Positions 1 to 64,000 of a stretch of DNA of 64,000 nucleotides are shown one piece after another. Source of the stretch: Candidatus Krumholzibacteriota bacterium (GTDB taxonomy: Bacteria; Krumholzibacteriota; Krumholzibacteriia; Krumholzibacteriales; Krumholzibacteriaceae); NCBI GenBank assembly GCA_016932415.1, contig JAFGCX010000007.1, forward strand, positions 1 through 64,000. The letters run 5' to 3'. Both the position numbers and the translations under genes were made by a program. Within the stretch, counting starts at the first letter, position 1; each line of letters begins with the position of its first letter. The notes beneath the pieces were generated by a model, which made no database searches, was not told where the DNA came from, and was given only the letters and a program-made list of their open reading frames with translations.

Positions 1-2
1 GC

Positions 3-89
3 GGCAGCCAGGTGTCGAGCGGAGTCTACTTCTACCGCCTGAGATCCGACGATATAGACAAGACGAAAAAGATGATACTGCTTCGATAA
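3..89 (+). CDS. C-terminal end of a secreted protein with FlgD-like/type IX sorting tail (partial)
   Basis: Only the last 28 codons are present, entering from the left edge and ending at TAA. The tail reads GSQVSSGVYFYRLRSDD and then a basic end with KTKKM and LLR. This SGVYFYRL...KKM..LR pattern is typical of the FlgD-like immunoglobulin or type IX secretion C-terminal domain carried by many secreted proteins of FCB-group and candidate-phylum bacteria. It implies a large exported protein to the left. A strong hairpin follows directly. The rest of the protein, and so its function, cannot be seen. Confidence 0.75.
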   Translation, partial: GSQVSSGVYFYRLRSDDIDKTKKMILLR

Positions 90-97
90 TTCGATCT

Positions 98-141
98 GCC
101 CTTGGGAGCGGCTGTGGTATTCGCCAGCCGCTCCCAAGGGC
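98..141. terminator. Bidirectional terminator hairpin between convergent genes
   Basis: A perfect 17-bp inverted repeat (98-114 with 125-141) closes a 10-nt loop. It lies between the stop of the left-edge gene and the 3' end of the converging transporter gene. There is no real T-run on either side, so this may act as an RNA-stabilising or factor-assisted terminator rather than a classical intrinsic one. Confidence 0.7.
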
Positions 142-198
142 GGCCGATACCGGTCGTCTCCCTGGAGACTGCCGGAGATCATTATCATGCGGGACATA

Positions 199-1074
199 CT
201 AGCCGAACGTAACGAGAATGATCCCTGAAATAGCCAGAGCGGCTGCTATAAGCTTGTTTCTCGTAAAAGGTTCTTTTAGAAAGATCGAAGCGAGAATCAG
301 GATATGTATCGAACTTGTCTGATTCAGTATCGCCGCCACACCCGCCCTCGTATATTTCATCCCCCCGATCCAGAAGATCAGAGCGAGGTAAGAACCCAGC
401 ACCGTCGCGGGGATCATGTATTTCCAGTGCTTTTTAGGGAGAAAGGTGGAAAAGACCTCCCGCCTCGACGGCATGATAAGGGCGACCGGTATCATAACAA
501 GAAAAGATCCGATCTGTCTCACGGCGGTCGCCCAGAGGACGGGAGACCTTTCAAGGACAGGTTTTGCGATAACGATACCGAGCCCGAGGGTGAGCATCGA
601 AATGACGCCCCAGATAACGCCGATCACAAGTTCTCTTCTCGTCCTTCCCTCCGGAGGCTCCACCTTCGTCGTCAGAAAGACCCCTGAGACGACGAGGACA
701 AGCCCGCCGAAATGCCACAGGCTGAGCTTTTCACCAAGGATCATATAGGCGAAAAAGATTATCGACGGGGAATAGAGAGTATCGACCAGGGCGTTGATCC
801 CGGCGCCGACCGCGTTGAGGCACATATGAAAGAAGGTGTCGGAGATCGCGATCGCTATAGCTCCGCTCAGCATGAGGATCAGGTAGTCTCTCGCCGGGGC
901 TCTTCCCAGGATCGGCTCGCGGATGACTATGAAGGTTAAAACGAAAAGGACAGATGCTACTCCCACCCTGAAGAAGTTCAGGGCGAATGGAGGCACCTTC
1001 TCTCCCGATTTCTTGAAAAGAATAACGGCAAAGGCCCAGATAAGAGCAGTGACTAAAGCAAATATCTCTCCCAT
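199..1074 (-). CDS. EamA/DMT-family permease
   Basis: A 291-residue, strongly hydrophobic protein built as two internal repeats, with about ten membrane segments, as expected for the drug/metabolite transporter superfamily. The N-terminus (MGEIFALVTALIWAFAVILF) and the internal ISGI.LV end are typical of EamA domains. The ATG at 1074 is chosen because a GGGAGGG Shine-Dalgarno sequence precedes it by a short gap; an upstream in-frame extension of 17 codons has no comparable signal. It is transcribed alone and faces a terminator on both sides. The substrate cannot be told from sequence; family members export amino acids, nucleosides or small metabolites. Confidence 0.88.
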   Translation of the reverse strand: MGEIFALVTALIWAFAVILFKKSGEKVPPFALNFFRVGVASVLFVLTFIVIREPILGRAPARDYLILMLSGAIAIAISDTFFHMCLNAVGAGINALVDTLYSPSIIFFAYMILGEKLSLWHFGGLVLVVSGVFLTTKVEPPEGRTRRELVIGVIWGVISMLTLGLGIVIAKPVLERSPVLWATAVRQIGSFLVMIPVALIMPSRREVFSTFLPKKHWKYMIPATVLGSYLALIFWIGGMKYTRAGVAAILNQTSSIHILILASIFLKEPFTRNKLIAAALAISGIILVTFG

Positions 1075-1100
1075 AAACCCTCCCCTCCATCCAAAAGACC

Positions 1101-1133
1101 GGCGGGAGGCCCGTATCCGGATCACCTCCCGCC
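1101..1133 (-). terminator. Intrinsic terminator after the S46 peptidase gene
   Basis: A 9-bp GC-rich inverted repeat (1101-1109 with 1125-1133) encloses a 15-nt loop. Read on the minus strand it is followed by GGTCTTTTGG, a short T-run. It sits 40 nt past the S46 peptidase stop and before the EamA ribosome-binding site. Confidence 0.6.
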
Positions 1134-1172
1134 AGCAGGTTCCTTATTGCCGGTCAGCGCCGCACAGGCGCG

Positions 1173-3341
1173 TCAATGGATCGTCAATTCCTTCAGGAGT
1201 CCATCGGCCCCGCTGAACCTGTCAAGGACGAATAGAATATATCTCGATTCGACACTTATGCAACGGTTGAGATCGCTGTTGAAAAGATAATCGGCCGAGA
1301 TCGATTCCCAATTTCCGTCGAACGCCGCTCCAATGACTTCACCCTTTCCGTTAAGGATAGGGCTTCCCGAATTCCCTCCGGTGATATCACACGTGGAAAG
1401 GAAATCTACCGGTAGATCTCCGAGATAATCATCTACATATCCTTCTAAATCACCCGCCCCGTGCAGATCGACAAGCTTATGAGGACAGTCAAACGGTTCC
1501 TCACCGGTATTCTTGTCGATCATCCCGGAGAAAGAGGTAATATAATCGTAATAGACGGCGTCCCTGGGCCAGTACCCCTTGACAGTACCGTAGGTGAGCC
1601 GCATTGTCCCGTTGGCATCGGGGTAGAAAGCCCCGCCTTTCCATTCCTTCATCCCTTCGATAAGGAGCGGCCTGAGTTCGGAGAGTATGCCGGCGAACTC
1701 CTTATCCCTTTTCTCCCCATCCTTTATCTCTGTTTCGAAGGCGGCGCAGAACTCGATGAAGGTGTCGTTTTCCTTCATCAAATCCTCCCTCGAGAGGTCG
1801 AACATCCTGTTCCTTTCCGAGGCATCGCCTAGTTTTGTTCCCGAATACAGTTTTTCGACAAGATTGTCTATCTTCATATCGACATCGTCGCCAGCCATCC
1901 CCATTATCATCGATTCCATCGTCTTGCTTCGCTGTTCTTCCGGAAGATCGATCGAGCGCCTGAACAAATACTTCATCAGGGTCCTGTCGACATTCTCATC
2001 GTAACTGCGGTCGATCATGCCTAGGCGCTGCCTGACGCGGTCGATATTCCTCTCCATGTAGGCGGGCTCCCTCTCGAAATCTTCCTTTTGCTTTTCCTCC
2101 GTCCACCTGAATATCGTCATGCCGGCGCTTACCATCTGGCAGCTGAAACTCATGATTCTGCCTATGCCGTCCATGGCGCGATATTTCTCGTTTTCCTTAT
2201 AAAGCTTACCGATCGATGGAAGGATATCACCGTATTTCTTTTTCCTTTTTCCGTCGCTTTCGACCCAATCAGTAAAAGCTCTTTCGTCTTCTGTTTTTCT
2301 ATCGAGAAGAGACGCCTTGCGGAACCCCTCGAGCTGCCCCTGGTAATTTTTCATCGAGTTATTCAGCATCTGGTCGTACGAAGCGACCTTAATCGCTACC
2401 GCCGGATCTTTTTCGCCGGCTTTCTTGTAGATATCGATGATGTCTCCAAACATCCCGATATTGTTGGGGAACCTCCAGTTCTGGCTCCATTCTATCGAGT
2501 AGGACGATCTGTAACGCTGGGTAGCCGCGGGGAATCCGAGGATCATCGTGAAATCGTCCTTTTCGACCCCCTCGCTCGAGATCGCCAGATGGACTGCCGG
2601 TTTGTATGGAACATTCTCTTCGGCATATTCGGCGGAAGAACCGTCCGGGGCGACGTACGCCCTGAGGATTGTGAAATCCCCCGTATGCCTCGGCCACATC
2701 CAGTTATCGATGTCACCCCCGTAATTACCGATCGCTCTTGGTGGAGCGTACGCGATACGGATGTCCTTTATGATGAAACTGGTGTACATCCTGTATTCCA
2801 TCCCGCTGTAAAAAGCGGAGACGCTGCAGCGCAGGTCGCTGTCCTTCTCTCCCTCGAGCTCAATCCTTTTTATTTCGTCTTCGATCGCCTTGTACCGCTC
2901 CGCTCCGGATTTTCCCTTCGCAGCTTTCAGTACCTTTTCAGTGACATCTTTTATCGAAACGAGGACTCTTGCCTGATAACCTTCGGCTGGAATATCGTTT
3001 TCGATCTCCCCTGCGTAGAATCCATTCTGAAGGATATTGTTCTCGCTAGTGCTGGCTCTCTGGAGAGCGGTGAATCCGACATGGTGATTGGTCAGAATCA
3101 ATCCTGTCGAAGAGATGAAGGAGCCGGTGCCGCCTCCAAGGTTTACGATGGCGTATGCCACACCCGATCCACCAGGCGCGTATAATTCTTTCTGGGACAG
3201 TTCCAGCCCCAGTCCCTTCATTTCGGCTAAAAGCTCCTTGTCGATCCTGTCGAGCGGCCACATACCCTCTTCGGCGGAGAGAATAACCGGCCCGCAGAGC
3301 AGTATCGCGATGACGAGGATCGTTGTAAACTTCAAAAACAT
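1173..3341 (-). CDS. Exported S46-family dipeptidyl-peptidase (DPP7-like)
   Basis: A 722-residue serine exopeptidase that releases N-terminal dipeptides in the periplasm. A signal peptide (residues 1-22, ending near ILSA) precedes the chymotrypsin-like double barrel. The triad matches family S46: His86/87 in LTNHHVGF, Asp222 in TGDFTILR, Ser658 in GGNSGSP. Length and spacing almost equal characterised members. The S1 specificity position, 18 residues after the catalytic Ser, is Gly676 in AAFDGNWE. DPP11 enzymes, which need Asp/Glu at P1, have Arg here, so broad or hydrophobic DPP7-type specificity is inferred. The ATG at 3341 is chosen over an upstream in-frame codon because it has a GGGAGG site and starts the signal peptide. 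Confidence 0.93.
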   Translation of the reverse strand: MFLKFTTILVIAILLCGPVILSAEEGMWPLDRIDKELLAEMKGLGLELSQKELYAPGGSGVAYAIVNLGGGTGSFISSTGLILTNHHVGFTALQRASTSENNILQNGFYAGEIENDIPAEGYQARVLVSIKDVTEKVLKAAKGKSGAERYKAIEDEIKRIELEGEKDSDLRCSVSAFYSGMEYRMYTSFIIKDIRIAYAPPRAIGNYGGDIDNWMWPRHTGDFTILRAYVAPDGSSAEYAEENVPYKPAVHLAISSEGVEKDDFTMILGFPAATQRYRSSYSIEWSQNWRFPNNIGMFGDIIDIYKKAGEKDPAVAIKVASYDQMLNNSMKNYQGQLEGFRKASLLDRKTEDERAFTDWVESDGKRKKKYGDILPSIGKLYKENEKYRAMDGIGRIMSFSCQMVSAGMTIFRWTEEKQKEDFEREPAYMERNIDRVRQRLGMIDRSYDENVDRTLMKYLFRRSIDLPEEQRSKTMESMIMGMAGDDVDMKIDNLVEKLYSGTKLGDASERNRMFDLSREDLMKENDTFIEFCAAFETEIKDGEKRDKEFAGILSELRPLLIEGMKEWKGGAFYPDANGTMRLTYGTVKGYWPRDAVYYDYITSFSGMIDKNTGEEPFDCPHKLVDLHGAGDLEGYVDDYLGDLPVDFLSTCDITGGNSGSPILNGKGEVIGAAFDGNWESISADYLFNSDLNRCISVESRYILFVLDRFSGADGLLKELTIH

Positions 3342-3474
3342 CCTAACCTCCCATCTGTACAGACTATCGGGGTCTGTTGCCGGGGAAAACGGAGTCAGGC
3401 AGTCCTCCCGGCAAATCATTGTGATGAACGAACCAGGATGATATCATGCCGGAACAAAATGTAAAAGGAGGATT

Positions 3475-3498
3475 TTCCGGGCAAAAAGACTCCCGGAA
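3475..3498 (-). terminator. Probable terminator of the chemosensory operon
   Basis: A 7-bp inverted repeat TTCCGGG/CCCGGAA with a 10-nt loop lies about 90 nt beyond the stop of the last gene of the che operon and before the S46 peptidase gene. The minus-strand sequence after it (AATCCTCCTTTTAC) is only moderately T-rich. Confidence 0.45.
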
Positions 3499-3586
3499 GG
3501 GCAGGATCATCATTGATCGATCAGGAGGCTTTGCCCCTTGATCAGGGAGCGATGCGGCACGAAAAGAGGATCTCTCGGGCGGGAAT

Positions 3587-4714
3587 CTAGTATTCCTGAA
3601 GGACCTTTTCCCATTCCCTCGCGACCTGGATCCTGTGCTTGACGATATCTATGATCTTCGGGTTTCTCGCTTTTTCTCTGAGCTCTTCCCATTCATTGAC
3701 GGCCAGGTCGACTTCTCCCAGTCTTGCGTGAAGATATCCTTTGATAAACATGGTCTTCTGGTTCTGGGGCCTGAGAGTCCGGGCTTTTCTCAGATAGACG
3801 AGAGATTCGCTCAATCTTTCCATTTTATAATATATCTCTCCAAGCATTCTCAAGGCGTCGAAACAATCAGGATCGATCTGAAGGGCTTTTTCGAATTCGC
3901 CGGCCGCCATTTCCAGGTTCAGTCTGCTGTAATGTTCTTTTCCTCTCCTGACGAGTTCATCGAGTTTTTCCTCGTTTTTCGCCCCGGCCTGGTCATCGGC
4001 CTGCGACTCCTCCAGTTCTATTACATTCATCACCACAAGCCCGTATATCAGCTTGCTGGTCGTAAAGAGATCCTCGCCTACAAGGTTATTGACTTCGTTG
4101 ACTGAACGCACACCGTCGACAAGAGAAAGTATTTCCCATTCCTTCGGTTTGAGATTCAACCTCTGGTCCTTTTCGTTCCCCGGGCAGAGATGAAATACCG
4201 AATGTCTTGACGGCACCTTTGCCTTTATATTCGACCATTCATCTATCCTTCTTGCCCCTTCGAGAATCAGGTTCTCCGTGTTAAGCAGTACGAGGACTTC
4301 CCGTCTCTTGTCGAGTTCCTCCTCGATAAACCGGCAGTCTCCGTTCTCCCACTTGAAAATATCATATATGTTCTCACGTATCCTCGAACCAAAAAAACTT
4401 TCCAGATGGGGTTTTGAGGAGATCCCTTCTCCAGCCAGGCAGTCGATCATATTGTTGTAATTTTTGCTCGCGTTCGTTATCGCGGGAAGGGTCGCCTGAT
4501 CTATGACTCCCCATTCTTCAAGAAGCATTTCTGTGGTTTTAGGTGACCTGTCATGCATCGAAGCAAGACATACGGAACCTTCCTGGAAAAGAATCTGGGC
4601 TTCCCTGTTTTCCGCCGCGTCACTGATTATCAACCTTCCGGTCTTTGCGTTAAGATGAAGCAGCTGAAACAGGTCAAATAAACCTAGTTCCTTTATAGAA
4701 GACTGGATTGTCAT
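3587..4714 (-). CDS. DUF4388 (PATAN-type) protein with C-terminal TPR repeats
   Basis: A 375-residue cytoplasmic protein and last gene of the che operon. Residues 1-120 form a DUF4388 domain, recognised by the opening (S.KELGLFDLFQLLHLNAKTG.L.I) and the LFQEGSVCLA turn. The middle carries a winged-helix-like stretch (EWEILSLVDGVRSVNEV). Residues 255-350 hold two to three TPRs (HYSRLNLEMAAGEFEKALQI, then MLGEIYYKMERLSESLVYL). DUF4388/PATAN domains occur in bacteria with two-component signalling and surface motility or polysaccharide control. The gene follows the large TPR gene after 23 nt. A role as output or scaffold partner of CheY is inferred from position, not known. Confidence 0.8.
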   Translation of the reverse strand: MTIQSSIKELGLFDLFQLLHLNAKTGRLIISDAAENREAQILFQEGSVCLASMHDRSPKTTEMLLEEWGVIDQATLPAITNASKNYNNMIDCLAGEGISSKPHLESFFGSRIRENIYDIFKWENGDCRFIEEELDKRREVLVLLNTENLILEGARRIDEWSNIKAKVPSRHSVFHLCPGNEKDQRLNLKPKEWEILSLVDGVRSVNEVNNLVGEDLFTTSKLIYGLVVMNVIELEESQADDQAGAKNEEKLDELVRRGKEHYSRLNLEMAAGEFEKALQIDPDCFDALRMLGEIYYKMERLSESLVYLRKARTLRPQNQKTMFIKGYLHARLGEVDLAVNEWEELREKARNPKIIDIVKHRIQVAREWEKVLQEY

Positions 4715-4737
4715 TGTCTGGTATTTCCTTTCACCTT

Positions 4738-6540
4738 TTAGAGATCCATTTTCAGCTCTTCAATCAGATCGATTTCCTTGCTTTCGAGATCGCCATCGGC
4801 GGGTTTCACCTGATCAACTGTTTTCACTGGTTCTTTCAAATCTGAAACTGCCGCTGTTCCCGTTTCGATCTCCCTTATGCCATCCTCGACGACATTCATC
4901 AGGAAATCCCGTATCTTGTCGAACCGGCGATGGACGCCTGCCTGCAGTATCTCGATCAGTTCGTCGTCCGGCTCGCCCTGCATCGATGTTTCTACATGGA
5001 CCGGGTCGGCTTTTATATGATCATCTATGGCGATATAGAAATGATATCCCGTGTATTCGGGTTTGATCTTCGCAGCGTCAAGGATGCACTGGATTGCTCC
5101 CTTGAAATTCTCTTCCCTCAGGAAGACCAGCCCTTTGAGGTAAAGCGCGTCACTGTGACTGCTGTCTGACGTAAGGGCGCTTTCTATATCGAACAGGGCC
5201 AGTGTCATCCTGTTGAGCTTGTAATGCAGGATCGCCCGTTTTTCATACAGAATCGCGCTCTTGCCTACGAAAGCCTCCATCCTCTGAATAAGATTCTCTA
5301 CCATCATATAATCTTCTTTAAGAAGGTTGCAGGTCAGAAAATTATAGTTCAACTCGATATTATAAAGATTGATGTTCAGCCCTTTCTTGAACATCCTTTC
5401 TGCGTCTTCGAACAGCTCCGCCTGGTAAAGAAGGACTCCCAGATTGTTCATCGTGCTGGCGTCAGCCGAATCGAGCCTGAACGACTGAAGATAGCATATC
5501 GCCGCTTTTTTGAACTCGCCGCGGAGATGGTATATGCACCCGCAAAGCCTGAAAGCCTCGGAATTTTCCGGATTTTCCTCAAGGGCCTTGAGAAAAGCTC
5601 CGAGCGATTTTTCCTCATCGCCTTCGGAAAGATTGACTTTGCCTATCTCGATATGGACCTTATCCTTTTCGGTCATGTCGGAAAGCGCTTTATTCAATTC
5701 CTGAAGGGCTTCCCTGTAGTAACCCCGTTCCCGGTACGCGGCCCCGAGAGTAAACGACGTACTTTCCAGGCTGGGAATATCCTTGCCTATCCGGCTTGAC
5801 ATCTGGCTCTGCTTCTCGCCGTCAAATTCGGAAAGGGCGAGGTTCGCCTCCGTATTCTTGAAAGATGGATTGAGCTTCGACGCGGTCCTGCTCTCTTCGA
5901 GCGCTTCCTGAAAATTACCGATATCGCCATAGGCGAACGAAAGCAGGAAATGCGACCTCCAGTATTCGGCGTCAAGTTTAATCGCGGCCATAAGTTCGGT
6001 GATGGCTTCGTCGGTTCGTCCGAGATTGTAAAAGATCTCACCGAGGTCGGTATGGAATACGGCCGACTTGCTGACCTTGTCGCCGGCGCAGAGGTAATGC
6101 TCGAGCGCCTGCTGGTGAAGCCCTCTTGATTTCAATACGCTTCCAAGATGGATCCTGGCCATGTAGTGATCGGGATTCTTCCCCACTACAGCTCCGAGCG
6201 TCTCCGAGGCTTCTTTCAGTTTACCCATGTTCTGGTAACTTATCCCAAGGCGAAGAAGCGCTTCGTCGTTGTCCGGATCTTTATCGACTTCCTGCTTCCA
6301 GCGGCTTACGTCGGGATCTTCCATCTTTGTTTCCGAGAAAAGGTAACGAAGATTTTCCCTGGCAAGGTCGAATCTCGAATCTATTTTAAGCGCTTCTTTG
6401 AACTGGGCGACGGCCTCGTCGTACAACCCCTTTCTGAAGTAAAGTACACCGAGGTTGTTCAAAGCGCCTGGGTCGTTGCGATCCACTCTGGAAGCAAAGC
6501 TGATCAGCGTGTCCCGCTCCTTTTCATCGATTTCAGGCAT
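4738..6540 (-). CDS. Large TPR-repeat protein of the che operon
   Basis: A 600-residue cytoplasmic protein made almost wholly of tetratricopeptide repeats, about 13 by eye. Examples are ALNNLGVLYFRKGLYDEAVAQ near residue 27 and MNNLGVLLYQAELFEDAERMF near 370. The C-terminal 90 residues are acidic, low-complexity and not repeat-like. There is no signal peptide. The start at 6540 is chosen because GGAAGG lies six bases upstream; another in-frame ATG five codons earlier overlaps that site. It follows cheY by 22 nt. TPR arrays mediate protein-protein contact, so a scaffold in the chemosensory pathway is the simplest inference. Confidence 0.85.
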   Translation of the reverse strand: MPEIDEKERDTLISFASRVDRNDPGALNNLGVLYFRKGLYDEAVAQFKEALKIDSRFDLARENLRYLFSETKMEDPDVSRWKQEVDKDPDNDEALLRLGISYQNMGKLKEASETLGAVVGKNPDHYMARIHLGSVLKSRGLHQQALEHYLCAGDKVSKSAVFHTDLGEIFYNLGRTDEAITELMAAIKLDAEYWRSHFLLSFAYGDIGNFQEALEESRTASKLNPSFKNTEANLALSEFDGEKQSQMSSRIGKDIPSLESTSFTLGAAYRERGYYREALQELNKALSDMTEKDKVHIEIGKVNLSEGDEEKSLGAFLKALEENPENSEAFRLCGCIYHLRGEFKKAAICYLQSFRLDSADASTMNNLGVLLYQAELFEDAERMFKKGLNINLYNIELNYNFLTCNLLKEDYMMVENLIQRMEAFVGKSAILYEKRAILHYKLNRMTLALFDIESALTSDSSHSDALYLKGLVFLREENFKGAIQCILDAAKIKPEYTGYHFYIAIDDHIKADPVHVETSMQGEPDDELIEILQAGVHRRFDKIRDFLMNVVEDGIREIETGTAAVSDLKEPVKTVDQVKPADGDLESKEIDLIEELKMDL

Positions 6541-6562
6541 GTCCCATCCTTCCACTACCAGG

Positions 6563-6940
6563 TCATACTTTGCTTGCCTGGTTCAGAATCTTTGATACTA
6601 CCTCGATTACCCTTGAAGGGTTGAACGGTTTTATAAGAAAATCCCTCGCCCCGGCTCCAAGCGCGTCCTGGACAAGAGCCTGCTGCCCGAGGGCGCTGCA
6701 CATGACGATCCTCGCCTGCGGATCGGAAGCCATGATATTCTTTACCGCGTCAATCCCATTCATCTCAGGCATGATGATGTCCATCGTGACAAGATCGGGT
6801 TTAAGCGCGGAATATTTCTCAACCGCTCCCGCTCCTGTATCGGCCTCGCCGACGATCTCCATTCCCTGACCCTCAAGGATATCTGCGATCATCTTTCTCA
6901 TGAAGATCGCGTCGTCTACTACTAATACTCTTGGTTTCAT
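6563..6940 (-). CDS. cheY: Chemotaxis response regulator CheY
   Basis: A 125-residue single receiver domain. The acidic pocket (VDD at residues 8-10), phospho-acceptor Asp54 (LVTMDIIMPEMNG), Ser82 at the switch position and Lys104 (FLIKPF) are all present. It has no output domain, as in CheY. CheA in the same operon is the expected kinase and CheC the expected phosphatase. No flagellar or pilus motor gene is in view, so the target of phospho-CheY is unknown here. Confidence 0.93.
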   Translation of the reverse strand: MKPRVLVVDDAIFMRKMIADILEGQGMEIVGEADTGAGAVEKYSALKPDLVTMDIIMPEMNGIDAVKNIMASDPQARIVMCSALGQQALVQDALGAGARDFLIKPFNPSRVIEVVSKILNQASKV

Positions 6941-6960
6941 TTAATCTTCTCCTTTCAGAA

Positions 6961-7578
6961 CTAATCAATTCCTATAGCGTCAAAAAGGACATCGACCGAA
7001 TCCGGAGCTGGGATAAAGAAAAGAAAACCCTTGCACTGATTCTGCGGCAGTGAAAAGGCCGTCTCCAGGACGATCGCGTAGTCAGATTCAAGACTCAGAT
7101 CTATCAGGATCGAATCCATTACGGCACCGAGCATATCGTTGGAAAACTGCGGCACCGAATGCATGATCTTCCGGTTGATGAAGGTAGCCAGGGTGTTAAG
7201 ATAGCATCCGCACATGATATTCCCTATTTCCTTCAAGGTGGAAAGGGACATCTCGTCTGACAGGACGTTATCTCCGACCTCGCACCCCCTGGCCATCTCA
7301 ACCATCTTGTTCGCTTCTGGATGAGGAAATATCAGAAACATCATCCCTTTGAAATCGTCGCTGTATCCCTCGAGATAAACGACCGAGACCATTGATTCGG
7401 GCCCGTTGAAAAGCGTATAGATTATCTGCAACGGGATGATATCGACGTTCGTTATCGAGACATCGATCCTTTTTTTGAGCAGGTCCGACAGGCCGGTTAT
7501 GGCGTGAGCCGAGCCTATGTTACCGAGCTCCTTCAAGGCATCAATTCTCAAGTAAGACGGTCTCTTTATCGGACTCAT
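6961..7578 (-). CDS. cheC: CheY-P phosphatase CheC
   Basis: A 205-residue CheC/CheX/FliY-family protein. Both pseudo-symmetric active sites are intact: Glu17-x2-Asn20 in LKELGNIGSA and Glu117-x2-Asn120 in LKEIGNIMCG, exactly 100 residues apart. CheC removes phosphate from CheY and in known systems binds CheD, which lies in the same operon. The start overlaps the end of cheA by 38 nt, suggesting translational coupling. Two intact sites suggest an active phosphatase rather than a pure CheD-binding decoy. Confidence 0.92.
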   Translation of the reverse strand: MSPIKRPSYLRIDALKELGNIGSAHAITGLSDLLKKRIDVSITNVDIIPLQIIYTLFNGPESMVSVVYLEGYSDDFKGMMFLIFPHPEANKMVEMARGCEVGDNVLSDEMSLSTLKEIGNIMCGCYLNTLATFINRKIMHSVPQFSNDMLGAVMDSILIDLSLESDYAIVLETAFSLPQNQCKGFLFFIPAPDSVDVLFDAIGID

Positions 7579-9280
7579 TCGTACACCTTCCTTGAAAAAT
7601 TACTCTAGGATCCCAAATAAACGCGATCATTCCGCTTCCGAGAATAGTCGCTCCCGAAATGCCGCTTATTCCCCTGACCATCACCGGTAATCCTTTGATC
7701 ACAACATCCTGCTGACCGATGATATGATCGACTATCAGGCCGGCCGATTCCTCTCCGGCATCGATGATTATCATTTTTATGAAACGTGACGCGTTCTGAT
7801 CGAGTCTCATCTCGAAGATCTCATCAGGCCGGATGACAGGTACAGTTTCGTCTCCATTTAGATATACCTGCTTACCTCGGATCGTTTTGAACGAACTGTG
7901 CTCCACGCGGGTCGTCTCTTTGACGTATTCGATCGGAAGAGCGTGTATCTCGGCCCCGACTCGGAACAACAGGGCTTTTATGATGGAAAGATTTATCGGA
8001 AGATGCATCGATATGAGAGTCCCTCCCGATTTCCGGCTGGCGATATTCATCGAGCCGCCGAGAGAATCTATAGTATCCTTCACGACATTCATCCCGACTC
8101 CACGCCCTGAATACCTGCTGACCCTGTCTCGCGTGCTGAATCCCGGAGCGGTAAGGATTCCGCACAATTCATCGCCGATCTCATCTCCCTTCAGTTCTTC
8201 AATCGTCTCTTTTCCCGATTTTTTTCTGACCGTCTCAATATCTATCCCTCGCCCGTCATCCTCGACTTCAACAATGACATGATTCTTCTCTCTTTTAGCG
8301 CTGAGTATTAAATTACCTGTCTCCGGCTTCCCCATGGCGATCCGTTCCTCTGGAGATTCTATTCCGTGGTCTATAGCGTTTCTTATCAGGTGAACCAGTG
8401 GTTCTCCCATCCTCTCCAGAACAGTCCTGTCCAACCCGATATCTGATCCTTTCACCTCAAACTTCACTTTCTTGCCGAGTTCCCTGGAGGTGTCCCTGGC
8501 CATTCTTTTAAAACGGTGAAAAATCTGCTCAGCCGGTACCAGCCTTGCCTCCATGACATCCTTCTGGATCTCCGATATGAGTTTTCCAGAAGATTCGAGT
8601 TCAGCCAGCAGCTCTTTTGCCCCTGTCTCCTGAGCGATGCTGCTCAGGCGAATGCGACTTATTATCAGCTCTCCGACCAGATCCATAAGATTATCAAGCC
8701 TTTCAAGATCGACTCTCGTCGATACGATCGCCTGTTGATGAGGACTGTCATTGATATCACAGGTCCGGAATTCCGGGGGATCCGCGATGCCAGGCAGTTC
8801 AACGCCATGATCGGTTTCGACTGTCTTCTCCAGCCCTCTTTCGCTGATCACATTTTCAATCTTTTCCAGGGAATCCGGATCGTTCTTTCCAAGTTTCATA
8901 TTGATGGGTGAAAGCAGCACGAGAATATCTCCCAGCATTTGCTCGCCTTCGATGCCTTCTTCTTCATTCATCGCCCAATGGACGAGTTTTCCCAGCATGT
9001 CCACGACTCTCAGAAGAAGGTCGATCTCGGACGAATCGATAGTCAACTCGCCTTTTTTCCAGTAATCGAGAATATTCTCAAGCGCGTGACTCGCTTCCAC
9101 GACCTGATCGTATCCCATTGCTCCTGACATACCCTTCATATTGTGCGCGTTCCTGAATAACTCCTCGAGGCAGGCGGTGTTATTATCGCCCTTTTCAAGA
9201 TCCATCATCCCTTCCTCAAGCGCCCTCAGGATCTCGTTCGCTTCACTTACAAACAGAGCTTTGTAATCGCTTGCTTTCAT
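7541..9280 (-). CDS. cheA: Chemotaxis histidine kinase CheA
   Basis: A 579-residue CheA. The P1 domain carries phospho-acceptor His46 in RNAHNMKGMSGAMG. After a linker (about 110-185) with no clear P2 domain comes the P3 dimerisation helix pair (TRVDLERLDNLMDLVGELII). The P4 ATPase has its N-box (HLIRNAIDHGIES), G1 (VEDDGRGID) and G2 (GRGVGMNVV). A P5 CheW-like domain fills the last 130 residues. The start codon overlaps the cheB stop (ATGA). Lack of an evident P2 may mean CheY and CheB dock directly on P1/P4. Confidence 0.96.
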   Translation of the reverse strand: MKASDYKALFVSEANEILRALEEGMMDLEKGDNNTACLEELFRNAHNMKGMSGAMGYDQVVEASHALENILDYWKKGELTIDSSEIDLLLRVVDMLGKLVHWAMNEEEGIEGEQMLGDILVLLSPINMKLGKNDPDSLEKIENVISERGLEKTVETDHGVELPGIADPPEFRTCDINDSPHQQAIVSTRVDLERLDNLMDLVGELIISRIRLSSIAQETGAKELLAELESSGKLISEIQKDVMEARLVPAEQIFHRFKRMARDTSRELGKKVKFEVKGSDIGLDRTVLERMGEPLVHLIRNAIDHGIESPEERIAMGKPETGNLILSAKREKNHVIVEVEDDGRGIDIETVRKKSGKETIEELKGDEIGDELCGILTAPGFSTRDRVSRYSGRGVGMNVVKDTIDSLGGSMNIASRKSGGTLISMHLPINLSIIKALLFRVGAEIHALPIEYVKETTRVEHSSFKTIRGKQVYLNGDETVPVIRPDEIFEMRLDQNASRFIKMIIIDAGEESAGLIVDHIIGQQDVVIKGLPVMVRGISGISGATILGSGMIAFIWDPRVIFQGRCTNESDKETVLLEN

Positions 9281-10365
9281 GATCCGGCTTCCATTACTAT
9301 AGTTTCATTCACCATCTCGACTATTACATCCGCTATCTCACAGAGAGGCACGACCCTGTCGGCAAGTCCTTCCGATTCCACCGACCCTGGCATCCCGTAG
9401 ATCAGGGATGTCGAACGGTCCTGGCAGATCACCTTTCCACCATACTTTTTAATAGAGGCGCACCCCGCGGTTCCATCCTTGCCCATTCCGGTCAGGACCA
9501 CGCCGATCATCCTGTCCCTGAATACCGGAGCAAAAGAAGTCATCGCAAAATCTATCGAGGGACAGGCTGTCTTCTGAAGATCGTTCCTTGGAAAAAGCAT
9601 TACCGAAGGCCTACCCCTGTCCTCATCGAGAAAAAGGTGCATTCCTCCCGGAGCGACAAGGATTCTTCCCGGAAGGATCAGATCCCCGCTACCCGCCTCA
9701 TGGACCGGCGCGGCTGCCCGTGAATCAAGGCGTTCAGCCAGATAACCGGTAAAATCAGGAGGCATGTGCTGAATCAGAAGGATGCTGGCATTTATTTCAT
9801 CGGGAAGTCTCGGAATGATCTCCATCAACGCCTGCGGTCCGCCGGTGCTCGCTCCTATTATTACAAGAGAATCGTCACGATTCTTTTTTTCGACACTGCG
9901 ATCGATTCTCAGGTTATGCTCAGCCGGGGAAAACCTGACCTTTTCGACATCTACCGTAGAAGCCATTCTGATCTTCGATATCAGTTCCCTGACTGGAAAC
10001 CTGTTACCACTCATGGTCTTGGCCACAAAATCGACAGCTCCGTATTCGAGGCAGGTAAGTGCCATTCGCGCGTTGTTTGCCGTGTGGCCGCTCAGAATTA
10101 CGACGGGAACCGGCCATTCGCTCATTATATACCTGAGCGTATCGAGCCCGTCCATTCGCGGCATTTCCAGGTCGAGAGTGATACAATCAGGTTTCAGGTC
10201 GACGAGTTTTTTAAGTACTTCCCTCCCGTTAGCCGCCGTTCCGACCACTTTGATATCGGGATCAGTCTCCACCGATTCCGCTATAAGGGTCCGCATGAAG
10301 GGGGAATCCTCGCCTATCAGCAATCTGATCTCTTTTCTTCCCCTGCTGATTCTATCCTCGTTCAT
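9277..10365 (-). CDS. cheB: Receptor methylesterase/deamidase CheB
   Basis: An N-terminal receiver domain (phospho-acceptor Asp66 in ITLDLEMPRMDG, numbered from one codon upstream) is joined to a C-terminal methylesterase. The catalytic triad is visible: Ser174 in IGASTGGP, His201 in LIQHMPP, Asp298 in GMGKDG. It removes methyl groups that CheR adds to the receptor. The ATG at 10365 overlaps the cheD stop (TGATG); a TTG one codon upstream is the alternative start. The gene is between cheD and cheA with overlaps on both sides. Confidence 0.95.
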   Translation of the reverse strand: MNEDRISRGRKEIRLLIGEDSPFMRTLIAESVETDPDIKVVGTAANGREVLKKLVDLKPDCITLDLEMPRMDGLDTLRYIMSEWPVPVVILSGHTANNARMALTCLEYGAVDFVAKTMSGNRFPVRELISKIRMASTVDVEKVRFSPAEHNLRIDRSVEKKNRDDSLVIIGASTGGPQALMEIIPRLPDEINASILLIQHMPPDFTGYLAERLDSRAAAPVHEAGSGDLILPGRILVAPGGMHLFLDEDRGRPSVMLFPRNDLQKTACPSIDFAMTSFAPVFRDRMIGVVLTGMGKDGTAGCASIKKYGGKVICQDRSTSLIYGMPGSVESEGLADRVVPLCEIADVIVEMVNETIVMEAGS

Positions 10366-10871
10366 CAATATATCTCCTCGTTATCATGCGCGTCGCGGAC
10401 GTATACGTTACCATCGGATATCGTGAATAATATTGTCCTTCCAGTCGTTCCCCCGACGCATTCGGCGATTACCGGGATCCCTGCCGATTTCAGATTCTCC
10501 CGGGCAGTCCTGATATTCTCCAGTCCGACCTGTATGACTCCACGACTGCCGATCACATGCTTGAACATCTGCGCTCCTCCGAACAACTTGGCCGTCATTC
10601 TGTTTTTTTGAGCGCCGCACTTGATCATTCTCGTGACCATTATCTCGATAGCCGAATCGACGAATTTCGCCGGATTCTCATTGTTTTTCACCTTGTCGCG
10701 ATTGGGATGCATCACGTGGGCGAGACTTCCCATCCGTTCGACCGGATCATGGAGCACTATCCCCACGCAGGAACCCAATGCCATTGTGTACATCCTCATT
10801 GGAGCAACTCCGATCCTGAATTGAGCCATCCCGACTTTTATGATCGTTCCTGTTTCACTGTCGCGGATCAT
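10365..10871 (-). CDS. cheD: Receptor glutamine deamidase CheD
   Basis: A 168-residue CheD. The catalytic Cys35 in MALGSCVGIVL and His52 in LAHVMHP are present, as is the C-terminal GG..GR.I.F segment of the family. CheD deamidates glutamines in receptors and in other bacteria binds CheC, which is also encoded in this operon. A CheC/CheD feedback loop is therefore likely here. Confidence 0.93.
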   Translation of the reverse strand: MIRDSETGTIIKVGMAQFRIGVAPMRMYTMALGSCVGIVLHDPVERMGSLAHVMHPNRDKVKNNENPAKFVDSAIEIMVTRMIKCGAQKNRMTAKLFGGAQMFKHVIGSRGVIQVGLENIRTARENLKSAGIPVIAECVGGTTGRTILFTISDGNVYVRDAHDNEEIY

Positions 10872-10940
10872 ATGCTGTCTTTCCGGAAACTGTACGCTCC
10901 CAAATTTCTTCCCAGGATCGAATAAGCCTCTCTCGCGAAT

Positions 10941-11453
10941 TTACTGCTGCGCTTCCATGCACTGCGCGAACAGCTCCTTAATATCAAGACACTGTTCCAC
11001 TATCTTCTCGGGCTCGATGCAGATAAGCATCTCACCCTCGATCTGCGCTATCCCCATGACCGACTGCTCAAAGGAATGATCGCTGGACACCTCCGGCGAT
11101 TTCCTGATCTCTTCTGAATCGATCCGCACCACATCCTTCACTTCATCGACCATGAAACCGAATCCACCTTCCCGGGAATCCAGTATTATTACCCTCTTTT
11201 TCCTTTTATTCCCCCGGTTGGGATCTTCCTCTACTCCAAGGACCGAATGTATTTCCAGGACGGGAATTATCTCTCCCCGGAGATTGATCACGCCGGAAAC
11301 AGGATTTGCCATGCCCGGGACGGGGAAAGCCTTGATAGGCCGTATTATCTCCTTGACCTTCGAGACCGGAATACCATAGTTTTCGCTACCGAGCCTGAAC
11401 GTCACCAGCTGCAGGCCTTTACCCTCAACAGTGAATTTTTTCTTTGTTTCCAT
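10941..11453 (-). CDS. cheW: Coupling protein CheW
   Basis: A 170-residue single CheW domain linking receptor to CheA. Family hallmarks are LVTFRLGSENYGIPVSKVKE near the start, NPVSGVINLRGEIIPVLE in the middle, and FGFMVDEVKDVVRI. The ATG at 11453 follows AGAGGT; a GTG one codon upstream is equally placed. It lies between the mcp and cheD genes. The C-terminus (about 20 residues after IEPEKIV) carries a short extension ending in MEAQQ. Confidence 0.94.
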   Translation of the reverse strand: METKKKFTVEGKGLQLVTFRLGSENYGIPVSKVKEIIRPIKAFPVPGMANPVSGVINLRGEIIPVLEIHSVLGVEEDPNRGNKRKKRVIILDSREGGFGFMVDEVKDVVRIDSEEIRKSPEVSSDHSFEQSVMGIAQIEGEMLICIEPEKIVEQCLDIKELFAQCMEAQQ

Positions 11454-11478
11454 CACCGCTTACCTCTTTTTCACGCGA

Positions 11479-13146
11479 TCAGCTTACGATCACTGCTTCA
11501 TCTACCTTATCGATCATGGTGATTTTAAACCGGCCCACGTGTTCTCTGAGCTGGATAGCCATATCGCTGAGCTTTTGCGCGGAGGAAGCCACGTCTTCCA
11601 TGCTCGAAGTCATCTGCTCCATCGAAGCGGCAGTCTCCTGCGTCGACGACGCGTTCTTCTCCGCGCTTGAAGAGATCTCATCGATCGAGCTGATCACATT
11701 CTTCATTCCACGGCTCAGTTCCTTGGTCGCGGCTGAAATACGCCTGGCCATGTCGCTTGAACTTTTCAACACTTCCACGATCTCGTTGAGAGATTCACCG
11801 GTCCTGGTGATCACTTCTTTACCCTCCGCAACTTCTTTTGAGCCAAGTTCTATGCTCTGAACGGCGGTTTGCGTGTCATCCTGGGTCTTTCTTATAAGGA
11901 CTGCTATCTCTTCCGCGGCCTTCGCGCTGCCTTCGGCGAGTTTTTTTACTTCATCGGCCACCACCGCGAACCCTCTTCCCGCCTCGCCGGCTCTTGCCGC
12001 CTCGATCGCCGCGTTGAGCGCGAGCATATTAGTCTGGTCCGCTATATCGGTGATTACATCAACGATCTCCCCGATCTGGTTCGATCTTTCGCCCAGATGC
12101 CTTATGATCACTGAAGATTCTTTGGTCACGTCATAGATCGTGTTGATCTTCTGAACGGCTTTTTCGGCAGATTCTCCACCCTTGATAGCCGTTTCGGAAG
12201 CGTTTGTGGCGGCCGAGGCTGCCAGTTCGGCGCTGTTCGCGACCTGCTTGACCGAACGCTCCATATTCTTGATCTCTCTTATCGTGTCTTCCACCTTCTG
12301 GGCCTGAAGATCAGTCGACTTGGCGATCTTCTGGACCGTCATTGAAGTCTCTTCGGTAATCGAATTCATCTGTTCGGTGGAAGCGGAAAGGCTTTGGGCG
12401 GAAAAATTCACTTTGTCCGAAGTAGACCTTATGATATTTATTATCCCTGATATATTGGAGAACATTTCGTTCAGAGTCGCTCCCAGCCTCCCCAGCTCGC
12501 CGTCAGAGTTTATATTGATCTTCGTGGTCAGATCTCCCGCGTTAGTGGCAAGCACCCGGCTGGCTTCAAGCAGCTGCCTGACCGGTTTCTTGATCATGTA
12601 ATGGATCTGGCAATAGAAGAAAGCGAATACGATGAAGAGGGATATCCCAGTGACGAGAATTATCCTTATAAACGCCGAAAAAGCGAACGCCCTGCCGGAA
12701 CTGTCATAAGTCCATATCTTAAGCGTAAGATGCTCTTTTCCTCCAAGCGGTATTTCGTAGCTCTGGCCTTCAGCCCTTGCCTCATCGTCTGTTGCTGTTC
12801 TGTCGGCGTTTGCCTTTTCGTCGCTGAATTCCATTCCAGACATGGACAGGATGGTTTTTCCGCCTCGGTCGATCAGGTCGATTCGATCGAGCGATCCATG
12901 CCGGGCCTTCAATTCGGCATAGGCCAGGGCAAGATCTTCCTGCGATTCGCTTCCATCGATCAGGGCGGCCGCCTCGTTTATCAGCCCTGAAATATCTGCC
13001 TGGACTTCAACCAGGGTGTCTCTGGTCGAGTTGCCTGACAACCTGAACAACGAAAACGACATCCCCGCGCATATCAAAAGAGACACCAGCGACATTGTCA
13101 CAAAGACCTTGCTGCTGAGTGTCCTTTTCGGATTGAAACGAATCAT
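11479..13146 (-). CDS. Methyl-accepting chemotaxis protein
   Basis: A 555-residue receptor. TM1 (about 15-37) and TM2 (about 158-182) flank a small periplasmic domain of about 120 residues. A HAMP domain follows ([22 protein letters not shown]...), then a long coiled-coil signalling domain with the conserved hairpin tip ([18 protein letters not shown], then [16 protein letters not shown]). Methylation-type Glu/Gln pairs occur on both helices. The C-terminus has no CheR-binding pentapeptide. The gene overlaps cheR (TAATG). It is the only receptor in view and so is presumably the input for this operon; the ligand is unknown. Confidence 0.95.
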
Positions 13147-14012
13147 TATTTTCCTCCCTGGGTCTGATTTGAACTTTCTGCATCTTTCTTGACTATAAGC
13201 TTCCTGAAAATCTTGTTTCTTGGATCGACGATCTCGAACTGATCTCCTGAACCGGATTCAAGAGCCTCACTCTTGCCGAGGATAAGCAGCCCTTCATCGC
13301 TGAGAGCGCTGTGAAACCTGGAAATGACCTGCCCCCGTATATCATGCTCGAAATGAATAAGGACATTTCTGCAGACGATCAGGTCCAGCAGGGAAAATGG
13401 CGGCGGTGAAAAGAGATCATGGACTCGGAATTTTACCGATCTTCTTATCCGGTTGGAGATCCTGAACATCCCGTCTTCCGGTTCAAACGCCACCGATTTC
13501 ATCTGAGCGGGAACCCGCGTGATCTTTTCTTCGGAATAAAGACCTGCCCTGGCAGTCTTTGTCGATTCTTCGGATATATCGGTCCCGAATACTTCCAGTT
13601 CCATTCCCGGCGAATATTTACTGAGCAGATAATCCATAAGGATGGCGAGGCTGTACGTCTCATCCCCGGTCGAGCACCCGGCGCTCCAGATCCTGACGAC
13701 TCCGCCGTTTTCTTTTTTTCTTCCGATCAGTTCAGGGAATAAGACCGTTTCCAGCTTGCGAAAGACATCCTCGTCCCTGAAAAACCCTGTCACGTGGATC
13801 GTAACTATATCCTTCAGTCTTTCGATTTCTTCCGGATGTTCGTTAAGGTAGATGAAATACTCGTCGATGCTGTCGCACCCCACCATCTGGATCCTGTGCA
13901 TGATCCTTCTCTTCATACAGGTAGTCCTGTACATCGACAGATCGATCCCGTAGCGGGAGTTGATATACCAGGTCAGTTCATTGATCTCGAGAACGCTTTC
14001 TTTCTGCTCCAT
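13146..14012 (-). CDS. cheR: Receptor methyltransferase CheR
   Basis: A 288-residue SAM-dependent glutamate methyltransferase and the first gene of the che operon. The N-terminal helical domain contains the basic [10 protein letters not shown] segment. The SAM-binding motif is [15 protein letters not shown] near residue 115, and CRNVLIHF near 215 is the usual CheR signature. The C-terminal 20 residues are polar and basic. Its stop overlaps the receptor start. A sigma-54-like promoter lies about 100 bp upstream. Confidence 0.95.
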
Positions 14013-14341
14013 ATTACTCCGTAATCCGCGTTTGAATTTCCCCGATGTCGGAAATCTCTCAAGTTTTGAAATAATCCGCCGAAGAATGGCGGGGGATTAT
14101 ATCGGGAATCGATTTTGCAATTGCTGTACCACAAGGAGACTTTAGTCCCATGATCCTCGATGTATGTGAGTATTGAGGGGACTATATACTAACTGGCTGT
14201 ATTTACGGGTTATTACAGCGATTAAGTAACGACGGGAAACAGCAGGAAAAGATACCGGACAAGCAAACAGGTGAAGACAGGATAGGGGAAAATGCACAAC
14301 AAACTTGCTTTTTGCAACAGAACAATTAAAAGGAGTCCACG
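14013..14341. other. Divergent intergenic region between cheR and phzF
   Basis: 329 bp without a gene. It holds a sigma-54-type promoter reading into cheR (14116-14131) and a bulged hairpin in the expected cheR leader (14071-14100; ATAATCC and GCC pair with GGC and GGATTAT, leaving a GGG bulge, with no T-run). The right half leads into phzF, whose start is preceded by AAAAGGAG. No confident sigma-70 promoter for phzF was found, and short frames here have no protein-like content. Confidence 0.6.
14116..14131 (-). promoter_or_regulatory. Sigma-54 (RpoN) type -24/-12 promoter of the che operon
   Basis: Minus strand reads TGGTACAGCAATTGCA. The invariant GG and GC dinucleotides are exactly 10 nt apart, with TGGyAC at -24 and TTGCA at -12, as in the RpoN consensus. 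Transcription would begin near 14104, giving a leader of about 90 nt before the cheR start at 14012. Such promoters need an AAA+ activator; none is encoded in this window. Confidence 0.65.
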
Positions 14342-15322
14342 ATGCCAAGATTAACGATCAAACAGGTTGATGCTTTTACAACTAGTCCGTTCTGTGGTAA
14401 TCCGGCTGGTGTCATAACCGATGCGGACGGGTTGACATCGGATGATATGCTTAAGATCGCGGGTGAGATGAACCTTGCCGAGACAGCTTTCGTTACAATG
14501 CCTTCGTCACCTGAATCAATGTTCAGAATCAGGTATTTCACTCCCACCGAAGAAGTGGACCTGAGCGGTCACGTAACTATAGCATGTTGTTACGCTCTTA
14601 TAGAAGATATGAGGATCGATCTCAGGAACGGAAAGACCACCGTCGGATTTGAGACGAACGTCGGCAATATTTCCGTGGAAATCGATTTTTCCCTCGGGAC
14701 GATTTCCGGCGACTCGGGCGATTCGATCGAGATCGAGACTGCCAACGGGAGGGGAACGCTCCACAAGATAATGATGAGACAGACTATCTCCGATTTTCAT
14801 CCATCGATCGTCCCTCTCGATCTCCTTTCAGACATACTCGGACTGGAGAAAAACGATATACTTGGCACCGGGCTGAGCGTCGAAGTCATATCAACCGGGC
14901 TTCATCAGCTGATGGTCCCCGTACAGAAAAAAGAGACGATACAGAACCTCAACCCCGATCTCATCAAACTCGGCCTGATGAATAAAAAGTACGGTATCGA
15001 TACGAATCATATCTTCACCCTCGACACTTTCAATGAAGATTCGGTGACCTACTCGAGGCATTTCGCTCCCGCGGTAGGGATGTGGGAAGATCCGGCGACC
15101 GGTACGGCCGCGGCAGGACTGGCGACTTATCTTCTCAGGCATGGTATCGTCAGTTCTGATTCAATGATTATGGAGCAGGGGCGTGAAACCGATAATCAGG
15201 CGAAGATCCTCGTCGAGACGGATAACACAAGCGAATGCGATACGGTAAAGATCGGCGGACTTGCCGTCACGTCGATAGTGAGAGAACTGGTCATTGAGAA
15301 CGAGATGATAGATATATCCTGA
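14342..15322 (+). CDS. PhzF-family isomerase (copy 1)
   Basis: A 326-residue protein of the PhzF/diaminopimelate-epimerase fold. The family opening (QVDAFTTSPFCGNPAGV), the catalytic Glu47 in MNLAETAF, LSGHVTIA and the second-half WEDPATGTAAAGL loop are all present. These enzymes act by acid-base catalysis, but most members outside phenazine clusters have no known substrate, and no phenazine genes are near. It is transcribed divergently from the che operon and converges on a histidine kinase gene. A second, divergent paralogue lies at 52519-53406. Confidence 0.88.
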   Translation: MPRLTIKQVDAFTTSPFCGNPAGVITDADGLTSDDMLKIAGEMNLAETAFVTMPSSPESMFRIRYFTPTEEVDLSGHVTIACCYALIEDMRIDLRNGKTTVGFETNVGNISVEIDFSLGTISGDSGDSIEIETANGRGTLHKIMMRQTISDFHPSIVPLDLLSDILGLEKNDILGTGLSVEVISTGLHQLMVPVQKKETIQNLNPDLIKLGLMNKKYGIDTNHIFTLDTFNEDSVTYSRHFAPAVGMWEDPATGTAAAGLATYLLRHGIVSSDSMIMEQGRETDNQAKILVETDNTSECDTVKIGGLAVTSIVRELVIENEMIDIS

Positions 15323-15362
15323 ATTATCCGTTCGGCGAACAGGAGACCGGTCATTCAGACCT

Positions 15363-17114
15363 TTATCGAATCGCAATTTTCGTTTTTTCAGGTTGAAAGT
15401 TCGCCGTGAGCGGCAGGGAGAAATAGAAAGTCGCGCCCTTGTCTTTTTCACTTTCCACCCAGACATTCCCCTTGTGAAGTTCGATATAATGCTTCACCAG
15501 GCGGAGGCCTATGCCCAATCCGTTTGACGATCTCGAACTGCTTCCATCCACCTGGGTGAAGTTGTCAAAAATCGAGGCGGCATTCTTCATGTCTATACCG
15601 GGACCATCATCACAAACAGTCACTATCGCGTCTGCTTCAGCCCTGGAGGTCGATATCAAGACATTCTTTCCACCAGGAGTGAATTTTATCGCGTTATTGA
15701 TCAGGTTCACGACGACCTGTTTCACTCGCAGGGGGTCGAATCTCATAATAGGGATCGAGTCATCAAGATCGATTATGATCCTGACATTCTTCTGAACAGC
15801 AAACGGTTTTGTTATAGTGACCGCGGCAGACGTCACTTCGTTGATGCAGCTTTCGGTTATGTCGAGCATCGTTTCCGACACTTCCAGTTTGGACAGATCG
15901 AGAAGATCGTTTATCAGTTTCAGAAGATCTTTCGATTGCATGTCGATTATCTCGAGAAATTCCTTGCTTGTCTCGTGATCGACCGGCAAGGCGCTGTCGT
16001 TCAAAAGAGTATCCGTATAGGCCATGATCACCGAAAGAGGAGTCCGCAATTCATGGCTTATTCTCCCGAGAAACTCGCTCTTGAGTTGATCGAGTTCCAT
16101 CAGTTTTCTGTTGCTCTCTGTCAATTCGCGATTCTGTATGGTGATCCTGTCTTCAAGCATCTTTCTGTCAGTCACGTCATGTCCGACAACGAGGAGATAC
16201 GGATGGCTCTTTATTCCGATGACGCTGAAATTGAAATCAAGGTAGACTGTCTCACCATTTTTTCTAAGGTAGGGTATCTCCACCGCTTTTGTGATCTCTC
16301 CCCGCATGACCTTGCCAAAATTCTGTACTACTGCCTCCCTACGCTCTGGTACGGCAAAATCAGAGGGGACCCTGCCAATCACCTCATTCTTTGAATATCC
16401 GAATATCTTTTTGACCGCGTCGTTGCATTCGATTATCACTCCTGATATATCAAGAAGCATGATCAGGTCATCGGCAGTCTTCATCAGAATCTGATACTTC
16501 TCCCCAAGACCCTTCAGATCCTGTAAAAGCGCTGCCTTTTCGATGGCGATAGAGGTCAGTTCGCTGAATCTGATGAGCAGATCGAGGTCGGTGAGAGAAT
16601 AGTTATCTTCTTTGAATGAACCAAAATTGACAGTTCCGATGAGGGCGTTTTTAGTAATAAGAGGAACTACGATATCCGATTTAAGCAGATCCTCCTTCAT
16701 GATCTCACTGAACCGCTGATCAGCCGGGATATTACTTCTCAGAACGGGCGTCCTGTTTATAGCGACCCAGCCCACGAGGTTTGATTCATCCAGTGGGACA
16801 TATCGCCCCTCACCTCTCTTGTCCCCATTTTTTCTGTAAACATGCCTCAGGAACAGGCAGTTCTTGTCTTTGTCATATACCGCGACGCATCCGATATCAA
16901 AATCAAGGATCCTTGACATCTCTACCGTGATCGTTGAAAGAATATCTTCAAGATCAGTCTGCGAACCTATAGCGTTTATGATCCTGATTACCGCGGATAG
17001 CTCTGTGTTCTCCCCGGCTTGCCCGTACCGGGGCGCTACCCGGTCATCACGCTGCCGCGGGCCGGATGCATTATCAATATCGATCCTTTTCTCGTCTGTA
17101 CTCAAATCCGCCAT
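15363..17114 (-). CDS. GAF-PAS sensor histidine kinase
   Basis: A 583-residue soluble kinase with no membrane segment. Domains in order: GAF (about 45-195), PAS (about 205-320), HisKA with phospho-acceptor His354 in GRISHELRTPLS, and HATPase with N-box (NLINNAIKFT), G1 (DDGPGID) and G2 (GLGIGL). It is orphaned, with no response regulator beside it. An inverted repeat lies about 40 bp upstream of its start. Signal and target are unknown; the GAF and PAS domains suggest an intracellular or redox/ligand cue. Confidence 0.93.
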   Translation of the reverse strand: MADLSTDEKRIDIDNASGPRQRDDRVAPRYGQAGENTELSAVIRIINAIGSQTDLEDILSTITVEMSRILDFDIGCVAVYDKDKNCLFLRHVYRKNGDKRGEGRYVPLDESNLVGWVAINRTPVLRSNIPADQRFSEIMKEDLLKSDIVVPLITKNALIGTVNFGSFKEDNYSLTDLDLLIRFSELTSIAIEKAALLQDLKGLGEKYQILMKTADDLIMLLDISGVIIECNDAVKKIFGYSKNEVIGRVPSDFAVPERREAVVQNFGKVMRGEITKAVEIPYLRKNGETVYLDFNFSVIGIKSHPYLLVVGHDVTDRKMLEDRITIQNRELTESNRKLMELDQLKSEFLGRISHELRTPLSVIMAYTDTLLNDSALPVDHETSKEFLEIIDMQSKDLLKLINDLLDLSKLEVSETMLDITESCINEVTSAAVTITKPFAVQKNVRIIIDLDDSIPIMRFDPLRVKQVVVNLINNAIKFTPGGKNVLISTSRAEADAIVTVCDDGPGIDMKNAASIFDNFTQVDGSSSRSSNGLGIGLRLVKHYIELHKGNVWVESEKDKGATFYFSLPLTANFQPEKTKIAIR

Positions 17115-17150
17115 TCTTTCAAGGAATCATAACCCGGTACAATTCTCACC

Positions 17151-17191
17151 TTTTCCTGAATAAAGCAGGAAATATTCCATTTTCAGGAAAA
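17151..17191. repeat. Inverted repeat upstream of the GAF-PAS kinase gene
   Basis: TTTTCCTGAA at 17151-17160 is repeated inverted as TTCAGGAAAA at 17182-17191, and an extra CAGGAAA lies between them at 17166-17172. It is 36 bp upstream of the kinase start and about 110 bp beyond the tryptophanase stop. It could be an operator or a weak terminator; no T-run follows on the minus strand. Confidence 0.35.
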
Positions 17192-17299
17192 TCACGTTTG
17201 AGTATATATAACCAGGCCAGACAGGCTTTTAAGGATATCGGAGCGCGTTGATGAAAACGCTTCGTGGAGTCATAGGAATGCAGAAATGATCAGAACTTG

Positions 17300-18937
17300 T
17301 CATTTAAATGAAAACCTGCTTTTGAAATGCCTCATGCTCAGGTCGCGTCCATATTCGATATTCACTCCAGGGACCATATCCCTGTTCTCCGAGATCACCC
17401 TTACTACCTCGGCGAGAGAAAAGAGGTCCTGATCCTCATATGCCAGCCTGGGAACAGCAGCCCTTATATAGTTGACGCGGGGATTGGGAGGAGATTCTGT
17501 GCCGTCCTTGTAGCTGCCGAAAGCATAAAGGCCCAGTTCACATACCCTGTGTCCGGCGATCAGGATCAACGCGGCCATCGAGATCCCCTTGAAATCATCA
17601 TCGACCGCCTTCATGTCGAAGAACCGATCGACATCGATATATACTGCGTGGCCACCGATCGGTCTTATCACGGGAATTCCCAGCTTGACCAGTTGAGCCC
17701 CGAACCTCTCCACCTGGCCGACCCTCGCGGCGAGGTATTCCTCCCGGACGACCGTTCGGAGTCCTTCACTGATCGCTTTGAGGTCCCTCCCGGTCAATCC
17801 TCCATATGTCGGATGCCCCTCGGCCATTATCTGGTAATCTGTAAGTCCCTCGGAAAAATCGGGGTATCTATCGGTAAAGAGGCTTTTACTCTTGACGATC
17901 AGGGCGCCTCCCATATTGACAAGTCCGTCTTTTTTAAGGCTTATGTGAAAACCGTCGACATGACTGAACATCTCGTGGACAATTTCCGTTATCGACCGGT
18001 CGGAATAAGCCTTTTCGTTCTTCTTGATAAACCAGGCATTTTCCGCAAATCTGCAAGCGTCGAAGAAAAACGGAGTCTTGTATTTTTTGGTGATCTTCCT
18101 TATCTCGGCTATATTCGCCATCGATACCGGCTGTCCTCCACCGGTATTGTTCGTTATGGTAAGATATACGAGTGGGACTCTCGCCCCATCGTTTGCCAGA
18201 AGGTTTTCCAGTTCCCCGACATCCATATTCCCGCGGAAAAGAAAACTCTCATCCTGGGCGAGATGTTCCCCGCAGGGCATATTGAGGGGTATCATCCCCT
18301 TGTTTTCGATATTTCCCTGGGTAGTGTCAAAATGAGAATTGCTCGGAATTATACTCAGCGCACCCGTCTGAGCGGCTTTTTCACCCGACATCGACACAAT
18401 CTTCGACTCGACTCTTTCCTTCAGTTCCCTCAGCAGGTCTCCGGAGAGATTACTCGCTGGGCTTTGCTCCCTTGAGCGCAGATGATCTTTAAGAACGGAA
18501 AAGAAAGCGTTCTCTGCCGCTCTGCCCTGGTGAAAAAGAAAAAGATTTTCCGATGATCCCCCGCGGGAATCATCATCGATCCATCCTGGTCCGAATGTCC
18601 GGCCTATCTGTTCCTTCAATTCGAAATAACCTTCGTTCGAGCCGTACGCTTCATCACCGGTCATCATCGCCGCCCACTGTTCTATCGTCATGGTGGTCGT
18701 CCCCGAATCCGAGAGAAGATCGCATCCCGGGATCATATCTGCCCTGAAAAGAAAGGTATTAAGGCCGGCTTCCTTTACGAGGATATCCCTTCTCTTCTCG
18801 AATTCATCGATTGAACAGTTTCTCAGCCGTACAGCTGCGTTTCTGTACGGGCGGGGACGGAAATACCGTGGCATTTCACTTTCCATGGAGAGACCATCTT
18901 TGAATTTCCCGATAAAATAATCAGTAATGTCAGACAT
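17300..18937 (-). CDS. tnaA: Tryptophanase (L-tryptophan indole-lyase) family enzyme
   Basis: A 545-residue PLP-dependent beta-eliminating lyase, cleaving an aromatic amino acid to its ring compound, pyruvate and ammonia. The PLP Lys is Lys336 in SLKKDGLVNMGG. Three positions separate tryptophanase from tyrosine phenol-lyase. Asp204 in FDTTQG matches tryptophanase. Leu468 in RVCELG replaces the phenol-binding Arg of the phenol-lyase. His537 in MRHFKS matches the tryptophanase His. All favour tryptophan. At about 545 residues it is longer than the usual 470, with extra segments near 120-132 and 155-195. Its ATG overlaps the trpS stop (TAATG), so the two are translationally coupled. Confidence 0.88.
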   Translation of the reverse strand: MSDITDYFIGKFKDGLSMESEMPRYFRPRPYRNAAVRLRNCSIDEFEKRRDILVKEAGLNTFLFRADMIPGCDLLSDSGTTTMTIEQWAAMMTGDEAYGSNEGYFELKEQIGRTFGPGWIDDDSRGGSSENLFLFHQGRAAENAFFSVLKDHLRSREQSPASNLSGDLLRELKERVESKIVSMSGEKAAQTGALSIIPSNSHFDTTQGNIENKGMIPLNMPCGEHLAQDESFLFRGNMDVGELENLLANDGARVPLVYLTITNNTGGGQPVSMANIAEIRKITKKYKTPFFFDACRFAENAWFIKKNEKAYSDRSITEIVHEMFSHVDGFHISLKKDGLVNMGGALIVKSKSLFTDRYPDFSEGLTDYQIMAEGHPTYGGLTGRDLKAISEGLRTVVREEYLAARVGQVERFGAQLVKLGIPVIRPIGGHAVYIDVDRFFDMKAVDDDFKGISMAALILIAGHRVCELGLYAFGSYKDGTESPPNPRVNYIRAAVPRLAYEDQDLFSLAEVVRVISENRDMVPGVNIEYGRDLSMRHFKSRFSFK

Positions 18938-19962
18938 TATAGTCTCTCCCTTGTAGGCAGGTTCATGACTTCCCTGACTTCCTCCAGAGTCGCCCGGGCG
19001 ATCTTTTCCGCTTTTTCAGCGCCGGATCTGAGGATCTCACTTATGGTCCCGGGGTTTTCCTCGAGTTCTTTTCTTTTTTCACGCACAGGCCTGAGAGCGC
19101 CATTCATCTTCTCGGCAAGCTCCTTCTTGCACTGGACGCATCCCCTCTCACCATTTTCACATTCGATCCTGATCCCCGGGAGTCCGGCTTTATTATAGAT
19201 GTCGTGGAAAGCGAAGACTACGCAGCCGTCAGGATGGCCGGGATCGTCTTTTCTTATCTTTACCGGATCAGTAAACATGTTTTTGATCTTCTGCAACGTC
19301 TCCTCTTCGGAGAAAGAGAGGGCTATGTAGTTCCCTGAGCTCTTGCTCATCTTCTTTTCCACGCTGTCAATGCCGGGAACTTTGGGAACTTCGGTCAGGA
19401 GCGCTTCCGTAATGGGAAAGACGTCTTTTCCGAAGAGACTGTTGAACCTCTGTCCCAGATCCCTCGTCATATTCACGTGGACTTCCTGATCCTTGCCGAC
19501 AGGCACGAAATCGCCCTTGTACGCGAGGATGTCAGCTGCCTGTAAGGTCGGGTAGCCCATCAATCCATAACTGGGAGATTCGATCTTGTATCCCTGGACC
19601 ATTTCCCTGAAAGTCGGATTTCTTTCGAGCCAGCCTATCGGGGTGATCATGGAAAAAAGAAGGTGAAGTTCGGCTACTTCCGGAACATGAGATTGTATGA
19701 ATATTGAAGCTTTGTCCGGGTCAAGCCCACCGGCGATCCAGTCTATCGCGATCTCCCTGACATTGTTCCGCAGTTCCCCGACATTCTCATATCCGACAGC
19801 TCCTCCACCACCGGGAGTCGTCAGGGCGTGCCAGTCGACTATGAAGAAAAAACACTCGTACTTGTCCTGAAGATCGACCCAGTTATTCAGCGCTCCGAGC
19901 AGGTTGCCAAGATGCATGCTTCCAGTGGGCCTCATCCCGCTGGTGACCCTTTTTACGCTCAA
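18937..19962 (-). CDS. trpS: Tryptophanyl-tRNA synthetase
   Basis: A 341-residue class I synthetase charging tRNA-Trp. The HIGH-equivalent is GSMHLGN near residue 14 (RPTGSMHLGNLLGA), and KMSKSSGN lies near 205. The start appears to be TTG at 19962, preceded by GAAGGAG; no upstream ATG exists and the next ATG would cut the nucleotide-binding fold. Cys-rich GERGCVQCKKEL near 280 is also found in some bacterial TrpRS. It lies 66 nt downstream of the tRNA-Trp gene and overlaps the tryptophanase gene. Confidence 0.96.
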   Translation of the reverse strand: MSVKRVTSGMRPTGSMHLGNLLGALNNWVDLQDKYECFFFIVDWHALTTPGGGGAVGYENVGELRNNVREIAIDWIAGGLDPDKASIFIQSHVPEVAELHLLFSMITPIGWLERNPTFREMVQGYKIESPSYGLMGYPTLQAADILAYKGDFVPVGKDQEVHVNMTRDLGQRFNSLFGKDVFPITEALLTEVPKVPGIDSVEKKMSKSSGNYIALSFSEEETLQKIKNMFTDPVKIRKDDPGHPDGCVVFAFHDIYNKAGLPGIRIECENGERGCVQCKKELAEKMNGALRPVREKRKELEENPGTISEILRSGAEKAEKIARATLEEVREVMNLPTRERL

Positions 19963-20028
19963 TACTCACTCCTTCGCTGAAAGACCCGGTCCGTCCGATG
20001 ATGTGATTGTATGGAAACTTTGAGAATG

Positions 20029-20102
20029 TAGGGGTGGCAGGACTTGAACCCGCAACCCCCGGTTTTGGAGACCGGTGCTCTAGCCAGTTGAGCTACACCC
20101 CT
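20029..20102 (-). tRNA. tRNA-Trp (anticodon CCA)
   Basis: The minus strand folds into a 74-nt cloverleaf. The acceptor stem is AGGGGTG/CACCCCT, the D-arm starts GCTC, the anticodon stem CCGGT/ACCGG carries loop CTCCAAA (anticodon CCA), and the T-arm is GCGGG-TTCAAGT-CCTGC. The discriminator base is A, and the 3' CCA is not encoded. It precedes trpS on the same strand. Confidence 0.95.
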
Positions 20103-20124
20103 GTAATCATCATTTTGACACGGA

Positions 20125-20152
20125 ATAATAACATTTATTTTCATCAAGTCAA
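20125..20152 (-). promoter_or_regulatory. Sigma-70-type promoter for tRNA-Trp (and possibly trpS-tnaA)
   Basis: On the minus strand, -35 TTGACT (20147-20152) and -10 TATTAT (20125-20130) are separated by 16 bp. The start would fall near 20118, just ahead of the tRNA. No separate terminator was seen in the 66 nt between tRNA and trpS. Confidence 0.55.
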
Positions 20153-20184
20153 GTCATTTGGACCGCTTTTCGGCTTGAAACGAT

Positions 20185-20212
20185 TCCCGGGACGCCAAAC
20201 GGAGTCCCGGGA
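20185..20212 (-). terminator. Putative terminator after pepD
   Basis: A 9-bp GC-rich inverted repeat (TCCCGGGAC with GTCCCGGGA) and a 10-nt loop lie 28 nt past the pepD stop, upstream of the tRNA promoter. The minus-strand sequence after it (TCGTTTC) is a weak T-run. Confidence 0.5.
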
Positions 20213-20239
20213 CGGATTATTATCGATCAACCGCTTTTC

Positions 20240-21691
20240 TCACGCCAGTTCCTTCAGAACCGCGCCAAGAAGAATCCAGAATGTCTCCACTGACGGAATA
20301 TTCACCCTCTCTTCGGGAGAATGAGGGTGCTCTATCCATGGACCGAAGGAGACCATATCCATTCCGGGATACTTCTCTCCGATTATTCCACACTCGAGCC
20401 CCGCGTGGATCGCCTTCATCTCCGGTTCCTTGCCGAAGACATCCTTATGCACCTTTTTCACTACCTTGAGGATATTGGAATCAAGATTCGGCATCCAACC
20501 GGGATATGGATCGTTCTCTACCACGTCGGCACCTGCCAGGCGGGCTGTCGCCGAGATCCTGTCCCTCAGAGCCTGAAGAGCCGATTTGATCGATGACCTG
20601 GTAGAAGTCCCGATAGTCACCTCATTGCCGCCTGTCACTATCGTAGCAAGGTTATTCGATGTCTCCACCAGTCCTTCGATATCATAACTCATATTCTCGA
20701 CACCGTGCGGAAGAGCAAGGAGAAGCTGTATGAGCGTCTGCTGGCTCTTTTCATCCATCACCTTCGGATTGGCAGTATCGGACGGCTCGATGGTAACTGC
20801 GAGCTCTTTTTCCCTGCCGCCAAGCTCGATCCTGATCTTTTCGACCTCGTCCTCTATCAGGCTGGCAAGGTCGTCAACGGCCGTTTCGAGTACATTCAAC
20901 TGCGCGAACGCTTCGCGCGGGATCGCGTTTCTCTTGTTCCCGCCCTTTATCTCTGCCAGATGTACCGGTTGCGTCTTCATCGCGGTTCCCAGTATCCGCG
21001 TCAGAACCTTGATCGCGTTGCCGCGCTGTTCAATTATATCTATTCCTGAATGTCCTCCCCTGAGTCCCGACACCTTGACTGTATAACTTTTCGTGCCAGC
21101 CGGAGGATCGACCAGCGAGATGGGGAATTTGATCGTGGTGTCCCCGCCGCCGGCGCAACCGATATATGCCGCCCCGATCTCCTCGCTGTCAAGATTAAGC
21201 AGGGTCATACCCTTTATAAAACCTGGCTGAAGCTGAGCGGCGCCTGTAAGTCCTACCTCTTCATCGACAGTGGCAAGCACTTCGATAGGTCCGTGGACGA
21301 GATCTTCAGCTTCCGATACTGCCAGGCCGGCGGCAAGACCGATACCGTTATCAGCGCCTAGAGTCGTACCTATCGCGGTAAGCCATTCTCCCTCTACCTG
21401 GACCTTTATCGGATCCTTGAAAAAATCATGATCCACATCGGAATTCTTTTCTCCAACCATATCGAGATGTCCTTGGAGCACGATCGTCGGAGCTTTCTCG
21501 TGTCCTTTAGTAGCGGGGATCCTTATGACTATATTGCCTCTTTCATCTTTATCCGCTTCAAGCCCCTTGCTTTTGGCGAAGGAAAGAAAGTATTCTCCCA
21601 GTTGAGTCTCATTACCCGAACAATGCGGGATGCTGAGGATCTTTTCAAAATGCTTCCAGAGTTCTTTTGGTTCAAATCCGCCCAACGACAT
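20240..21691 (-). CDS. pepD: Aminoacyl-histidine dipeptidase PepD (M20)
   Basis: A 483-residue cytoplasmic zinc dipeptidase of family M20, splitting Xaa-His and other dipeptides. Metal-site motifs are visible: His75 in LQGHLDMVGE, Asp in LGADNGIGL, Glu-Glu in TVDEEVGLTGA, and the C-terminal His in IEHPHSPEERV. The M20 dimerisation domain lies in the middle (near 206-390). Length and order match bacterial PepD. It is transcribed alone. With the S46, S9 and C1A peptidases nearby, it would finish the breakdown of imported dipeptides. Confidence 0.94.
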   Translation of the reverse strand: MSLGGFEPKELWKHFEKILSIPHCSGNETQLGEYFLSFAKSKGLEADKDERGNIVIRIPATKGHEKAPTIVLQGHLDMVGEKNSDVDHDFFKDPIKVQVEGEWLTAIGTTLGADNGIGLAAGLAVSEAEDLVHGPIEVLATVDEEVGLTGAAQLQPGFIKGMTLLNLDSEEIGAAYIGCAGGGDTTIKFPISLVDPPAGTKSYTVKVSGLRGGHSGIDIIEQRGNAIKVLTRILGTAMKTQPVHLAEIKGGNKRNAIPREAFAQLNVLETAVDDLASLIEDEVEKIRIELGGREKELAVTIEPSDTANPKVMDEKSQQTLIQLLLALPHGVENMSYDIEGLVETSNNLATIVTGGNEVTIGTSTRSSIKSALQALRDRISATARLAGADVVENDPYPGWMPNLDSNILKVVKKVHKDVFGKEPEMKAIHAGLECGIIGEKYPGMDMVSFGPWIEHPHSPEERVNIPSVETFWILLGAVLKELA

Positions 21692-22018
21692 GACTGTGAC
21701 CTCCTTTTAAATATCACTTACGGCAATCAACGCTTCCGAACGTGGCGCTTCCGCGCCAGCTATCGCTATCTCCCGGATCACTTGAAATTCAAATATTATT
21801 CAGATTCACCGGGAAATGAATTATACGTAAAGCGCGGTATATGGTCAAGCTATCCTTCTGGCTGAGCTTCCACGATATCCGGGTGATCTATACCGACGAT
21901 CTTCCGCGGGTTCCAGTCGCGCAAAAGGCTATCCACTCCTGAATTGTCATGACTACCAGCATCGGCGATGATATCATAACATCTGGAATTCTGAAAAAGA
22001 TAGACGGGAGGAGAAAGG
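21692..22018. other. Divergent intergenic region between pepD and yjbQ
   Basis: 327 bp without a gene I can support. A 6-bp hairpin with a TTCC loop (21743-21758) lies in the likely pepD leader, and GGAGGAGAAAGG precedes yjbQ. A minus-strand reading frame ending at 21850 is open for some distance but has no recognisable family and no start signal. Confidence 0.5.
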
Positions 22019-22420
22019 ATGCTGCGCGAAATATCGGTAACTACCGGAAAGAGAAATGAGATGCTCGATATCACCGGAGAGATAGAGTCTGCCGTCTCCG
22101 AAAGCGGGGTAAGGGAGGGAGTATGCCATATATTTGTCCCGCACACGACAGCAGCAGTAACTATAAACGAAAAAGCCGACCCGGATGTCGCGCGTGACAT
22201 CTCATCCACTCTCGAAAAAATAGTCCCCGCCGGATGGGGATACCGGCATGGGGAGGGAAATTCAGACTCGCATATCAAATCTTCACTGGTCGGATCATCG
22301 GAATGGACGATCATCACCGAAGGCCGGCTGCTGCTCGGAGTGTGGCAGGCTGTTTTTTTCTGCGAGTTCGACGGTCCGAGAAAAAGAAAGTGCTATATAC
22401 GGATCTCGAAGGACGGTTGA
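22019..22420 (+). CDS. yjbQ: YjbQ family (UPF0047) protein
   Basis: A 133-residue single-domain protein. The family signatures are VCHIFVPHTTAAVTI near residue 40 and the H/D-containing loop GYRHGEGNSDSHIKSSL near 75-92, whose histidines and aspartate line a metal or phosphate site in known structures. The LGVWQAVFFCEFDGPR end is typical. E. coli YjbQ was reported to have weak thiamine-phosphate synthase activity; the real role is unsettled. The start has a GGGAGGAGAAAGG site. Confidence 0.93.
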   Translation: MLREISVTTGKRNEMLDITGEIESAVSESGVREGVCHIFVPHTTAAVTINEKADPDVARDISSTLEKIVPAGWGYRHGEGNSDSHIKSSLVGSSEWTIITEGRLLLGVWQAVFFCEFDGPRKRKCYIRISKDG

Positions 22421-22457
22421 AAGCCGAGATCAGGTCATTGGAAAGAAGGGGCTGCCT

Positions 22458-23693
22458 TCACCATGGATAAAGGTCAAAGGTAAATCCAAGAGAGATCTTT
22501 TCCTCGAACTCGAAGAGCGGGAATCTTCTCCCCCTCTCTACGGTGAATTCCAGATCGGGATGGTACGATCTCCCGCGGGGGTGTTCGAGCATATCCCTGA
22601 GAAGAAGCCTGACGCTGACGGCATACAATGTCCTGATCCTGCCTCCCAGGGAAGATGGCCAGAATGATTCGTCAGCGCAGGATATCTGGAAGCCACCAAG
22701 CACGGTCCAGGTGAACCTCCCTTTCACCGACGGCGAATCAAAACCGAACGAATCGGTCTTCCATAGATCACTGGCGCTCGAGTCGAACCACGCGTATCCG
22801 ACAGACAGATCCACTCCCTTGAAGACGCTTGATCCATCTATATTCACGTTATCGAACAGGTTGTCGAAACGAACTGTCATCCCCGCCAATATAGACTGGG
22901 AATATAACAGTCCGCCTTTGACTCCTGCCGACTCTTCTTCACGCCTGTGGGCATATTCAAGCTCCGTTGTATATTTCAATATACCGGACCTGATCGAAGA
23001 AGAGACAGAGGCTCCCAGCGACCTTCTTGCAGTTTCCGATCGAGGCCCCGATCTTTCGGGATAGACCACCTTGTCAAAATCGAATCGCGGCGATACCATA
23101 AAAAGACCGCTTCCGAATCGAGGTTCGATCTCTATCTCGCTTGTTGTTTTATCCGAAGAAAGATCGTACCCGTAAACAAGCCTGTTAAGCCTGTAATATT
23201 CTCCCTCTGTCGAAAATGCCGGGGCTATGAATCTTTTTATAAATCCCCCCTGGCGTGAAGAAGTGGCGGGATCGTATATAAATGGATCGCAGATCTGATC
23301 GATCACCACTTCACCCTCCTCACCCTGCCTGTATACTACCCTGTAGCATCTTTTACCCTTGAGCTTTCCCGATGACAGTATCACTGTCCTCGCTCCCGAA
23401 AATGTCGATACGAGCCTGACCCCGGAAGGAGAAAACGCCTCATCATCGCGGTCGAGATCGATGACGGTAAACGCTTCCGGCGGGAAATCCTCAGCTTCGC
23501 GGCTGTCCTCTTCACCGGAAGAAAGCGGGAGTTCTATCCAATAATGGCCGCGGTCGAAATAGACCGCTCCCTCACCGGTGAAAATGGAGGCATTGATATG
23601 TCGTGGAAAGACAGGCGCTGATAAAAGAAGCAGAGTGGCTATTATTATTTTCAACCGCCCAGCAAGTTGCCGGGGCAGCTCCTTTTCAGCCAT
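22458..23693 (-). CDS. Predicted outer-membrane beta-barrel protein
   Basis: A 411-residue protein with an N-terminal basic and hydrophobic segment (KIIIATLLLLSAPVFP, about 16-31) that fits a signal peptide. The body is rich in alternating aromatic/polar strands, with many Ser/Gly turns in the second half and a terminal F-x-F-x-L-Y-P-W, as in outer-membrane barrels. No named family is recognised. The ATG at 23693 overlaps the stop of the upstream small gene (ATGGCTGA), so translation is coupled; an upstream in-frame extension is not needed. It converges with yjbQ. Confidence 0.65.
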   Translation of the reverse strand: MAEKELPRQLAGRLKIIIATLLLLSAPVFPRHINASIFTGEGAVYFDRGHYWIELPLSSGEEDSREAEDFPPEAFTVIDLDRDDEAFSPSGVRLVSTFSGARTVILSSGKLKGKRCYRVVYRQGEEGEVVIDQICDPFIYDPATSSRQGGFIKRFIAPAFSTEGEYYRLNRLVYGYDLSSDKTTSEIEIEPRFGSGLFMVSPRFDFDKVVYPERSGPRSETARRSLGASVSSSIRSGILKYTTELEYAHRREEESAGVKGGLLYSQSILAGMTVRFDNLFDNVNIDGSSVFKGVDLSVGYAWFDSSASDLWKTDSFGFDSPSVKGRFTWTVLGGFQISCADESFWPSSLGGRIRTLYAVSVRLLLRDMLEHPRGRSYHPDLEFTVERGRRFPLFEFEEKISLGFTFDLYPW

Positions 23694-24021
23694 TTTCTCT
23701 TTTCCCCCTGATTTCTTTGAACGCGCCGGCGCGAAGAAGCCTTTCAGCAAACTGGGGGAGTATCTCATCCCGGTCAAAAAGAGATCTGACTTTTGATTCT
23801 TCGAGTCCGGTCCTTTCGGCTATCGCGCCGAGGATCTCGACAAGAGTCTGTTCGTCGGGGATATACTGGCTTAACAGGTGTTTCAGCGCCGGAACCTGCT
23901 CCCGATCGATATATATCTCATGGAATATTTTCTCCCCTATGGAAGACCGCAGGGCGAATTCCTCCGCGATTACGGCAAAGATCTTTTTTCTCAGTTCAAT
24001 CCATCCGTATCTTTCGTTCAT
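23686..24021 (-). CDS. Small helical protein of unknown function
   Basis: A 111-residue acidic and basic, predicted all-helical cytoplasmic protein with no signal peptide or known motif (begins MNERYGWIELRKKIFAVIAE, ends in a basic tail). The ATG at 24021 has AAGGTGG five bases upstream. It overlaps the barrel-protein gene by 8 nt and trails the lipoprotein gene by 63 nt. Overlap and shared strand suggest one envelope-related operon; no function can be assigned. Confidence 0.65.
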   Translation of the reverse strand: MNERYGWIELRKKIFAVIAEEFALRSSIGEKIFHEIYIDREQVPALKHLLSQYIPDEQTLVEILGAIAERTGLEESKVRSLFDRDEILPQFAERLLRAGAFKEIRGKRENG

Positions 24022-24084
24022 CGAATCCACCTTCTACCTGTCAATCGCCTGGACACGACAATAATAAAAGAAGGAACGATCAGA

Positions 24085-24636
24085 TCAGAAGAGATAGAAG
24101 ATCGGAAAGAGCCCCTCCGTCTCTCGTTCGAGATAAGCTATGAAATATATGTCATCAAGGTGGATGATCCCGTAAACAGGCTCGGTAGTTTCGACTTCGA
24201 TCAGTGCCTTGAGAAAGAACATCTCCTGCTTTATTCCCTTATGGAGGAGTTCAGCGTTGAATATCTCGACAACATTGTGCTGATCCTGCTCGGTTATTAG
24301 AACGGTAGTAAGATACTGATTGATTTCGGCATTTTCGATCCCCTCCGCGCCACTTTCCAGCCCAATATAGAAATCGACTGTTATTTCGAAGTCGCCGGAG
24401 GCATAGATCGTATCAGCGAATATATCAGCGTAAAGATCGGCGCGGGTGATATCGAATTCATCATTTCTGACCTCTTCAGGTACATCTATCACTATTTCCC
24501 CATAATAATCGCCGCCGAGTCCCGAAAAGGGAATCGGGGGAAAATCCTGCGGGTCCGACCTGTTCGTGACTTCAAGGGTCGACTTACACCCCGACAGCAG
24601 AACCAGTACTATTACAAGAATTGCCAGTCGCTTCAT
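24085..24636 (-). CDS. Putative lipoprotein of unknown function
   Basis: 183 residues. A type II signal peptide ends at the lipobox LLSGC (Cys17). The mature part is acidic and beta-strand rich and resembles no family I recognise. It lies 15 nt downstream of the barrel-like gene 24652-25467 and upstream of the small helical and barrel genes, all on one strand. An outer-membrane-associated partner of those proteins is inferred. Confidence 0.75.
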   Translation of the reverse strand: MKRLAILVIVLVLLSGCKSTLEVTNRSDPQDFPPIPFSGLGGDYYGEIVIDVPEEVRNDEFDITRADLYADIFADTIYASGDFEITVDFYIGLESGAEGIENAEINQYLTTVLITEQDQHNVVEIFNAELLHKGIKQEMFFLKALIEVETTEPVYGIIHLDDIYFIAYLERETEGLFPIFYLF

Positions 24637-24651
24637 TACAGGCTCCTTCGA

Positions 24652-25467
24652 TCAGAATCTCCAGAAAAGGGAAATATGAGGGAGCACGGGGATATCTATA
24701 TCTTCATCAAGGGAGATCCCGGGCCATAATACTCCTGCCTGAAAAGCAAACGATCCTCCCACGCCCACCTGGACTCCGGCTCCACCTCGAGCTCTCCCGT
24801 AGGAGAGGTCGCTTCCAAGTTCCAGCATAAATTTCAGATGATCGAAAAGATCGACATCAGCTCCGAAAAGTATCGATCTATGGGACGCGGTCTCTCTGAA
24901 GGCGACCTCTATTCCCATTGAATCGCCGTCAGATCCCATATCGACCGGCTCATCGGTCTTAAGGTGGCCTTCAAGACGCCTGTACTGAAATCCCGCGTGA
25001 AAACGCAGCCTGTCATTTATTTTTTTGCTCGCTGAAATAAACCAGCTCAATATATCCAGACCGGAACTGATCGACATCTTCTCTTCGGTAAAGGCCTGCT
25101 CCATGACTATATCAACAAGATAGTCTGATGAGACAAGATTGTAATATCCCATCCCCGTTGAAAGAGCGGGGAAAGGGCCTTCATCGGGAAGTATCCCCAC
25201 CTTGACCTGGCCGTTTACAAGGGTAAGCATATCCATTAGCGTGTTCGTGGTAATCTGCACCCGGCCAAAAAGGCCTATTCCTGAATCACCAAGACCTATC
25301 TTCGTATTCTGCCCGTTCCCGAGAAGGTACCCTGTCTCAAGGTTCATCAGTTTGACCGGGAAAATCGAATGAGGCGGTTGATCGGCAACCGATCCCGCCG
25401 TGAAAAGTGATAGTAAAAGAGCGGCGATCAGCGCGGCTTTGCAGATTGTGGTATGATTTATCTTCAT
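24652..25467 (-). CDS. Predicted outer-membrane beta-barrel protein
   Basis: 271 residues with a clear signal peptide (KAALIAALLLSLFTAGSVADQ). The mature part alternates polar and hydrophobic residues in short strands with Gly-rich stretches (RARGGAGVQVGVGGSFAFQA) and ends in ISLFWRF. The C-terminal Phe is the usual assembly signal of outer-membrane proteins. There is no named family. A strong promoter lies 50 bp upstream, making this the first gene of a four-gene minus-strand group (24652, 24085, 23686, 22458). Confidence 0.7.
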   Translation of the reverse strand: MKINHTTICKAALIAALLLSLFTAGSVADQPPHSIFPVKLMNLETGYLLGNGQNTKIGLGDSGIGLFGRVQITTNTLMDMLTLVNGQVKVGILPDEGPFPALSTGMGYYNLVSSDYLVDIVMEQAFTEEKMSISSGLDILSWFISASKKINDRLRFHAGFQYRRLEGHLKTDEPVDMGSDGDSMGIEVAFRETASHRSILFGADVDLFDHLKFMLELGSDLSYGRARGGAGVQVGVGGSFAFQAGVLWPGISLDEDIDIPVLPHISLFWRF

Positions 25468-25516
25468 TCCTGTACCAACGATTTTTTACTTCTGAAATGA
25501 AATCGAACCCGCGCTG

Positions 25517-25546
25517 ATTATATTCGAATAAAAGGTGATTGTCCAA
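25517..25546 (-). promoter_or_regulatory. Sigma-70-type promoter of the envelope-protein group
   Basis: On the minus strand, -35 TTGGAC (25541-25546), an 18-bp spacer and a perfect -10 TATAAT (25517-25522). Start would be near 25510, leaving a short leader before the ATG at 25467. Confidence 0.65.
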
Positions 25547-25555
25547 CATAAAAAA

Positions 25556-25738
25556 TGCCGCCTGCATTCAACCACAGCTCCTAAGAAGTGGAAAGCGATC
25601 CTAAGGGACTCTCAATGGAGCGTTGAAGGTCGAACCTGAGTGATCAGGCGGAAGCTTCTCCATATTAAGCGGCTCATCTCCTAGGGGAAGAGATGGGGTT
25701 TTGGGTAGGCAGGAAAAACTTCCATTAACCAGGCGGCA
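25556..25738. ncRNA. Candidate structured RNA block closed by a 9-bp inverted repeat
   Basis: TGCCGCCTG (25556-25564) and CAGGCGGCA (25730-25738) can pair to close a 183-nt block. Inside are hairpins at 25635-25648 (CCTGA/TCAGG with a 4-nt loop), 25675-25695 (CATCTC/GAGATG) and 25712-25723 (GGAA/TTCC). A second CAGGCGG at 25645-25651 offers an alternative partner for the left arm. Read on the minus strand the closing stem is followed at once by six T, as in an intrinsic terminator, just upstream of the next promoter. On the plus strand the flank is also T-rich. No known RNA family is recognised and the strand is uncertain. Confidence 0.35.
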
Positions 25739-25971
25739 AACCTTGTTTTATTTATTTTCTATCCTTGTTACCTGCAGGCACCTCCCCGGGCACTCACATA
25801 TTATACCCCTCGGACGAAGAGCATGTTCCTTTTTTCGATTCATTTTTTTCCTAAAAACTGATAGCCCCGCCTGAAATATTCTCCAGACACAATAAGCATA
25901 CATCATATGCGCTATTCAAACAATAGGAAATGATCCTTATTTTTACTGATAGAACGGCTGATCGAAAAAGA

Positions 25972-26625
25972 CTAGACGCTATCGACAAGGCCTATTTTAA
26001 CCGCGTACATGACCAGTCCGGCAGTCTCGTGAATATTGAGTTTGTTCATAATATTCGCCCTGTGGTTTTCAACGGTCTTCTTGCTGATAAAAAGTTCTTC
26101 CCCTATCTTCTGGCTTGTCAGACCCTCGGCGATATATTGAAGTATCTCTCTTTCTCTCTTCGTAAGACGGCTGAACTCGTCCGCTTTCTTTCCTGATTTT
26201 TTCAGTTTCCTGTAGTTGATCAGCACGTCTTCAGGGAAGTTCGAACTGATATATATCTCTCCGCTGAAGACAGCGCCGATGGCATCGAGAAGATCCTCGG
26301 ACGCAGTGTCCTTGACGAGGTATCCGTCAGCTCCCGCGTCAAGCGATTCATAGACATATATCTCGTTTGTATGGATCGTAAGCATGATCACCTTGATCGA
26401 GGGATGCATCTTCTTGATCTTCCTCGCCGTCTCTATCCCCCTGAGTTTTGGCAGGCCTATATCCATTATCACCAGGTCGGGATGCGTTTTATCCACTATA
26501 GTGATCGCGTCGCGGCCATTGTCCGCTTCACCGACTATCTCGTGATTCTCATCCTCAAGAATCTTTCTGAACCCTTCCCGTACGATCGTATGATCTTCGA
26601 CAAGTACTATTTTTACCTGATTCAT
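25972..26625 (-). CDS. NarL/LuxR-type response regulator
   Basis: 217 residues. The N-terminal receiver carries phospho-acceptor Asp55 in LVIMDIGLPK and Lys105 in YLVKDT. The C-terminal LuxR-type helix-turn-helix (about 150-215) reads LTKREREILQYIAEGLTSQK and then SKKTVENHR. It is a transcription factor. It overlaps the upstream sensor kinase gene by 4 nt and is surely its partner. Target genes are not evident; the non-coding block and envelope genes downstream are candidates only by position. Confidence 0.95.
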   Translation of the reverse strand: MNQVKIVLVEDHTIVREGFRKILEDENHEIVGEADNGRDAITIVDKTHPDLVIMDIGLPKLRGIETARKIKKMHPSIKVIMLTIHTNEIYVYESLDAGADGYLVKDTASEDLLDAIGAVFSGEIYISSNFPEDVLINYRKLKKSGKKADEFSRLTKREREILQYIAEGLTSQKIGEELFISKKTVENHRANIMNKLNIHETAGLVMYAVKIGLVDSV

Positions 26626-28760
26626 CGTGATCCCTCCAGTGGAAGTGTTACCCTTATTCGAGTCCCCTCTCCGGGAGTGGAATGTATTATAAACCGTCCG
26701 TTCTGGCTGTTGACTCTCTCTCTCATCCCCACAATACCCAGACCTTTCAGACCTTCATCAGAATCCAATTCGAACCCCTTCCCGTCATCGACCACGCTCA
26801 TAATAACATCAGGATATCCTTTTGTCAGCTTTAACAAAACATTTTTTGCGCGAGAATGGCGCACGACATTTGTAAGAGACTCCTGGATAATACGATACAG
26901 CGTCAGAGATAATTGCTGGTCGATCCGCTCATCCCATCCCGCGGTTTCAAAAGCGATCTTTATCCCAGTGTTACGCACGAAATTGTCGATGTACCACTGA
27001 ATAGTTGGAATGAGCCCGAGGTCTTCGAGCATCGCCGGATGAAGCGAATATGATACCTGCCTGACCGTTTCCGTCAGGCCGTGGATCTGTTCTCTTATTC
27101 GCTTGACCCTGTCGAGAGTCTCGGTATCGTCAGCTTCTATCTTCTTTTCGAGAAGTGAGAACTCTCCCTCGATAACGATCATCGACTGCCCTATCTCGTC
27201 ATGCAGGTTAAGAGCGATATGGCTCCTCTCCTCTTCTATGGACCTGATAAGCTGACCCGCGAGCTTTTTCAGGTCAGTTTCGTATTTCTGCTGGGCGGAA
27301 AGAAGGTCCTGCCTTTCGAGCTCGATTTCCAGCTGCATCTGAATCGTCTTGAAAAAATCACGGATCTCCCCGGCGATCACCTGTTCCCCGCCCAGGCAGA
27401 GAACGATATTCGCCTTGAAGGTATTACCGGCGAATATCGGTATAGACAATGTCTTCGATATCCCGGCTTTCTTGCGGAACTCGATGATCTCCGGATCATC
27501 CACTGGAAACTCATCCTCGGGGATAAACAGATCTTCCGTTTCCATGATCGCCGAGACCATCTCGTCTTTCATCGGCATTCTGCATACCGGATCGGCTGTC
27601 CTTGCGTCTATCCCCCGGAGGATCCTGCATTCAATAAAGGCTGACCCTTCGGCCGGAAAATATACGCCTCCTTTATTGAGACCACTTTCCTCAAGAAGAA
27701 TATCGATCACCTTTTCCATGATGATCTCAAGGCCGAGAGGGTCCTCGAATATCTTATGGATCCGGTTGAGGACCCTTAATTCCCTGTTCCTGTTCTCAAG
27801 CTCTACTTCGGCTTGTTTCCTCCGGGTAATATTCTTTGCCGCGCTTATGAACTCGACTCCACCCCTCCCGTCATCTCCAAGTGGTTTGCCATATATCTGT
27901 AACCATTTTTCTTTATTATCCCTGCTGATTATCCTTAATTCCTCGACAGATTCCACGTTCAGGAAATATGCGTCTATATGCCTCAGCATCTTTTCCATGT
28001 CATCAGGATGAATCGCGTCGAAGAGCGCGCTTCCATCGCTGCCCTGATCTATCCCGACACCGGCTATATCTTCGAAACTCCCCTTGCTCCACTTTATGAT
28101 CATTTTCCGGTCGGGATAGATGCTCCCGCCAAAAGTAAAATCAGATGTAAGTCCGGCGACGAACCTGTACCTTTCCTCTGATTCTCTCAGGGCCTCGACT
28201 GCTTCCCTGCGCTCGGACATCTCTTTTTTCAATTCCATGTTCATCATCTCGAGTTGAAGAGTGCGCTTGTTTACGAGATCCTCAAGCTGGGTCCTGTACT
28301 GCGACAGTTCTTTTTCCGCCTGTTTTCTCTGCGTCACGTCAAATGTGAACGCCATGACGAGATCCGGCTCACAAAAAATGAATGTTATATCCATATCCCA
28401 TTCTTTTTTGAGAAACTGCCCCCTGATCTTTACCTCTCTGTCAAATATCCCTCTTTCCCTGGCACATCGCCTCATCACCTCGAACACAGCGTTGTTATCC
28501 TTATGAAACTCACTTGCCTTTATTCCGATCAATCTTTCAACGTTACCTCCGGATATCTTATTACCTTCCTTGTTATAATCGACCAGCACCAGGTCATCTC
28601 CCGCTTTTTTCCAGACGAATACGGGAACAGGTATGTTCATGAACTGACCTCTCGCGACATCGCGTGATTTTTTCAGAGAAGCTTCAGCAGCGGCCCTTTC
28701 CTTCCGTTCCCTGTCAAGTTCCTCTCTCAGTCTTCTTATCTGTTCTTTTTCTTCGGTCAT
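26622..28760 (-). CDS. PAS-GAF sensor kinase of the NarX/DegS (HisKA_3) type
   Basis: About 712 residues, soluble. An N-terminal coiled coil is followed by two PAS domains (each ending in a PAC-like VTQRKQAE or NITRRKQAE segment), a GAF-like domain, and a HisKA_3 kinase core. The phospho-acceptor His lies in IALNLHDEIGQSM, and the ATPase has VVDDGKGFE and GLGIVGMRERV. The start is uncertain. ATG at 28760 begins the coiled coil but GAAGG is only one base away; the frame stays open to 28913 without a better site. It precedes the response regulator gene and follows addA. Confidence 0.88.
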   Translation of the reverse strand: MTEEKEQIRRLREELDRERKERAAAEASLKKSRDVARGQFMNIPVPVFVWKKAGDDLVLVDYNKEGNKISGGNVERLIGIKASEFHKDNNAVFEVMRRCARERGIFDREVKIRGQFLKKEWDMDITFIFCEPDLVMAFTFDVTQRKQAEKELSQYRTQLEDLVNKRTLQLEMMNMELKKEMSERREAVEALRESEERYRFVAGLTSDFTFGGSIYPDRKMIIKWSKGSFEDIAGVGIDQGSDGSALFDAIHPDDMEKMLRHIDAYFLNVESVEELRIISRDNKEKWLQIYGKPLGDDGRGGVEFISAAKNITRRKQAEVELENRNRELRVLNRIHKIFEDPLGLEIIMEKVIDILLEESGLNKGGVYFPAEGSAFIECRILRGIDARTADPVCRMPMKDEMVSAIMETEDLFIPEDEFPVDDPEIIEFRKKAGISKTLSIPIFAGNTFKANIVLCLGGEQVIAGEIRDFFKTIQMQLEIELERQDLLSAQQKYETDLKKLAGQLIRSIEEERSHIALNLHDEIGQSMIVIEGEFSLLEKKIEADDTETLDRVKRIREQIHGLTETVRQVSYSLHPAMLEDLGLIPTIQWYIDNFVRNTGIKIAFETAGWDERIDQQLSLTLYRIIQESLTNVVRHSRAKNVLLKLTKGYPDVIMSVVDDGKGFELDSDEGLKGLGIVGMRERVNSQNGRFIIHSTPGEGTRIRVTLPLEGSR

Positions 28761-28890
28761 ACCTTCAGCTCCATCTGCAGTCGAGTCCGTCCCCGCAATC
28801 CTTTCCCGTATCATACCAGTTGCCGGCAGATACTGCCAGCATGGGATAACCTGTTTTCGCGCGCAACGCGGATAACATTTCCCGCGCCTT

Positions 28891-31800
28891 TCACCTGATG
28901 ACTGTTTTTCCAAGCCGGTTTGCCGCTGTCTTTATCGCCACGGCGGTATTTTCGAGAAGAGAGGCAGTGACCTTTATCCTTCTTTCCACTCCAGGCCTCG
29001 CGAAATAAAAGACAATGCCGCCGGACAGATCCAGACCTGCCTTCCCGGCTGCAAGAGCGTATATGCTGCCCTGGATCGAGCAGGCATCGAACCGGGCGTC
29101 AACCATGCCGGCATCCAGGTCATCGGTCTTGTAGTCGACGATCGTCCATATCCCGCCTTTTTCGAAAAGCAGATCTATCCTGCCATCGACGAAATATTCA
29201 GCCGGCCCCGGACACTCTCGCCCCTCAAACTCTCGACCGAAGAAGGGAAGCGTGAAAGGCACTTCGCGCAGTATAGTCCGGGCCGTTCCCGCTTCTTTCA
29301 GCACTGGCGACGACATCGCTTTTTCGACCAGGCCACCAAGCTCAGCCCCCGCCATACCGATTCCGAACCTCGAGGCGACCTGTCCGGCAAGCCCTGTTAT
29401 ATCTCCTTTTTCCGGCATACGCACCAGTTCCATTATCCTGTGAAAAGCAGACCCGAAAAGAAGAGGATCTGTCTTGTCACCTTCACCTGATCGCCCCGCC
29501 GGAAAAGCCGCTTCATGAGATAAAAAGCTTGATGGCGTGATAAATACTCTTTTCCTCTTTCCGGCAACGAGAGCACTGTCTGTCCTTTCCCTCCAACTGT
29601 TCCTCATCTCCTCTATCGATCGCCGGTTTTTGCTTTTCTTGTTCACAGGATCGGAAAAAGGCCGGGACCTGTAAGACAACTCGGGAAGGGACCCGGCGCT
29701 GACCCTTTTTATCAGACCGGCTGGACCGCAGGTACTTTTGACCCCGTTGCCATCCACCTGATCCTTTTCCACGGAATCTCCGCCATTTATACCATCCACG
29801 ATATACTTCTCGATCAGGCTGTAATAAGAATCTTTTCTGGCAGTTTCAGGTATGACAAGGATATCCCTCGCTCTGGTCGCCGCGACATACAGAAGCCTTA
29901 TCGATTCTGCTTCGTCTTTTAGCCTGTCCAGGGACAGTAACCGGGAAAAATCGCTCGTCTCCCATCCATTCCCCAGGTTTATGGAAAGTGCCTTTCCCCT
30001 TGAAATGATCGATTGAGGAGCCCTGTACCTTCTCTGCACGAGGTTGACGATGATCACGACGGGAAACTGCAACCCTTTCGACTTGTGTATGGTAAGAAGC
30101 CTTACGGCATCCTCGCTCTCATCCAGCGCCGGTGATTCCGACTCGGCGGCAGACACCTTTTCCTGGTCCCTCAGCCACCTCGCGAACGACCTGTAGGAAT
30201 ACCCCTTTTCACCGAATGTACGGGCGTTCTGGAGAGCTTTCTGTATATTCAGCGCCTGCTGGGCGCCATGGGGCCCAAGTACTGAAAGTTCGAGATATCC
30301 CGTTTCCCTGAGCAGATCGTCAAGAGTCCCGGCAGGCCCCCTGTCATTCCTGGCGAAGTGGAGTCTTCCAAGCAGCTGCAACGCCGACGCAAGATCTTCA
30401 AACTCCCCCTTTACGTCAGCCGGTTCTTCGAGATAATCGAATCTTCCGCCCCTTCTTTTATAAAGAAAAAGCTCCTCGTCACTGAAACCGAAAAGGGGAG
30501 AACGCAGGATCGAGACGATCGCCAGCGTGTCGTAAGGATCCTCGATCGCCCAGACTGCGGAGGCAAGGTCTCTTATTTCCTGTCTCGTGTAATAGAGTTT
30601 CCCACCTTCCACGATGTATGGGATGCCGGCATCGCGAAGAGGGTCCTCATAAAACTCGATACCGGTAGTTCCCCGGTACAGAAGAGCGATATCGCCATAC
30701 CTTACCGGCCGTATCGCCCCGTCCTCCGGATCGGTGATATCATGGTTTTTTTCGACAAGATCCTTTATAAAACGAGCTACCGTCTCCCCTTCAGCTTCCC
30801 TGATCTTATCGCTTGTCTCAAGTGCAGATCCGATCTCCAGAGAGATCACCGCTTCGCCCTCCCCTCTCCTCGCCGCATCGACAGGCTGGTACCTCGGCTG
30901 ATAAAATCCGCTCTCCGGCGGTCTGATCATACCGGAAAAGACTCCGTTCACCCATCCCGTTATTCCCGGAACGGATCTGAAATTCTGAAAGATGTCCAGG
31001 TGCTCTTCACTCGAGGTCAGCTTATGTTTAATCTTCTCATATATTTCAACGTCCGCTTTTCTGAAACGGTATATACTCTGCTTCGGGTCTCCCACGATGA
31101 ATAATCTGCCCTCTTCGAGTTCAACCGGACTTCCCGCCGGACCGGATGCTGATAGAAGTATTATTATCTCGGCCTGCAGCGGATCGGTATCCTGAAATTC
31201 ATCGACAAGGAAATATCGGTATTTATCCCTTAACGACCGGCGGGCGGAATCATCGTCAAGCAACTTGCGCGTGCATATCAACAGATCGTCGAAATCGAGA
31301 ATGCTTTCCTTTTCTTTCCGTTCATCGACAAAATCGATAAATCCTCCAAGCCACTGCTCCAGTCCCCGGCTGACCCTGTCCATGTAAGATCTCATCTCTG
31401 ACGACTGGATATCGCGCAATTCGCCGATGATCTCCTTCTGCCTGTCGCATGATTCACGGGTATCCCAGTTTTTGATCGCCCCGCTGTTTTTCGCCGGCAT
31501 GGCTATTCGCAGGAGAAACTCCTCAAGTTCACGGCCCGAAAGACCTTCGATCCCTTGCAGGTCGCCAAGAAACCTTTTTATGTTTATCGCGCCTCTGTCG
31601 ACCGGATCGTTGCAGCATGTATTGACGAGATGCTTCAATTCTGCCGCCCTTTCGATCACTCCCGCGGGAAACTCGCCGGGCTTTCTTCCGTTTTGCTCCT
31701 CCGGTGCCCCATTGTCATCCACTTCTCCATCGTCATAAAAAATGCCGGAGAGTACGCGGTCGGATCGGGATGAATAAAGATCAAAGGCGAGTGAGCGGAG

Positions 31801-32328
31801 CCTGTCTGTATTACCGCCGGAAAAGACCCAGCTCTGAATGAGCGGCTCGCGCGAAGATGCCGTCCGGGAAAGAAACTCATCCCACATCTCTTCAAGAAAA
31901 AGCAACCTGTCTATCTCATCTATCTGTCTGAAATCGGGATCGACCCCCGCTTCGATGGGATATTCCCTTAGAACCGATGAAGCAAAAGCATGTATCGTCG
32001 ATATCTGCGCGTTTTCAATATTTTCTCCCGCCGCGGCGAATCTCGCCCTCTCATCGGCCGATATTTCAGGCGAACAGGCCAGGAGGCTGAGTTTTTCCCT
32101 CAGCCGTGTTTTCATCTCGCCTGCCGCCTTCTCTGTGAACGTTATCGCTACTATCTCGCCGCACAAAGCTCTCCCCGTTTTTATCAGGGAAAGATACCTG
32201 TCGACGAGGATAGTAGTCTTGCCGGTTCCCGCTCCCGCTTCCACGCATATCGTCGAATCGAGATCGTTGACCGCTCTTACTCTCGCGTCATGGTCTACAA
32301 GTATAAAATCGTTATCAGTTCTCTTCAC
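28891..32328 (-). CDS. addA: AddA-type helicase-nuclease
   Basis: 1145 residues. It is the UvrD-like helicase subunit of a double-strand-break end-processing complex. Walker A is EAGAGTGKTT near residue 30; further helicase motifs are VAITFTEKAAGEM, DFDDLL, LVDEFQDTDPLQ, GDPKQSIYRFR and LLTIHKSKGLQF. A C-terminal PD-(D/E)XK nuclease domain carries the motif (IDLLF then TIVDYKTDD) near residue 1075. The GTG at 32328 has GAGGAAA upstream and overlaps the addB end by 14 nt. Both subunits having nucleases is the AddAB rather than the RecBCD pattern. Confidence 0.92.
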   Translation of the reverse strand: MKRTDNDFILVDHDARVRAVNDLDSTICVEAGAGTGKTTILVDRYLSLIKTGRALCGEIVAITFTEKAAGEMKTRLREKLSLLACSPEISADERARFAAAGENIENAQISTIHAFASSVLREYPIEAGVDPDFRQIDEIDRLLFLEEMWDEFLSRTASSREPLIQSWVFSGGNTDRLRSLAFDLYSSRSDRVLSGIFYDDGEVDDNGAPEEQNGRKPGEFPAGVIERAAELKHLVNTCCNDPVDRGAINIKRFLGDLQGIEGLSGRELEEFLLRIAMPAKNSGAIKNWDTRESCDRQKEIIGELRDIQSSEMRSYMDRVSRGLEQWLGGFIDFVDERKEKESILDFDDLLICTRKLLDDDSARRSLRDKYRYFLVDEFQDTDPLQAEIIILLSASGPAGSPVELEEGRLFIVGDPKQSIYRFRKADVEIYEKIKHKLTSSEEHLDIFQNFRSVPGITGWVNGVFSGMIRPPESGFYQPRYQPVDAARRGEGEAVISLEIGSALETSDKIREAEGETVARFIKDLVEKNHDITDPEDGAIRPVRYGDIALLYRGTTGIEFYEDPLRDAGIPYIVEGGKLYYTRQEIRDLASAVWAIEDPYDTLAIVSILRSPLFGFSDEELFLYKRRGGRFDYLEEPADVKGEFEDLASALQLLGRLHFARNDRGPAGTLDDLLRETGYLELSVLGPHGAQQALNIQKALQNARTFGEKGYSYRSFARWLRDQEKVSAAESESPALDESEDAVRLLTIHKSKGLQFPVVIIVNLVQRRYRAPQSIISRGKALSINLGNGWETSDFSRLLSLDRLKDEAESIRLLYVAATRARDILVIPETARKDSYYSLIEKYIVDGINGGDSVEKDQVDGNGVKSTCGPAGLIKRVSAGSLPELSYRSRPFSDPVNKKSKNRRSIEEMRNSWRERTDSALVAGKRKRVFITPSSFLSHEAAFPAGRSGEGDKTDPLLFGSAFHRIMELVRMPEKGDITGLAGQVASRFGIGMAGAELGGLVEKAMSSPVLKEAGTARTILREVPFTLPFFGREFEGRECPGPAEYFVDGRIDLLFEKGGIWTIVDYKTDDLDAGMVDARFDACSIQGSIYALAAGKAGLDLSGGIVFYFARPGVERRIKVTASLLENTAVAIKTAANRLGKTVIR

Positions 32329-35300
32329 TGCCGGGATTTCCTCTCAAAGCGATAAAATCGAGGCTCAGTCTGTCATGTTCACTCTTGCGCCTGAACAGCT
32401 TTTCTCTCGACGACAGGCAGGCTTCCTTAAGGCCGCAGAACCTGCATCTCTGACTGTCGGGATAAATAAAAAAATACCCCTTTTCTATCCCGTCAGTGAT
32501 CAGATCGACTGCTTTCGAGAAGCCCGGGGCTTTTTCATTCCAGTCTTCCCCGCTGAATCTGACGACCCCTCTTGCTTCAGGGGTGATCTGCTGATACCAG
32601 GCCACCCCCTGTTCGACAGGTGAAACGAGCAGTTTTGACGCTGCCTGAAGATAAACGGGAAGTTGCAGGCTCGTGCCTCCCTGGATATCGTCATCTGTAC
32701 CTTTCAGATTGCCGGTCTTATAGTCGATGACTCTGAAGCGGCCACCCCCGCCACTGTCGATCCTGTCTATCCTCCCGTGAAAGAATATTTCTCCCTTCCC
32801 CGTCCTGAACGACACCTTTTCGGAATCATCCCCGCCGAACGATGCTTCGTACCGGCAAGGGACCAGTCCATCCGATCTTCTCGCTTCATGTTCGAGATAT
32901 CTCGTGACAGACCTGATCATCCAGTCCTTTTCCATATCCCAGAATACCGGCAGACCTACCGGCCTGCTGTCCTCGTACCTTGCAAGCGCCTGGTCAATCG
33001 ATCCGCGTGCCGTGTCGAGAGCCGGAGCGATATTATTCCCCGAAAGAGGCAAATACTTTTTCTCTCCAAGTCTTCTGAAGACATCCTCGAGGAGAGAATG
33101 GACGAGCCTTCCACGTTCGAGCCGATCTATAGTAAGTATCCGTTCAGGTTCGGACACCGATTCGACGCCAAGCATCTTTTCAAGAAAATACGAAAAGGGG
33201 CATCTTGCCCAGCTTTCGAGAGAAGTCGCCGAAAATGACCACTTTTTCTCATCGAGGATCCTTTTCGATTCTTCCCGGGCCCGCTTCGAGCTGAATACGG
33301 CGTCATAGGGAGTCAGCCTGTCGTTCTGCCAGCGAGCTTTCGATAACATCAGTCCCCTTTTGAAAAACCGGTTCGATAATCCCTCCGCTCCCTTCACCCC
33401 TTCCGAGGCGACAAGAATGATATCGAACTCCCTCTCGCTGACCGGTTCGACTTCTTCAGTCGTCCTCATCCTTCCCGATATCCGTTTTTCCACACATTGG
33501 CCGCCTGATGAACCGCCAGAAAACTTCTCTTTCACGAAACGGATGAAGGAAGATCCAGCCCTTTCCCTTCCCGACCGACCCTCCACTCTGGGACGGCTGC
33601 ACACGACAAGTTCCGACGCTGATTCGATAATAAGATTGAAAAGCAGCACCTGTTCCTCGTACCTTTCACCTTTTTCTGGAAAAAAGGCATCCGGTGTGGC
33701 GATCTGCCCGATCACTCTTCTTTCGCCATCCTTGAGGAATGGATCCTGCCTTATCCTTCCCGGCAGGGAGCTCTGTGTCATCGAAGGTATGAATATTACT
33801 CTGAACCGAAGCCCTCTCGCCTCTACCGGAGTAAGCACGCTGATTCCTTCTTCCCTGACGCGCTCTCTTTTAACAAGAGCAGAATCGACAGCTTCAGTAA
33901 AAACGCGCAGGAAGAGTTTATAGGAAACAGCGCCTGATATCCTGTCCAGCCCGGCAAGACTTTCCACAAGTCCTTTTAACGCCTCGACACTTTCTGAATC
34001 ATCGAATAACTCCGATACCAGGGCCGACAACCGCGAAGAATGATCTGACCAGGATGAAGAAGCAGAAAAACGTCGCGAGGCAAGCGATATTTTTTCAAGC
34101 AGGCCACCGACGAATCTGACCGACGAGACTGATCCCGGTTTTCCGACTCCTCTTTTTTCCTCCCTGATCAATCTTTCCAGCAGTTCGGTGTTTTCGACGC
34201 CCCATCCCCTCTCGCCTGTCATCCCCGCTTCGGCGCTTTTTCTGATCCAGAGAGATACCGGGTCGGCAGCTCCGGCTCCGCAGGAAGACAGATCGAGGGG
34301 AGCCGCCGAAAGAAACTCCACGAGATCAGCCCTCCTCACCTCTCCCGCGAGAAGACCGGTGAGTTTCAACGCTCCCCTGGCCGCCGGATCATATTTCATT
34401 TCCACGCGGCCTGACAGCGTACACGGAATACGCGCTTCTTTAAAGATATCAACCAACAGATTCCTGTCTGTTTCCGGCAGCGCTATCACCGCCATCTCTT
34501 CAAACCTGACTGCCTCTTCACCGGCAAGCAAAAGAGCTCTTCTGGCAATCTCCCTGTATTCATCTTCGTCGTCGCGGACGCTGAGGATCTCCGCTGAGGG
34601 CAGGACTCTTTTATTGGCGCTGGAAAGCATCGACAGTTCGAACCCATCCCCGGTAGCTCTGTCTATCAGCCGCCTCGCGAACCTGTATTCCTTTCCATCC
34701 CCAAACGGGACAAAAAGAGTCGTCTCGCGTTTCATGGCTATCGCCGAAAGGACCTTCCACTGCTCCTCGTTAAAATCATAGAATCCATAAGCGATGAAAG
34801 GAACGTCATACCCTTCCAGGTTTATGACTTCAACCGAATCTATAAATTCAGAATGAATATCCCCGCCGGCATCGTCTATCATCTTCCTGTACTCAGCATA
34901 GGCCGGCAGAAGCGCCGCTATTCGCGGCAACTTTTTTTTCAGCCCCGGATCGGCGCAGATCCGAACGGCGCCCGGCCCCGAAAGGCCTGCCTCGGCAAAA
35001 CTTGTAAACGTCCTGAGTATCGCTGCCGCGAATCCCCTTGTAGCGGAAGTCTTCTCGAGATATCGGGGCAATACGCCGGAAGAAGCCATCCTCTCTATGA
35101 TTATTTCTCCGGCGAACGGAGGTAACGGATCGCTCGAATGCGGAGTCTTTTTTTCAGTGACTTTTTTTAAAAGGTCGGGGAATGTCATGAAATCGATATT
35201 GAAAAGTACCGGCGACTCTTCGGAGATCCTTCTCCTGAGATATTCTCCCAGCCTGTTTGAACCGGTAAGTATATCGATCCGAACCACTGCGTCGGTGGCC

Positions 35301-35377
35301 CTGATTCGAGTGATTTTATCTGTCAATTCTCTTTCCAGGAGAGAACCTTCGCCCGCGGCGATCACTTTTCCAAACAT
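32315..35377 (-). CDS. addB: AddB-type nuclease subunit with iron-sulfur cysteines
   Basis: 1020 residues. A degenerate helicase-like N-terminal region (no good Walker A) is followed by a C-terminal PD-(D/E)XK nuclease (HGRIDRI then RVIDYKTGNLKG). Cysteines that would hold a 4Fe-4S cluster flank the nuclease: one in SWARCPFSYF and three in CRFCGLKEAC. This is the AddB architecture; it pairs with AddA encoded directly downstream for recombinational repair. The overall sequence is divergent from Firmicutes AddB, so the name rests on architecture and neighbour. Confidence 0.88.
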   Translation of the reverse strand: MFGKVIAAGEGSLLERELTDKITRIRATDAVVRIDILTGSNRLGEYLRRRISEESPVLFNIDFMTFPDLLKKVTEKKTPHSSDPLPPFAGEIIIERMASSGVLPRYLEKTSATRGFAAAILRTFTSFAEAGLSGPGAVRICADPGLKKKLPRIAALLPAYAEYRKMIDDAGGDIHSEFIDSVEVINLEGYDVPFIAYGFYDFNEEQWKVLSAIAMKRETTLFVPFGDGKEYRFARRLIDRATGDGFELSMLSSANKRVLPSAEILSVRDDEDEYREIARRALLLAGEEAVRFEEMAVIALPETDRNLLVDIFKEARIPCTLSGRVEMKYDPAARGALKLTGLLAGEVRRADLVEFLSAAPLDLSSCGAGAADPVSLWIRKSAEAGMTGERGWGVENTELLERLIREEKRGVGKPGSVSSVRFVGGLLEKISLASRRFSASSSWSDHSSRLSALVSELFDDSESVEALKGLVESLAGLDRISGAVSYKLFLRVFTEAVDSALVKRERVREEGISVLTPVEARGLRFRVIFIPSMTQSSLPGRIRQDPFLKDGERRVIGQIATPDAFFPEKGERYEEQVLLFNLIIESASELVVCSRPRVEGRSGRERAGSSFIRFVKEKFSGGSSGGQCVEKRISGRMRTTEEVEPVSEREFDIILVASEGVKGAEGLSNRFFKRGLMLSKARWQNDRLTPYDAVFSSKRAREESKRILDEKKWSFSATSLESWARCPFSYFLEKMLGVESVSEPERILTIDRLERGRLVHSLLEDVFRRLGEKKYLPLSGNNIAPALDTARGSIDQALARYEDSRPVGLPVFWDMEKDWMIRSVTRYLEHEARRSDGLVPCRYEASFGGDDSEKVSFRTGKGEIFFHGRIDRIDSGGGGRFRVIDYKTGNLKGTDDDIQGGTSLQLPVYLQAASKLLVSPVEQGVAWYQQITPEARGVVRFSGEDWNEKAPGFSKAVDLITDGIEKGYFFIYPDSQRCRFCGLKEACLSSREKLFRRKSEHDRLSLDFIALRGNPGSEEN

Positions 35378-35420
35378 TTATCCATATTAAAGGAGGCCGG
35401 GTGATCAGGTCTATAAGAAA

Positions 35421-35448
35421 GGTGCGCGCGCGAAGAGTCGCGCGCGCC
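35421..35448 (-). terminator. Intrinsic terminator after the papain-family protease gene
   Basis: A 10-bp, nearly pure GC stem (GGTGCGCGCG with CGCGCGCGCC, one G-U pair) encloses an 8-nt loop. On the minus strand it is followed by TTTCTTAT. It lies 35 nt past the protease stop and before addB. Confidence 0.7.
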
Positions 35449-35482
35449 ATGAACAGGAAAGTGGGAAGACCCTATGAAAGGA

Positions 35483-37690
35483 TCAACCGCTATCTGCCAT
35501 CCTTCTTCTCATTATGATCGCTGCCGTGAGGATCATGGCAAGGACCAGGCTCGTTATCACAGGCGCCGAGAAGAGAGGAACAGGTACAGGCTCGACGACA
35601 TGGATCTCCTGGACGCATGTGTCGTAGACCGTTCCTGTAATATCCCACGCTATTATGGTGAGGATGTCGTAATCGCAGATATCCGCCGCGCCGGCATTGA
35701 TGATGCCATATACATCAAGGCACTTTCCGCCAGGAACGCCGACGATCGTACCGCTCTGGCTGATCGCAGGTCCCACGACCCCCGTGCTCGTGATGTAATA
35801 GTTATAGTCTGTCGGGGCCGCGCATGGATCACCGTTGCATATCGAGAAGGGGATATACGCCGCCGTCAGGCCCTGCTCTACCAGATACAGGGTGTCCTGA
35901 AGTACATATAGCGCCGGAGGCGATTCGATTACCATCAGTTCCGAACATGAGAGCGAATACTGCTCGCCGCCCCCGTAAGTGTTCGGGTCCACGCAGTCTC
36001 CGCAATCGGGAGCGCATACTCCATTGACGTCGCAGTAGTTCATCTGCGCGCAGAGATTGTTCGTCGTTCCAATCTGGGCGTCGCACGGGACTGTTATGCA
36101 GACTTCGGATACATAGTAGCTCGCGTCGCCGACTATGAAACATTCGCCGTGGGAGAATGTCGTTCCGACTATCGGCCATCCGAGGTCGTCTGAATAATGG
36201 AGACAAAATGTGTCTTCGCCCGCGTTACAGGTAGATATCCACGAGAAGTTCGTCGCGGCGACTTCGTCGCAATAGGTCTCGCCCCTGATCACGTTCGCCG
36301 TAGTGTAGAAACCGAAGAAGAATCCCGGATCGCCTTCTTTCGAACATTCCCCGGCGACGATCTCGGGCCCTACGCGTCCGCGGATCCCCACGTCGCCCAT
36401 GTCGTGTCCGTCGGTCCCGAGAGAAGTGTACGTCGCCCCGGTAGAACTGACGAATGTCTTTCCGGTCTCCCATGGAGTATAGTTATCCATAGGGATCGGA
36501 TAGGCGTAACCGTTATTGAATTCGACTTCCAGATATATATCGTCACCCATCGTGAGAGGTATCGGAGTCGTCAGTTTGACGCTGTAGTACCCTTCTTCCG
36601 AAATCGATTTTACTATAGGGCCGGCAAGAAGGTTCGACAGGGAGGAACCGTTGAAATCGTCAAAGACCTTTACAGTATACGTTCCAGGAGCAGCCACTGC
36701 CCAGAAATCAACCGCGTATAGGTATTCGTCGGCGTTAGCCGGCGTCAGAACGATCATACCCCAGTCATCACCATCGCTGTAACCGACCGAAGTCCACCAA
36801 CCGACTTCGTCATAGTAGTAGATCGTCTCATTCGGATCGAATTCCTTGTAATCCGTTATGACGTTGGTGTTGCTTCCGATCTGAGCGTTCTCATACTCGA
36901 TATAGAAAAATCCATTGTCGCCCCATCCGGTGCCCCATGAATTTTTGACGATCCAGGCGCCGGCGCCGGAGCACATATCGTCATCCCAGCCTACGATAAG
37001 CACTCCATGGTTCGTGTTTTCCGTACCGACGTAAGTCATGCAGTAAGACCCGTCATATGTGCTGAAGCCGGGAAAACTCGCGTACATCGATGTATAGACC
37101 GGACCCCACGCCATAATAGCCGCTTTTATCGCGGCAACATCGTTCGGAATGACTCTCCACTCGGTCACCTGTTTTCCGAAAGAACAGGCGAAATTGTTGC
37201 ATGTCGAGTTCGGGCAGTCGCCGGGATAAGGATCGCATGTCTCATCGACCGATCCGAGAAGTGCAAGATAGTTCGTCGTCCACCATGCGTTTCCGCCATA
37301 GTTGCAATCCTGAGAGACCGGGTTGCATGACTGGATATTGAACTCGGAAAAATCATTCACGACACTTTCATTGATAAGGACTGTCGCTTCAAGGTTGCCT
37401 ATCGCGGCAAAACACCAGCAGGTGCCGTAGGGGTTCTGGTTCTTGACAGGAGTCACTCCGCCGAGAGCCCGCCAGTCCCATGTAGAGGCCAATCCCATGA
37501 ACCTGCCTGGAATAGCCTTGATGTGCGAGAGGTCCATCGGGGGCGGAACATACCCGAACTGCGGATCTCCACTGGATACTGCCGCAGGATTCTTCGGGGC
37601 GGCGACAGGCCTCTGCGCCAGGATCTCCGCCGATGTCATCGCGACAATGGCGAAGACCAGCAGAGAGAGAAGTAGCAATTTAGATTTCAT
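35483..37690 (-). CDS. Secreted papain-family (C1A) cysteine protease with C-terminal membrane anchor
   Basis: 735 residues. A signal peptide (1-25) precedes a propeptide-like stretch and a C1A protease core. The active site is complete: Gln85 in VKNQNPYG, Cys91 in GTCWCFAA, His in NTNHGVLIVGWDDD and Asn in KNSWGTGWGDNG. Next comes a beta-rich domain (about 300-440), then a cysteine-rich domain with many Cys. The C-terminus is P-V-P-L-F, about 22 hydrophobic residues and RRRM, the plan of a sorting signal (like IPTL- or PEP-CTERM) but not matching a motif I know. It would be exported and anchored, then perhaps processed at the surface. Confidence 0.9.
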   Translation of the reverse strand: MKSKLLLLSLLVFAIVAMTSAEILAQRPVAAPKNPAAVSSGDPQFGYVPPPMDLSHIKAIPGRFMGLASTWDWRALGGVTPVKNQNPYGTCWCFAAIGNLEATVLINESVVNDFSEFNIQSCNPVSQDCNYGGNAWWTTNYLALLGSVDETCDPYPGDCPNSTCNNFACSFGKQVTEWRVIPNDVAAIKAAIMAWGPVYTSMYASFPGFSTYDGSYCMTYVGTENTNHGVLIVGWDDDMCSGAGAWIVKNSWGTGWGDNGFFYIEYENAQIGSNTNVITDYKEFDPNETIYYYDEVGWWTSVGYSDGDDWGMIVLTPANADEYLYAVDFWAVAAPGTYTVKVFDDFNGSSLSNLLAGPIVKSISEEGYYSVKLTTPIPLTMGDDIYLEVEFNNGYAYPIPMDNYTPWETGKTFVSSTGATYTSLGTDGHDMGDVGIRGRVGPEIVAGECSKEGDPGFFFGFYTTANVIRGETYCDEVAATNFSWISTCNAGEDTFCLHYSDDLGWPIVGTTFSHGECFIVGDASYYVSEVCITVPCDAQIGTTNNLCAQMNYCDVNGVCAPDCGDCVDPNTYGGGEQYSLSCSELMVIESPPALYVLQDTLYLVEQGLTAAYIPFSICNGDPCAAPTDYNYYITSTGVVGPAISQSGTIVGVPGGKCLDVYGIINAGAADICDYDILTIIAWDITGTVYDTCVQEIHVVEPVPVPLFSAPVITSLVLAMILTAAIIMRRRMADSG

Positions 37691-38007
37691 TGTATTGATT
37701 CTCCTTACACCGATTTGAGCAGCTTTTGCTTCATACTACCCGCCGCCAACGCAGCCGGCGGAGCGTGGCTTGCACCGTCTCACCTCCTTCTGAAAGCCCC
37801 TGAAAAAATATGAATTACTTTGATCGCTTAAACACAAAAGAAAAGCATCCTTTACGGGACGAATGCCTTTCCCGCGTCCGACACTGGAGTGTATCATATA
37901 TTGGAATATTTTTCAATCGTTTATGCGCTGGATAGAGCCCACCACGGGCGGAGTGAAAGCCCGGTATGATGGCGGCATGGGGACAGGACCTCGATCCCTC
38001 GAGGGAA
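37691..38007. other. Intergenic region between protease and buk-ptb genes
   Basis: 317 bp with no gene. A GC inverted repeat (CCGCCG with CGGCGG, about 37741-37762) lies in the likely protease leader, and GGAG precedes its ATG. Near 38000 a small TCCCTCGAGGGA palindrome follows the buk-ptb stop without a T-run. The centre is A/T-rich and could hold the protease promoter, but no pair of boxes with good spacing was found. Confidence 0.5.
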
Positions 38008-40446
38008 TCAATCCCTCAGCCTGATATCGCCCTGTCTCATCGCTATCAGGGAGGCGAGACAGATCGAAGCGAGCTTTGACCTGGCCGAATCCCCCCTGGA
38101 AGTAAGGACTATCGGGACACCGGCTCCTACTATCGCGCCGCCGAGATAAGCGCCGGAAGATACCGTCAGCGATTTGTAGACGACATTTCCAGCCTCGATA
38201 TCAGGCATGAGCAGGATATCGGCGTTGCCGCGTATCTGGCCCGGGTACCTTTTTTCCATGGCCGAATGGGGAGACATCGCCACATCGAGAGAGAGAGGGC
38301 CCTCGACGATGCAATCGGTCCGACCCTTGTACTCTTCAGAGAGTTCAGCTGCAAGCATCGAGGACTCAACGCTCGGGCTGGCGACTTCGACTGCCGATAT
38401 TACAGCGACCTTCGGGACGGTTATATTGAGATATCCCGCGACGACAAGAGCGTTCTCGAGGATCTTCTTCTTTATATTCTGGCTGGGGCTCGGAATCAGA
38501 GCGGCATCGGTGACCATGAGAAGTTTCGGATAGCTCGGTATCTGAAATATCCCGACATGGCTGTATATATTCCCTTTTTTTATCCGCCCGCTTTTCTTCA
38601 GGTACTGCAGCGCCGCGCCCATGATCTCGGAAGTCTTCACTCCACCCTTCATGAGAAAATCGGCCGCGCCGCTGTCGAGCAGATCGACCGACTTCTGCAC
38701 CGGATCATTGGAATCGACAATGGTATAGTTATCGCCGTCTACCTTTATGTCGTAATCCCACGCGATCCTGTTGATCTCGTAGTAGTCTCCCACAAGGAGA
38801 AATTTAGCCACGGGATAGTGGCCTTCCTCATTCGCCTGCTTCGCCGCGGCGATCGCTTCCTCGTTTTCAGCCCCGACGATCGCGATCCTCGGAGTATGGT
38901 ATTTAGCGACCAGCGCCCTTGTAAGATAGATGACTTCGTCAAGACTGGTGACCGGAGCGTTCTCTTTCTTTCTCAGATGCGGCTGAGCGAAGATCTCGGT
39001 TTCAAAAAGATCCTCTTCATACTCCCTGAATTTGTTCAGCCTGTCGCGCTCCTCCACATAATCCTTGAGCGTCTCGGGCCTGAATCTCGCCCTCAGGAAT
39101 CCAGCCATCAGCGCTTCGTTCTCAAGCGACCCCGGGACGATGACGACCGGAAAGTACGGAAGAAGTTTTCTCTTGATAGCACCGGTGAATTCCGAAGACC
39201 TCGCCAGGCCGCCGGTGAGGATGACGAAGTCGACCGAACCCTCGACCGCGGAAAGTTTCATGACCGCTCCGGCAATATTCCGCGCCATAAAGTCGATGAC
39301 GAGATCTATCTTCTCCCTCTGCTGATCGAGCGCGCCGGTGTTCCTGAAGTGCAGAAGGGCCTTGAAATCATTAGTCCCGGCAAGATCTATCAGGCCGCCC
39401 TTGCGAAACAGATATTCCTTCAGTTCCGGGATACTGATCTCCCTCTGGTCGTACGCTTCAATCAGAAGGTCAAGCGGTATGTTACCGCACCTGTTGGCGC
39501 TCGGCACTCCCGAAAAAGCGTTTTCAAGATCGCAGACATCCCCGTCGCTGTGCCTCATCACCGACATGCCGCCGCCCATATGCGCTCCGACGGTAGTCAG
39601 ATCCCTGTCGAGCTTTCCCAGTATCGAACAGGCAAGCCTGTGCACGGCGTTCTGATTCAGATAGTGGCCGCCACTGCCGCTCCTCAGGAGTTTTCTTATC
39701 CCGGTGAGCCTTGCTCCCGTGCTCATCTCATCCGAACCGACAGGATCGGTCGTCGTGACAAGCAGATCCTGGCCACCGTTGAATCTCTCCCTGATCTTCA
39801 ATCCGATCGGTATCGCCATGTTGGACGCGTGATTTATCTTTGCCAGGTCCAGATCATGGACCATTCTTTCGTTGACCGAATACGTTCCGGTAGGAACAGG
39901 CCTGACGAATCCTCCCCTGCATGCTATTCCGGTAAGGTCTCCCCTGCCGATTCCGCGAGATTCGATCCACTCAATTATCGATGAAGTCCGCGCGTCTATA
40001 CTGTCCTTGAAATCGGGAGGGATATGGACTTCGTCCTCGCCCTCGAGGACCAGTCCCCTGAAAAGCGCCAGTTTCGTCGATGTCGAACCGGGATTCACGC
40101 AGAGTACCCGTTCACCCGCCGCCTCTGCCGGTATCTCCTTGAGTCCGTACAGAAATGAGATGATAGTCTCGGTCCCATGCTCTGATGAAAGGATGAAACC
40201 GACCAGGCGTGAAAAAATATTTCCCCAGACCTCTTCCCATTCTTCTATAAGATATGGAGGTTTCGATATGCAGACTATCCTGCTTATCAGGTCTATAAGG
40301 CCTCTTTCCGTCGTCACCCCGTTGTAATGGACGGTATTGATCGACTCGAGGATCTCTCTTTCGAGTTCGGGAAATCCCCCGATCTTTTTGATGATGTTTA
40401 CAAGTGAATTCAATTCCGCTTCAACGACGCTGAGTTCGAGATCCAT
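38008..40446 (-). CDS. Butyrate kinase-phosphate butyryltransferase fusion
   Basis: 812 residues in three parts. Residues 1-110 are a helical domain I do not recognise. Residues 113 to about 470 are a butyrate kinase of the acetate/sugar-kinase fold (VLCVNPGSTSTKLALF, INHASNMAIPI, VGAHMGGGMSV, FVILTGGLARS). Residues about 495-812 are a phosphate acetyl/butyryltransferase (PRIAIVGAENEEAI, FLMKGGVKTSEIMGA, GNADILLMPDIEAGN). Known enzymes are separate Buk and Ptb proteins converting acyl-CoA to acyl-phosphate and then acid plus ATP. A fusion would channel the acyl-phosphate. It is the last gene of a three-gene operon. Acyl-chain specificity is not visible. Confidence 0.9.
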   Translation of the reverse strand: MDLELSVVEAELNSLVNIIKKIGGFPELEREILESINTVHYNGVTTERGLIDLISRIVCISKPPYLIEEWEEVWGNIFSRLVGFILSSEHGTETIISFLYGLKEIPAEAAGERVLCVNPGSTSTKLALFRGLVLEGEDEVHIPPDFKDSIDARTSSIIEWIESRGIGRGDLTGIACRGGFVRPVPTGTYSVNERMVHDLDLAKINHASNMAIPIGLKIRERFNGGQDLLVTTTDPVGSDEMSTGARLTGIRKLLRSGSGGHYLNQNAVHRLACSILGKLDRDLTTVGAHMGGGMSVMRHSDGDVCDLENAFSGVPSANRCGNIPLDLLIEAYDQREISIPELKEYLFRKGGLIDLAGTNDFKALLHFRNTGALDQQREKIDLVIDFMARNIAGAVMKLSAVEGSVDFVILTGGLARSSEFTGAIKRKLLPYFPVVIVPGSLENEALMAGFLRARFRPETLKDYVEERDRLNKFREYEEDLFETEIFAQPHLRKKENAPVTSLDEVIYLTRALVAKYHTPRIAIVGAENEEAIAAAKQANEEGHYPVAKFLLVGDYYEINRIAWDYDIKVDGDNYTIVDSNDPVQKSVDLLDSGAADFLMKGGVKTSEIMGAALQYLKKSGRIKKGNIYSHVGIFQIPSYPKLLMVTDAALIPSPSQNIKKKILENALVVAGYLNITVPKVAVISAVEVASPSVESSMLAAELSEEYKGRTDCIVEGPLSLDVAMSPHSAMEKRYPGQIRGNADILLMPDIEAGNVVYKSLTVSSGAYLGGAIVGAGVPIVLTSRGDSARSKLASICLASLIAMRQGDIRLRD

Positions 40447-40469
40447 ATTGGCCTTCCATCCTGCTCCTG

Positions 40470-41612
40470 TTAAAGAAACTTCCTTATATTCTCCCTGTAC
40501 CAGGAGATCAGCCGGTCCGCATTCTCGACCATCCTGTCCCTGGCAGGTCCACTGGTAAAGATCCTCATATCTCTGAGATCAGAACCGCTGATCGAGGAAT
40601 CTCCAAGAAATACTCCTCCAAGCGCTCCGCCATACCCGTCATCGAGTCCGATCCCCGAAAGTTCCGCCCAGAGAAGTGTCCAGCCCCTGACGACATCGTT
40701 CATGTTGTATCCGCCGCCGCCTGTCGCGACGATAGCGGGAAACCTGTCATGCAGAGCTGAAACAGCTTCGATATAACCATTGTTCGTCAACCTCAGATGA
40801 GTCAACGGATCTGTCGCTACCGAATCGATCCCGAACTGTCCGACGATTATTTCAGGTCCGAACAGGCCGAGAGCGTCGAGAGCTATCTCCCTGAAAAGAA
40901 AATTGAAGATATCGTCATCAGCGTCGATATCGAGGGGAATATTGATATTGAATCCTTCGCCCCGGCCGCTTCCCGTCTCTTTCTCCGATCCACCCCAGGG
41001 AAAAAGAGTCTTGCCCGATTCATGGATCGAGATCGTAAGGACTTCGGGATCGGAGTAGAACGCCTCCTGGACCCCATCTCCGTGATGAGCGTCGATATCG
41101 ACGTACGCTACCCTCTTCCCCAGTCTTTTAAGTTCCTTTATCGCGATAACGATATCATTGACGTAACAGAACCCCGATGCCCTGTCGCTGTGGGCATGAT
41201 GGAATCCTCCCGTCGGATTGAAAGCGGCTCCCGCCCCATCGGCCACATACCTCGCCGCCCTCAGGGTCGCCGTTGCCGCCATCGTCGAAAAATCATAGAC
41301 TCCCTTGAACACCGGGTTTTCCATCGTTCCGAGCCCGTGATAGATCATATCTATCTCGATATCGAGCCCGCTGTCCGCCTTTTTGAGCATCTCAATGTAC
41401 TCTTTCGTATGAAAGGTCTCAAGAACCCCCGGTTCCGCTTCGGCGAATTCGTCGATAATTATCCCCTCACCCGAAAAAAGCCCTCTCTCCCTGCACATCT
41501 CGAATACTTTCGTCAGTCTTTCCGGTTTGAATGGATGATCGGGAGTAAACTGATACGCGCCCATCCGCGCCGGGTTCATGAAGACTGCCTTGATCTTTCC
41601 TTCAGGCGCCAT
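40470..41612 (-). CDS. AcuC-type (class I HDAC-like) deacetylase
   Basis: 380 residues, one zinc-dependent deacetylase domain. Motifs: HHAHSDRASGFCYVND (His138/139, the charge relay) and VDIDAHHGDGVQ (zinc ligands Asp174, His176). Further on are the third zinc-ligand Asp region in GQFGIDSVATDPL and the GGGGYN loop with the catalytic Tyr. In Bacillus, AcuC removes acetyl groups from acetyl-CoA synthetase that the GNAT enzyme AcuA adds. Here it sits between a CoA-transferase-GNAT fusion and the Buk-Ptb fusion, so deacylation of one of these enzymes is a strong inference. The ATG overlaps the upstream stop (TGATG); a GTG is one codon earlier. Confidence 0.9.
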   Translation of the reverse strand: MAPEGKIKAVFMNPARMGAYQFTPDHPFKPERLTKVFEMCRERGLFSGEGIIIDEFAEAEPGVLETFHTKEYIEMLKKADSGLDIEIDMIYHGLGTMENPVFKGVYDFSTMAATATLRAARYVADGAGAAFNPTGGFHHAHSDRASGFCYVNDIVIAIKELKRLGKRVAYVDIDAHHGDGVQEAFYSDPEVLTISIHESGKTLFPWGGSEKETGSGRGEGFNINIPLDIDADDDIFNFLFREIALDALGLFGPEIIVGQFGIDSVATDPLTHLRLTNNGYIEAVSALHDRFPAIVATGGGGYNMNDVVRGWTLLWAELSGIGLDDGYGGALGGVFLGDSSISGSDLRDMRIFTSGPARDRMVENADRLISWYRENIRKFL

Positions 41613-43477
41613 CACTTCCGATCCTCCGAAAAAGCCACATATACCGTGTACGATCCGTCATCGAGCTTTGTCCTGACCGGATAGCCGCATTTGTGAAAGA
41701 CGTCGAGCATCTTCCTGTTCTGGGAGAGGACCTCGGCCTTGAATCCTTCCAGACCCCGCTCCCTGGCGATATCGACCAGTTTTTTCATAAGGAATGAACC
41801 TATGCCCCGCCGCTGCCAGTCATCGCGCACGACGAAAGCGACTTCCGCCACGTTATCGGAAGGATCCATTTTAAATCCGCCTATCGCTATCATCTCTTCG
41901 TTGCCCGCTTCGCCGAGGAGGCCTACGATCGATATCTCCTCGCGAAAATCTATATTGACCATCGGCTGGACCTTCTCGTGGGGCATCGCCTTGATCCTGT
42001 TGAAAAACCTGAAATACATGGATTCATCGCTGAGGGAGTAAAAAAACTCCCGCTGAAGCGCCTCATCGGTCGGTTTCACCGGCCTGAAAAATATCTTCGC
42101 CCCTTCGAATACACGGGCTTCCTCGTACTGTTCCGGGTAGACGCTTCCCGGGATCGACATTGTCATCTGGTCCATGTGGACCAGGTTGCGTTTTTTCGCG
42201 TAGTCGAGGAGTTCATCGCGAAAAGCGGGATGGGCGATGCTTATCAGCGCCAGGGCCCTTTCCCTCAGGTTCTGGCCGTGCAGATTGACGATTCCGAATT
42301 CCGTCGCTATGTAGTGTACGTCTCCTCTCGACGTCACCACTCCCGCCCCCTGGTCGAGGAATGGCACTATTCTCGATACCGTATCGCCTTTGGCCGTTGA
42401 AGGTATCACGATGACCGGTTTACCCCCCTTCGACCTGGCGGCGCCACGTACGAAATCGACCTGCCCCCCTATCCCCGAATAAAAATACTCTCCTATCGAA
42501 TCGGCGCAGACCTGGCCGGTCAGATCCACCTGGATAGCGCCGTTCACCGAGATCATCTTGTCATTCTTCGCTATTATGAAAGGATCGTTCGTGTAATCGC
42601 ACGGATGGAACTCGATCAGAGGATTATCGTCGATAAAATCATAGAGCCGTTGCGATCCCATGCAGAAGGTCGCTATTATCTTTCCGTTATGAATCGTCTT
42701 TTTCCTGTTGGTGATCACTCCCGACTCGACGAGATCGATAATGCCATCTGAGAACATCTCGGTATGTATACCAAGATCTCTCTTGTTCTCTAGAAAGGAG
42801 AGGATGGCGTTCGGGATCATCCCGATCCCTGTCTGTATCGTGGCTCCATCCGTTATAAGCCTGGCGACATTTCGCCCGATCTTTTCCGCTACTTCATCGA
42901 CTTCGGGTGGAGTCCACGTCAGCAGAGGCATATCGCTCTCGATGATATAATCGATATCGTTGATATGGATAAAACAGTCGCCAAGCGCCCTCGGCATCTG
43001 CCTGTTGACTTCGGCGATGACCATCGAGGCTCCTTCGGCTCCCGCTTTCACTACATCGACCGAGACCCCGAGAGAGCAGAATCCGTAATTGTCAGGTGGT
43101 GCCACCTGGATAAAGGCCACGTCGATCTTCGGCCTGCCCGAACGGATCAACGCGGGCAGTTCTGAAAGAAATATCGGAGTATATTCAGCCCTTCCCTCAT
43201 TTACCGCGTCCCTGACGTTGGCGCCTATAAAGAACGCGTTCTGTTTGAACGGTCCTCTCATCACCGCTTCGGCGTATGGGGAAGTCCCGAGTTCTATAAG
43301 ATTGATCGTCTCGTGATCGGGGATCTGTGTCCCCTTTTCGATCAGCATCTTTATCAACCTCTGGGGTTCAGCGGCTCCCGACCCGATGAATATCCTGCTT
43401 CCCGCCTTGATGATCTTCAGGATCTCATCTATCGACTTGACCTTGCTTTCGTATTCTTTTGAACGATTATAGACCAC
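41612..43477 (-). CDS. Acetyl-CoA hydrolase/4-hydroxybutyrate CoA-transferase fused to a GNAT acetyltransferase
   Basis: 621 residues. About 1-430 is a class I CoA-transferase of the acetyl-CoA hydrolase/4-hydroxybutyrate CoA-transferase family; the catalytic Glu is in GIHTEMFSDGI and the CoA-binding part contains GIGGQVDFVRGAA. About 450-615 is a GNAT domain with the acetyl-CoA P-loop DWQRRGIGSFLM. Start is GTG at 43477, six bases after GGAGGAGG; no ATG fits. It is the first gene of the operon. The GNAT part could acetylate its own transferase domain or neighbours, opposed by the AcuC-type gene that follows. Substrate acids are unknown. Confidence 0.9.
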   Translation of the reverse strand: MVYNRSKEYESKVKSIDEILKIIKAGSRIFIGSGAAEPQRLIKMLIEKGTQIPDHETINLIELGTSPYAEAVMRGPFKQNAFFIGANVRDAVNEGRAEYTPIFLSELPALIRSGRPKIDVAFIQVAPPDNYGFCSLGVSVDVVKAGAEGASMVIAEVNRQMPRALGDCFIHINDIDYIIESDMPLLTWTPPEVDEVAEKIGRNVARLITDGATIQTGIGMIPNAILSFLENKRDLGIHTEMFSDGIIDLVESGVITNRKKTIHNGKIIATFCMGSQRLYDFIDDNPLIEFHPCDYTNDPFIIAKNDKMISVNGAIQVDLTGQVCADSIGEYFYSGIGGQVDFVRGAARSKGGKPVIVIPSTAKGDTVSRIVPFLDQGAGVVTSRGDVHYIATEFGIVNLHGQNLRERALALISIAHPAFRDELLDYAKKRNLVHMDQMTMSIPGSVYPEQYEEARVFEGAKIFFRPVKPTDEALQREFFYSLSDESMYFRFFNRIKAMPHEKVQPMVNIDFREEISIVGLLGEAGNEEMIAIGGFKMDPSDNVAEVAFVVRDDWQRRGIGSFLMKKLVDIARERGLEGFKAEVLSQNRKMLDVFHKCGYPVRTKLDDGSYTVYVAFSEDRK

Positions 43478-43689
43478 GACCAACCTCCTCCCGCAGGAAC
43501 CTCGCGGGACCGGGACACGACAGAACACTGTTATGATAATGAGACTGAGCGAATATTCAAGTAATACCGGAGATTTAGTGAAAAAAAAGAGCTTTTTCCA
43601 ACAATGACTGGAAATATCCTCTTTTTTTCCGTAAATTCAAGTCGGACAGCTCGAAATTCCCGTTGCTTCGATCAGGAAAGGAAGACCCG

Positions 43690-44625
43690 GTGGGCAGGAT
43701 ATTCGGACCGGTAGCGTCAAGAAGGCTTGGCCGTTCCCTTGGAATCGACGTCATCCCATACAAGACATGCAGTTTCGACTGCGTCTATTGCGAATGCGGC
43801 AAGACGACCGATCTTAGATGCGACCGGGCGGAATTCTTTCCCTTTGACTCGATCGTCACCGAATTCCGCCAGCGGATAGCCACTATCGACGATAAGCCGG
43901 ATGTGATCACCTTCTCCGGGGCCGGTGAACCGACTCTTTACAGCAGGCTGGGGGAACTGATCGAAGAGGTAAAAAAGACCTGCGATATCCCTGTCGCCGT
44001 CCTGACGAACAGCTCACTGATGGGAAGAGAGGATGTAAGAGAGGAACTTCTGAAAGCGGATATCATCCTGCCCTCACTTGATTCGGCAATTAAAGAAAGT
44101 TTTCTGAAGATAAACCGTCCACATCCCGATGCGGCTCTCGAGTCGATAATAAAAGGACTGGGGATATTTCTCAGTCAGTTTACCGGAGAAGTGAATGTCG
44201 AGATCCTCCTGATAGAGGGAATCAACTCCAGCGAGGATGAACTCAAGGCTGTCAGATCGGTCCTCGACTCCGTCCGCTACGATTCGATACAGCTCAATAC
44301 AGCGGTCAGGCCGGGGACACTTGAAGAGATCGAACCGATAGGAAGGGAAAAGCTTGAAGAAATCAGGGATTTTTTCGGAGACAGGTGCGAGATCGTCGCC
44401 AGCACGCCTGCCAGAGCGGCCCATGAAAAGGCGATATCGGAAAGCCTGATCCTAAAAATAGTCGAAAGGAGGCCCTCGACCGCCGAGGACCTGCATATCG
44501 CCCTCGGGTTTCCTCTTCAGCAGCTCGTCAAGCACCTCCATATCATGAAAGCGAAGGGACTGCTTTCGATCGATCGTAAAAATGGCCTTGTCTTTTATAC
44601 CGCGACTGACAGGGCCTCATCCTGA
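43690..44625 (+). CDS. Radical SAM protein with C-terminal winged helix
   Basis: 311 residues. The opening GRIFGPVASRRLGRSLGIDV is typical of the MoaA/YtqA-like subgroup, followed by the 4Fe-4S motif CSFDCVYC (C-x3-C-x2-C). FSGAGEPTLYSRL is the SAM-binding GGE-type strand. The last 70 residues form a winged helix (RRPSTAEDLHIALGFPLQQL). The GTG at 43690 is chosen because GGAAAGGAAG precedes it by five bases and family members begin here. Substrate is unknown. It is divergent from the CoA-transferase operon. Confidence 0.88.
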   Translation: MGRIFGPVASRRLGRSLGIDVIPYKTCSFDCVYCECGKTTDLRCDRAEFFPFDSIVTEFRQRIATIDDKPDVITFSGAGEPTLYSRLGELIEEVKKTCDIPVAVLTNSSLMGREDVREELLKADIILPSLDSAIKESFLKINRPHPDAALESIIKGLGIFLSQFTGEVNVEILLIEGINSSEDELKAVRSVLDSVRYDSIQLNTAVRPGTLEEIEPIGREKLEEIRDFFGDRCEIVASTPARAAHEKAISESLILKIVERRPSTAEDLHIALGFPLQQLVKHLHIMKAKGLLSIDRKNGLVFYTATDRASS

Positions 44626-44741
44626 AAACCTTTCTCCACCAAAAAAAACCATCTTTTTATGATAAAAACATTATCGAAACGCGATCAAACCTTTTAAATT
44701 GATAGTGTGTGATAAACATAGGTCAGACAAAGGAATCAGAG

Positions 44742-46502
44742 ATGACTGCCAACACCGAAGTTTACCGTCCGCGTCTTCTGATCGTATTTCTTCTACCTCT
44801 TCTCTTTCTTGCCGCGTGCAGCGACTCCACGACGAATCCATTTACTCCTCCCGAGGTAGAACCGTCATGGAGTTTCATGACTCATTCGAGAAACTTCAGA
44901 TCAATATGGAGTTTTTCAGCTGATGATATATATGCTGCCGGAGAAAAAGGGGTCATAATCCACTTCACCGGAAGCATCTGGGAAACAATGAAAAGCGGCA
45001 CGACGCTGCCCGTTGAAGCGATGTGGGGTTCTTCTCCGGACAATCTGATAGCGGTAGGAGGATCAGGACTGGCGATCCGCTGGGATGGTTCGGAATGGAA
45101 GAATATCTCCCCCGGCATATCGAATGACCTGAACGCGATCTGGGGATCTTCGCCGGAAAATGTCTACGCGGTCGGAGATAACGGGACTATTATCCATTAT
45201 GACGGTTCATCCTGGAAGAATATCCTGCTGGAAGGTCTTTCCGCCGATCTTTACGGGATATGGGGATCATCCGCGGAAGATATTCATGTCGTCGGCGATT
45301 ACGGCACGATATATCACTACAACGGAATCGCGTGGTCCCCCCGGGAAGGCGCGGCCCAGAGGATGCTCAGGGCTGTCTGGGGAAGCGGCGCCAGCGATAT
45401 ACACGCGGTTGGACTCTACGGCCAGATTGTCCACTTCAATGGAGAGGGATGGACAGGTGTCGACAGCGGCACATATGAGGATATAACTTCCATAGCGGGA
45501 ACAGGTCCTGATAATATCTTCGCTTCATGCGACCATGGGATCCTGCTCAGATTCAACGGGATCTCCTGGTCGACCGTATACTCGACCATAACCGAAAAAC
45601 TTCACGGTATTACCGCGGTCTCAGAAGAGGAGTTCTACGCCGCCGGGTACCTGGGAACGGTCCTCCACTATACGGGATCGCTATGGGGCGAGATCCCTGA
45701 CGCCTTCTCGCAGCACCTTTTCAGCATCTGGGCTGGGGCTGAAGATCAGGCTTACGCGGCGGGGATGAAAGGAGCTTTGCTAAGTCTTGATGACGGCCGA
45801 TGGAATATGATCCCGAACACTACTGTCAATTCGCTCAATGCCGTCTGGGGTAACCCTGGCGACGAAGTCTATATTACCGGGTTCGGCGGAACAATGATCA
45901 GGTACGACGGGCTGGAATGGATATCGGAACCGGTATCCGACCAGATAGAACTTAACAGCCTGTCGGGAACCTATTCAGGAGAGATCTTCGGAGCAGGCTG
46001 GTTCGGACAGATAATGCATTACGACGGCCTGTCGTGGAACGGGATGGACAGCGGGACCGAGGCGATACTCAGGGGTATCTGGGCCGCTTCGCCCGACGAC
46101 GTATGGGCCGTGGGCAGCCTTGGAAAGATACTTCATTATACAAATGGAGAATGGATAGATATGTCGGGCGTGACCGATTTTCTCCTTTGTGGAATATGGG
46201 GCTCGGCGTGGAACAATATCTTCGCCGTAGGATATCTCGGCGAGATCATCCATTATAACGGGGTCGAGTGGAGCAGGATGGAAAGCAACACCAACAGGCA
46301 GCTTTACGCGGTGTGGGGAACGGCCTGGAACGACGTCTTCGCCGTGGGGCAGGAAGGTGTGATCATGCATTACGACGGATCAGAATGGCAGGCGCACCAC
46401 AGGATAACGGCAGCTACGCTGAGATCCGTATGGGGCACCGGACCTGAAGATGTGTACGCCGTGGGTTCGAACGGGACGATCCTTCACTACTCGGCCGAAT
46501 GA
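44742..46502 (+). CDS. Lipoprotein with fourteen propeller-like repeats
   Basis: 586 residues. A type II signal peptide ends in the lipobox LFLAAC (Cys26). The rest is 14 tandem repeats of about 40 residues with consensus IWGSSPDDVYAVG..G.I.HYDG..W; the last copy ends at HYS. This suits two seven-bladed beta-propellers, or one 14-bladed array. The ATG at 44742 follows AAAGGA. The protein should sit on the outer side of a membrane and bind a partner or ligand. No enzyme motif is visible. The repeats are diverged, so they are not a recent tandem expansion. Confidence 0.88.
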   Translation: MTANTEVYRPRLLIVFLLPLLFLAACSDSTTNPFTPPEVEPSWSFMTHSRNFRSIWSFSADDIYAAGEKGVIIHFTGSIWETMKSGTTLPVEAMWGSSPDNLIAVGGSGLAIRWDGSEWKNISPGISNDLNAIWGSSPENVYAVGDNGTIIHYDGSSWKNILLEGLSADLYGIWGSSAEDIHVVGDYGTIYHYNGIAWSPREGAAQRMLRAVWGSGASDIHAVGLYGQIVHFNGEGWTGVDSGTYEDITSIAGTGPDNIFASCDHGILLRFNGISWSTVYSTITEKLHGITAVSEEEFYAAGYLGTVLHYTGSLWGEIPDAFSQHLFSIWAGAEDQAYAAGMKGALLSLDDGRWNMIPNTTVNSLNAVWGNPGDEVYITGFGGTMIRYDGLEWISEPVSDQIELNSLSGTYSGEIFGAGWFGQIMHYDGLSWNGMDSGTEAILRGIWAASPDDVWAVGSLGKILHYTNGEWIDMSGVTDFLLCGIWGSAWNNIFAVGYLGEIIHYNGVEWSRMESNTNRQLYAVWGTAWNDVFAVGQEGVIMHYDGSEWQAHHRITAATLRSVWGTGPEDVYAVGSNGTILHYSAE

Positions 46503-46514
46503 CTCCGGGGCAGA

Positions 46515-47777
46515 TCATTTTCCATGCATCTCCCACCTGAGGTTCCTCGAAGCAACGGATATGAAGACCAGTCCGAAAAGGGTAAGAACCATGATATGCC
46601 CCATTACCGATGGCAGAGTATAGCCGAATGAGATCAGCTTGTGTATCCCGTCCATGGCCCATCCGGTAGGAAGGAAATAAGCGATCATCCTGAACGGCCT
46701 CGATACCACTTCAAGAGGCCACCAGCATCCTCCAAGAGCCGACAGGATCAGGGTGAAAGTAACGGCAACACCTGTCATCTGGTCGGGATTCCTGAAGAGG
46801 GCTCCGAAAAGGATGGAAAGGGAGCCGCAGCAGAAGGCGAAGGCGAGCATCAAGAGGACCAGCGCCACTATATCGTCACCGATGGAGATATGGAACAGGA
46901 ACTTCCCTATAAGCAGAAGGACCGCTATCTGGATCGAACTGACCATCATCCTTCCCAGAAGTTTTCCCGTAACAACCTCTTTTTTGCCGGCCAGGGTCAT
47001 CCCCATCCTTCTGAGCAGCCCTGAATTCCTCTCCTCCGTTATCACTATTCCGCTGAAGACCATTCCCATCAGGACGAACATGACAAGATTGCCCGGGACA
47101 GAACTCTGGAAACCGACGGGTATCTTTCTTTTCCTTCCGGCGTTCTCCGACTCGACAGTGACAAGCTGTGGAATTGACAGGATCGAATCGATACGCTGTT
47201 CAATGACAGAGCCCTCGCCCTCGGTATTATCCGTTACGTCAAGGAGGTCTCCAAAAAGCGTATCCCCTCTTATTCCGAAATACCCCGTCTCCCGCTCGAC
47301 GTATTCGCTTTCGACCTCGACGATCGACGACACCATCCTTATGATCCCCCGGTATATGGCTACCGAGGCAAACTCACCGGCTTCGGCATTCGAACCTTCA
47401 TCCTTTCTCAGAAGGAGCCTCGTGCGTTCGCGGGCCATGATATTCTTCGAAAAATCTTCCGGAATTACCAGGGTACGTACCGGATCGCTGTCAGGGGAAA
47501 GGGAATCAGAATCGACTATGTACAGGTTCTCCTCTCCCAGCGCCCCGATAAGGTCTTTCGAGAGGAAGCCGATGTCGTTGTTTTCTATGGTCAGATGAGC
47601 CCTCGGTTCAGGGGGGCCTCCTCCCCTGTTGATCTGCCCAAAGACGAACATGAAGGAAAGCGGCATCAGGAATATCCAGAAGAGTGCCGATTTATCCTTC
47701 CATGTCAGCCTGAAATCGCACGCGGCAATCGACGCCATCAGTCGAAACGACATCATCCTGCCTGCTTTATTACCCAT
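46515..47777 (-). CDS. ABC-2 type exporter permease
   Basis: 420 residues. One N-terminal membrane helix (about 30-48), a large extracytoplasmic domain (about 50-225) and five further helices in the C-terminal half, as in ABC-2 permeases of the YhhJ/DrrB type. The cytoplasmic loop holds GIVITEERNSGLLRRMGMT, the usual coupling segment. ATG overlaps the stop of the paralogous permease by 8 nt. It forms an exporter with the other permease and ATPase; substrate unknown. Confidence 0.92.
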   Translation of the reverse strand: MGNKAGRMMSFRLMASIAACDFRLTWKDKSALFWIFLMPLSFMFVFGQINRGGGPPEPRAHLTIENNDIGFLSKDLIGALGEENLYIVDSDSLSPDSDPVRTLVIPEDFSKNIMARERTRLLLRKDEGSNAEAGEFASVAIYRGIIRMVSSIVEVESEYVERETGYFGIRGDTLFGDLLDVTDNTEGEGSVIEQRIDSILSIPQLVTVESENAGRKRKIPVGFQSSVPGNLVMFVLMGMVFSGIVITEERNSGLLRRMGMTLAGKKEVVTGKLLGRMMVSSIQIAVLLLIGKFLFHISIGDDIVALVLLMLAFAFCCGSLSILFGALFRNPDQMTGVAVTFTLILSALGGCWWPLEVVSRPFRMIAYFLPTGWAMDGIHKLISFGYTLPSVMGHIMVLTLFGLVFISVASRNLRWEMHGK

Positions 47778-49023
47778 TTCGGAATCTCCTGCCGAAAAGG
47801 TACGACCCGGGCAACAGCGTAGCTATCCCCGTCGAGGCCATTATCATAAGATTGAGAGCTATGTCGCCAGTGCCCGCCCCTGTCAGAAATATCATCTTGA
47901 ATCCGTCGTTAGCCCAGAAGACGGGGGAAAACCGGCCGATCTTTCCCATCAACGCTCCCATCTGCTCGATCGGGATCATCGATCCTCCGAAGAGAGCCAT
48001 GACGATTATCAGGACAGACATGATCGCGTCGGCTGCTCTCGCGCTTTTGATCATGCCGAAAAAGAAGGTCATGATCCCCGTGATCATCAGCATCGTTACC
48101 AGGAGTTGCAGGGCGAGGGCAAGAGGATCCCCGAGGTCTATCCTGAAAGCGAACTTCGACACGAGCAGTAGAATAATAGAGGCCGTAAAGGTGACAACGT
48201 AGACTGCCAGGACTTTGCCCCCGACGACCTCGGCCGCGACGGTCGGAGAAGAAAGAATCCTCGCGAGGGTCCCGCTTTCCTTCTCCCTGACGATATCCCT
48301 CAGCATGATGTTGCTTGTAAAGAGCAGACCCATCATAAGTGAACCTGACATCACAAAGGCAAAGACGTTAAAGATGCTGCTTTTTCCATCACTGTCTCCT
48401 TCACCGGCGGTTTCTCCGGCAAGCGTCACAAGCGAATCCGCCAGATACCCTTTGGACAGAAGTATCCCCGTTCTCGCTTCATCGAGAAGTGATTGTAGCC
48501 TGTCAGCTGAAGGCCACCTGTCGCTCTCGAAAAGATCTTTCGCGTTCAGGAGCGGCCGGTCGAAGACGTTTCTCAACGCGCCGATCATCACAGCCATAGT
48601 TTCCGTGATCTCCCTGACTATGACCGGAAGAAATCTTTCGGAAGGATTTTTTACGACCCTGATCGACACCTCTTCCCGGTCGAGTATCATCCTGGTGAAA
48701 TTTTCAGGTATGACTATCATCGCCGATGCCTTGCCCTCGCTCATCAGATCCTCGCCCTCGGCGAGCGCGACCGTCTCGATATCGAGCATCTCGGAAAGCC
48801 TGTCTTCGGATAGTCCCTGTCTTATGAACCTGCTCATGATACCGTTATCAAGATCCACCAGAAGCACTTTGATCACGGGAAGCCTGTTATCCCCCGACCG
48901 GCCGAATACCAGGCCTATCATCAGGGTCATTACGAGGGGGATACACATCATCAGAAGGATCGCGCCCGGATTCTTCAGGCGCCTTTTGAACTCATTGCCG
49001 CAAATACAGAGGATCTTTCTCAT
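47770..49023 (-). CDS. ABC-2 type exporter permease
   Basis: 417 residues with the same plan as its downstream neighbour: an N-terminal helix (about 16-40), a large outer domain and five C-terminal helices. The coupling segment reads DIVREKESGTLARILSSP. The two permeases are diverged and likely form a heterodimer. It starts 3 nt after the ATPase gene stop, in the order ATPase-permease-permease. Confidence 0.92.
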   Translation of the reverse strand: MRKILCICGNEFKRRLKNPGAILLMMCIPLVMTLMIGLVFGRSGDNRLPVIKVLLVDLDNGIMSRFIRQGLSEDRLSEMLDIETVALAEGEDLMSEGKASAMIVIPENFTRMILDREEVSIRVVKNPSERFLPVIVREITETMAVMIGALRNVFDRPLLNAKDLFESDRWPSADRLQSLLDEARTGILLSKGYLADSLVTLAGETAGEGDSDGKSSIFNVFAFVMSGSLMMGLLFTSNIMLRDIVREKESGTLARILSSPTVAAEVVGGKVLAVYVVTFTASIILLLVSKFAFRIDLGDPLALALQLLVTMLMITGIMTFFFGMIKSARAADAIMSVLIIVMALFGGSMIPIEQMGALMGKIGRFSPVFWANDGFKMIFLTGAGTGDIALNLMIMASTGIATLLPGSYLFGRRFRNG

Positions 49024-49026
49024 CTG

Positions 49027-49944
49027 TCAATCCCTCAGTTCCCTGCCGGTCAATTTGAGGAAAACGCTCTGAAGGTCCGGTTCCCTCACGGAGACCGATT
49101 CTATCCCGATCCCTGAAGAGAAAAAGTGATTGAGGACGCTCCCTATCGTATCCCTTTCGGCCACCATGAATCTTAACCGCCCCTCTTCGAGATGGTCGAT
49201 CCTCGCCCCTCCGGGAAGGGATTCTATCTGCTCGGGCCGGAAACTGCCCGTCACCGTCACCACATCTTCTTCACCGGCCAGCCTTGTCAGTTCCTTGAGC
49301 GTTCCCTCGGCATGTATTCTGCCATTGTCTATTATTGCGATCCGGTCGCAAAGGGTCTCCGCTTCTTCGAGATAATGCGTCGTATATATTATCGTCGTTC
49401 CTCTCTCTGCCTCTTTCCTGACTATTTCGAGAAGATTCAACCGGGCCTGGGGATCGATTCCCAGGGTCGGTTCATCGAGAAGAATGATCCTGGGACGGTG
49501 AAGAAGCCCGGCGCACAGATTGATCCTCCGTTTCATTCCTCCTGAATATTCGCCGACCGGGTCGTTTCCCCTTTCGATCAACCCCACCATTTCGAGGACT
49601 CTCTCCGTCTCGTCTTTCAACCTTTTCCCTGAAAGCCCGTAAAGACTTCCCCAGAAATGAAGGTTTTCCCTTCCCGAAAGTTCTTCATAAAGAGCGATTT
49701 CCTGCGGAATCACTCCCATCAGGGCCCTTACCTCCCTGCTGCCGCTCGACAGGTCCATCCCGGCGATCCTGACAGAACCGGCGTCCGGCCTTACCAGGCC
49801 GGAAAGCATTGAGATCGTGGTCGTTTTACCCGCGCCGTTAGGCCCGAGAAATCCGAAGATCTCCCCTTCTTTCACATTGAAACTGATACCATCGACAGCC
49901 TTCACGCTGCCGAAATATTTTTTAATCCCGTTTACTTCGATCAT
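49027..49944 (-). CDS. ABC transporter ATP-binding protein
   Basis: 305 residues. Walker A LGPNGAGKTTT (about 33-43), Q-loop IPQEIALYEEL, signature YSGGMKRRINL, Walker B IILLDEPTLGID and H-loop TTHYLEEAE are all present. A C-terminal domain of about 85 residues follows, as in DrrA/CcmA-type exporter ATPases. It heads the three-gene exporter operon and is divergent from the S9 peptidase gene. Confidence 0.95.
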   Translation of the reverse strand: MIEVNGIKKYFGSVKAVDGISFNVKEGEIFGFLGPNGAGKTTTISMLSGLVRPDAGSVRIAGMDLSSGSREVRALMGVIPQEIALYEELSGRENLHFWGSLYGLSGKRLKDETERVLEMVGLIERGNDPVGEYSGGMKRRINLCAGLLHRPRIILLDEPTLGIDPQARLNLLEIVRKEAERGTTIIYTTHYLEEAETLCDRIAIIDNGRIHAEGTLKELTRLAGEEDVVTVTGSFRPEQIESLPGGARIDHLEEGRLRFMVAERDTIGSVLNHFFSSGIGIESVSVREPDLQSVFLKLTGRELRD

Positions 49945-50076
49945 CAGTCCCCTCCATCAGGGATATGTTCCGTGATCAAAACCGATATTGCTTCAAGGAC
50001 CTTCGCGACGCTCATGAATAAACTTACATAACAGATACTGCTGTTCAAGAGATATTACGGCTTCTTATCTTAAAAG

Positions 50077-50105
50077 TTGCCTTGCGCAACTCTTTCATTT
50101 ACAAT
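50077..50105 (+). promoter_or_regulatory. Sigma-70-type promoter of the S9 peptidase gene
   Basis: -35 TTGCCT (50077-50082), 17-bp spacer, -10 TACAAT (50100-50105). The start would be near 50112, about 45 nt ahead of the ATG, which has AAAGGGAG upstream. Confidence 0.5.
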
Positions 50106-50155
50106 ACCGCTGCGAACGGTAAAGCATCAATTCACACAATGAAAGGGAGAATTCC

Positions 50156-52252
50156 ATGACTTTTTCCAGATCGATCCGCTTTCTTCTGGCGATGACGGCA
50201 TTTCTCGCCGCACCCCTGTCAATATCCGCCGCGGGACAGTTCGACCACCCGGTAACGGACAGTCCGAGGGCCATTACCTTCGACGACCTCATCTCCATGG
50301 GCCGGATCGGAAGCTACGAAGTCTCACCTGACGGAGAGATGATAGCATTCACCGTCTCATGGTACGACAAGGATGACAACTCATCCAATACCGATATCTA
50401 TCTCGTTGCGGTCAAAGGGGGAGAACCCTGGCCATTCGCTCGAAGCGAGGGCGACGATTATTCACCGAAATGGTCCCCGGACGGAAAAAATATCGCTTTC
50501 ATCTCAGACAGGGACGGAAGTTCACAGATATGGATAATTCCGGTCGGTGGTGGCGAAGGGCACAGGATAACAGATATCCCCACGGGGGCATCCGATCCGG
50601 TATGGGCCCCCGATGGCAAGACGATAGCTTTCAATTCGAATGTCTACCCCGATTGCCCCGACATGGACTGCAACAGGGAACGACTTGAAAAGGACCGCTC
50701 AAGCAATGTGAGAGCGAGGCTCATAGACCATCTCCTTTTCCGCCACTGGAATCACTGGCGTAACGGAAGATGGAGCCATCTGTTCCTCGTCGATCTCGAG
50801 GGAGGCGATCCGGTCGAGATCAACAAGGGGAGGACCGACGTACCTCCCATCTCACTTGGAGGAGAACAGGACTACTCCTTCTCACCGGACGGGAAGGAAC
50901 TCTGCTTCTCGATGAATCCCGATCCGGTCGTCGCTATCTCGACGAATAACGACCTCTACATAATGGATATCACGTCGGGGAAGACGAAACAGATCACTGC
51001 CCATAACCTCTCCAACGACAACGATCCGCGCTATTCTCCGGACGGAAGATATATCGCTTACCGCGCCCAGATGAGGCCGGGATTTGAAGCGGACCGTTTT
51101 CGACTGATGCTCTACGACCGGAAAAAATCCGAGACAATTGTCCTGACGGAGGATTTCGATTACAGCGTCAGCCATTTTACCTGGGCTCCGGACAGCAGGA
51201 CGATCTGGTTCAACGCACAGGACAGGGGGCGCTATTGTATATGTAAAGTTACGACAAAGGGAGATGACGCGGAAAAGATATTTACTGGAAATTATGACTC
51301 GAATATACGGATCACTCCCGATGGAAAGACCCTGATCGTACTGAGGCAGAGCGTCGACCATCCAGCCGACCTTTTCTCCATTTCGATCAAAAGCAAAAAA
51401 TCAACGAGACTGACTGATATCAACGCGAAGATCCTCGCTGATATAGAAATGAATCCTCTTGAAGAATTCTGGTTCAAGGGAGCCGCCGGAAGAGATGTCC
51501 ATGGATTGATAGTAAAACCGCCTTTCTTTGAGGAAGGGAAGAAATACCCCATGATCCTGCTTATCCACGGCGGTCCGCAGGGTGCTTTCGGGGATGATTT
51601 CCACTTCAGGTGGAACATCCAGATGTTCGCCTCTCCCGGATACGTCGTGGCAACGATCAATTTCACCGGGAGCACGGGATATGGACAGGGATTCACCGAC
51701 GCGATAAGCGGTGACTGGGGCGGCGCTCCATATACTGACATCATGAACGGGATGGATTATATCCTCACCGATGACAAATACAGTTATATCGACAAAGACA
51801 GGATCGGGGCCGCGGGAGCGTCGTATGGAGGCTACATGATAGACTGGATCGAGGGTCATACAGACCGTTTCAAGTGCCTCGTCTCCCATGCCGGTGTCTA
51901 CAATCTTGAAAGCATGTACGGGGCGACAGAGGAATTGTGGTTCCCCGAGTGGGAATTCAAAGGGATGCCATGGACGAACCCGGAGACATATTCGATCTTT
52001 TCTCCCCACAGATTCGTATCGGAATTCAGGACACCGTGCCTTGTAGTTCATGGCGAACATGATTACAGGGTCCCGTATACGCAGGGGCTGGAGTTTTTTA
52101 CCGCCCTGCAGAGACAGGGTATCGAATCCAGACTGCTCTTTTTCCCCGATGAGGATCACTTCGTCCGCAAGCCGCAGAACGCCGAGTTATGGTGGAATAC
52201 GCTGATCGAGTGGTTCGATGAACATCTCAAGGAAGAAGCGGTGAACGACTGA
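50156..52252 (+). CDS. Exported S9-family prolyl-oligopeptidase-like peptidase (DPP5/S9C type)
   Basis: 698 residues. A signal peptide (1-25, ending ISAAG) is followed by a WD40-like beta-propeller with TolB-type SPDG repeats (YEVSPDGEMIAF, PKWSPDGKNIAF, PRYSPDGRYIAY). A C-terminal alpha/beta hydrolase domain holds the triad Ser556 in GAAGASYGGYM, Asp636 in GEHDYRVP and His668 in DEDHFV. This plan matches secreted DPP5-like enzymes that cut dipeptides from oligopeptides. It complements the S46 enzyme at 1173-3341. Confidence 0.93.
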   Translation: MTFSRSIRFLLAMTAFLAAPLSISAAGQFDHPVTDSPRAITFDDLISMGRIGSYEVSPDGEMIAFTVSWYDKDDNSSNTDIYLVAVKGGEPWPFARSEGDDYSPKWSPDGKNIAFISDRDGSSQIWIIPVGGGEGHRITDIPTGASDPVWAPDGKTIAFNSNVYPDCPDMDCNRERLEKDRSSNVRARLIDHLLFRHWNHWRNGRWSHLFLVDLEGGDPVEINKGRTDVPPISLGGEQDYSFSPDGKELCFSMNPDPVVAISTNNDLYIMDITSGKTKQITAHNLSNDNDPRYSPDGRYIAYRAQMRPGFEADRFRLMLYDRKKSETIVLTEDFDYSVSHFTWAPDSRTIWFNAQDRGRYCICKVTTKGDDAEKIFTGNYDSNIRITPDGKTLIVLRQSVDHPADLFSISIKSKKSTRLTDINAKILADIEMNPLEEFWFKGAAGRDVHGLIVKPPFFEEGKKYPMILLIHGGPQGAFGDDFHFRWNIQMFASPGYVVATINFTGSTGYGQGFTDAISGDWGGAPYTDIMNGMDYILTDDKYSYIDKDRIGAAGASYGGYMIDWIEGHTDRFKCLVSHAGVYNLESMYGATEELWFPEWEFKGMPWTNPETYSIFSPHRFVSEFRTPCLVVHGEHDYRVPYTQGLEFFTALQRQGIESRLLFFPDEDHFVRKPQNAELWWNTLIEWFDEHLKEEAVND

Positions 52253-52293
52253 TGATCGTCCCCGGCGCTGAAAGGCCCGGTGGATGATATTGG

Positions 52294-52346
52294 AAATAAG
52301 GTGTCTGCGGTGATCCCCCCGGAAGAACTCTGCAGGCACCTTATTT
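52294..52346. terminator. Bidirectional terminator between S9 peptidase and phzF copy 2
   Basis: AAATAAGGTGTCTGC (52294-52308) pairs with GCAGGCACCTTATTT (52332-52346): 15 bp with one G-U, loop 23 nt. The A/T base of the stem gives a T-rich end on both strands (TTATTTATTA on plus). Confidence 0.7.
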
Positions 52347-52518
52347 ATTAAAAACCGGAAAAGAAATCCAATGAAAGGGTCACGCGGGCCACCTCCTCAG
52401 AAACTTTTCCGGTAAAATCAGGCGGAATTTCTTGCAGAACTACTGATTAGAAACACGAACCCGACCATTAACCGGCCTTATTATATCACAACTCCCGGGA
52501 ATTACAAAACCTTTTCCT

Positions 52519-53406
52519 CTACGGGATCAAAATACTCCCTTCTCCGACATGAACTACATTGCCGGAGACCTTCACCGCGTGCACCATACCTCTATCGCAA
52601 TCGACATCTACCTCAAGCAGCGAGGCCCTGTTCATCTCCTTGCCCTGCTCAATAACGAGTTTAAGATTGGGAGGGAACTTGAAGATCCTGGCGAGATAAC
52701 CGCCAAGAGCACCGGCGGCTGATCCTGTAGCGGGATCCTCCGGCACGGCAAGAGAGGGAGCAAAAAAGCGGGCGTGCACATTTATCTTTTTCCCTTCTTT
52801 TCTTGAAAAGATATATATGCCATTCACCTTGTGCCTATCCATTACACTGACTGCTTCTTCAATATTGAGTTTACAGGAGCTTACCACCTCACTGTCCCGG
52901 ACCTCTACTATCAGAAAAGCCATTCCGTTCGAGACTACCCCTCCCCCAAGCAGGTCGAAACCTTTCACGCCGACTGCCCTTGCCGCCTGTCCCCTGTTCT
53001 GGAGCGCCGATCCGAATTCCGGGACAGGCTGATGCATCGTCAGTTTTGTCTCTTTCGCCGTCGATTTCGCCACATCGACCGTTATCGTACCGACATCAAG
53101 CTCAAGATTGAGTGTTGACGGTTTTTTGCCCTTTTTCTTTTTTATGAGTACGAAAGCAGTGCCGAGAGTCGGATGCCCTGCAAAAGGGATCTCCTCGGCG
53201 GGAGTGAAGATCCTGACCTTCGCTTCGGCGTCGCTGGTTTTTGCGGCAAAAACAAAAGTAGTCTCGGAAAAATTGATCTCTCTAGCGATCTGCTGCATCT
53301 GGACTTTGGTCAATTTTCCCGGATTGGGAAATACAGCAAGCTGGTTGCCCCTGAATGGCTTATCTGTAAATACGTCCACGTGCTCATAAACGAGTTTTCG
53401 GATCAT
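52519..53406 (-). CDS. PhzF-family isomerase (copy 2)
   Basis: 295 residues. Family motifs: HVDVFTDKPFRGNQLAVF, catalytic Glu48 in NFSETTFVF, PFAGHPTLGTAFVL and VPEDPATGSAAGALGGYL. It keeps the complete PhzF active site (Glu, GHPTLG, DPATGSA), closer to typical PhzF/YddE than copy 1, whose GHP is GHV. Its substrate is unknown. It is transcribed alone, convergent with the S9 peptidase and divergent from the cyclophilin gene. Confidence 0.9.
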   Translation of the reverse strand: MIRKLVYEHVDVFTDKPFRGNQLAVFPNPGKLTKVQMQQIAREINFSETTFVFAAKTSDAEAKVRIFTPAEEIPFAGHPTLGTAFVLIKKKKGKKPSTLNLELDVGTITVDVAKSTAKETKLTMHQPVPEFGSALQNRGQAARAVGVKGFDLLGGGVVSNGMAFLIVEVRDSEVVSSCKLNIEEAVSVMDRHKVNGIYIFSRKEGKKINVHARFFAPSLAVPEDPATGSAAGALGGYLARIFKFPPNLKLVIEQGKEMNRASLLEVDVDCDRGMVHAVKVSGNVVHVGEGSILIP

Positions 53407-53697
53407 ACTCCATCCCTTGAATGGGGAATTCTGCGGGTACTTTCAGTGCCATGGTATCAAAATATCGTAATCGCTGAAAAGGAAAAAAGACTCTTTTTCT
53501 TCAAATAGACGCTGAATCTTCCCGGCAGAGTTTCCTGATCGATCATAAAATGCTCCCTGTATCTTCAATTATTTTGGGGTTTATGACGATAAATCAAAGT
53601 TTTCCGGGTTTTTCCCTTTATATTTCCCTGATGAATCCATATACTCCTGAAGACATAAACAGCCAGACTTCGGGTTTAAACGGGAGGTGCATCCCTG

Positions 53698-54306
53698 ATG
53701 AAGTTAAAAAATCCGGTCGGCCTTGTTCTCCTGCTCGCGCTGATAATGAACATCGCCGCCACCGCTCCAGCTTTTGCCGAGAAAGGGCAGAAAAACCCAA
53801 TGGTATATTTCAAAACAAACCTTGGAAACTTTACTGTCGAGCTTTACGAAAAAGAAGCTCCCGTGACGGTCAATAATTTTCTCCACTACGTGGATCATAA
53901 GTTCTATAACGGATTGATCTTTCACCGGATCATCGACGGATTCATGATCCAGGGCGGCGGATTCAGCCCCGATATGGTCCAGAAATCGCCCAGCCCGCCA
54001 ATCGAGAATGAAGCGACCAATGGACTTAAAAACCTCAAATACACTATCGCGATGGCAAGGACGGGGGTCGTCAACAGCGCGACTTCGCAGTTCTTCATCA
54101 ATGTGCAGGACAATCCCGCTCTTGATCATAAAGACACGTCGCAGAGAGGTTTCGGATATTGCGTCTTTGGAAAAGTGGTCGAGGGAATGGATGTCATCGA
54201 CAAGATCAAGGTAGTAAAGACAACGACAAAGGGAAGTTATGGAGATGTGCCGGTAAAACCGGTCATAATCAAATCGGTAACGAAGATCGCCAGCGAAGAA
54301 GGTTAG
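53698..54306 (+). CDS. Exported cyclophilin-type peptidyl-prolyl isomerase
   Basis: 202 residues. A signal peptide (1-27, ending APAFA) precedes a single cyclophilin domain with the conserved core: NFLHYVDHKFYNGLIFHRII, FMIQGGGF, MARTGVVNSATSQFFINV and FGYCVFGKVVEGMDVID. The catalytic Arg is in FHRII. It acts in the periplasm on proline bonds of folding proteins, like PpiA. GGGAGG precedes the ATG. A strong terminator follows. Confidence 0.95.
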   Translation: MKLKNPVGLVLLLALIMNIAATAPAFAEKGQKNPMVYFKTNLGNFTVELYEKEAPVTVNNFLHYVDHKFYNGLIFHRIIDGFMIQGGGFSPDMVQKSPSPPIENEATNGLKNLKYTIAMARTGVVNSATSQFFINVQDNPALDHKDTSQRGFGYCVFGKVVEGMDVIDKIKVVKTTTKGSYGDVPVKPVIIKSVTKIASEEG

Positions 54307-54323
54307 GCTTCCCGGTTCTTTGG

Positions 54324-54362
54324 CGGGGGAGGATCTCGTATGAAGATCCTCCCCCGTTTTTT
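54324..54362 (+). terminator. Intrinsic terminator of the cyclophilin gene
   Basis: Perfect 13-bp stem (CGGGGGAGGATCT with AGATCCTCCCCCG), 7-nt loop, followed by TTTTTT. It is the clearest terminator in the window. Confidence 0.93.
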
Positions 54363-54445
54363 CGCCCCCCCAAGTCCCCGCAGGCAGCAACCCCCACAGC
54401 CTGAAAGGGAAAATATTTCCTCAGGGAAAGCCCATAATCGATACG

Positions 54446-54474
54446 TTGATCACCCGACCGGGCCCGGCTAAGAT
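54446..54474 (+). promoter_or_regulatory. Possible sigma-70 promoter for the Wzz-like gene
   Basis: -35 TTGATC (54446-54451), 17-bp spacer, -10 TAAGAT (54469-54474). It would give a long leader of about 170 nt, so it is a weak call. Confidence 0.3.
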
Positions 54475-54653
54475 ACCCTCGTCAGTAACACGTTGAATCA
54501 ATATCTGTTACAAACTGCGCCCCTGCTCTTCCATTACGACTTTTATGGAACAGAAATTGAAAGCCTTTTTGAGGAAACGGCCCGATCCGGCCTGGAGTGC
54601 CGGTGACTGCCGAACGGTCACGCACAAAGACCGACAATGAGGAGAATCCGGGT

Positions 54654-55598
54654 ATGAATGAAGAGGGAACAGTATCGTTCACCCTGCTGGCAGGAGCGAT
54701 AATAAAAAAAAGGTACTTCGCCGTTCTGACTGCCGTCATCGGATCGATCCTATCTCTCGCTGTCGCCTTTCTCCTTCCCAGGACATATACATCGGAATCG
54801 GTCATTCTCCCATCTGGTCAGACCGGTCCGCTCGGAGCGCTCGGCAGCACCCTTAACATGATCGATATCGGCATGAATATCGAACTTCCCGCCAACAGTT
54901 CGTACCTATTCCCCACAATACTGGAAAGCACGGAGATCAGGAAAAGGATACTTCGGTCGAATATCACCCGGAGCGGGACTACCGCGCCGGTTTTCAGATT
55001 TATAGGATCAGGAAGAGCTGGGGGGGGCGAAAAATCTCTTGCCAGGATCACATCGATCATCCACGACAAAAAGACCGGGATATTAAGGGTGAGAGTGACG
55101 ACGAAAGACCCCGAACTTTCATTTCTGATCGCCAGTCAATATCCAAGGGTCCTCGAAGAATTCAATGATGAAAAACGAAAGGCCAAAGCCTCCTTCGACT
55201 GCGATTTTATTGACAACGAACTCGAGAGAGCGGGCAGGGATCTTTTTCTTTCCGAAGAGGTGCTTTCCAGATTCGAAAAGAATAACCGTCACTGTTTTAC
55301 TACTACCAACCCCGAGATAAGGCTCGAACATGACCGGTTGCTGAGGGATCTTCACGTGCGGGAGGATTTTCTCATCGACCTTGTCAAAAAACGCGAGCTC
55401 GCCGATATCGACAGGCTCCGGGAGACGGCTATAGTCAGGATCCTTGACCGGCCGAACCTTCCACGGATAAAGAGCGGACCGCCAAGAAAGATGATCGCCA
55501 TGGCCGGTGGCTGCATCTCCCTCCTTATCGGCCTGATCGGGCCGGTCCTTGTCGAAGTTTCACCGGCTTCGATCATCAGGGAATACCTGCGGGATTGA
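54654..55598 (+). CDS. Wzz-type polysaccharide chain-length/co-polymerase protein
   Basis: 314 residues. A TM helix near the N-terminus (about 22-42), a periplasmic coiled-coil region and a second TM near 285-305 preceded by a Pro-rich segment (RPNLPRIKSGPPRKM) give the Wzz topology. No cytoplasmic tyrosine-kinase domain is attached. The ATG at 54654 has GAGGAG upstream; an in-frame GTG 19 codons earlier is possible. The 3' end overlaps the convergent O-antigen-ligase gene by 23 bp. Confidence 0.8.
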   Translation: MNEEGTVSFTLLAGAIIKKRYFAVLTAVIGSILSLAVAFLLPRTYTSESVILPSGQTGPLGALGSTLNMIDIGMNIELPANSSYLFPTILESTEIRKRILRSNITRSGTTAPVFRFIGSGRAGGGEKSLARITSIIHDKKTGILRVRVTTKDPELSFLIASQYPRVLEEFNDEKRKAKASFDCDFIDNELERAGRDLFLSEEVLSRFEKNNRHCFTTTNPEIRLEHDRLLRDLHVREDFLIDLVKKRELADIDRLRETAIVRILDRPNLPRIKSGPPRKMIAMAGGCISLLIGLIGPVLVEVSPASIIREYLRD

Positions 55599-56982
55599 TA
55601 TCCGGGCACCTCACCCTGGCGGGCAGGGAAAAAAGCGCGACCAGTACCATCGAAAACCTTGCGAGCAGCATCATATGGGAAAACCAGTGATGAATCAGAA
55701 AAGCAGCTAAAAGCATAAGGAGACAGGCGCGCATCGCCCGGCCCCTCTCTGTTTTTCCCATTTCGCCTTTATCAATGAGATTAAGAAAAAGGATCCCTAT
55801 AAGGGCCAGGTATGCCAGAAGAGGGATGAATCCTGCCTCAGACAGTATCATCACGAAAGTATTATGCGGTCCGTTGGGAACATCGCTCGCGGCAAGGCCT
55901 TCCTCCTGAATCGAGTATGTAAGGGCGGAATAGAGGCCATGACCTGTCAGGGGCTTCTGCCTGAATCTGTTCAGGTGGAACTTGAGGAGATCAAACCTGT
56001 CATTGTCATCGAAATCCCCCTGCGCAAGCGAGGATATCTTCTGGAACGAATATCTGACATCTCCAGCGGCGCCGGTCGAAATAAAATCGATCGCCCTGAT
56101 CAATCCGGCAGTCACTATGACTCCTGCTACGATCAATATCAATCCTCTTCGTCCGCGCCTGCGGATCACGGCGAACTGGGAGGTGAATATCAGGGTGGCA
56201 AGCATAAGTCCTTCTCTTGAAAATGTCGTAAAAACGCCGAAAAAAAAGATCGTCTGAGCCAGGACTATCGAGATCGCCTTCCACCTCTGTCTCACGGTCT
56301 CAAGGAAGTAGATCGAAGTTATCATCGCGAGATTTATCACGAAAGCCGATGTGTTGGCGTTCTTGAGAAAACCGGCGGCTCTTCCACTGGAATGCGAAAA
56401 AGCGATCCCGGCGGGATCGAAAAACTCGGCGAAATTGAGCAGGCTCGCGATGATCCCCGTCACCATGACGAGAAAGATGATCTTCTCAAGCCTTCCCCAG
56501 CTGTTTACCGCCAGGTAGACGATAAAAAAGTAGCTGGCCGCGTAAAGAGTATCTTCAAGCCACAGAACGATCCCCTGGCGAGATGCTTCGATCATCCCGG
56601 TCAGAAAACCGGTCACGAGGAAAATAACGAAGAAGACAACCGGCGCCCCCGGACTATTGAGCCTTTCGCCGGTAAGCAGGAATGTCACAGCGATCGACAG
56701 GAACGACAACAGAAAGATTATCTTGCCAAAAGGAAGTGATACATAGGTCGACATCCACGCGTCGAGCCTGAGGAAAGCAAACAGGATCAATGGGTATATA
56801 ATTATCGATGGCCTTCGAAAGAAAAGGACTCCTCCGGCAAGGACGGGGATCGCGAAAATATAATTCCTGTCCATCCTGAAAAGCGCCACTATGACAAGAA
56901 GGGAGAATCCCAGGAATATATATCCCGTCCGATCTATCCTGCTCCAGACTGCCTGAGATTGGTTCAACCGGGTGACCTCCAT
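55576..56982 (-). CDS. O-antigen ligase/polymerase-type membrane protein
   Basis: 468 residues with about ten to twelve membrane helices. A large loop near 345-385 contains KPLTGHGLYSALTYS and GPHNTFVMILSEAG, the G-x-G-h...H-N motif of the WaaL/Wzy O-antigen ligase family. Such enzymes join or polymerise undecaprenyl-linked glycans at the periplasmic face. It lies 3 nt after the Wzz gene 56986-58032. No glycosyltransferase is in view, so the glycan is unknown. Confidence 0.85.
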   Translation of the reverse strand: MEVTRLNQSQAVWSRIDRTGYIFLGFSLLVIVALFRMDRNYIFAIPVLAGGVLFFRRPSIIIYPLILFAFLRLDAWMSTYVSLPFGKIIFLLSFLSIAVTFLLTGERLNSPGAPVVFFVIFLVTGFLTGMIEASRQGIVLWLEDTLYAASYFFIVYLAVNSWGRLEKIIFLVMVTGIIASLLNFAEFFDPAGIAFSHSSGRAAGFLKNANTSAFVINLAMITSIYFLETVRQRWKAISIVLAQTIFFFGVFTTFSREGLMLATLIFTSQFAVIRRRGRRGLILIVAGVIVTAGLIRAIDFISTGAAGDVRYSFQKISSLAQGDFDDNDRFDLLKFHLNRFRQKPLTGHGLYSALTYSIQEEGLAASDVPNGPHNTFVMILSEAGFIPLLAYLALIGILFLNLIDKGEMGKTERGRAMRACLLMLLAAFLIHHWFSHMMLLARFSMVLVALFSLPARVRCPDINPAGIP

Positions 56983-56985
56983 CTA

Positions 56986-58032
56986 TCAGCCGTTTCGGTT
57001 GTTTCCCGCGTGGATGAACGGCATCCTGCCGATATCAGCGCTGATCTGCGCGAGCAGAGCGCGGACCTCATCCCTGTCCCTGCCGGAGACCCAGCGCCTG
57101 AGCCCCTCCCTCGCTGCAAGAAAGAAGATCCCGGCAAAAATTCCTGCCAATGTTATCGAAAGAATTATCTGAAAAGGATCAGGCCATGAAGGAGCGGCTG
57201 GCACAGTCCCCCGATCGAGGATATTCAGCGTCGGAGTATCCCTGTTCATCTCGAACGCCGCTTTTTCATACTGCCTTGAAAGCTCGAAATAGAGGGCCTG
57301 TCCGATCCTCACCCTTCTCTCAAGACGCCTCATCTGCATAAGAAGACCCGGTTCCGTAGATATCGCGTAATCCCTGTTGATCTCCCTGAAATCCCTCAGT
57401 ACTTCGTCGGCACGCAAAAGCTCATCCCTCGATGATTCGAGTTTCTTGCCGACAAAAGCATGCACTTCCCGTGATAATGATCGCCGCTGTTCCCTGTTGT
57501 ATCTTTCCAGCCGGTCAATATAGGCGTTCACCACCGCGGCGGAGAGGACAGGATTATCAGTCGTGACGCGGATGACCAGAGCCATCGCCGATTTATCTAT
57601 CCAGAAGGAACTGACTCTCGAATTAAGTATAATCTGAGCCGCCTCGTCAGATTCGATCCCGAGGTGTTCCTGAAGTGATCGTGTCACCTCTCTGCCATCT
57701 TCGGAGAATGTATAGCTTTCTTTCAGTATATCGAGGCTTATCGTCCTGCTTCTGAGAATATCGGGATAGAGTATCATCTCCGTTCCGCTCTGTTTAATTC
57801 CTATCAGCGCGCCGAGATCGGCGAAACTCTCTTCAGTAATCCCTCCATCGGCGATCTCCGATGAGGAGGGAAGGATCGAAGCGGTCGAACTGTATCTTTT
57901 TTCCGAGATGAAAAAGACCGTCAGCGACGCGAGGAAGGAAACAATTGCCGTCAGAAGAAGAAAATATTTTCCTCCGCTCAAGGCGTCGCGGAAGACGCCG
58001 GCGACAGAATTATTCCATTTATCTTCAGGCAT
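56986..58032 (-). CDS. Wzz-type polysaccharide chain-length/co-polymerase protein
   Basis: 348 residues. TM1 (about 23-43), a periplasmic domain with long helices (RRSLSREVHAFVGKKLESSR), and TM2 (about 288-308) after the Pro-rich TLNILDRGTVPAAPSWPDPF. The cytoplasmic tail of about 40 residues has no kinase motif. AAGGAG precedes the ATG. It has the same plan as the plus-strand protein at 54654 but little similarity by eye, so they are distinct regulators of one or two glycans. Confidence 0.88.
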   Translation of the reverse strand: MPEDKWNNSVAGVFRDALSGGKYFLLLTAIVSFLASLTVFFISEKRYSSTASILPSSSEIADGGITEESFADLGALIGIKQSGTEMILYPDILRSRTISLDILKESYTFSEDGREVTRSLQEHLGIESDEAAQIILNSRVSSFWIDKSAMALVIRVTTDNPVLSAAVVNAYIDRLERYNREQRRSLSREVHAFVGKKLESSRDELLRADEVLRDFREINRDYAISTEPGLLMQMRRLERRVRIGQALYFELSRQYEKAAFEMNRDTPTLNILDRGTVPAAPSWPDPFQIILSITLAGIFAGIFFLAAREGLRRWVSGRDRDEVRALLAQISADIGRMPFIHAGNNRNG

Positions 58033-58194
58033 GAATCTCCTTCGATCTAATTCGTTTCACATCAAAACGATACAAAGCCACAGACGACCGGCAGCAGCAT
58101 CTCACGGAATAAAAGAGGACACCGCGGAGATGCGACAGCGCTTGAATCCTGTCTTTTCATTGAAAACTGCAAAAAGGAAGCCACCGGCGAACGA

Positions 58195-59640
58195 TCAGTT
58201 CGTATCGGGGACCCAGAGAGAAAATTCACTGCCCGATCCGATCGAACTCCTGCAGAACAGCTTGCCGCCATGGCTTTCGGCTATCATCCGCGCGATAGCA
58301 AGCCCGGTCGGCCTGCCCGGTGAAGACCTATCCGGATCGGGATTTCCCTCTCCAGTGATCGTCGACAGCGTGGACACCCTGCCGGCCGCTATACCCGGTC
58401 CGTCATCCCGGACCCTTATAACGACAAAATTTTCGTACCTGTCGGCCTCAAGAGAGATCTCTCGCGATATCCTTTCGAGAGAATGATCTGTCGATTGGAG
58501 AATCCCGGCCAGCTTGTCACCACGGAGTGTACTGGCCGCGCCTCCGGCACCGAGTTCGACGCCGTCATCATCTCCCGGCCCCGACTCGCTTGAATGCAGG
58601 CCGATCTCGATCACTCCTCCCCTGTCGATATGAAAAATGGCGTTGTCGACGATATTCCTTACGGCGATTCCGAGATTGACCGGGTCGACGTATACTTCTC
58701 GCAGCGGGATCCTGTCATCGAACCTCACCGTAATATTCTTCGATTCGAGTTCGGGGATATATTCCTTCATTATCTCTTCGATAAGCGACGATATCTCTGT
58801 CTTCCTGATATCGAGATCAGCTCCGTCGACACCTATATCGCAAAGGGACAGGAACTGTTCCATCCTGCTCTCCATCTTCATCACGGCGCTTCTTGCCATA
58901 TCTATAAGGATTCCGCTGCTTATATCATCCGATTCAAGAGAATAGAGAGTGCTTTTCAGGACTGAAAGCTGGGTCTTCAGCCCCTCTCTGTTGCGCTCGG
59001 TCACTTCCTTGCGAAGAAGCGAGAACTGATCGTTTTTTTCTCTCAATCGGGCAGCCTCATCGATCATCGCGAGCTCGCGCATCTTCACCGCGGCTGAGCG
59101 CGAAAGCATCTCGACGAACTCCGCCTCCCGTGCCGACAGTCCCTTCCCACTCGAGCCGGCGGCAAAAAAGAGTACCCCGACAAGTGCCGATCGATCCCCG
59201 ATGGCGCAGGCATATGACAGACCGTTTTGATCGATCCCCGCGAGAAAATCCATCTCGGCCGCGGCAAGCTCGCCCGCGCCGGCAAAGAACCTGTCTATGA
59301 AAAGTGGTCCTCTTTCCTTTCTGATCCATCTGACAAACGCCGAGTCGAAATCCAGAGTCCGGGGAAAGTCTTCTCTGTCTCTTCCGAGCGAACCGTTCAA
59401 CCGGAACTTCCGATCGTTTTGATCGGTGATATATACCGCTGCCACATCTGATCCGAGCTGCCTGGACAAGACAAGCATCAACTGCCGGTTTATTGCGTCA
59501 AGGCTGTTTTCGGCAAGTTCCGTCTCGATAAAAGCAATCACTGCCCTGAAATAATCAGGTCCTTTCCCTTCCGCATCATTCTTCTGCCCTTCTTCACGAG
59601 CGGCTGATTTTTCTTCGACCTTCTTTTTATCTTTTTTCAT
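58195..59640 (-). CDS. GAF-GHKL ATPase protein lacking the phospho-acceptor histidine (PrsK-like)
   Basis: 481 residues, soluble. A highly charged N-terminus (1-28), a GAF domain (about 30-190), a helical dimerisation-like region (about 195-270) and an ATPase domain with N-box (VRNIVDNAIFH), G1 (DDGPGIA) and G2 (GRPTGLAIARMI). The helical region has no His at all; the first His of the protein is His337. About 60 extra residues lie between N-box and G1. Its plan recalls PrsK kinases linked to polysaccharide/exosortase loci, but the usual HD.KN motif is replaced by NREGLKTQLSVL. It may be an ATPase sensor rather than an autokinase. It heads the Wzz and ligase genes on the same strand. Confidence 0.75.
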   Translation of the reverse strand: MKKDKKKVEEKSAAREEGQKNDAEGKGPDYFRAVIAFIETELAENSLDAINRQLMLVLSRQLGSDVAAVYITDQNDRKFRLNGSLGRDREDFPRTLDFDSAFVRWIRKERGPLFIDRFFAGAGELAAAEMDFLAGIDQNGLSYACAIGDRSALVGVLFFAAGSSGKGLSAREAEFVEMLSRSAAVKMRELAMIDEAARLREKNDQFSLLRKEVTERNREGLKTQLSVLKSTLYSLESDDISSGILIDMARSAVMKMESRMEQFLSLCDIGVDGADLDIRKTEISSLIEEIMKEYIPELESKNITVRFDDRIPLREVYVDPVNLGIAVRNIVDNAIFHIDRGGVIEIGLHSSESGPGDDDGVELGAGGAASTLRGDKLAGILQSTDHSLERISREISLEADRYENFVVIRVRDDGPGIAAGRVSTLSTITGEGNPDPDRSSPGRPTGLAIARMIAESHGGKLFCRSSIGSGSEFSLWVPDTN

Positions 59641-59896
59641 TATTTATCCCGCCCGATCCATGGTCGGACCCTGTGTTTTCGACAGAAATCCATCCACATC
59701 CCGAATTCTACAGACTTGCACCTTCCGATATTTATCTCTTTTTATTTTACACGCTTATGAAGGAACTCAAGTTGTACCACTACGATGCTTACATCTCTTT
59801 CAGCAAGAAACGTTCACAACAGTCGATGGTACTGTAAGAAGTTAAAAAAGGAAGGGCCCGGGCTGAATGTGCCTGAAAAACGCTCAGGTGTGGCGG

Positions 59897-60319
59897 TTAT
59901 TTTTCAAGACAGTCGCTGCAGATACCATTGAAATTAAGCTGATATGATTTTATCTCATGTCCATTTATACCCGAATTCCTTATGATATCATACAGATTCT
60001 CATCAGCGGGAATATCGATTATCCTTCGGCAATTTCCACAGAGCAGATGAAAATGGACAGATGTCTCCGGATCATAATTCATGTATTCTTCAGCTATATT
60101 GACCACACTTATCTCGTTTATCTTAAGGAGCATCTTTAACGTATTGTAAACAGTGGAAAACGCGAGACCGGAATATTTCTTCTTCAGACTTTTGTAGATA
60201 TCACCGGCGCTCGGATGATCTTTGTTACCGATCATATATTTGATCACTGAGATCCTCTGCGGCGTAAGTTTGAACCCTTCAGCTTTCAGTTTAACGATCG
60301 TCGAATCAAGAGAATTCAT
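59897..60319 (-). CDS. Fur/PerR-family metalloregulator
   Basis: 140 residues. The N-terminal winged helix reads LTPQRISVIKYMIGNKDHPSAGDIY and then FSTVYNTLKML. The C-terminal metal domain has HFHLLCGNCRRI and ICSDC, so both structural zinc Cys pairs are present. The short N-terminus and Asp in NYDPE resemble PerR more than Fur, but peroxide sensing cannot be proven from sequence. A good promoter lies upstream with A/T-rich sequence that may be the autoregulatory site. Its regulon is not visible here. Confidence 0.9.
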   Translation of the reverse strand: MNSLDSTIVKLKAEGFKLTPQRISVIKYMIGNKDHPSAGDIYKSLKKKYSGLAFSTVYNTLKMLLKINEISVVNIAEEYMNYDPETSVHFHLLCGNCRRIIDIPADENLYDIIRNSGINGHEIKSYQLNFNGICSDCLEK

Positions 60320-60355
60320 ATCTTCATTTCCTTTGTATCTGCAAATTACCTAATA

Positions 60356-60384
60356 AGTATGGGCTTAAGCGACTCTCGTGTCAA
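60356..60384 (-). promoter_or_regulatory. Sigma-70-type promoter of the Fur/PerR gene
   Basis: On the minus strand, consensus -35 TTGACA (60379-60384), 17-bp spacer and -10 CATACT (60356-60361). Start near 60349, about 30 nt before the ATG. The A/T-rich stretch just upstream (ATTATTATTG) could belong to a Fur-family operator, but symmetry is poor. Confidence 0.6.
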
Positions 60385-60431
60385 TAATAATCCCTATTAA
60401 CATTGGAACAACATAGTTATCAAGCATTATA

Positions 60432-61136
60432 TTATCGTTCCATTACCCGGCGGCAAAGAGATATGAGCGGGCAGTCGACGCATAGAGGCGTTCTCCTGAG
60501 ACAACGGCGCCTGGCGTGCTCAACGATCAGAGCGTGATATTCCCCGTAGAGAGAGGCGTCTGGCGGAAGGGCATGCTCAAAATATTTTCTGACAGATTCG
60601 TACGCTTCCCTCCCGTCTATAAGCCCGGTCCTGGAAAATATCCTCCTTGTGTAGGCATCGACGACAAAAAAAAGTTCCCCGAATGCGTAGAGAAGGATCG
60701 AATCCGCCGTTTCAGGTCCGACCCCTTTCACTTTGAGCAATGTCTCTCTTTTCACACCCCTGTTTTCAATAAGATAGCGGGAGAGTTCCTTCAGTTTCAC
60801 CGCTTTTGAATTGTAGTATCCACAGGGTCTGATCGTAGTTGCCAGTTTGTCGAGGTCGACCGATAGAATATCTTCGGGATCGAGGATCCCCTCCCTGTTC
60901 ATATTCACTATCGCCGCTGAGGCGTTCTTCCATGACGTGTTCTGGGTCAGGATCGCGCCGTAACAAACCTCGTGTCTCTGACGATCATCGACAGGACCAC
61001 CGGAGTATTCGGGTCTCAATCCCCCGCGTGGAGTGACTGGCCACCAGCGCTGAGAACCATACTCGCCAAGGAGCAGCGTGTAGATCTTCAGGATGACGTT
61101 CTCTCCGTCTCTTCTTTTTCTATCGACGCCGGCCAT
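60432..61136 (-). CDS. Endonuclease III-type DNA glycosylase (MagIII-like)
   Basis: 234 residues of the HhH-GPD family. The helix-hairpin-helix is VKGVGPETADSILLYA (about 130-145) and the catalytic Asp lies in FVVDAYTRRIFSR. The 4Fe-4S motif CLRRTPLCVDCPLISLC (C-x6-C-x2-C-x5-C) closes the protein. The Lys used by Nth as nucleophile in GVGRKTA is replaced by Glu. So it is probably a monofunctional glycosylase, such as a 3-methyladenine (MagIII-type) enzyme, and not Nth. The start is uncertain; ATG at 61136 gives the family length, with GGGAGG 13 bases away. Confidence 0.85.
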   Translation of the reverse strand: MAGVDRKRRDGENVILKIYTLLLGEYGSQRWWPVTPRGGLRPEYSGGPVDDRQRHEVCYGAILTQNTSWKNASAAIVNMNREGILDPEDILSVDLDKLATTIRPCGYYNSKAVKLKELSRYLIENRGVKRETLLKVKGVGPETADSILLYAFGELFFVVDAYTRRIFSRTGLIDGREAYESVRKYFEHALPPDASLYGEYHALIVEHARRRCLRRTPLCVDCPLISLCRRVMER

Positions 61137-61318
61137 CTCGGATGATCTTCCTCCCATTGCATCTGAATCACCCGCGATCTTACACCGCGGCAGAGAACCC
61201 TGCAACCTGTTATGCCCTATGCCAGTTAAATTGAAACAGATTGACTGATACCGGAAATCGGGCTAGATTCCTGATAAATCATGAGCAATCGATAGCTGCT
61301 TCCAGAAGGAGTATCAGG

Positions 61319-62857
61319 ATGAATAAACCGGAATTGATCGATCATAACCCGGCTAAACGGGGAATCTCCCTGAGGCTGCTCGACAGGATAGAAAAAGCAG
61401 GGAACAGGCTCCCTCATCCGGCGACTCTTTTTGCCATATTCGCCCTCATGATCGCCGTCATCTCCGATATTATCTTCCGTCTGGGCATTACGGCGATACA
61501 TCCAGGAACCGGTAAGGTAGTCGAGGCGGTCAGTATGCTGAATGCTGACGGCCTCCGTTTCATGTATTCGAAGGCGACTGACAATTTCGTACATTTCCCC
61601 CCCCTGGGCATAGTACTTGTCGCGATGATAGGGATCGGGGTGGCCGAAGGATCGGGGCTTATCTCGGCGCTGCTCAGGCATCTTGTCACTGCCGCGCCGA
61701 AAAGACTCGTCACCGCGGCGGTCATCACGGCCGGAATACTTTCCCACCTCGCCTCAAGCGCGGGTTATGTCGTTCTCATACCGCTCGGCGCGATGATATT
61801 CACCGCTTTTAAAAGGCACCCTATAGCAGGGATAGCGGCCGCTTTCTGCGGAGTCTCCGGCGGATTCGGCGCGAACTTCCTGATAGGTTCGATAGATCCT
61901 ATCCTTGCCGGCCTTACCGAGTCGGCAGCTTCGCTGATCGACCCGGGGATGCATATCAATCCCGCCGTAAACTTCTACTTCATGGTAGCTTCGGCATTTC
62001 TGATCGTAATACTCGGAACATGGGTCACTGAAAAATTCGTCGAACCGAGGCTCGGCAGTTACGAGGGAAAACTAGACAGTTTCGAAACGGTATCGAAGAA
62101 CGAGAAAAAGGGTCTTGTCTGGGCAGGTATCGCCGTCGCTGTCACCCTTGGCATCCTGTTGATCCTCGCCCTGCCGCCGGGAGCTGTCCTTCGTGATCCC
62201 GTGACCGGGTCGCTTCTTCGATCACCTTTTGTCAGCGGCATGATAACGGCGATCATGCTCTTCTTCCTTATCCCCGGAATCGTCTATGGCGTCGTGACGG
62301 GAACTGTCCGGAATGACAAGGATGTCGTAAAGCATATGACATCTTCGATGAAGGGCCTGGCCGGTTACATAGTCCTCGTATTCTTCGCCGGACAGTTCGT
62401 CTATTATTTCAAACAATCCAACATAGGAGTCCTCCTGGCGATCAAGGGAGCCCAGTTGCTCCAGAATATAGGATTTACCGGGATATCACTTCTCGTGGCT
62501 TTTGTCCTCCTGTCGGCGTTCATCAACCTTTTCATGGGAAGCGCTTCAGCCAAATGGGCGATCATGGCTCCGGTCTTCGTTCCGATGTTCATGCTGCTCG
62601 GATATCATCCCGGGATCACGCAAGCCGCCTTCAGGATAGGCGATTCGATAACGAATATAATCACTCCGATGATGAGCTACTTCGCGCTGATCGTAGCGTT
62701 CGCCCAGAAATATGACGAAAAATACGGCATAGGCACTATCACCGCGACGATGGTCCCCTATACGGTCGTATTCGGAGTCGCATGGACTCTTCTGCTTGCC
62801 CTGTGGATGTGGCTCGGGCTGCCTACCGGACCAGGCGCCCCGATTCATCTGCCTTAA
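61319..62857 (+). CDS. AbgT-family transporter
   Basis: 512 residues with about 11 membrane segments. AbgT-family signatures include RIEKAGNRLPHPATLFAIF at the N-terminus, ASSAGYVVLIPLGA near 155-170, and GSASAKWAIMAPVFVPM near 410. In E. coli AbgT takes up p-aminobenzoyl-glutamate; relatives export sulfonamides. The ATG at 61319 has AGAAGGAG upstream and excludes a non-hydrophobic 26-codon extension. It stands alone on the plus strand, with no aminobenzoyl-glutamate hydrolase adjacent, though M20 pepD is in the window. Confidence 0.93.
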   Translation: MNKPELIDHNPAKRGISLRLLDRIEKAGNRLPHPATLFAIFALMIAVISDIIFRLGITAIHPGTGKVVEAVSMLNADGLRFMYSKATDNFVHFPPLGIVLVAMIGIGVAEGSGLISALLRHLVTAAPKRLVTAAVITAGILSHLASSAGYVVLIPLGAMIFTAFKRHPIAGIAAAFCGVSGGFGANFLIGSIDPILAGLTESAASLIDPGMHINPAVNFYFMVASAFLIVILGTWVTEKFVEPRLGSYEGKLDSFETVSKNEKKGLVWAGIAVAVTLGILLILALPPGAVLRDPVTGSLLRSPFVSGMITAIMLFFLIPGIVYGVVTGTVRNDKDVVKHMTSSMKGLAGYIVLVFFAGQFVYYFKQSNIGVLLAIKGAQLLQNIGFTGISLLVAFVLLSAFINLFMGSASAKWAIMAPVFVPMFMLLGYHPGITQAAFRIGDSITNIITPMMSYFALIVAFAQKYDEKYGIGTITATMVPYTVVFGVAWTLLLALWMWLGLPTGPGAPIHLP

Positions 62858-63070
62858 AAGGGAACGGCAATACCCTCGATACGCCGGAATCGTGTTTTAG
62901 CAATCCCGATGGGAAGCCCTGCCCGTGTCTGAATCCGTTAAAGTTTTTTCTCACATGGCCGATAACCCCTCCGAGGAAAGATATCGCGCCGCTACAGCGA
63001 TATCTTCCGGCCGGACTGCGGTTATTTAAGAATATTCTGCCGGCAACGGCCTCAACAGCAGGTTGGAACA

Positions 63071-63976
63071 ATGAAGAAGACGACTCAGAGATATACGAGG
63101 ATCGATCCGGATCTTGTAAGGGGAATCAGAAAATTAGAGATGGAGGAACTTGACAAGATTCGAAAACTCACGCAAAAGGAACTCACCGCCAGAATATTTA
63201 TCGGAGTCGCGGAAAGCATCCCCGCCGGCTCTCCGGTAGAACTCGAACTTGATCTGTCCGACAAGGGCGTGCTGACAGCTGACGGGATCGTCGAATGGGT
63301 GAACGACGGTGTCAGCCACGAAGACGCGACAGGGCTGGGCATACAGCTCTTCGCCATATTCAGGCCTGATTCGGCAGGCGATCACCCGTCGGGGAGAAAG
63401 GCTGCCGGAATCAGCGGTGAAGAGGATAATGAGATCAGGCGGCCTGACTCTTCGACAGGGGAAACAGAAATCGAGAGAGAATCCGAGGAAGATGGATCGA
63501 TCGTCCCCTCATCTACGGCGATATGCGATCTTTTCGAATCGCTTCTCGATGCCAAAGTCTCAACCGGGCCTGGATCGGCTGTGGTCATAGACCCTGAAAC
63601 GCCTCTCGCCGCTGCCTTATTCACCCTCGAAGACGGTACGGCGAAAGCGATATGGCTATCTTCTCTTGAAACCATCGTATATGTAGGATCGGCTCTTGCC
63701 GTAGTCCCTCCTGAAACAGCGATGGCGACGGTGAAATCCGCGGAGATACCGGACAATATAAGAGAGAACTTCCAGGAAGTGATGAATGTATCGGCATCGC
63801 TCTTCAATAAGGCGGAAGGTCCGTTCCTCAAACTCGACGAGCTTTTCATCCATCCGGAACCGGTAACTGAAGATATCATGATGAAGGTAGCCGGTGCAGC
63901 CAACCGCGTCGACCTGGCAATCAGGATAGCGGATTACGGTGAAGGAACGATGTCGCTAATCGAGATTGGAAATTGA
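63071..63976 (+). CDS. Degenerate PilZ-like domain protein of unknown function
   Basis: 301 residues, soluble. Residues about 35-100 look like a PilZ domain of the TIGR02266 kind (SIPAGSPVELELDLSDKG, DGIVEWVND, GLGIQLFAI). However, the c-di-GMP-binding RxxxR and N-x-S-x-x-G motifs are absent or altered (ELTARIFI in place of NLSEGGIFI). A Ser/Glu-rich linker (100-145) leads to a C-terminal domain (about 150-300) I do not recognise. A second gene starts 15 nt downstream, suggesting an operon to the right. Confidence 0.7.
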   Translation: MKKTTQRYTRIDPDLVRGIRKLEMEELDKIRKLTQKELTARIFIGVAESIPAGSPVELELDLSDKGVLTADGIVEWVNDGVSHEDATGLGIQLFAIFRPDSAGDHPSGRKAAGISGEEDNEIRRPDSSTGETEIERESEEDGSIVPSSTAICDLFESLLDAKVSTGPGSAVVIDPETPLAAALFTLEDGTAKAIWLSSLETIVYVGSALAVVPPETAMATVKSAEIPDNIRENFQEVMNVSASLFNKAEGPFLKLDELFIHPEPVTEDIMMKVAGAANRVDLAIRIADYGEGTMSLIEIGN

Positions 63977-63991
63977 GACTGAGGGGCAGAG

Positions 63992-64000
63992 ATGAACAGG
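63992..64000 (+). CDS. Start of a further CDS running off the right edge (partial)
   Basis: ATG AAC AGG at 63992 follows GAGGGGCAG, a good ribosome-binding site, 15 nt after the PilZ-like gene. Only three codons are in the window, so nothing can be said of the product. Confidence 0.4.

Follow-up and report, generated by a model that had tools for sequence, protein, structure and literature searches.

The locus studied here, from an uncultured Krumholzibacteria-type genome, raises the question of why enzymes that handle acyl-CoA and acyl-phosphates should be encoded in one operon with a GNAT acetyltransferase and an AcuC-type deacetylase. The preliminary description of the window, the stretch of 64,000 nucleotides that was analysed, had proposed a self-contained acyl-activation module whose flux is controlled by reversible lysine acylation.

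Gene structure and domain content of the operon

The three minus-strand genes (Table 1) are all present as described. The ATG of gene 2 at 41612 overlaps the TGA of gene 1, giving the reported TGATG, and genes 2 and 3 are separated by 23 nt. The GTG at 43477, already chosen as the start of gene 1, is the likelier one, with a strong GGAGGAGG motif ahead of it; residue numbers for gene 1 follow the 638-codon ORF. Domain searches bear out the assigned domains, namely PF02550/PF13336 and PF00583 (gene 1), PF00850 (gene 2), and acetate/butyrate kinase together with PTA_PTB (gene 3). A single promoter-like match (43560-43533) lies directly upstream of the operon, in a promoter/terminator scan whose counts are weakly above those of shuffled sequences. 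The plus-strand ORF 38266-39984 (572 aa), antisense to the kinase gene, was taken as spurious.

Table 1. Location of the operon genes, their domains, and the triple-fusion loci.
Feature	Location	Strand	Remarks
Gene 1	41612..43528	minus	family I CoA-transferase (AbfT/But-like) fused to Pat-type GNAT; likely start GTG 43477
CoA-transferase domain of gene 1	ORF residues about 23-450		638-codon ORF numbering
GNAT domain of gene 1	41612..42142 (residues about 463-638)	minus	predicted lysine acyltransferase ('writer')
Gene 2	40470..41615	minus	AcuC/class I (HDLP-like) Zn-dependent deacetylase ('eraser'); start probably ATG 41612
Gene 3	38008..40446	minus	butyrate kinase-phosphotransbutyrylase fusion with N-terminal helical domain; 812 aa
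N-terminal domain of gene 3	40102..40446	minus	about 110 aa, predicted all-helical; no match to a known family or fold
Butyrate/acetate-kinase-like domain of gene 3	39034..40116	minus	active-site motifs intact
Phosphotransbutyrylase domain of gene 3	38011..38946	minus	
Triple fusion L127	5135-8161		G003, same class-level group as the window
Triple fusion L049	1848-4291		Myxococcales; cut by contig end
Triple fusion L200			Planctomycetota group
Triple fusion L221			Myxococcota group

Other genes of the window are recorded here for context. A papain-family protease with a lectin-like domain, probably secreted, is encoded in the same orientation, 317 nt beyond the downstream end of the operon (35483-37690). 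Within 28891-35377, the gene for a UvrD-type helicase/nuclease (1145 aa) overlaps that for a PD-(D/E)XK nuclease protein (1020 aa), which gives the two the look of an AddAB-type recombination pair. The window also harbors amino-acid catabolism genes, a beta-eliminating lyase (17300-18937) and an M20 peptidase (20240-21691), and these would be consistent with acyl-CoA substrates of the branched or aromatic kind.

The closest solved structures of the CoA-transferase domain of gene 1 are 4-hydroxybutyrate/butyryl CoA-transferases (9vag, 3eh7, 2oas, 3gk7). In the alignment its Glu257 falls on Glu238 of 3gk7, taken here as the AbfT catalytic residue, and a GxG loop is present as GIG at 234-236, so that both features expected of a family I CoA-transferase of the AbfT/But type are found. 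The top PDB matches of the GNAT domain are lysine acetyltransferases: 9it0/9isq, 4nxy/4u5y, and 4ava/4orf. The latter pair is Mycobacterium Pat, to which the NCBIfam match of the domain falls below the model cut-off; 4nxy/4u5y, deposited under the name acyl-CoA synthetase, is presumably the GNAT domain of Streptomyces lividans PatA. The counterpart of Glu562 in the alignment is residue 123 of 4nxy, presumably the catalytic Glu; Glu562 and a Q/RxxGxG/A motif (here Q-R-R-G-I-G) together provide the characteristics of a Pat-type GNAT. The domain is accordingly of the writer type, a predicted lysine acetyltransferase. Of 109 fusions of this kind, 97 have an intact transferase Glu and 96 an intact GNAT Glu; CoA-transferases devoid of a GNAT domain keep the Glu in 40 of 41 cases.

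The best matches of the gene 2 product are HDLP/class I enzymes. All active-site residues are present (H139, H140, D173, D175, H177, D264, Y303), corresponding to the HH, D-x-D-x-H, D and Y residues of class I/AcuC Zn deacetylases, and the catalytic residues are kept in 80 of 80 sequences compared. In a quick tree that included one class II sequence and no known polyamine enzyme, the protein groups with Bacillus-type AcuC (SH-aLRT 82). The window genome encodes a second, distant deacetylase of the HDAC family on another contig. No sirtuin was found in this genome or its same-genus relative, although one is encoded in 12 of the 25 genomes of the order. For the window genome this leaves gene 2 and the distant HDAC as the deacetylases found. 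The deacetylase subfamily also has a second recurrent, unexplained context: a related deacetylase precedes the genes for a DUF1844 protein and a DegP-type protease of the trypsin/PDZ kind (L022:7215-9981), and genes sized like this pair follow related deacetylases in many deltaproteobacterial loci.

Gene 3 combines a butyrate kinase (Buk) with a phosphotransbutyrylase (Ptb), and the motifs of both are intact in the window protein. The ASKHA acetate/butyrate kinase motifs, NPGSTSTK and the Arg, Asp, His, Arg and Glu sites, are all present, their roles being assigned from established knowledge of acetate kinases. The kinase passes the NCBIfam cut-offs PRK03011.1-5 and falls below that of TIGR02707. 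The Ptb domain scores above the Pfam PTA_PTB cut-off, and its best NCBIfam model, TIGR02706, yields 246 bits against a cut-off of 410.5; by these scores the domain is homologous to phosphotransbutyrylase and stays below the equivalog score. An additional domain of approximately 110 residues before the kinase had been missed in the preliminary description. It is conserved among relatives through the order, with invariant L15, P63, L66, W70, W74 and N76, and is predicted to be all-helical (pLDDT 86.8). It has no match in Pfam, and none with an E-value below 1 among solved folds searched with Foldseek. A role of the domain as acetyl-lysine reader was considered and set aside as unsupported: many bromodomains are listed by Foldseek, none with an E-value below 1, and with TM-scores below 0.5.

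Distribution of the gene arrangement

The three-gene order is not unique to this genome; uniqueness is what the preliminary description would have held against its proposal. A count of its recurrence, as suggested there, shows that 21 of the 25 genomes in the taxonomic order share the arrangement, including genomes in which a contig ends within a neighbouring gene; G020, G023 and G027, three assemblies that are incomplete or fragmented, lie outside the set that can be judged for the operon. The record titles within the order are Krumholzibacteriota/Krumholzibacteriia, plus one Latescibacteria. One further genome, G014, consists of a single contig and has no Buk-Ptb matches. Its first locus reads HDAC, NDP-forming acyl-CoA synthetase (ACD), CoA-transferase-GNAT, and its second ACD, CoA-transferase-GNAT; the ACDs adjoining the fusions are single-chain. 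ACD was rejected as a genome-wide replacement of Ptb-Buk, and the swap is positional only, since ATP-grasp_5 proteins also occur in the other genomes of the order.

Beyond the order, a scan of genomes for the deacetylase found pairs of CoA-transferase-GNAT and HDAC, in both gene orders, in records titled Chloroflexota (L011), Planctomycetota (L014), Chitinivibrionales (L037), Myxococcales (L049), and Deltaproteobacteria (L015, L025, L027, L031). ACD occupies the third slot in G014, L015 and L037, and is found within the cluster in L015, L025 and L037. The broader unit is a CoA-transferase-GNAT protein together with a deacetylase, and its third gene can instead encode an NDP-forming acyl-CoA synthetase.

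We surveyed four phylum-level groups, comparing the neighbourhoods of 80 CoA-transferase-GNAT genes and 40 GNAT-less CoA-transferase genes. A partner was defined as HDAC, ACD or Buk/Ptb, either fused or encoded in the same orientation no more than 400 bp away. Any such partner accompanies 20 of the 80 fusions and none of the 40 GNAT-less genes (Fisher p = 1.6e-4), ACD alone 16 of 80 versus 0 of 40 (p = 0.0012), and HDAC alone, outside the window's order, 4 of 80 versus 0 of 40 (p = 0.30, not significant); these p-values are indicative only, as the genomes are related and partly chosen by score, and independence is overstated. Most of the sampled fusions have none of these partners, and the low count for HDAC rules out its adjacency as a general trait of CoA-transferase-GNAT fusions in this sample. 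The label of having an HDAC neighbour changes at least 5 times on the HDAC tree and 7 times on the CoA-transferase-GNAT tree, with gains and losses indistinguishable. Plasmid records contain no good full-length homologue of the fusion among the matches listed.

The exact trio occurs outside the order in only two of the genomes surveyed, L201 and L202 of a Myxococcota-type group, where it is rearranged as Buk-Ptb, CoA-transferase-GNAT, HDAC, with genes overlapping or nearly so. Since their CoA-transferase-GNAT and HDAC proteins are sisters of the window's clade in the respective trees, the trio probably arose once and was later rearranged. The Buk-Ptb proteins of these loci (L201:4778-7135, L202:1675-4044) have lost the Asn of NPGSTSTK, the Arg and the Glu and have kept the Ptb motifs; on account of the altered motifs the kinase half may be dead, possibly a pseudo-kinase. 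Four further loci (L204, L205, L207, L208) have Buk-Ptb, ACD and CoA-transferase-GNAT in one run. In L205 (747-8833) the run encloses an ACAS-like AMP-binding protein whose usual P-loop motif is missing, such that several common routes of acyl-CoA formation are joined in one cluster. In L129 (4336-11564), ACD and CoA-transferase-GNAT are followed by a histidine kinase and a sigma-54 response regulator.

At four loci CoA-transferase, GNAT and HDAC are encoded in a single ORF (Table 1), and these triple fusions form one clade (SH-aLRT 100). All four carry Asp in place of the transferase Glu and a changed GxG loop, and all retain the GNAT Glu; in the three complete proteins every deacetylase residue is present. 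Loss of the transferase site with writer and eraser kept is as expected if the transferase became an acyl-CoA sensor or a scaffold. Degenerate transferase domains are a minority among the CoA-transferase-GNAT fusions, including all triple fusions, and the domain of the window looks intact.

Proposed function and alternative explanations

We consider it somewhat favoured, with a probability of roughly 0.55, that the operon is an AcuA/AcuC-like control unit of reversible lysine acylation attached to the interconversion of acyl-CoA and acid, its targets and activities being predicted from sequence. The operon would combine control and catalysis in one unit that acts on short- or branched-chain acyl-CoA. 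Judged by homology, the CoA-transferase and Ptb-Buk would interconvert acyl-CoA, acyl-phosphate and free acid, with exchange of CoA or gain of ATP. When acyl-CoA is abundant, the fused GNAT would acylate a lysine on at least one of the enzymes converting acyl-CoA or acid, namely enzymes encoded in the operon and possibly the AMP-forming acyl-CoA synthetase Acs in trans. The deacetylase would reverse the acylation, and flux would thereby follow the acyl-CoA pool. The CoA-transferase domain would place the writer at this pool, like the acyl-CoA synthetase domain in type I/II Pat. Because the partnership recurs in several phyla, acid metabolism is probably switched by reversible protein acylation. 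The proposal of a reversible-acylation module gains partial support from a writer-type GNAT, an eraser-type AcuC, an adjoining acyl-CoA/acyl-phosphate enzyme, recurrence across phyla, and the fusions. Its description as self-contained is doubtful, since Acs homologues are encoded elsewhere in all 25 genomes.

These homologues, over the family cut-off in 17 of the genomes, with six Acs matches in the window genome itself, are also what speaks for an alternative, namely that GNAT and AcuC control Acs and its relatives in trans, with the CoA-transferase and Buk-Ptb being co-expressed alternative routes. AcuC adjoins acs or a GNAT/acetate-CoA ligase fusion in annotated genomes, and an ACAS-like protein stands inside the L205 cluster. 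However, the window operon is devoid of Acs, and it is ACD and Buk-Ptb that accompany the writer, alone or paired with the eraser (a linkage, which does not identify targets); we regard this explanation as unlikely. Less probable still is damage control, in which acyl-CoA and acyl-phosphates acylate lysines chemically, the deacetylase cleans the enzymes, and the activity of the GNAT is minor or unrelated. In Syntrophomonas, beta-oxidation enzymes are documented to be acylated non-enzymatically by reactive acyl-CoA (PMC9676460), and the deacetylase adjoins a source of acyl-phosphate and acyl-CoA, yet the catalytic Glu of the GNAT is widely kept among the fusions, and the triple fusions lose transferase residues while retaining writer and eraser.

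There is a slim chance that a small molecule, either an amine or a polyamine, is the substrate of both the GNAT and the deacetylase in an acid-fermentation operon. Both superfamilies contain small-molecule enzymes, and polyamine deacetylases form one bacterial cluster (PMC11532494), but the best solved relatives of both domains are protein-modifying enzymes, and the deacetylase groups with AcuC and not with the single class II sequence included. Chance co-transcription of unrelated genes is strongly disfavoured by the conserved synteny: the order is kept in 21 genomes, the trio reappears rearranged in a second group, and pairs and fusions recur.

An extension of the preferred reading, that of a reversible-acylation control unit, is put forward tentatively and with the odds somewhat against it. 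The CoA-transferase-GNAT proteins would be an undescribed class of bacterial lysine acyltransferases that sense and handle acyl-CoA via the transferase domain; one lineage would have merged writer, eraser and a non-catalytic CoA-transferase sensor into a self-reversing acylation machine; and the window operon would embody the same regulatory principle with the enzyme still active. If the proposals hold, reversible lysine acylation would govern, beyond AMP-forming acyl-CoA synthetases, the routes through CoA-transferase and Ptb-Buk that determine how much ATP fermentation and syntrophy yield. A CoA-transferase class would be added to the known types of bacterial lysine acetyltransferases, and the single-chain CoA-transferase-GNAT-deacetylase would offer a compact system for the question of how writer and eraser avoid a futile cycle.

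Comparison with known systems

In Bacillus, AcsA is inactivated through acetylation by AcuA, a modification that AcuC removes (PMC11255334, PMC8556138); acetyl-phosphate is usable as donor by AcuA (PMC11255334). The window operon resembles acuABC/AcsA in that a GNAT writer and an AcuC class I eraser are encoded together and tied to acyl-CoA formation, and a GNAT lysine acetyltransferase and an AcuC-type deacetylase, as looked for in an AcuABC system, are both recognizable by their residues and matches. In contrast to Bacillus, the writer is fused to a CoA-transferase, and the partners are CoA-transferase and Buk-Ptb instead of AcsA and AcuB: the three-gene operon contains no AcuB gene, and whereas an AcuABC system has its acsA target gene adjacent and divergent, no Acs gene is found in 38008-43528 or the flanking genes, Acs being encoded on another contig.

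Type I/II Pat (Pat of E. coli and Salmonella, PatA of Streptomyces) likewise consists of a Pat-type GNAT fused to an acyl-CoA-handling domain. This domain is an NDP-forming acyl-CoA synthetase, catalytically dead and regulatory (PMC8556138), whereas the window protein carries a family I CoA-transferase of PF02550/PF13336. The CoA-transferase-GNAT architecture is absent from the five GNAT types of the same review (PMC8556138). An actinobacterial AcuC adjoining a bifunctional GNAT/acetate-CoA ligase (for example on a Tsukamurella plasmid, L272) is similar in pairing AcuC with a fused acyl-CoA enzyme and GNAT, but a ligase takes the place of the CoA-transferase, and there is no Ptb-Buk in the short stretch read.

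The catalytic components have known counterparts as well. With AbfT and But (4-hydroxybutyrate and butyryl-CoA:acetate CoA-transferases) gene 1 shares the whole transferase domain, the catalytic Glu and the GxG loop, and differs by its C-terminal GNAT. A CoA-transferase of Syntrophomonas wolfei, Swol_1014, bears acetyl- or butyryl-lysine (PMC9676460). The clostridial Ptb-Buk pathway comprises the same two enzyme families with intact motifs, whereas the single-chain fusion, the new N-terminal domain and the linkage to writer and eraser genes are features of gene 3.

The statement that no described system has this set of genes agrees with the open-licence literature searched, in which we found neither the gene set nor CoA-transferase-GNAT fusions described as lysine acetyltransferases. 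The module is real and conserved, and combines known parts in an arrangement not found described in that literature. By analogy, it would work like the AcuA/AcuC and Pat/AcuC control units, while belonging to neither by gene content. Its novelty lies mostly in the triple fusion and the CoA-transferase-GNAT class, with the fusion of writer and eraser as the most novel element.
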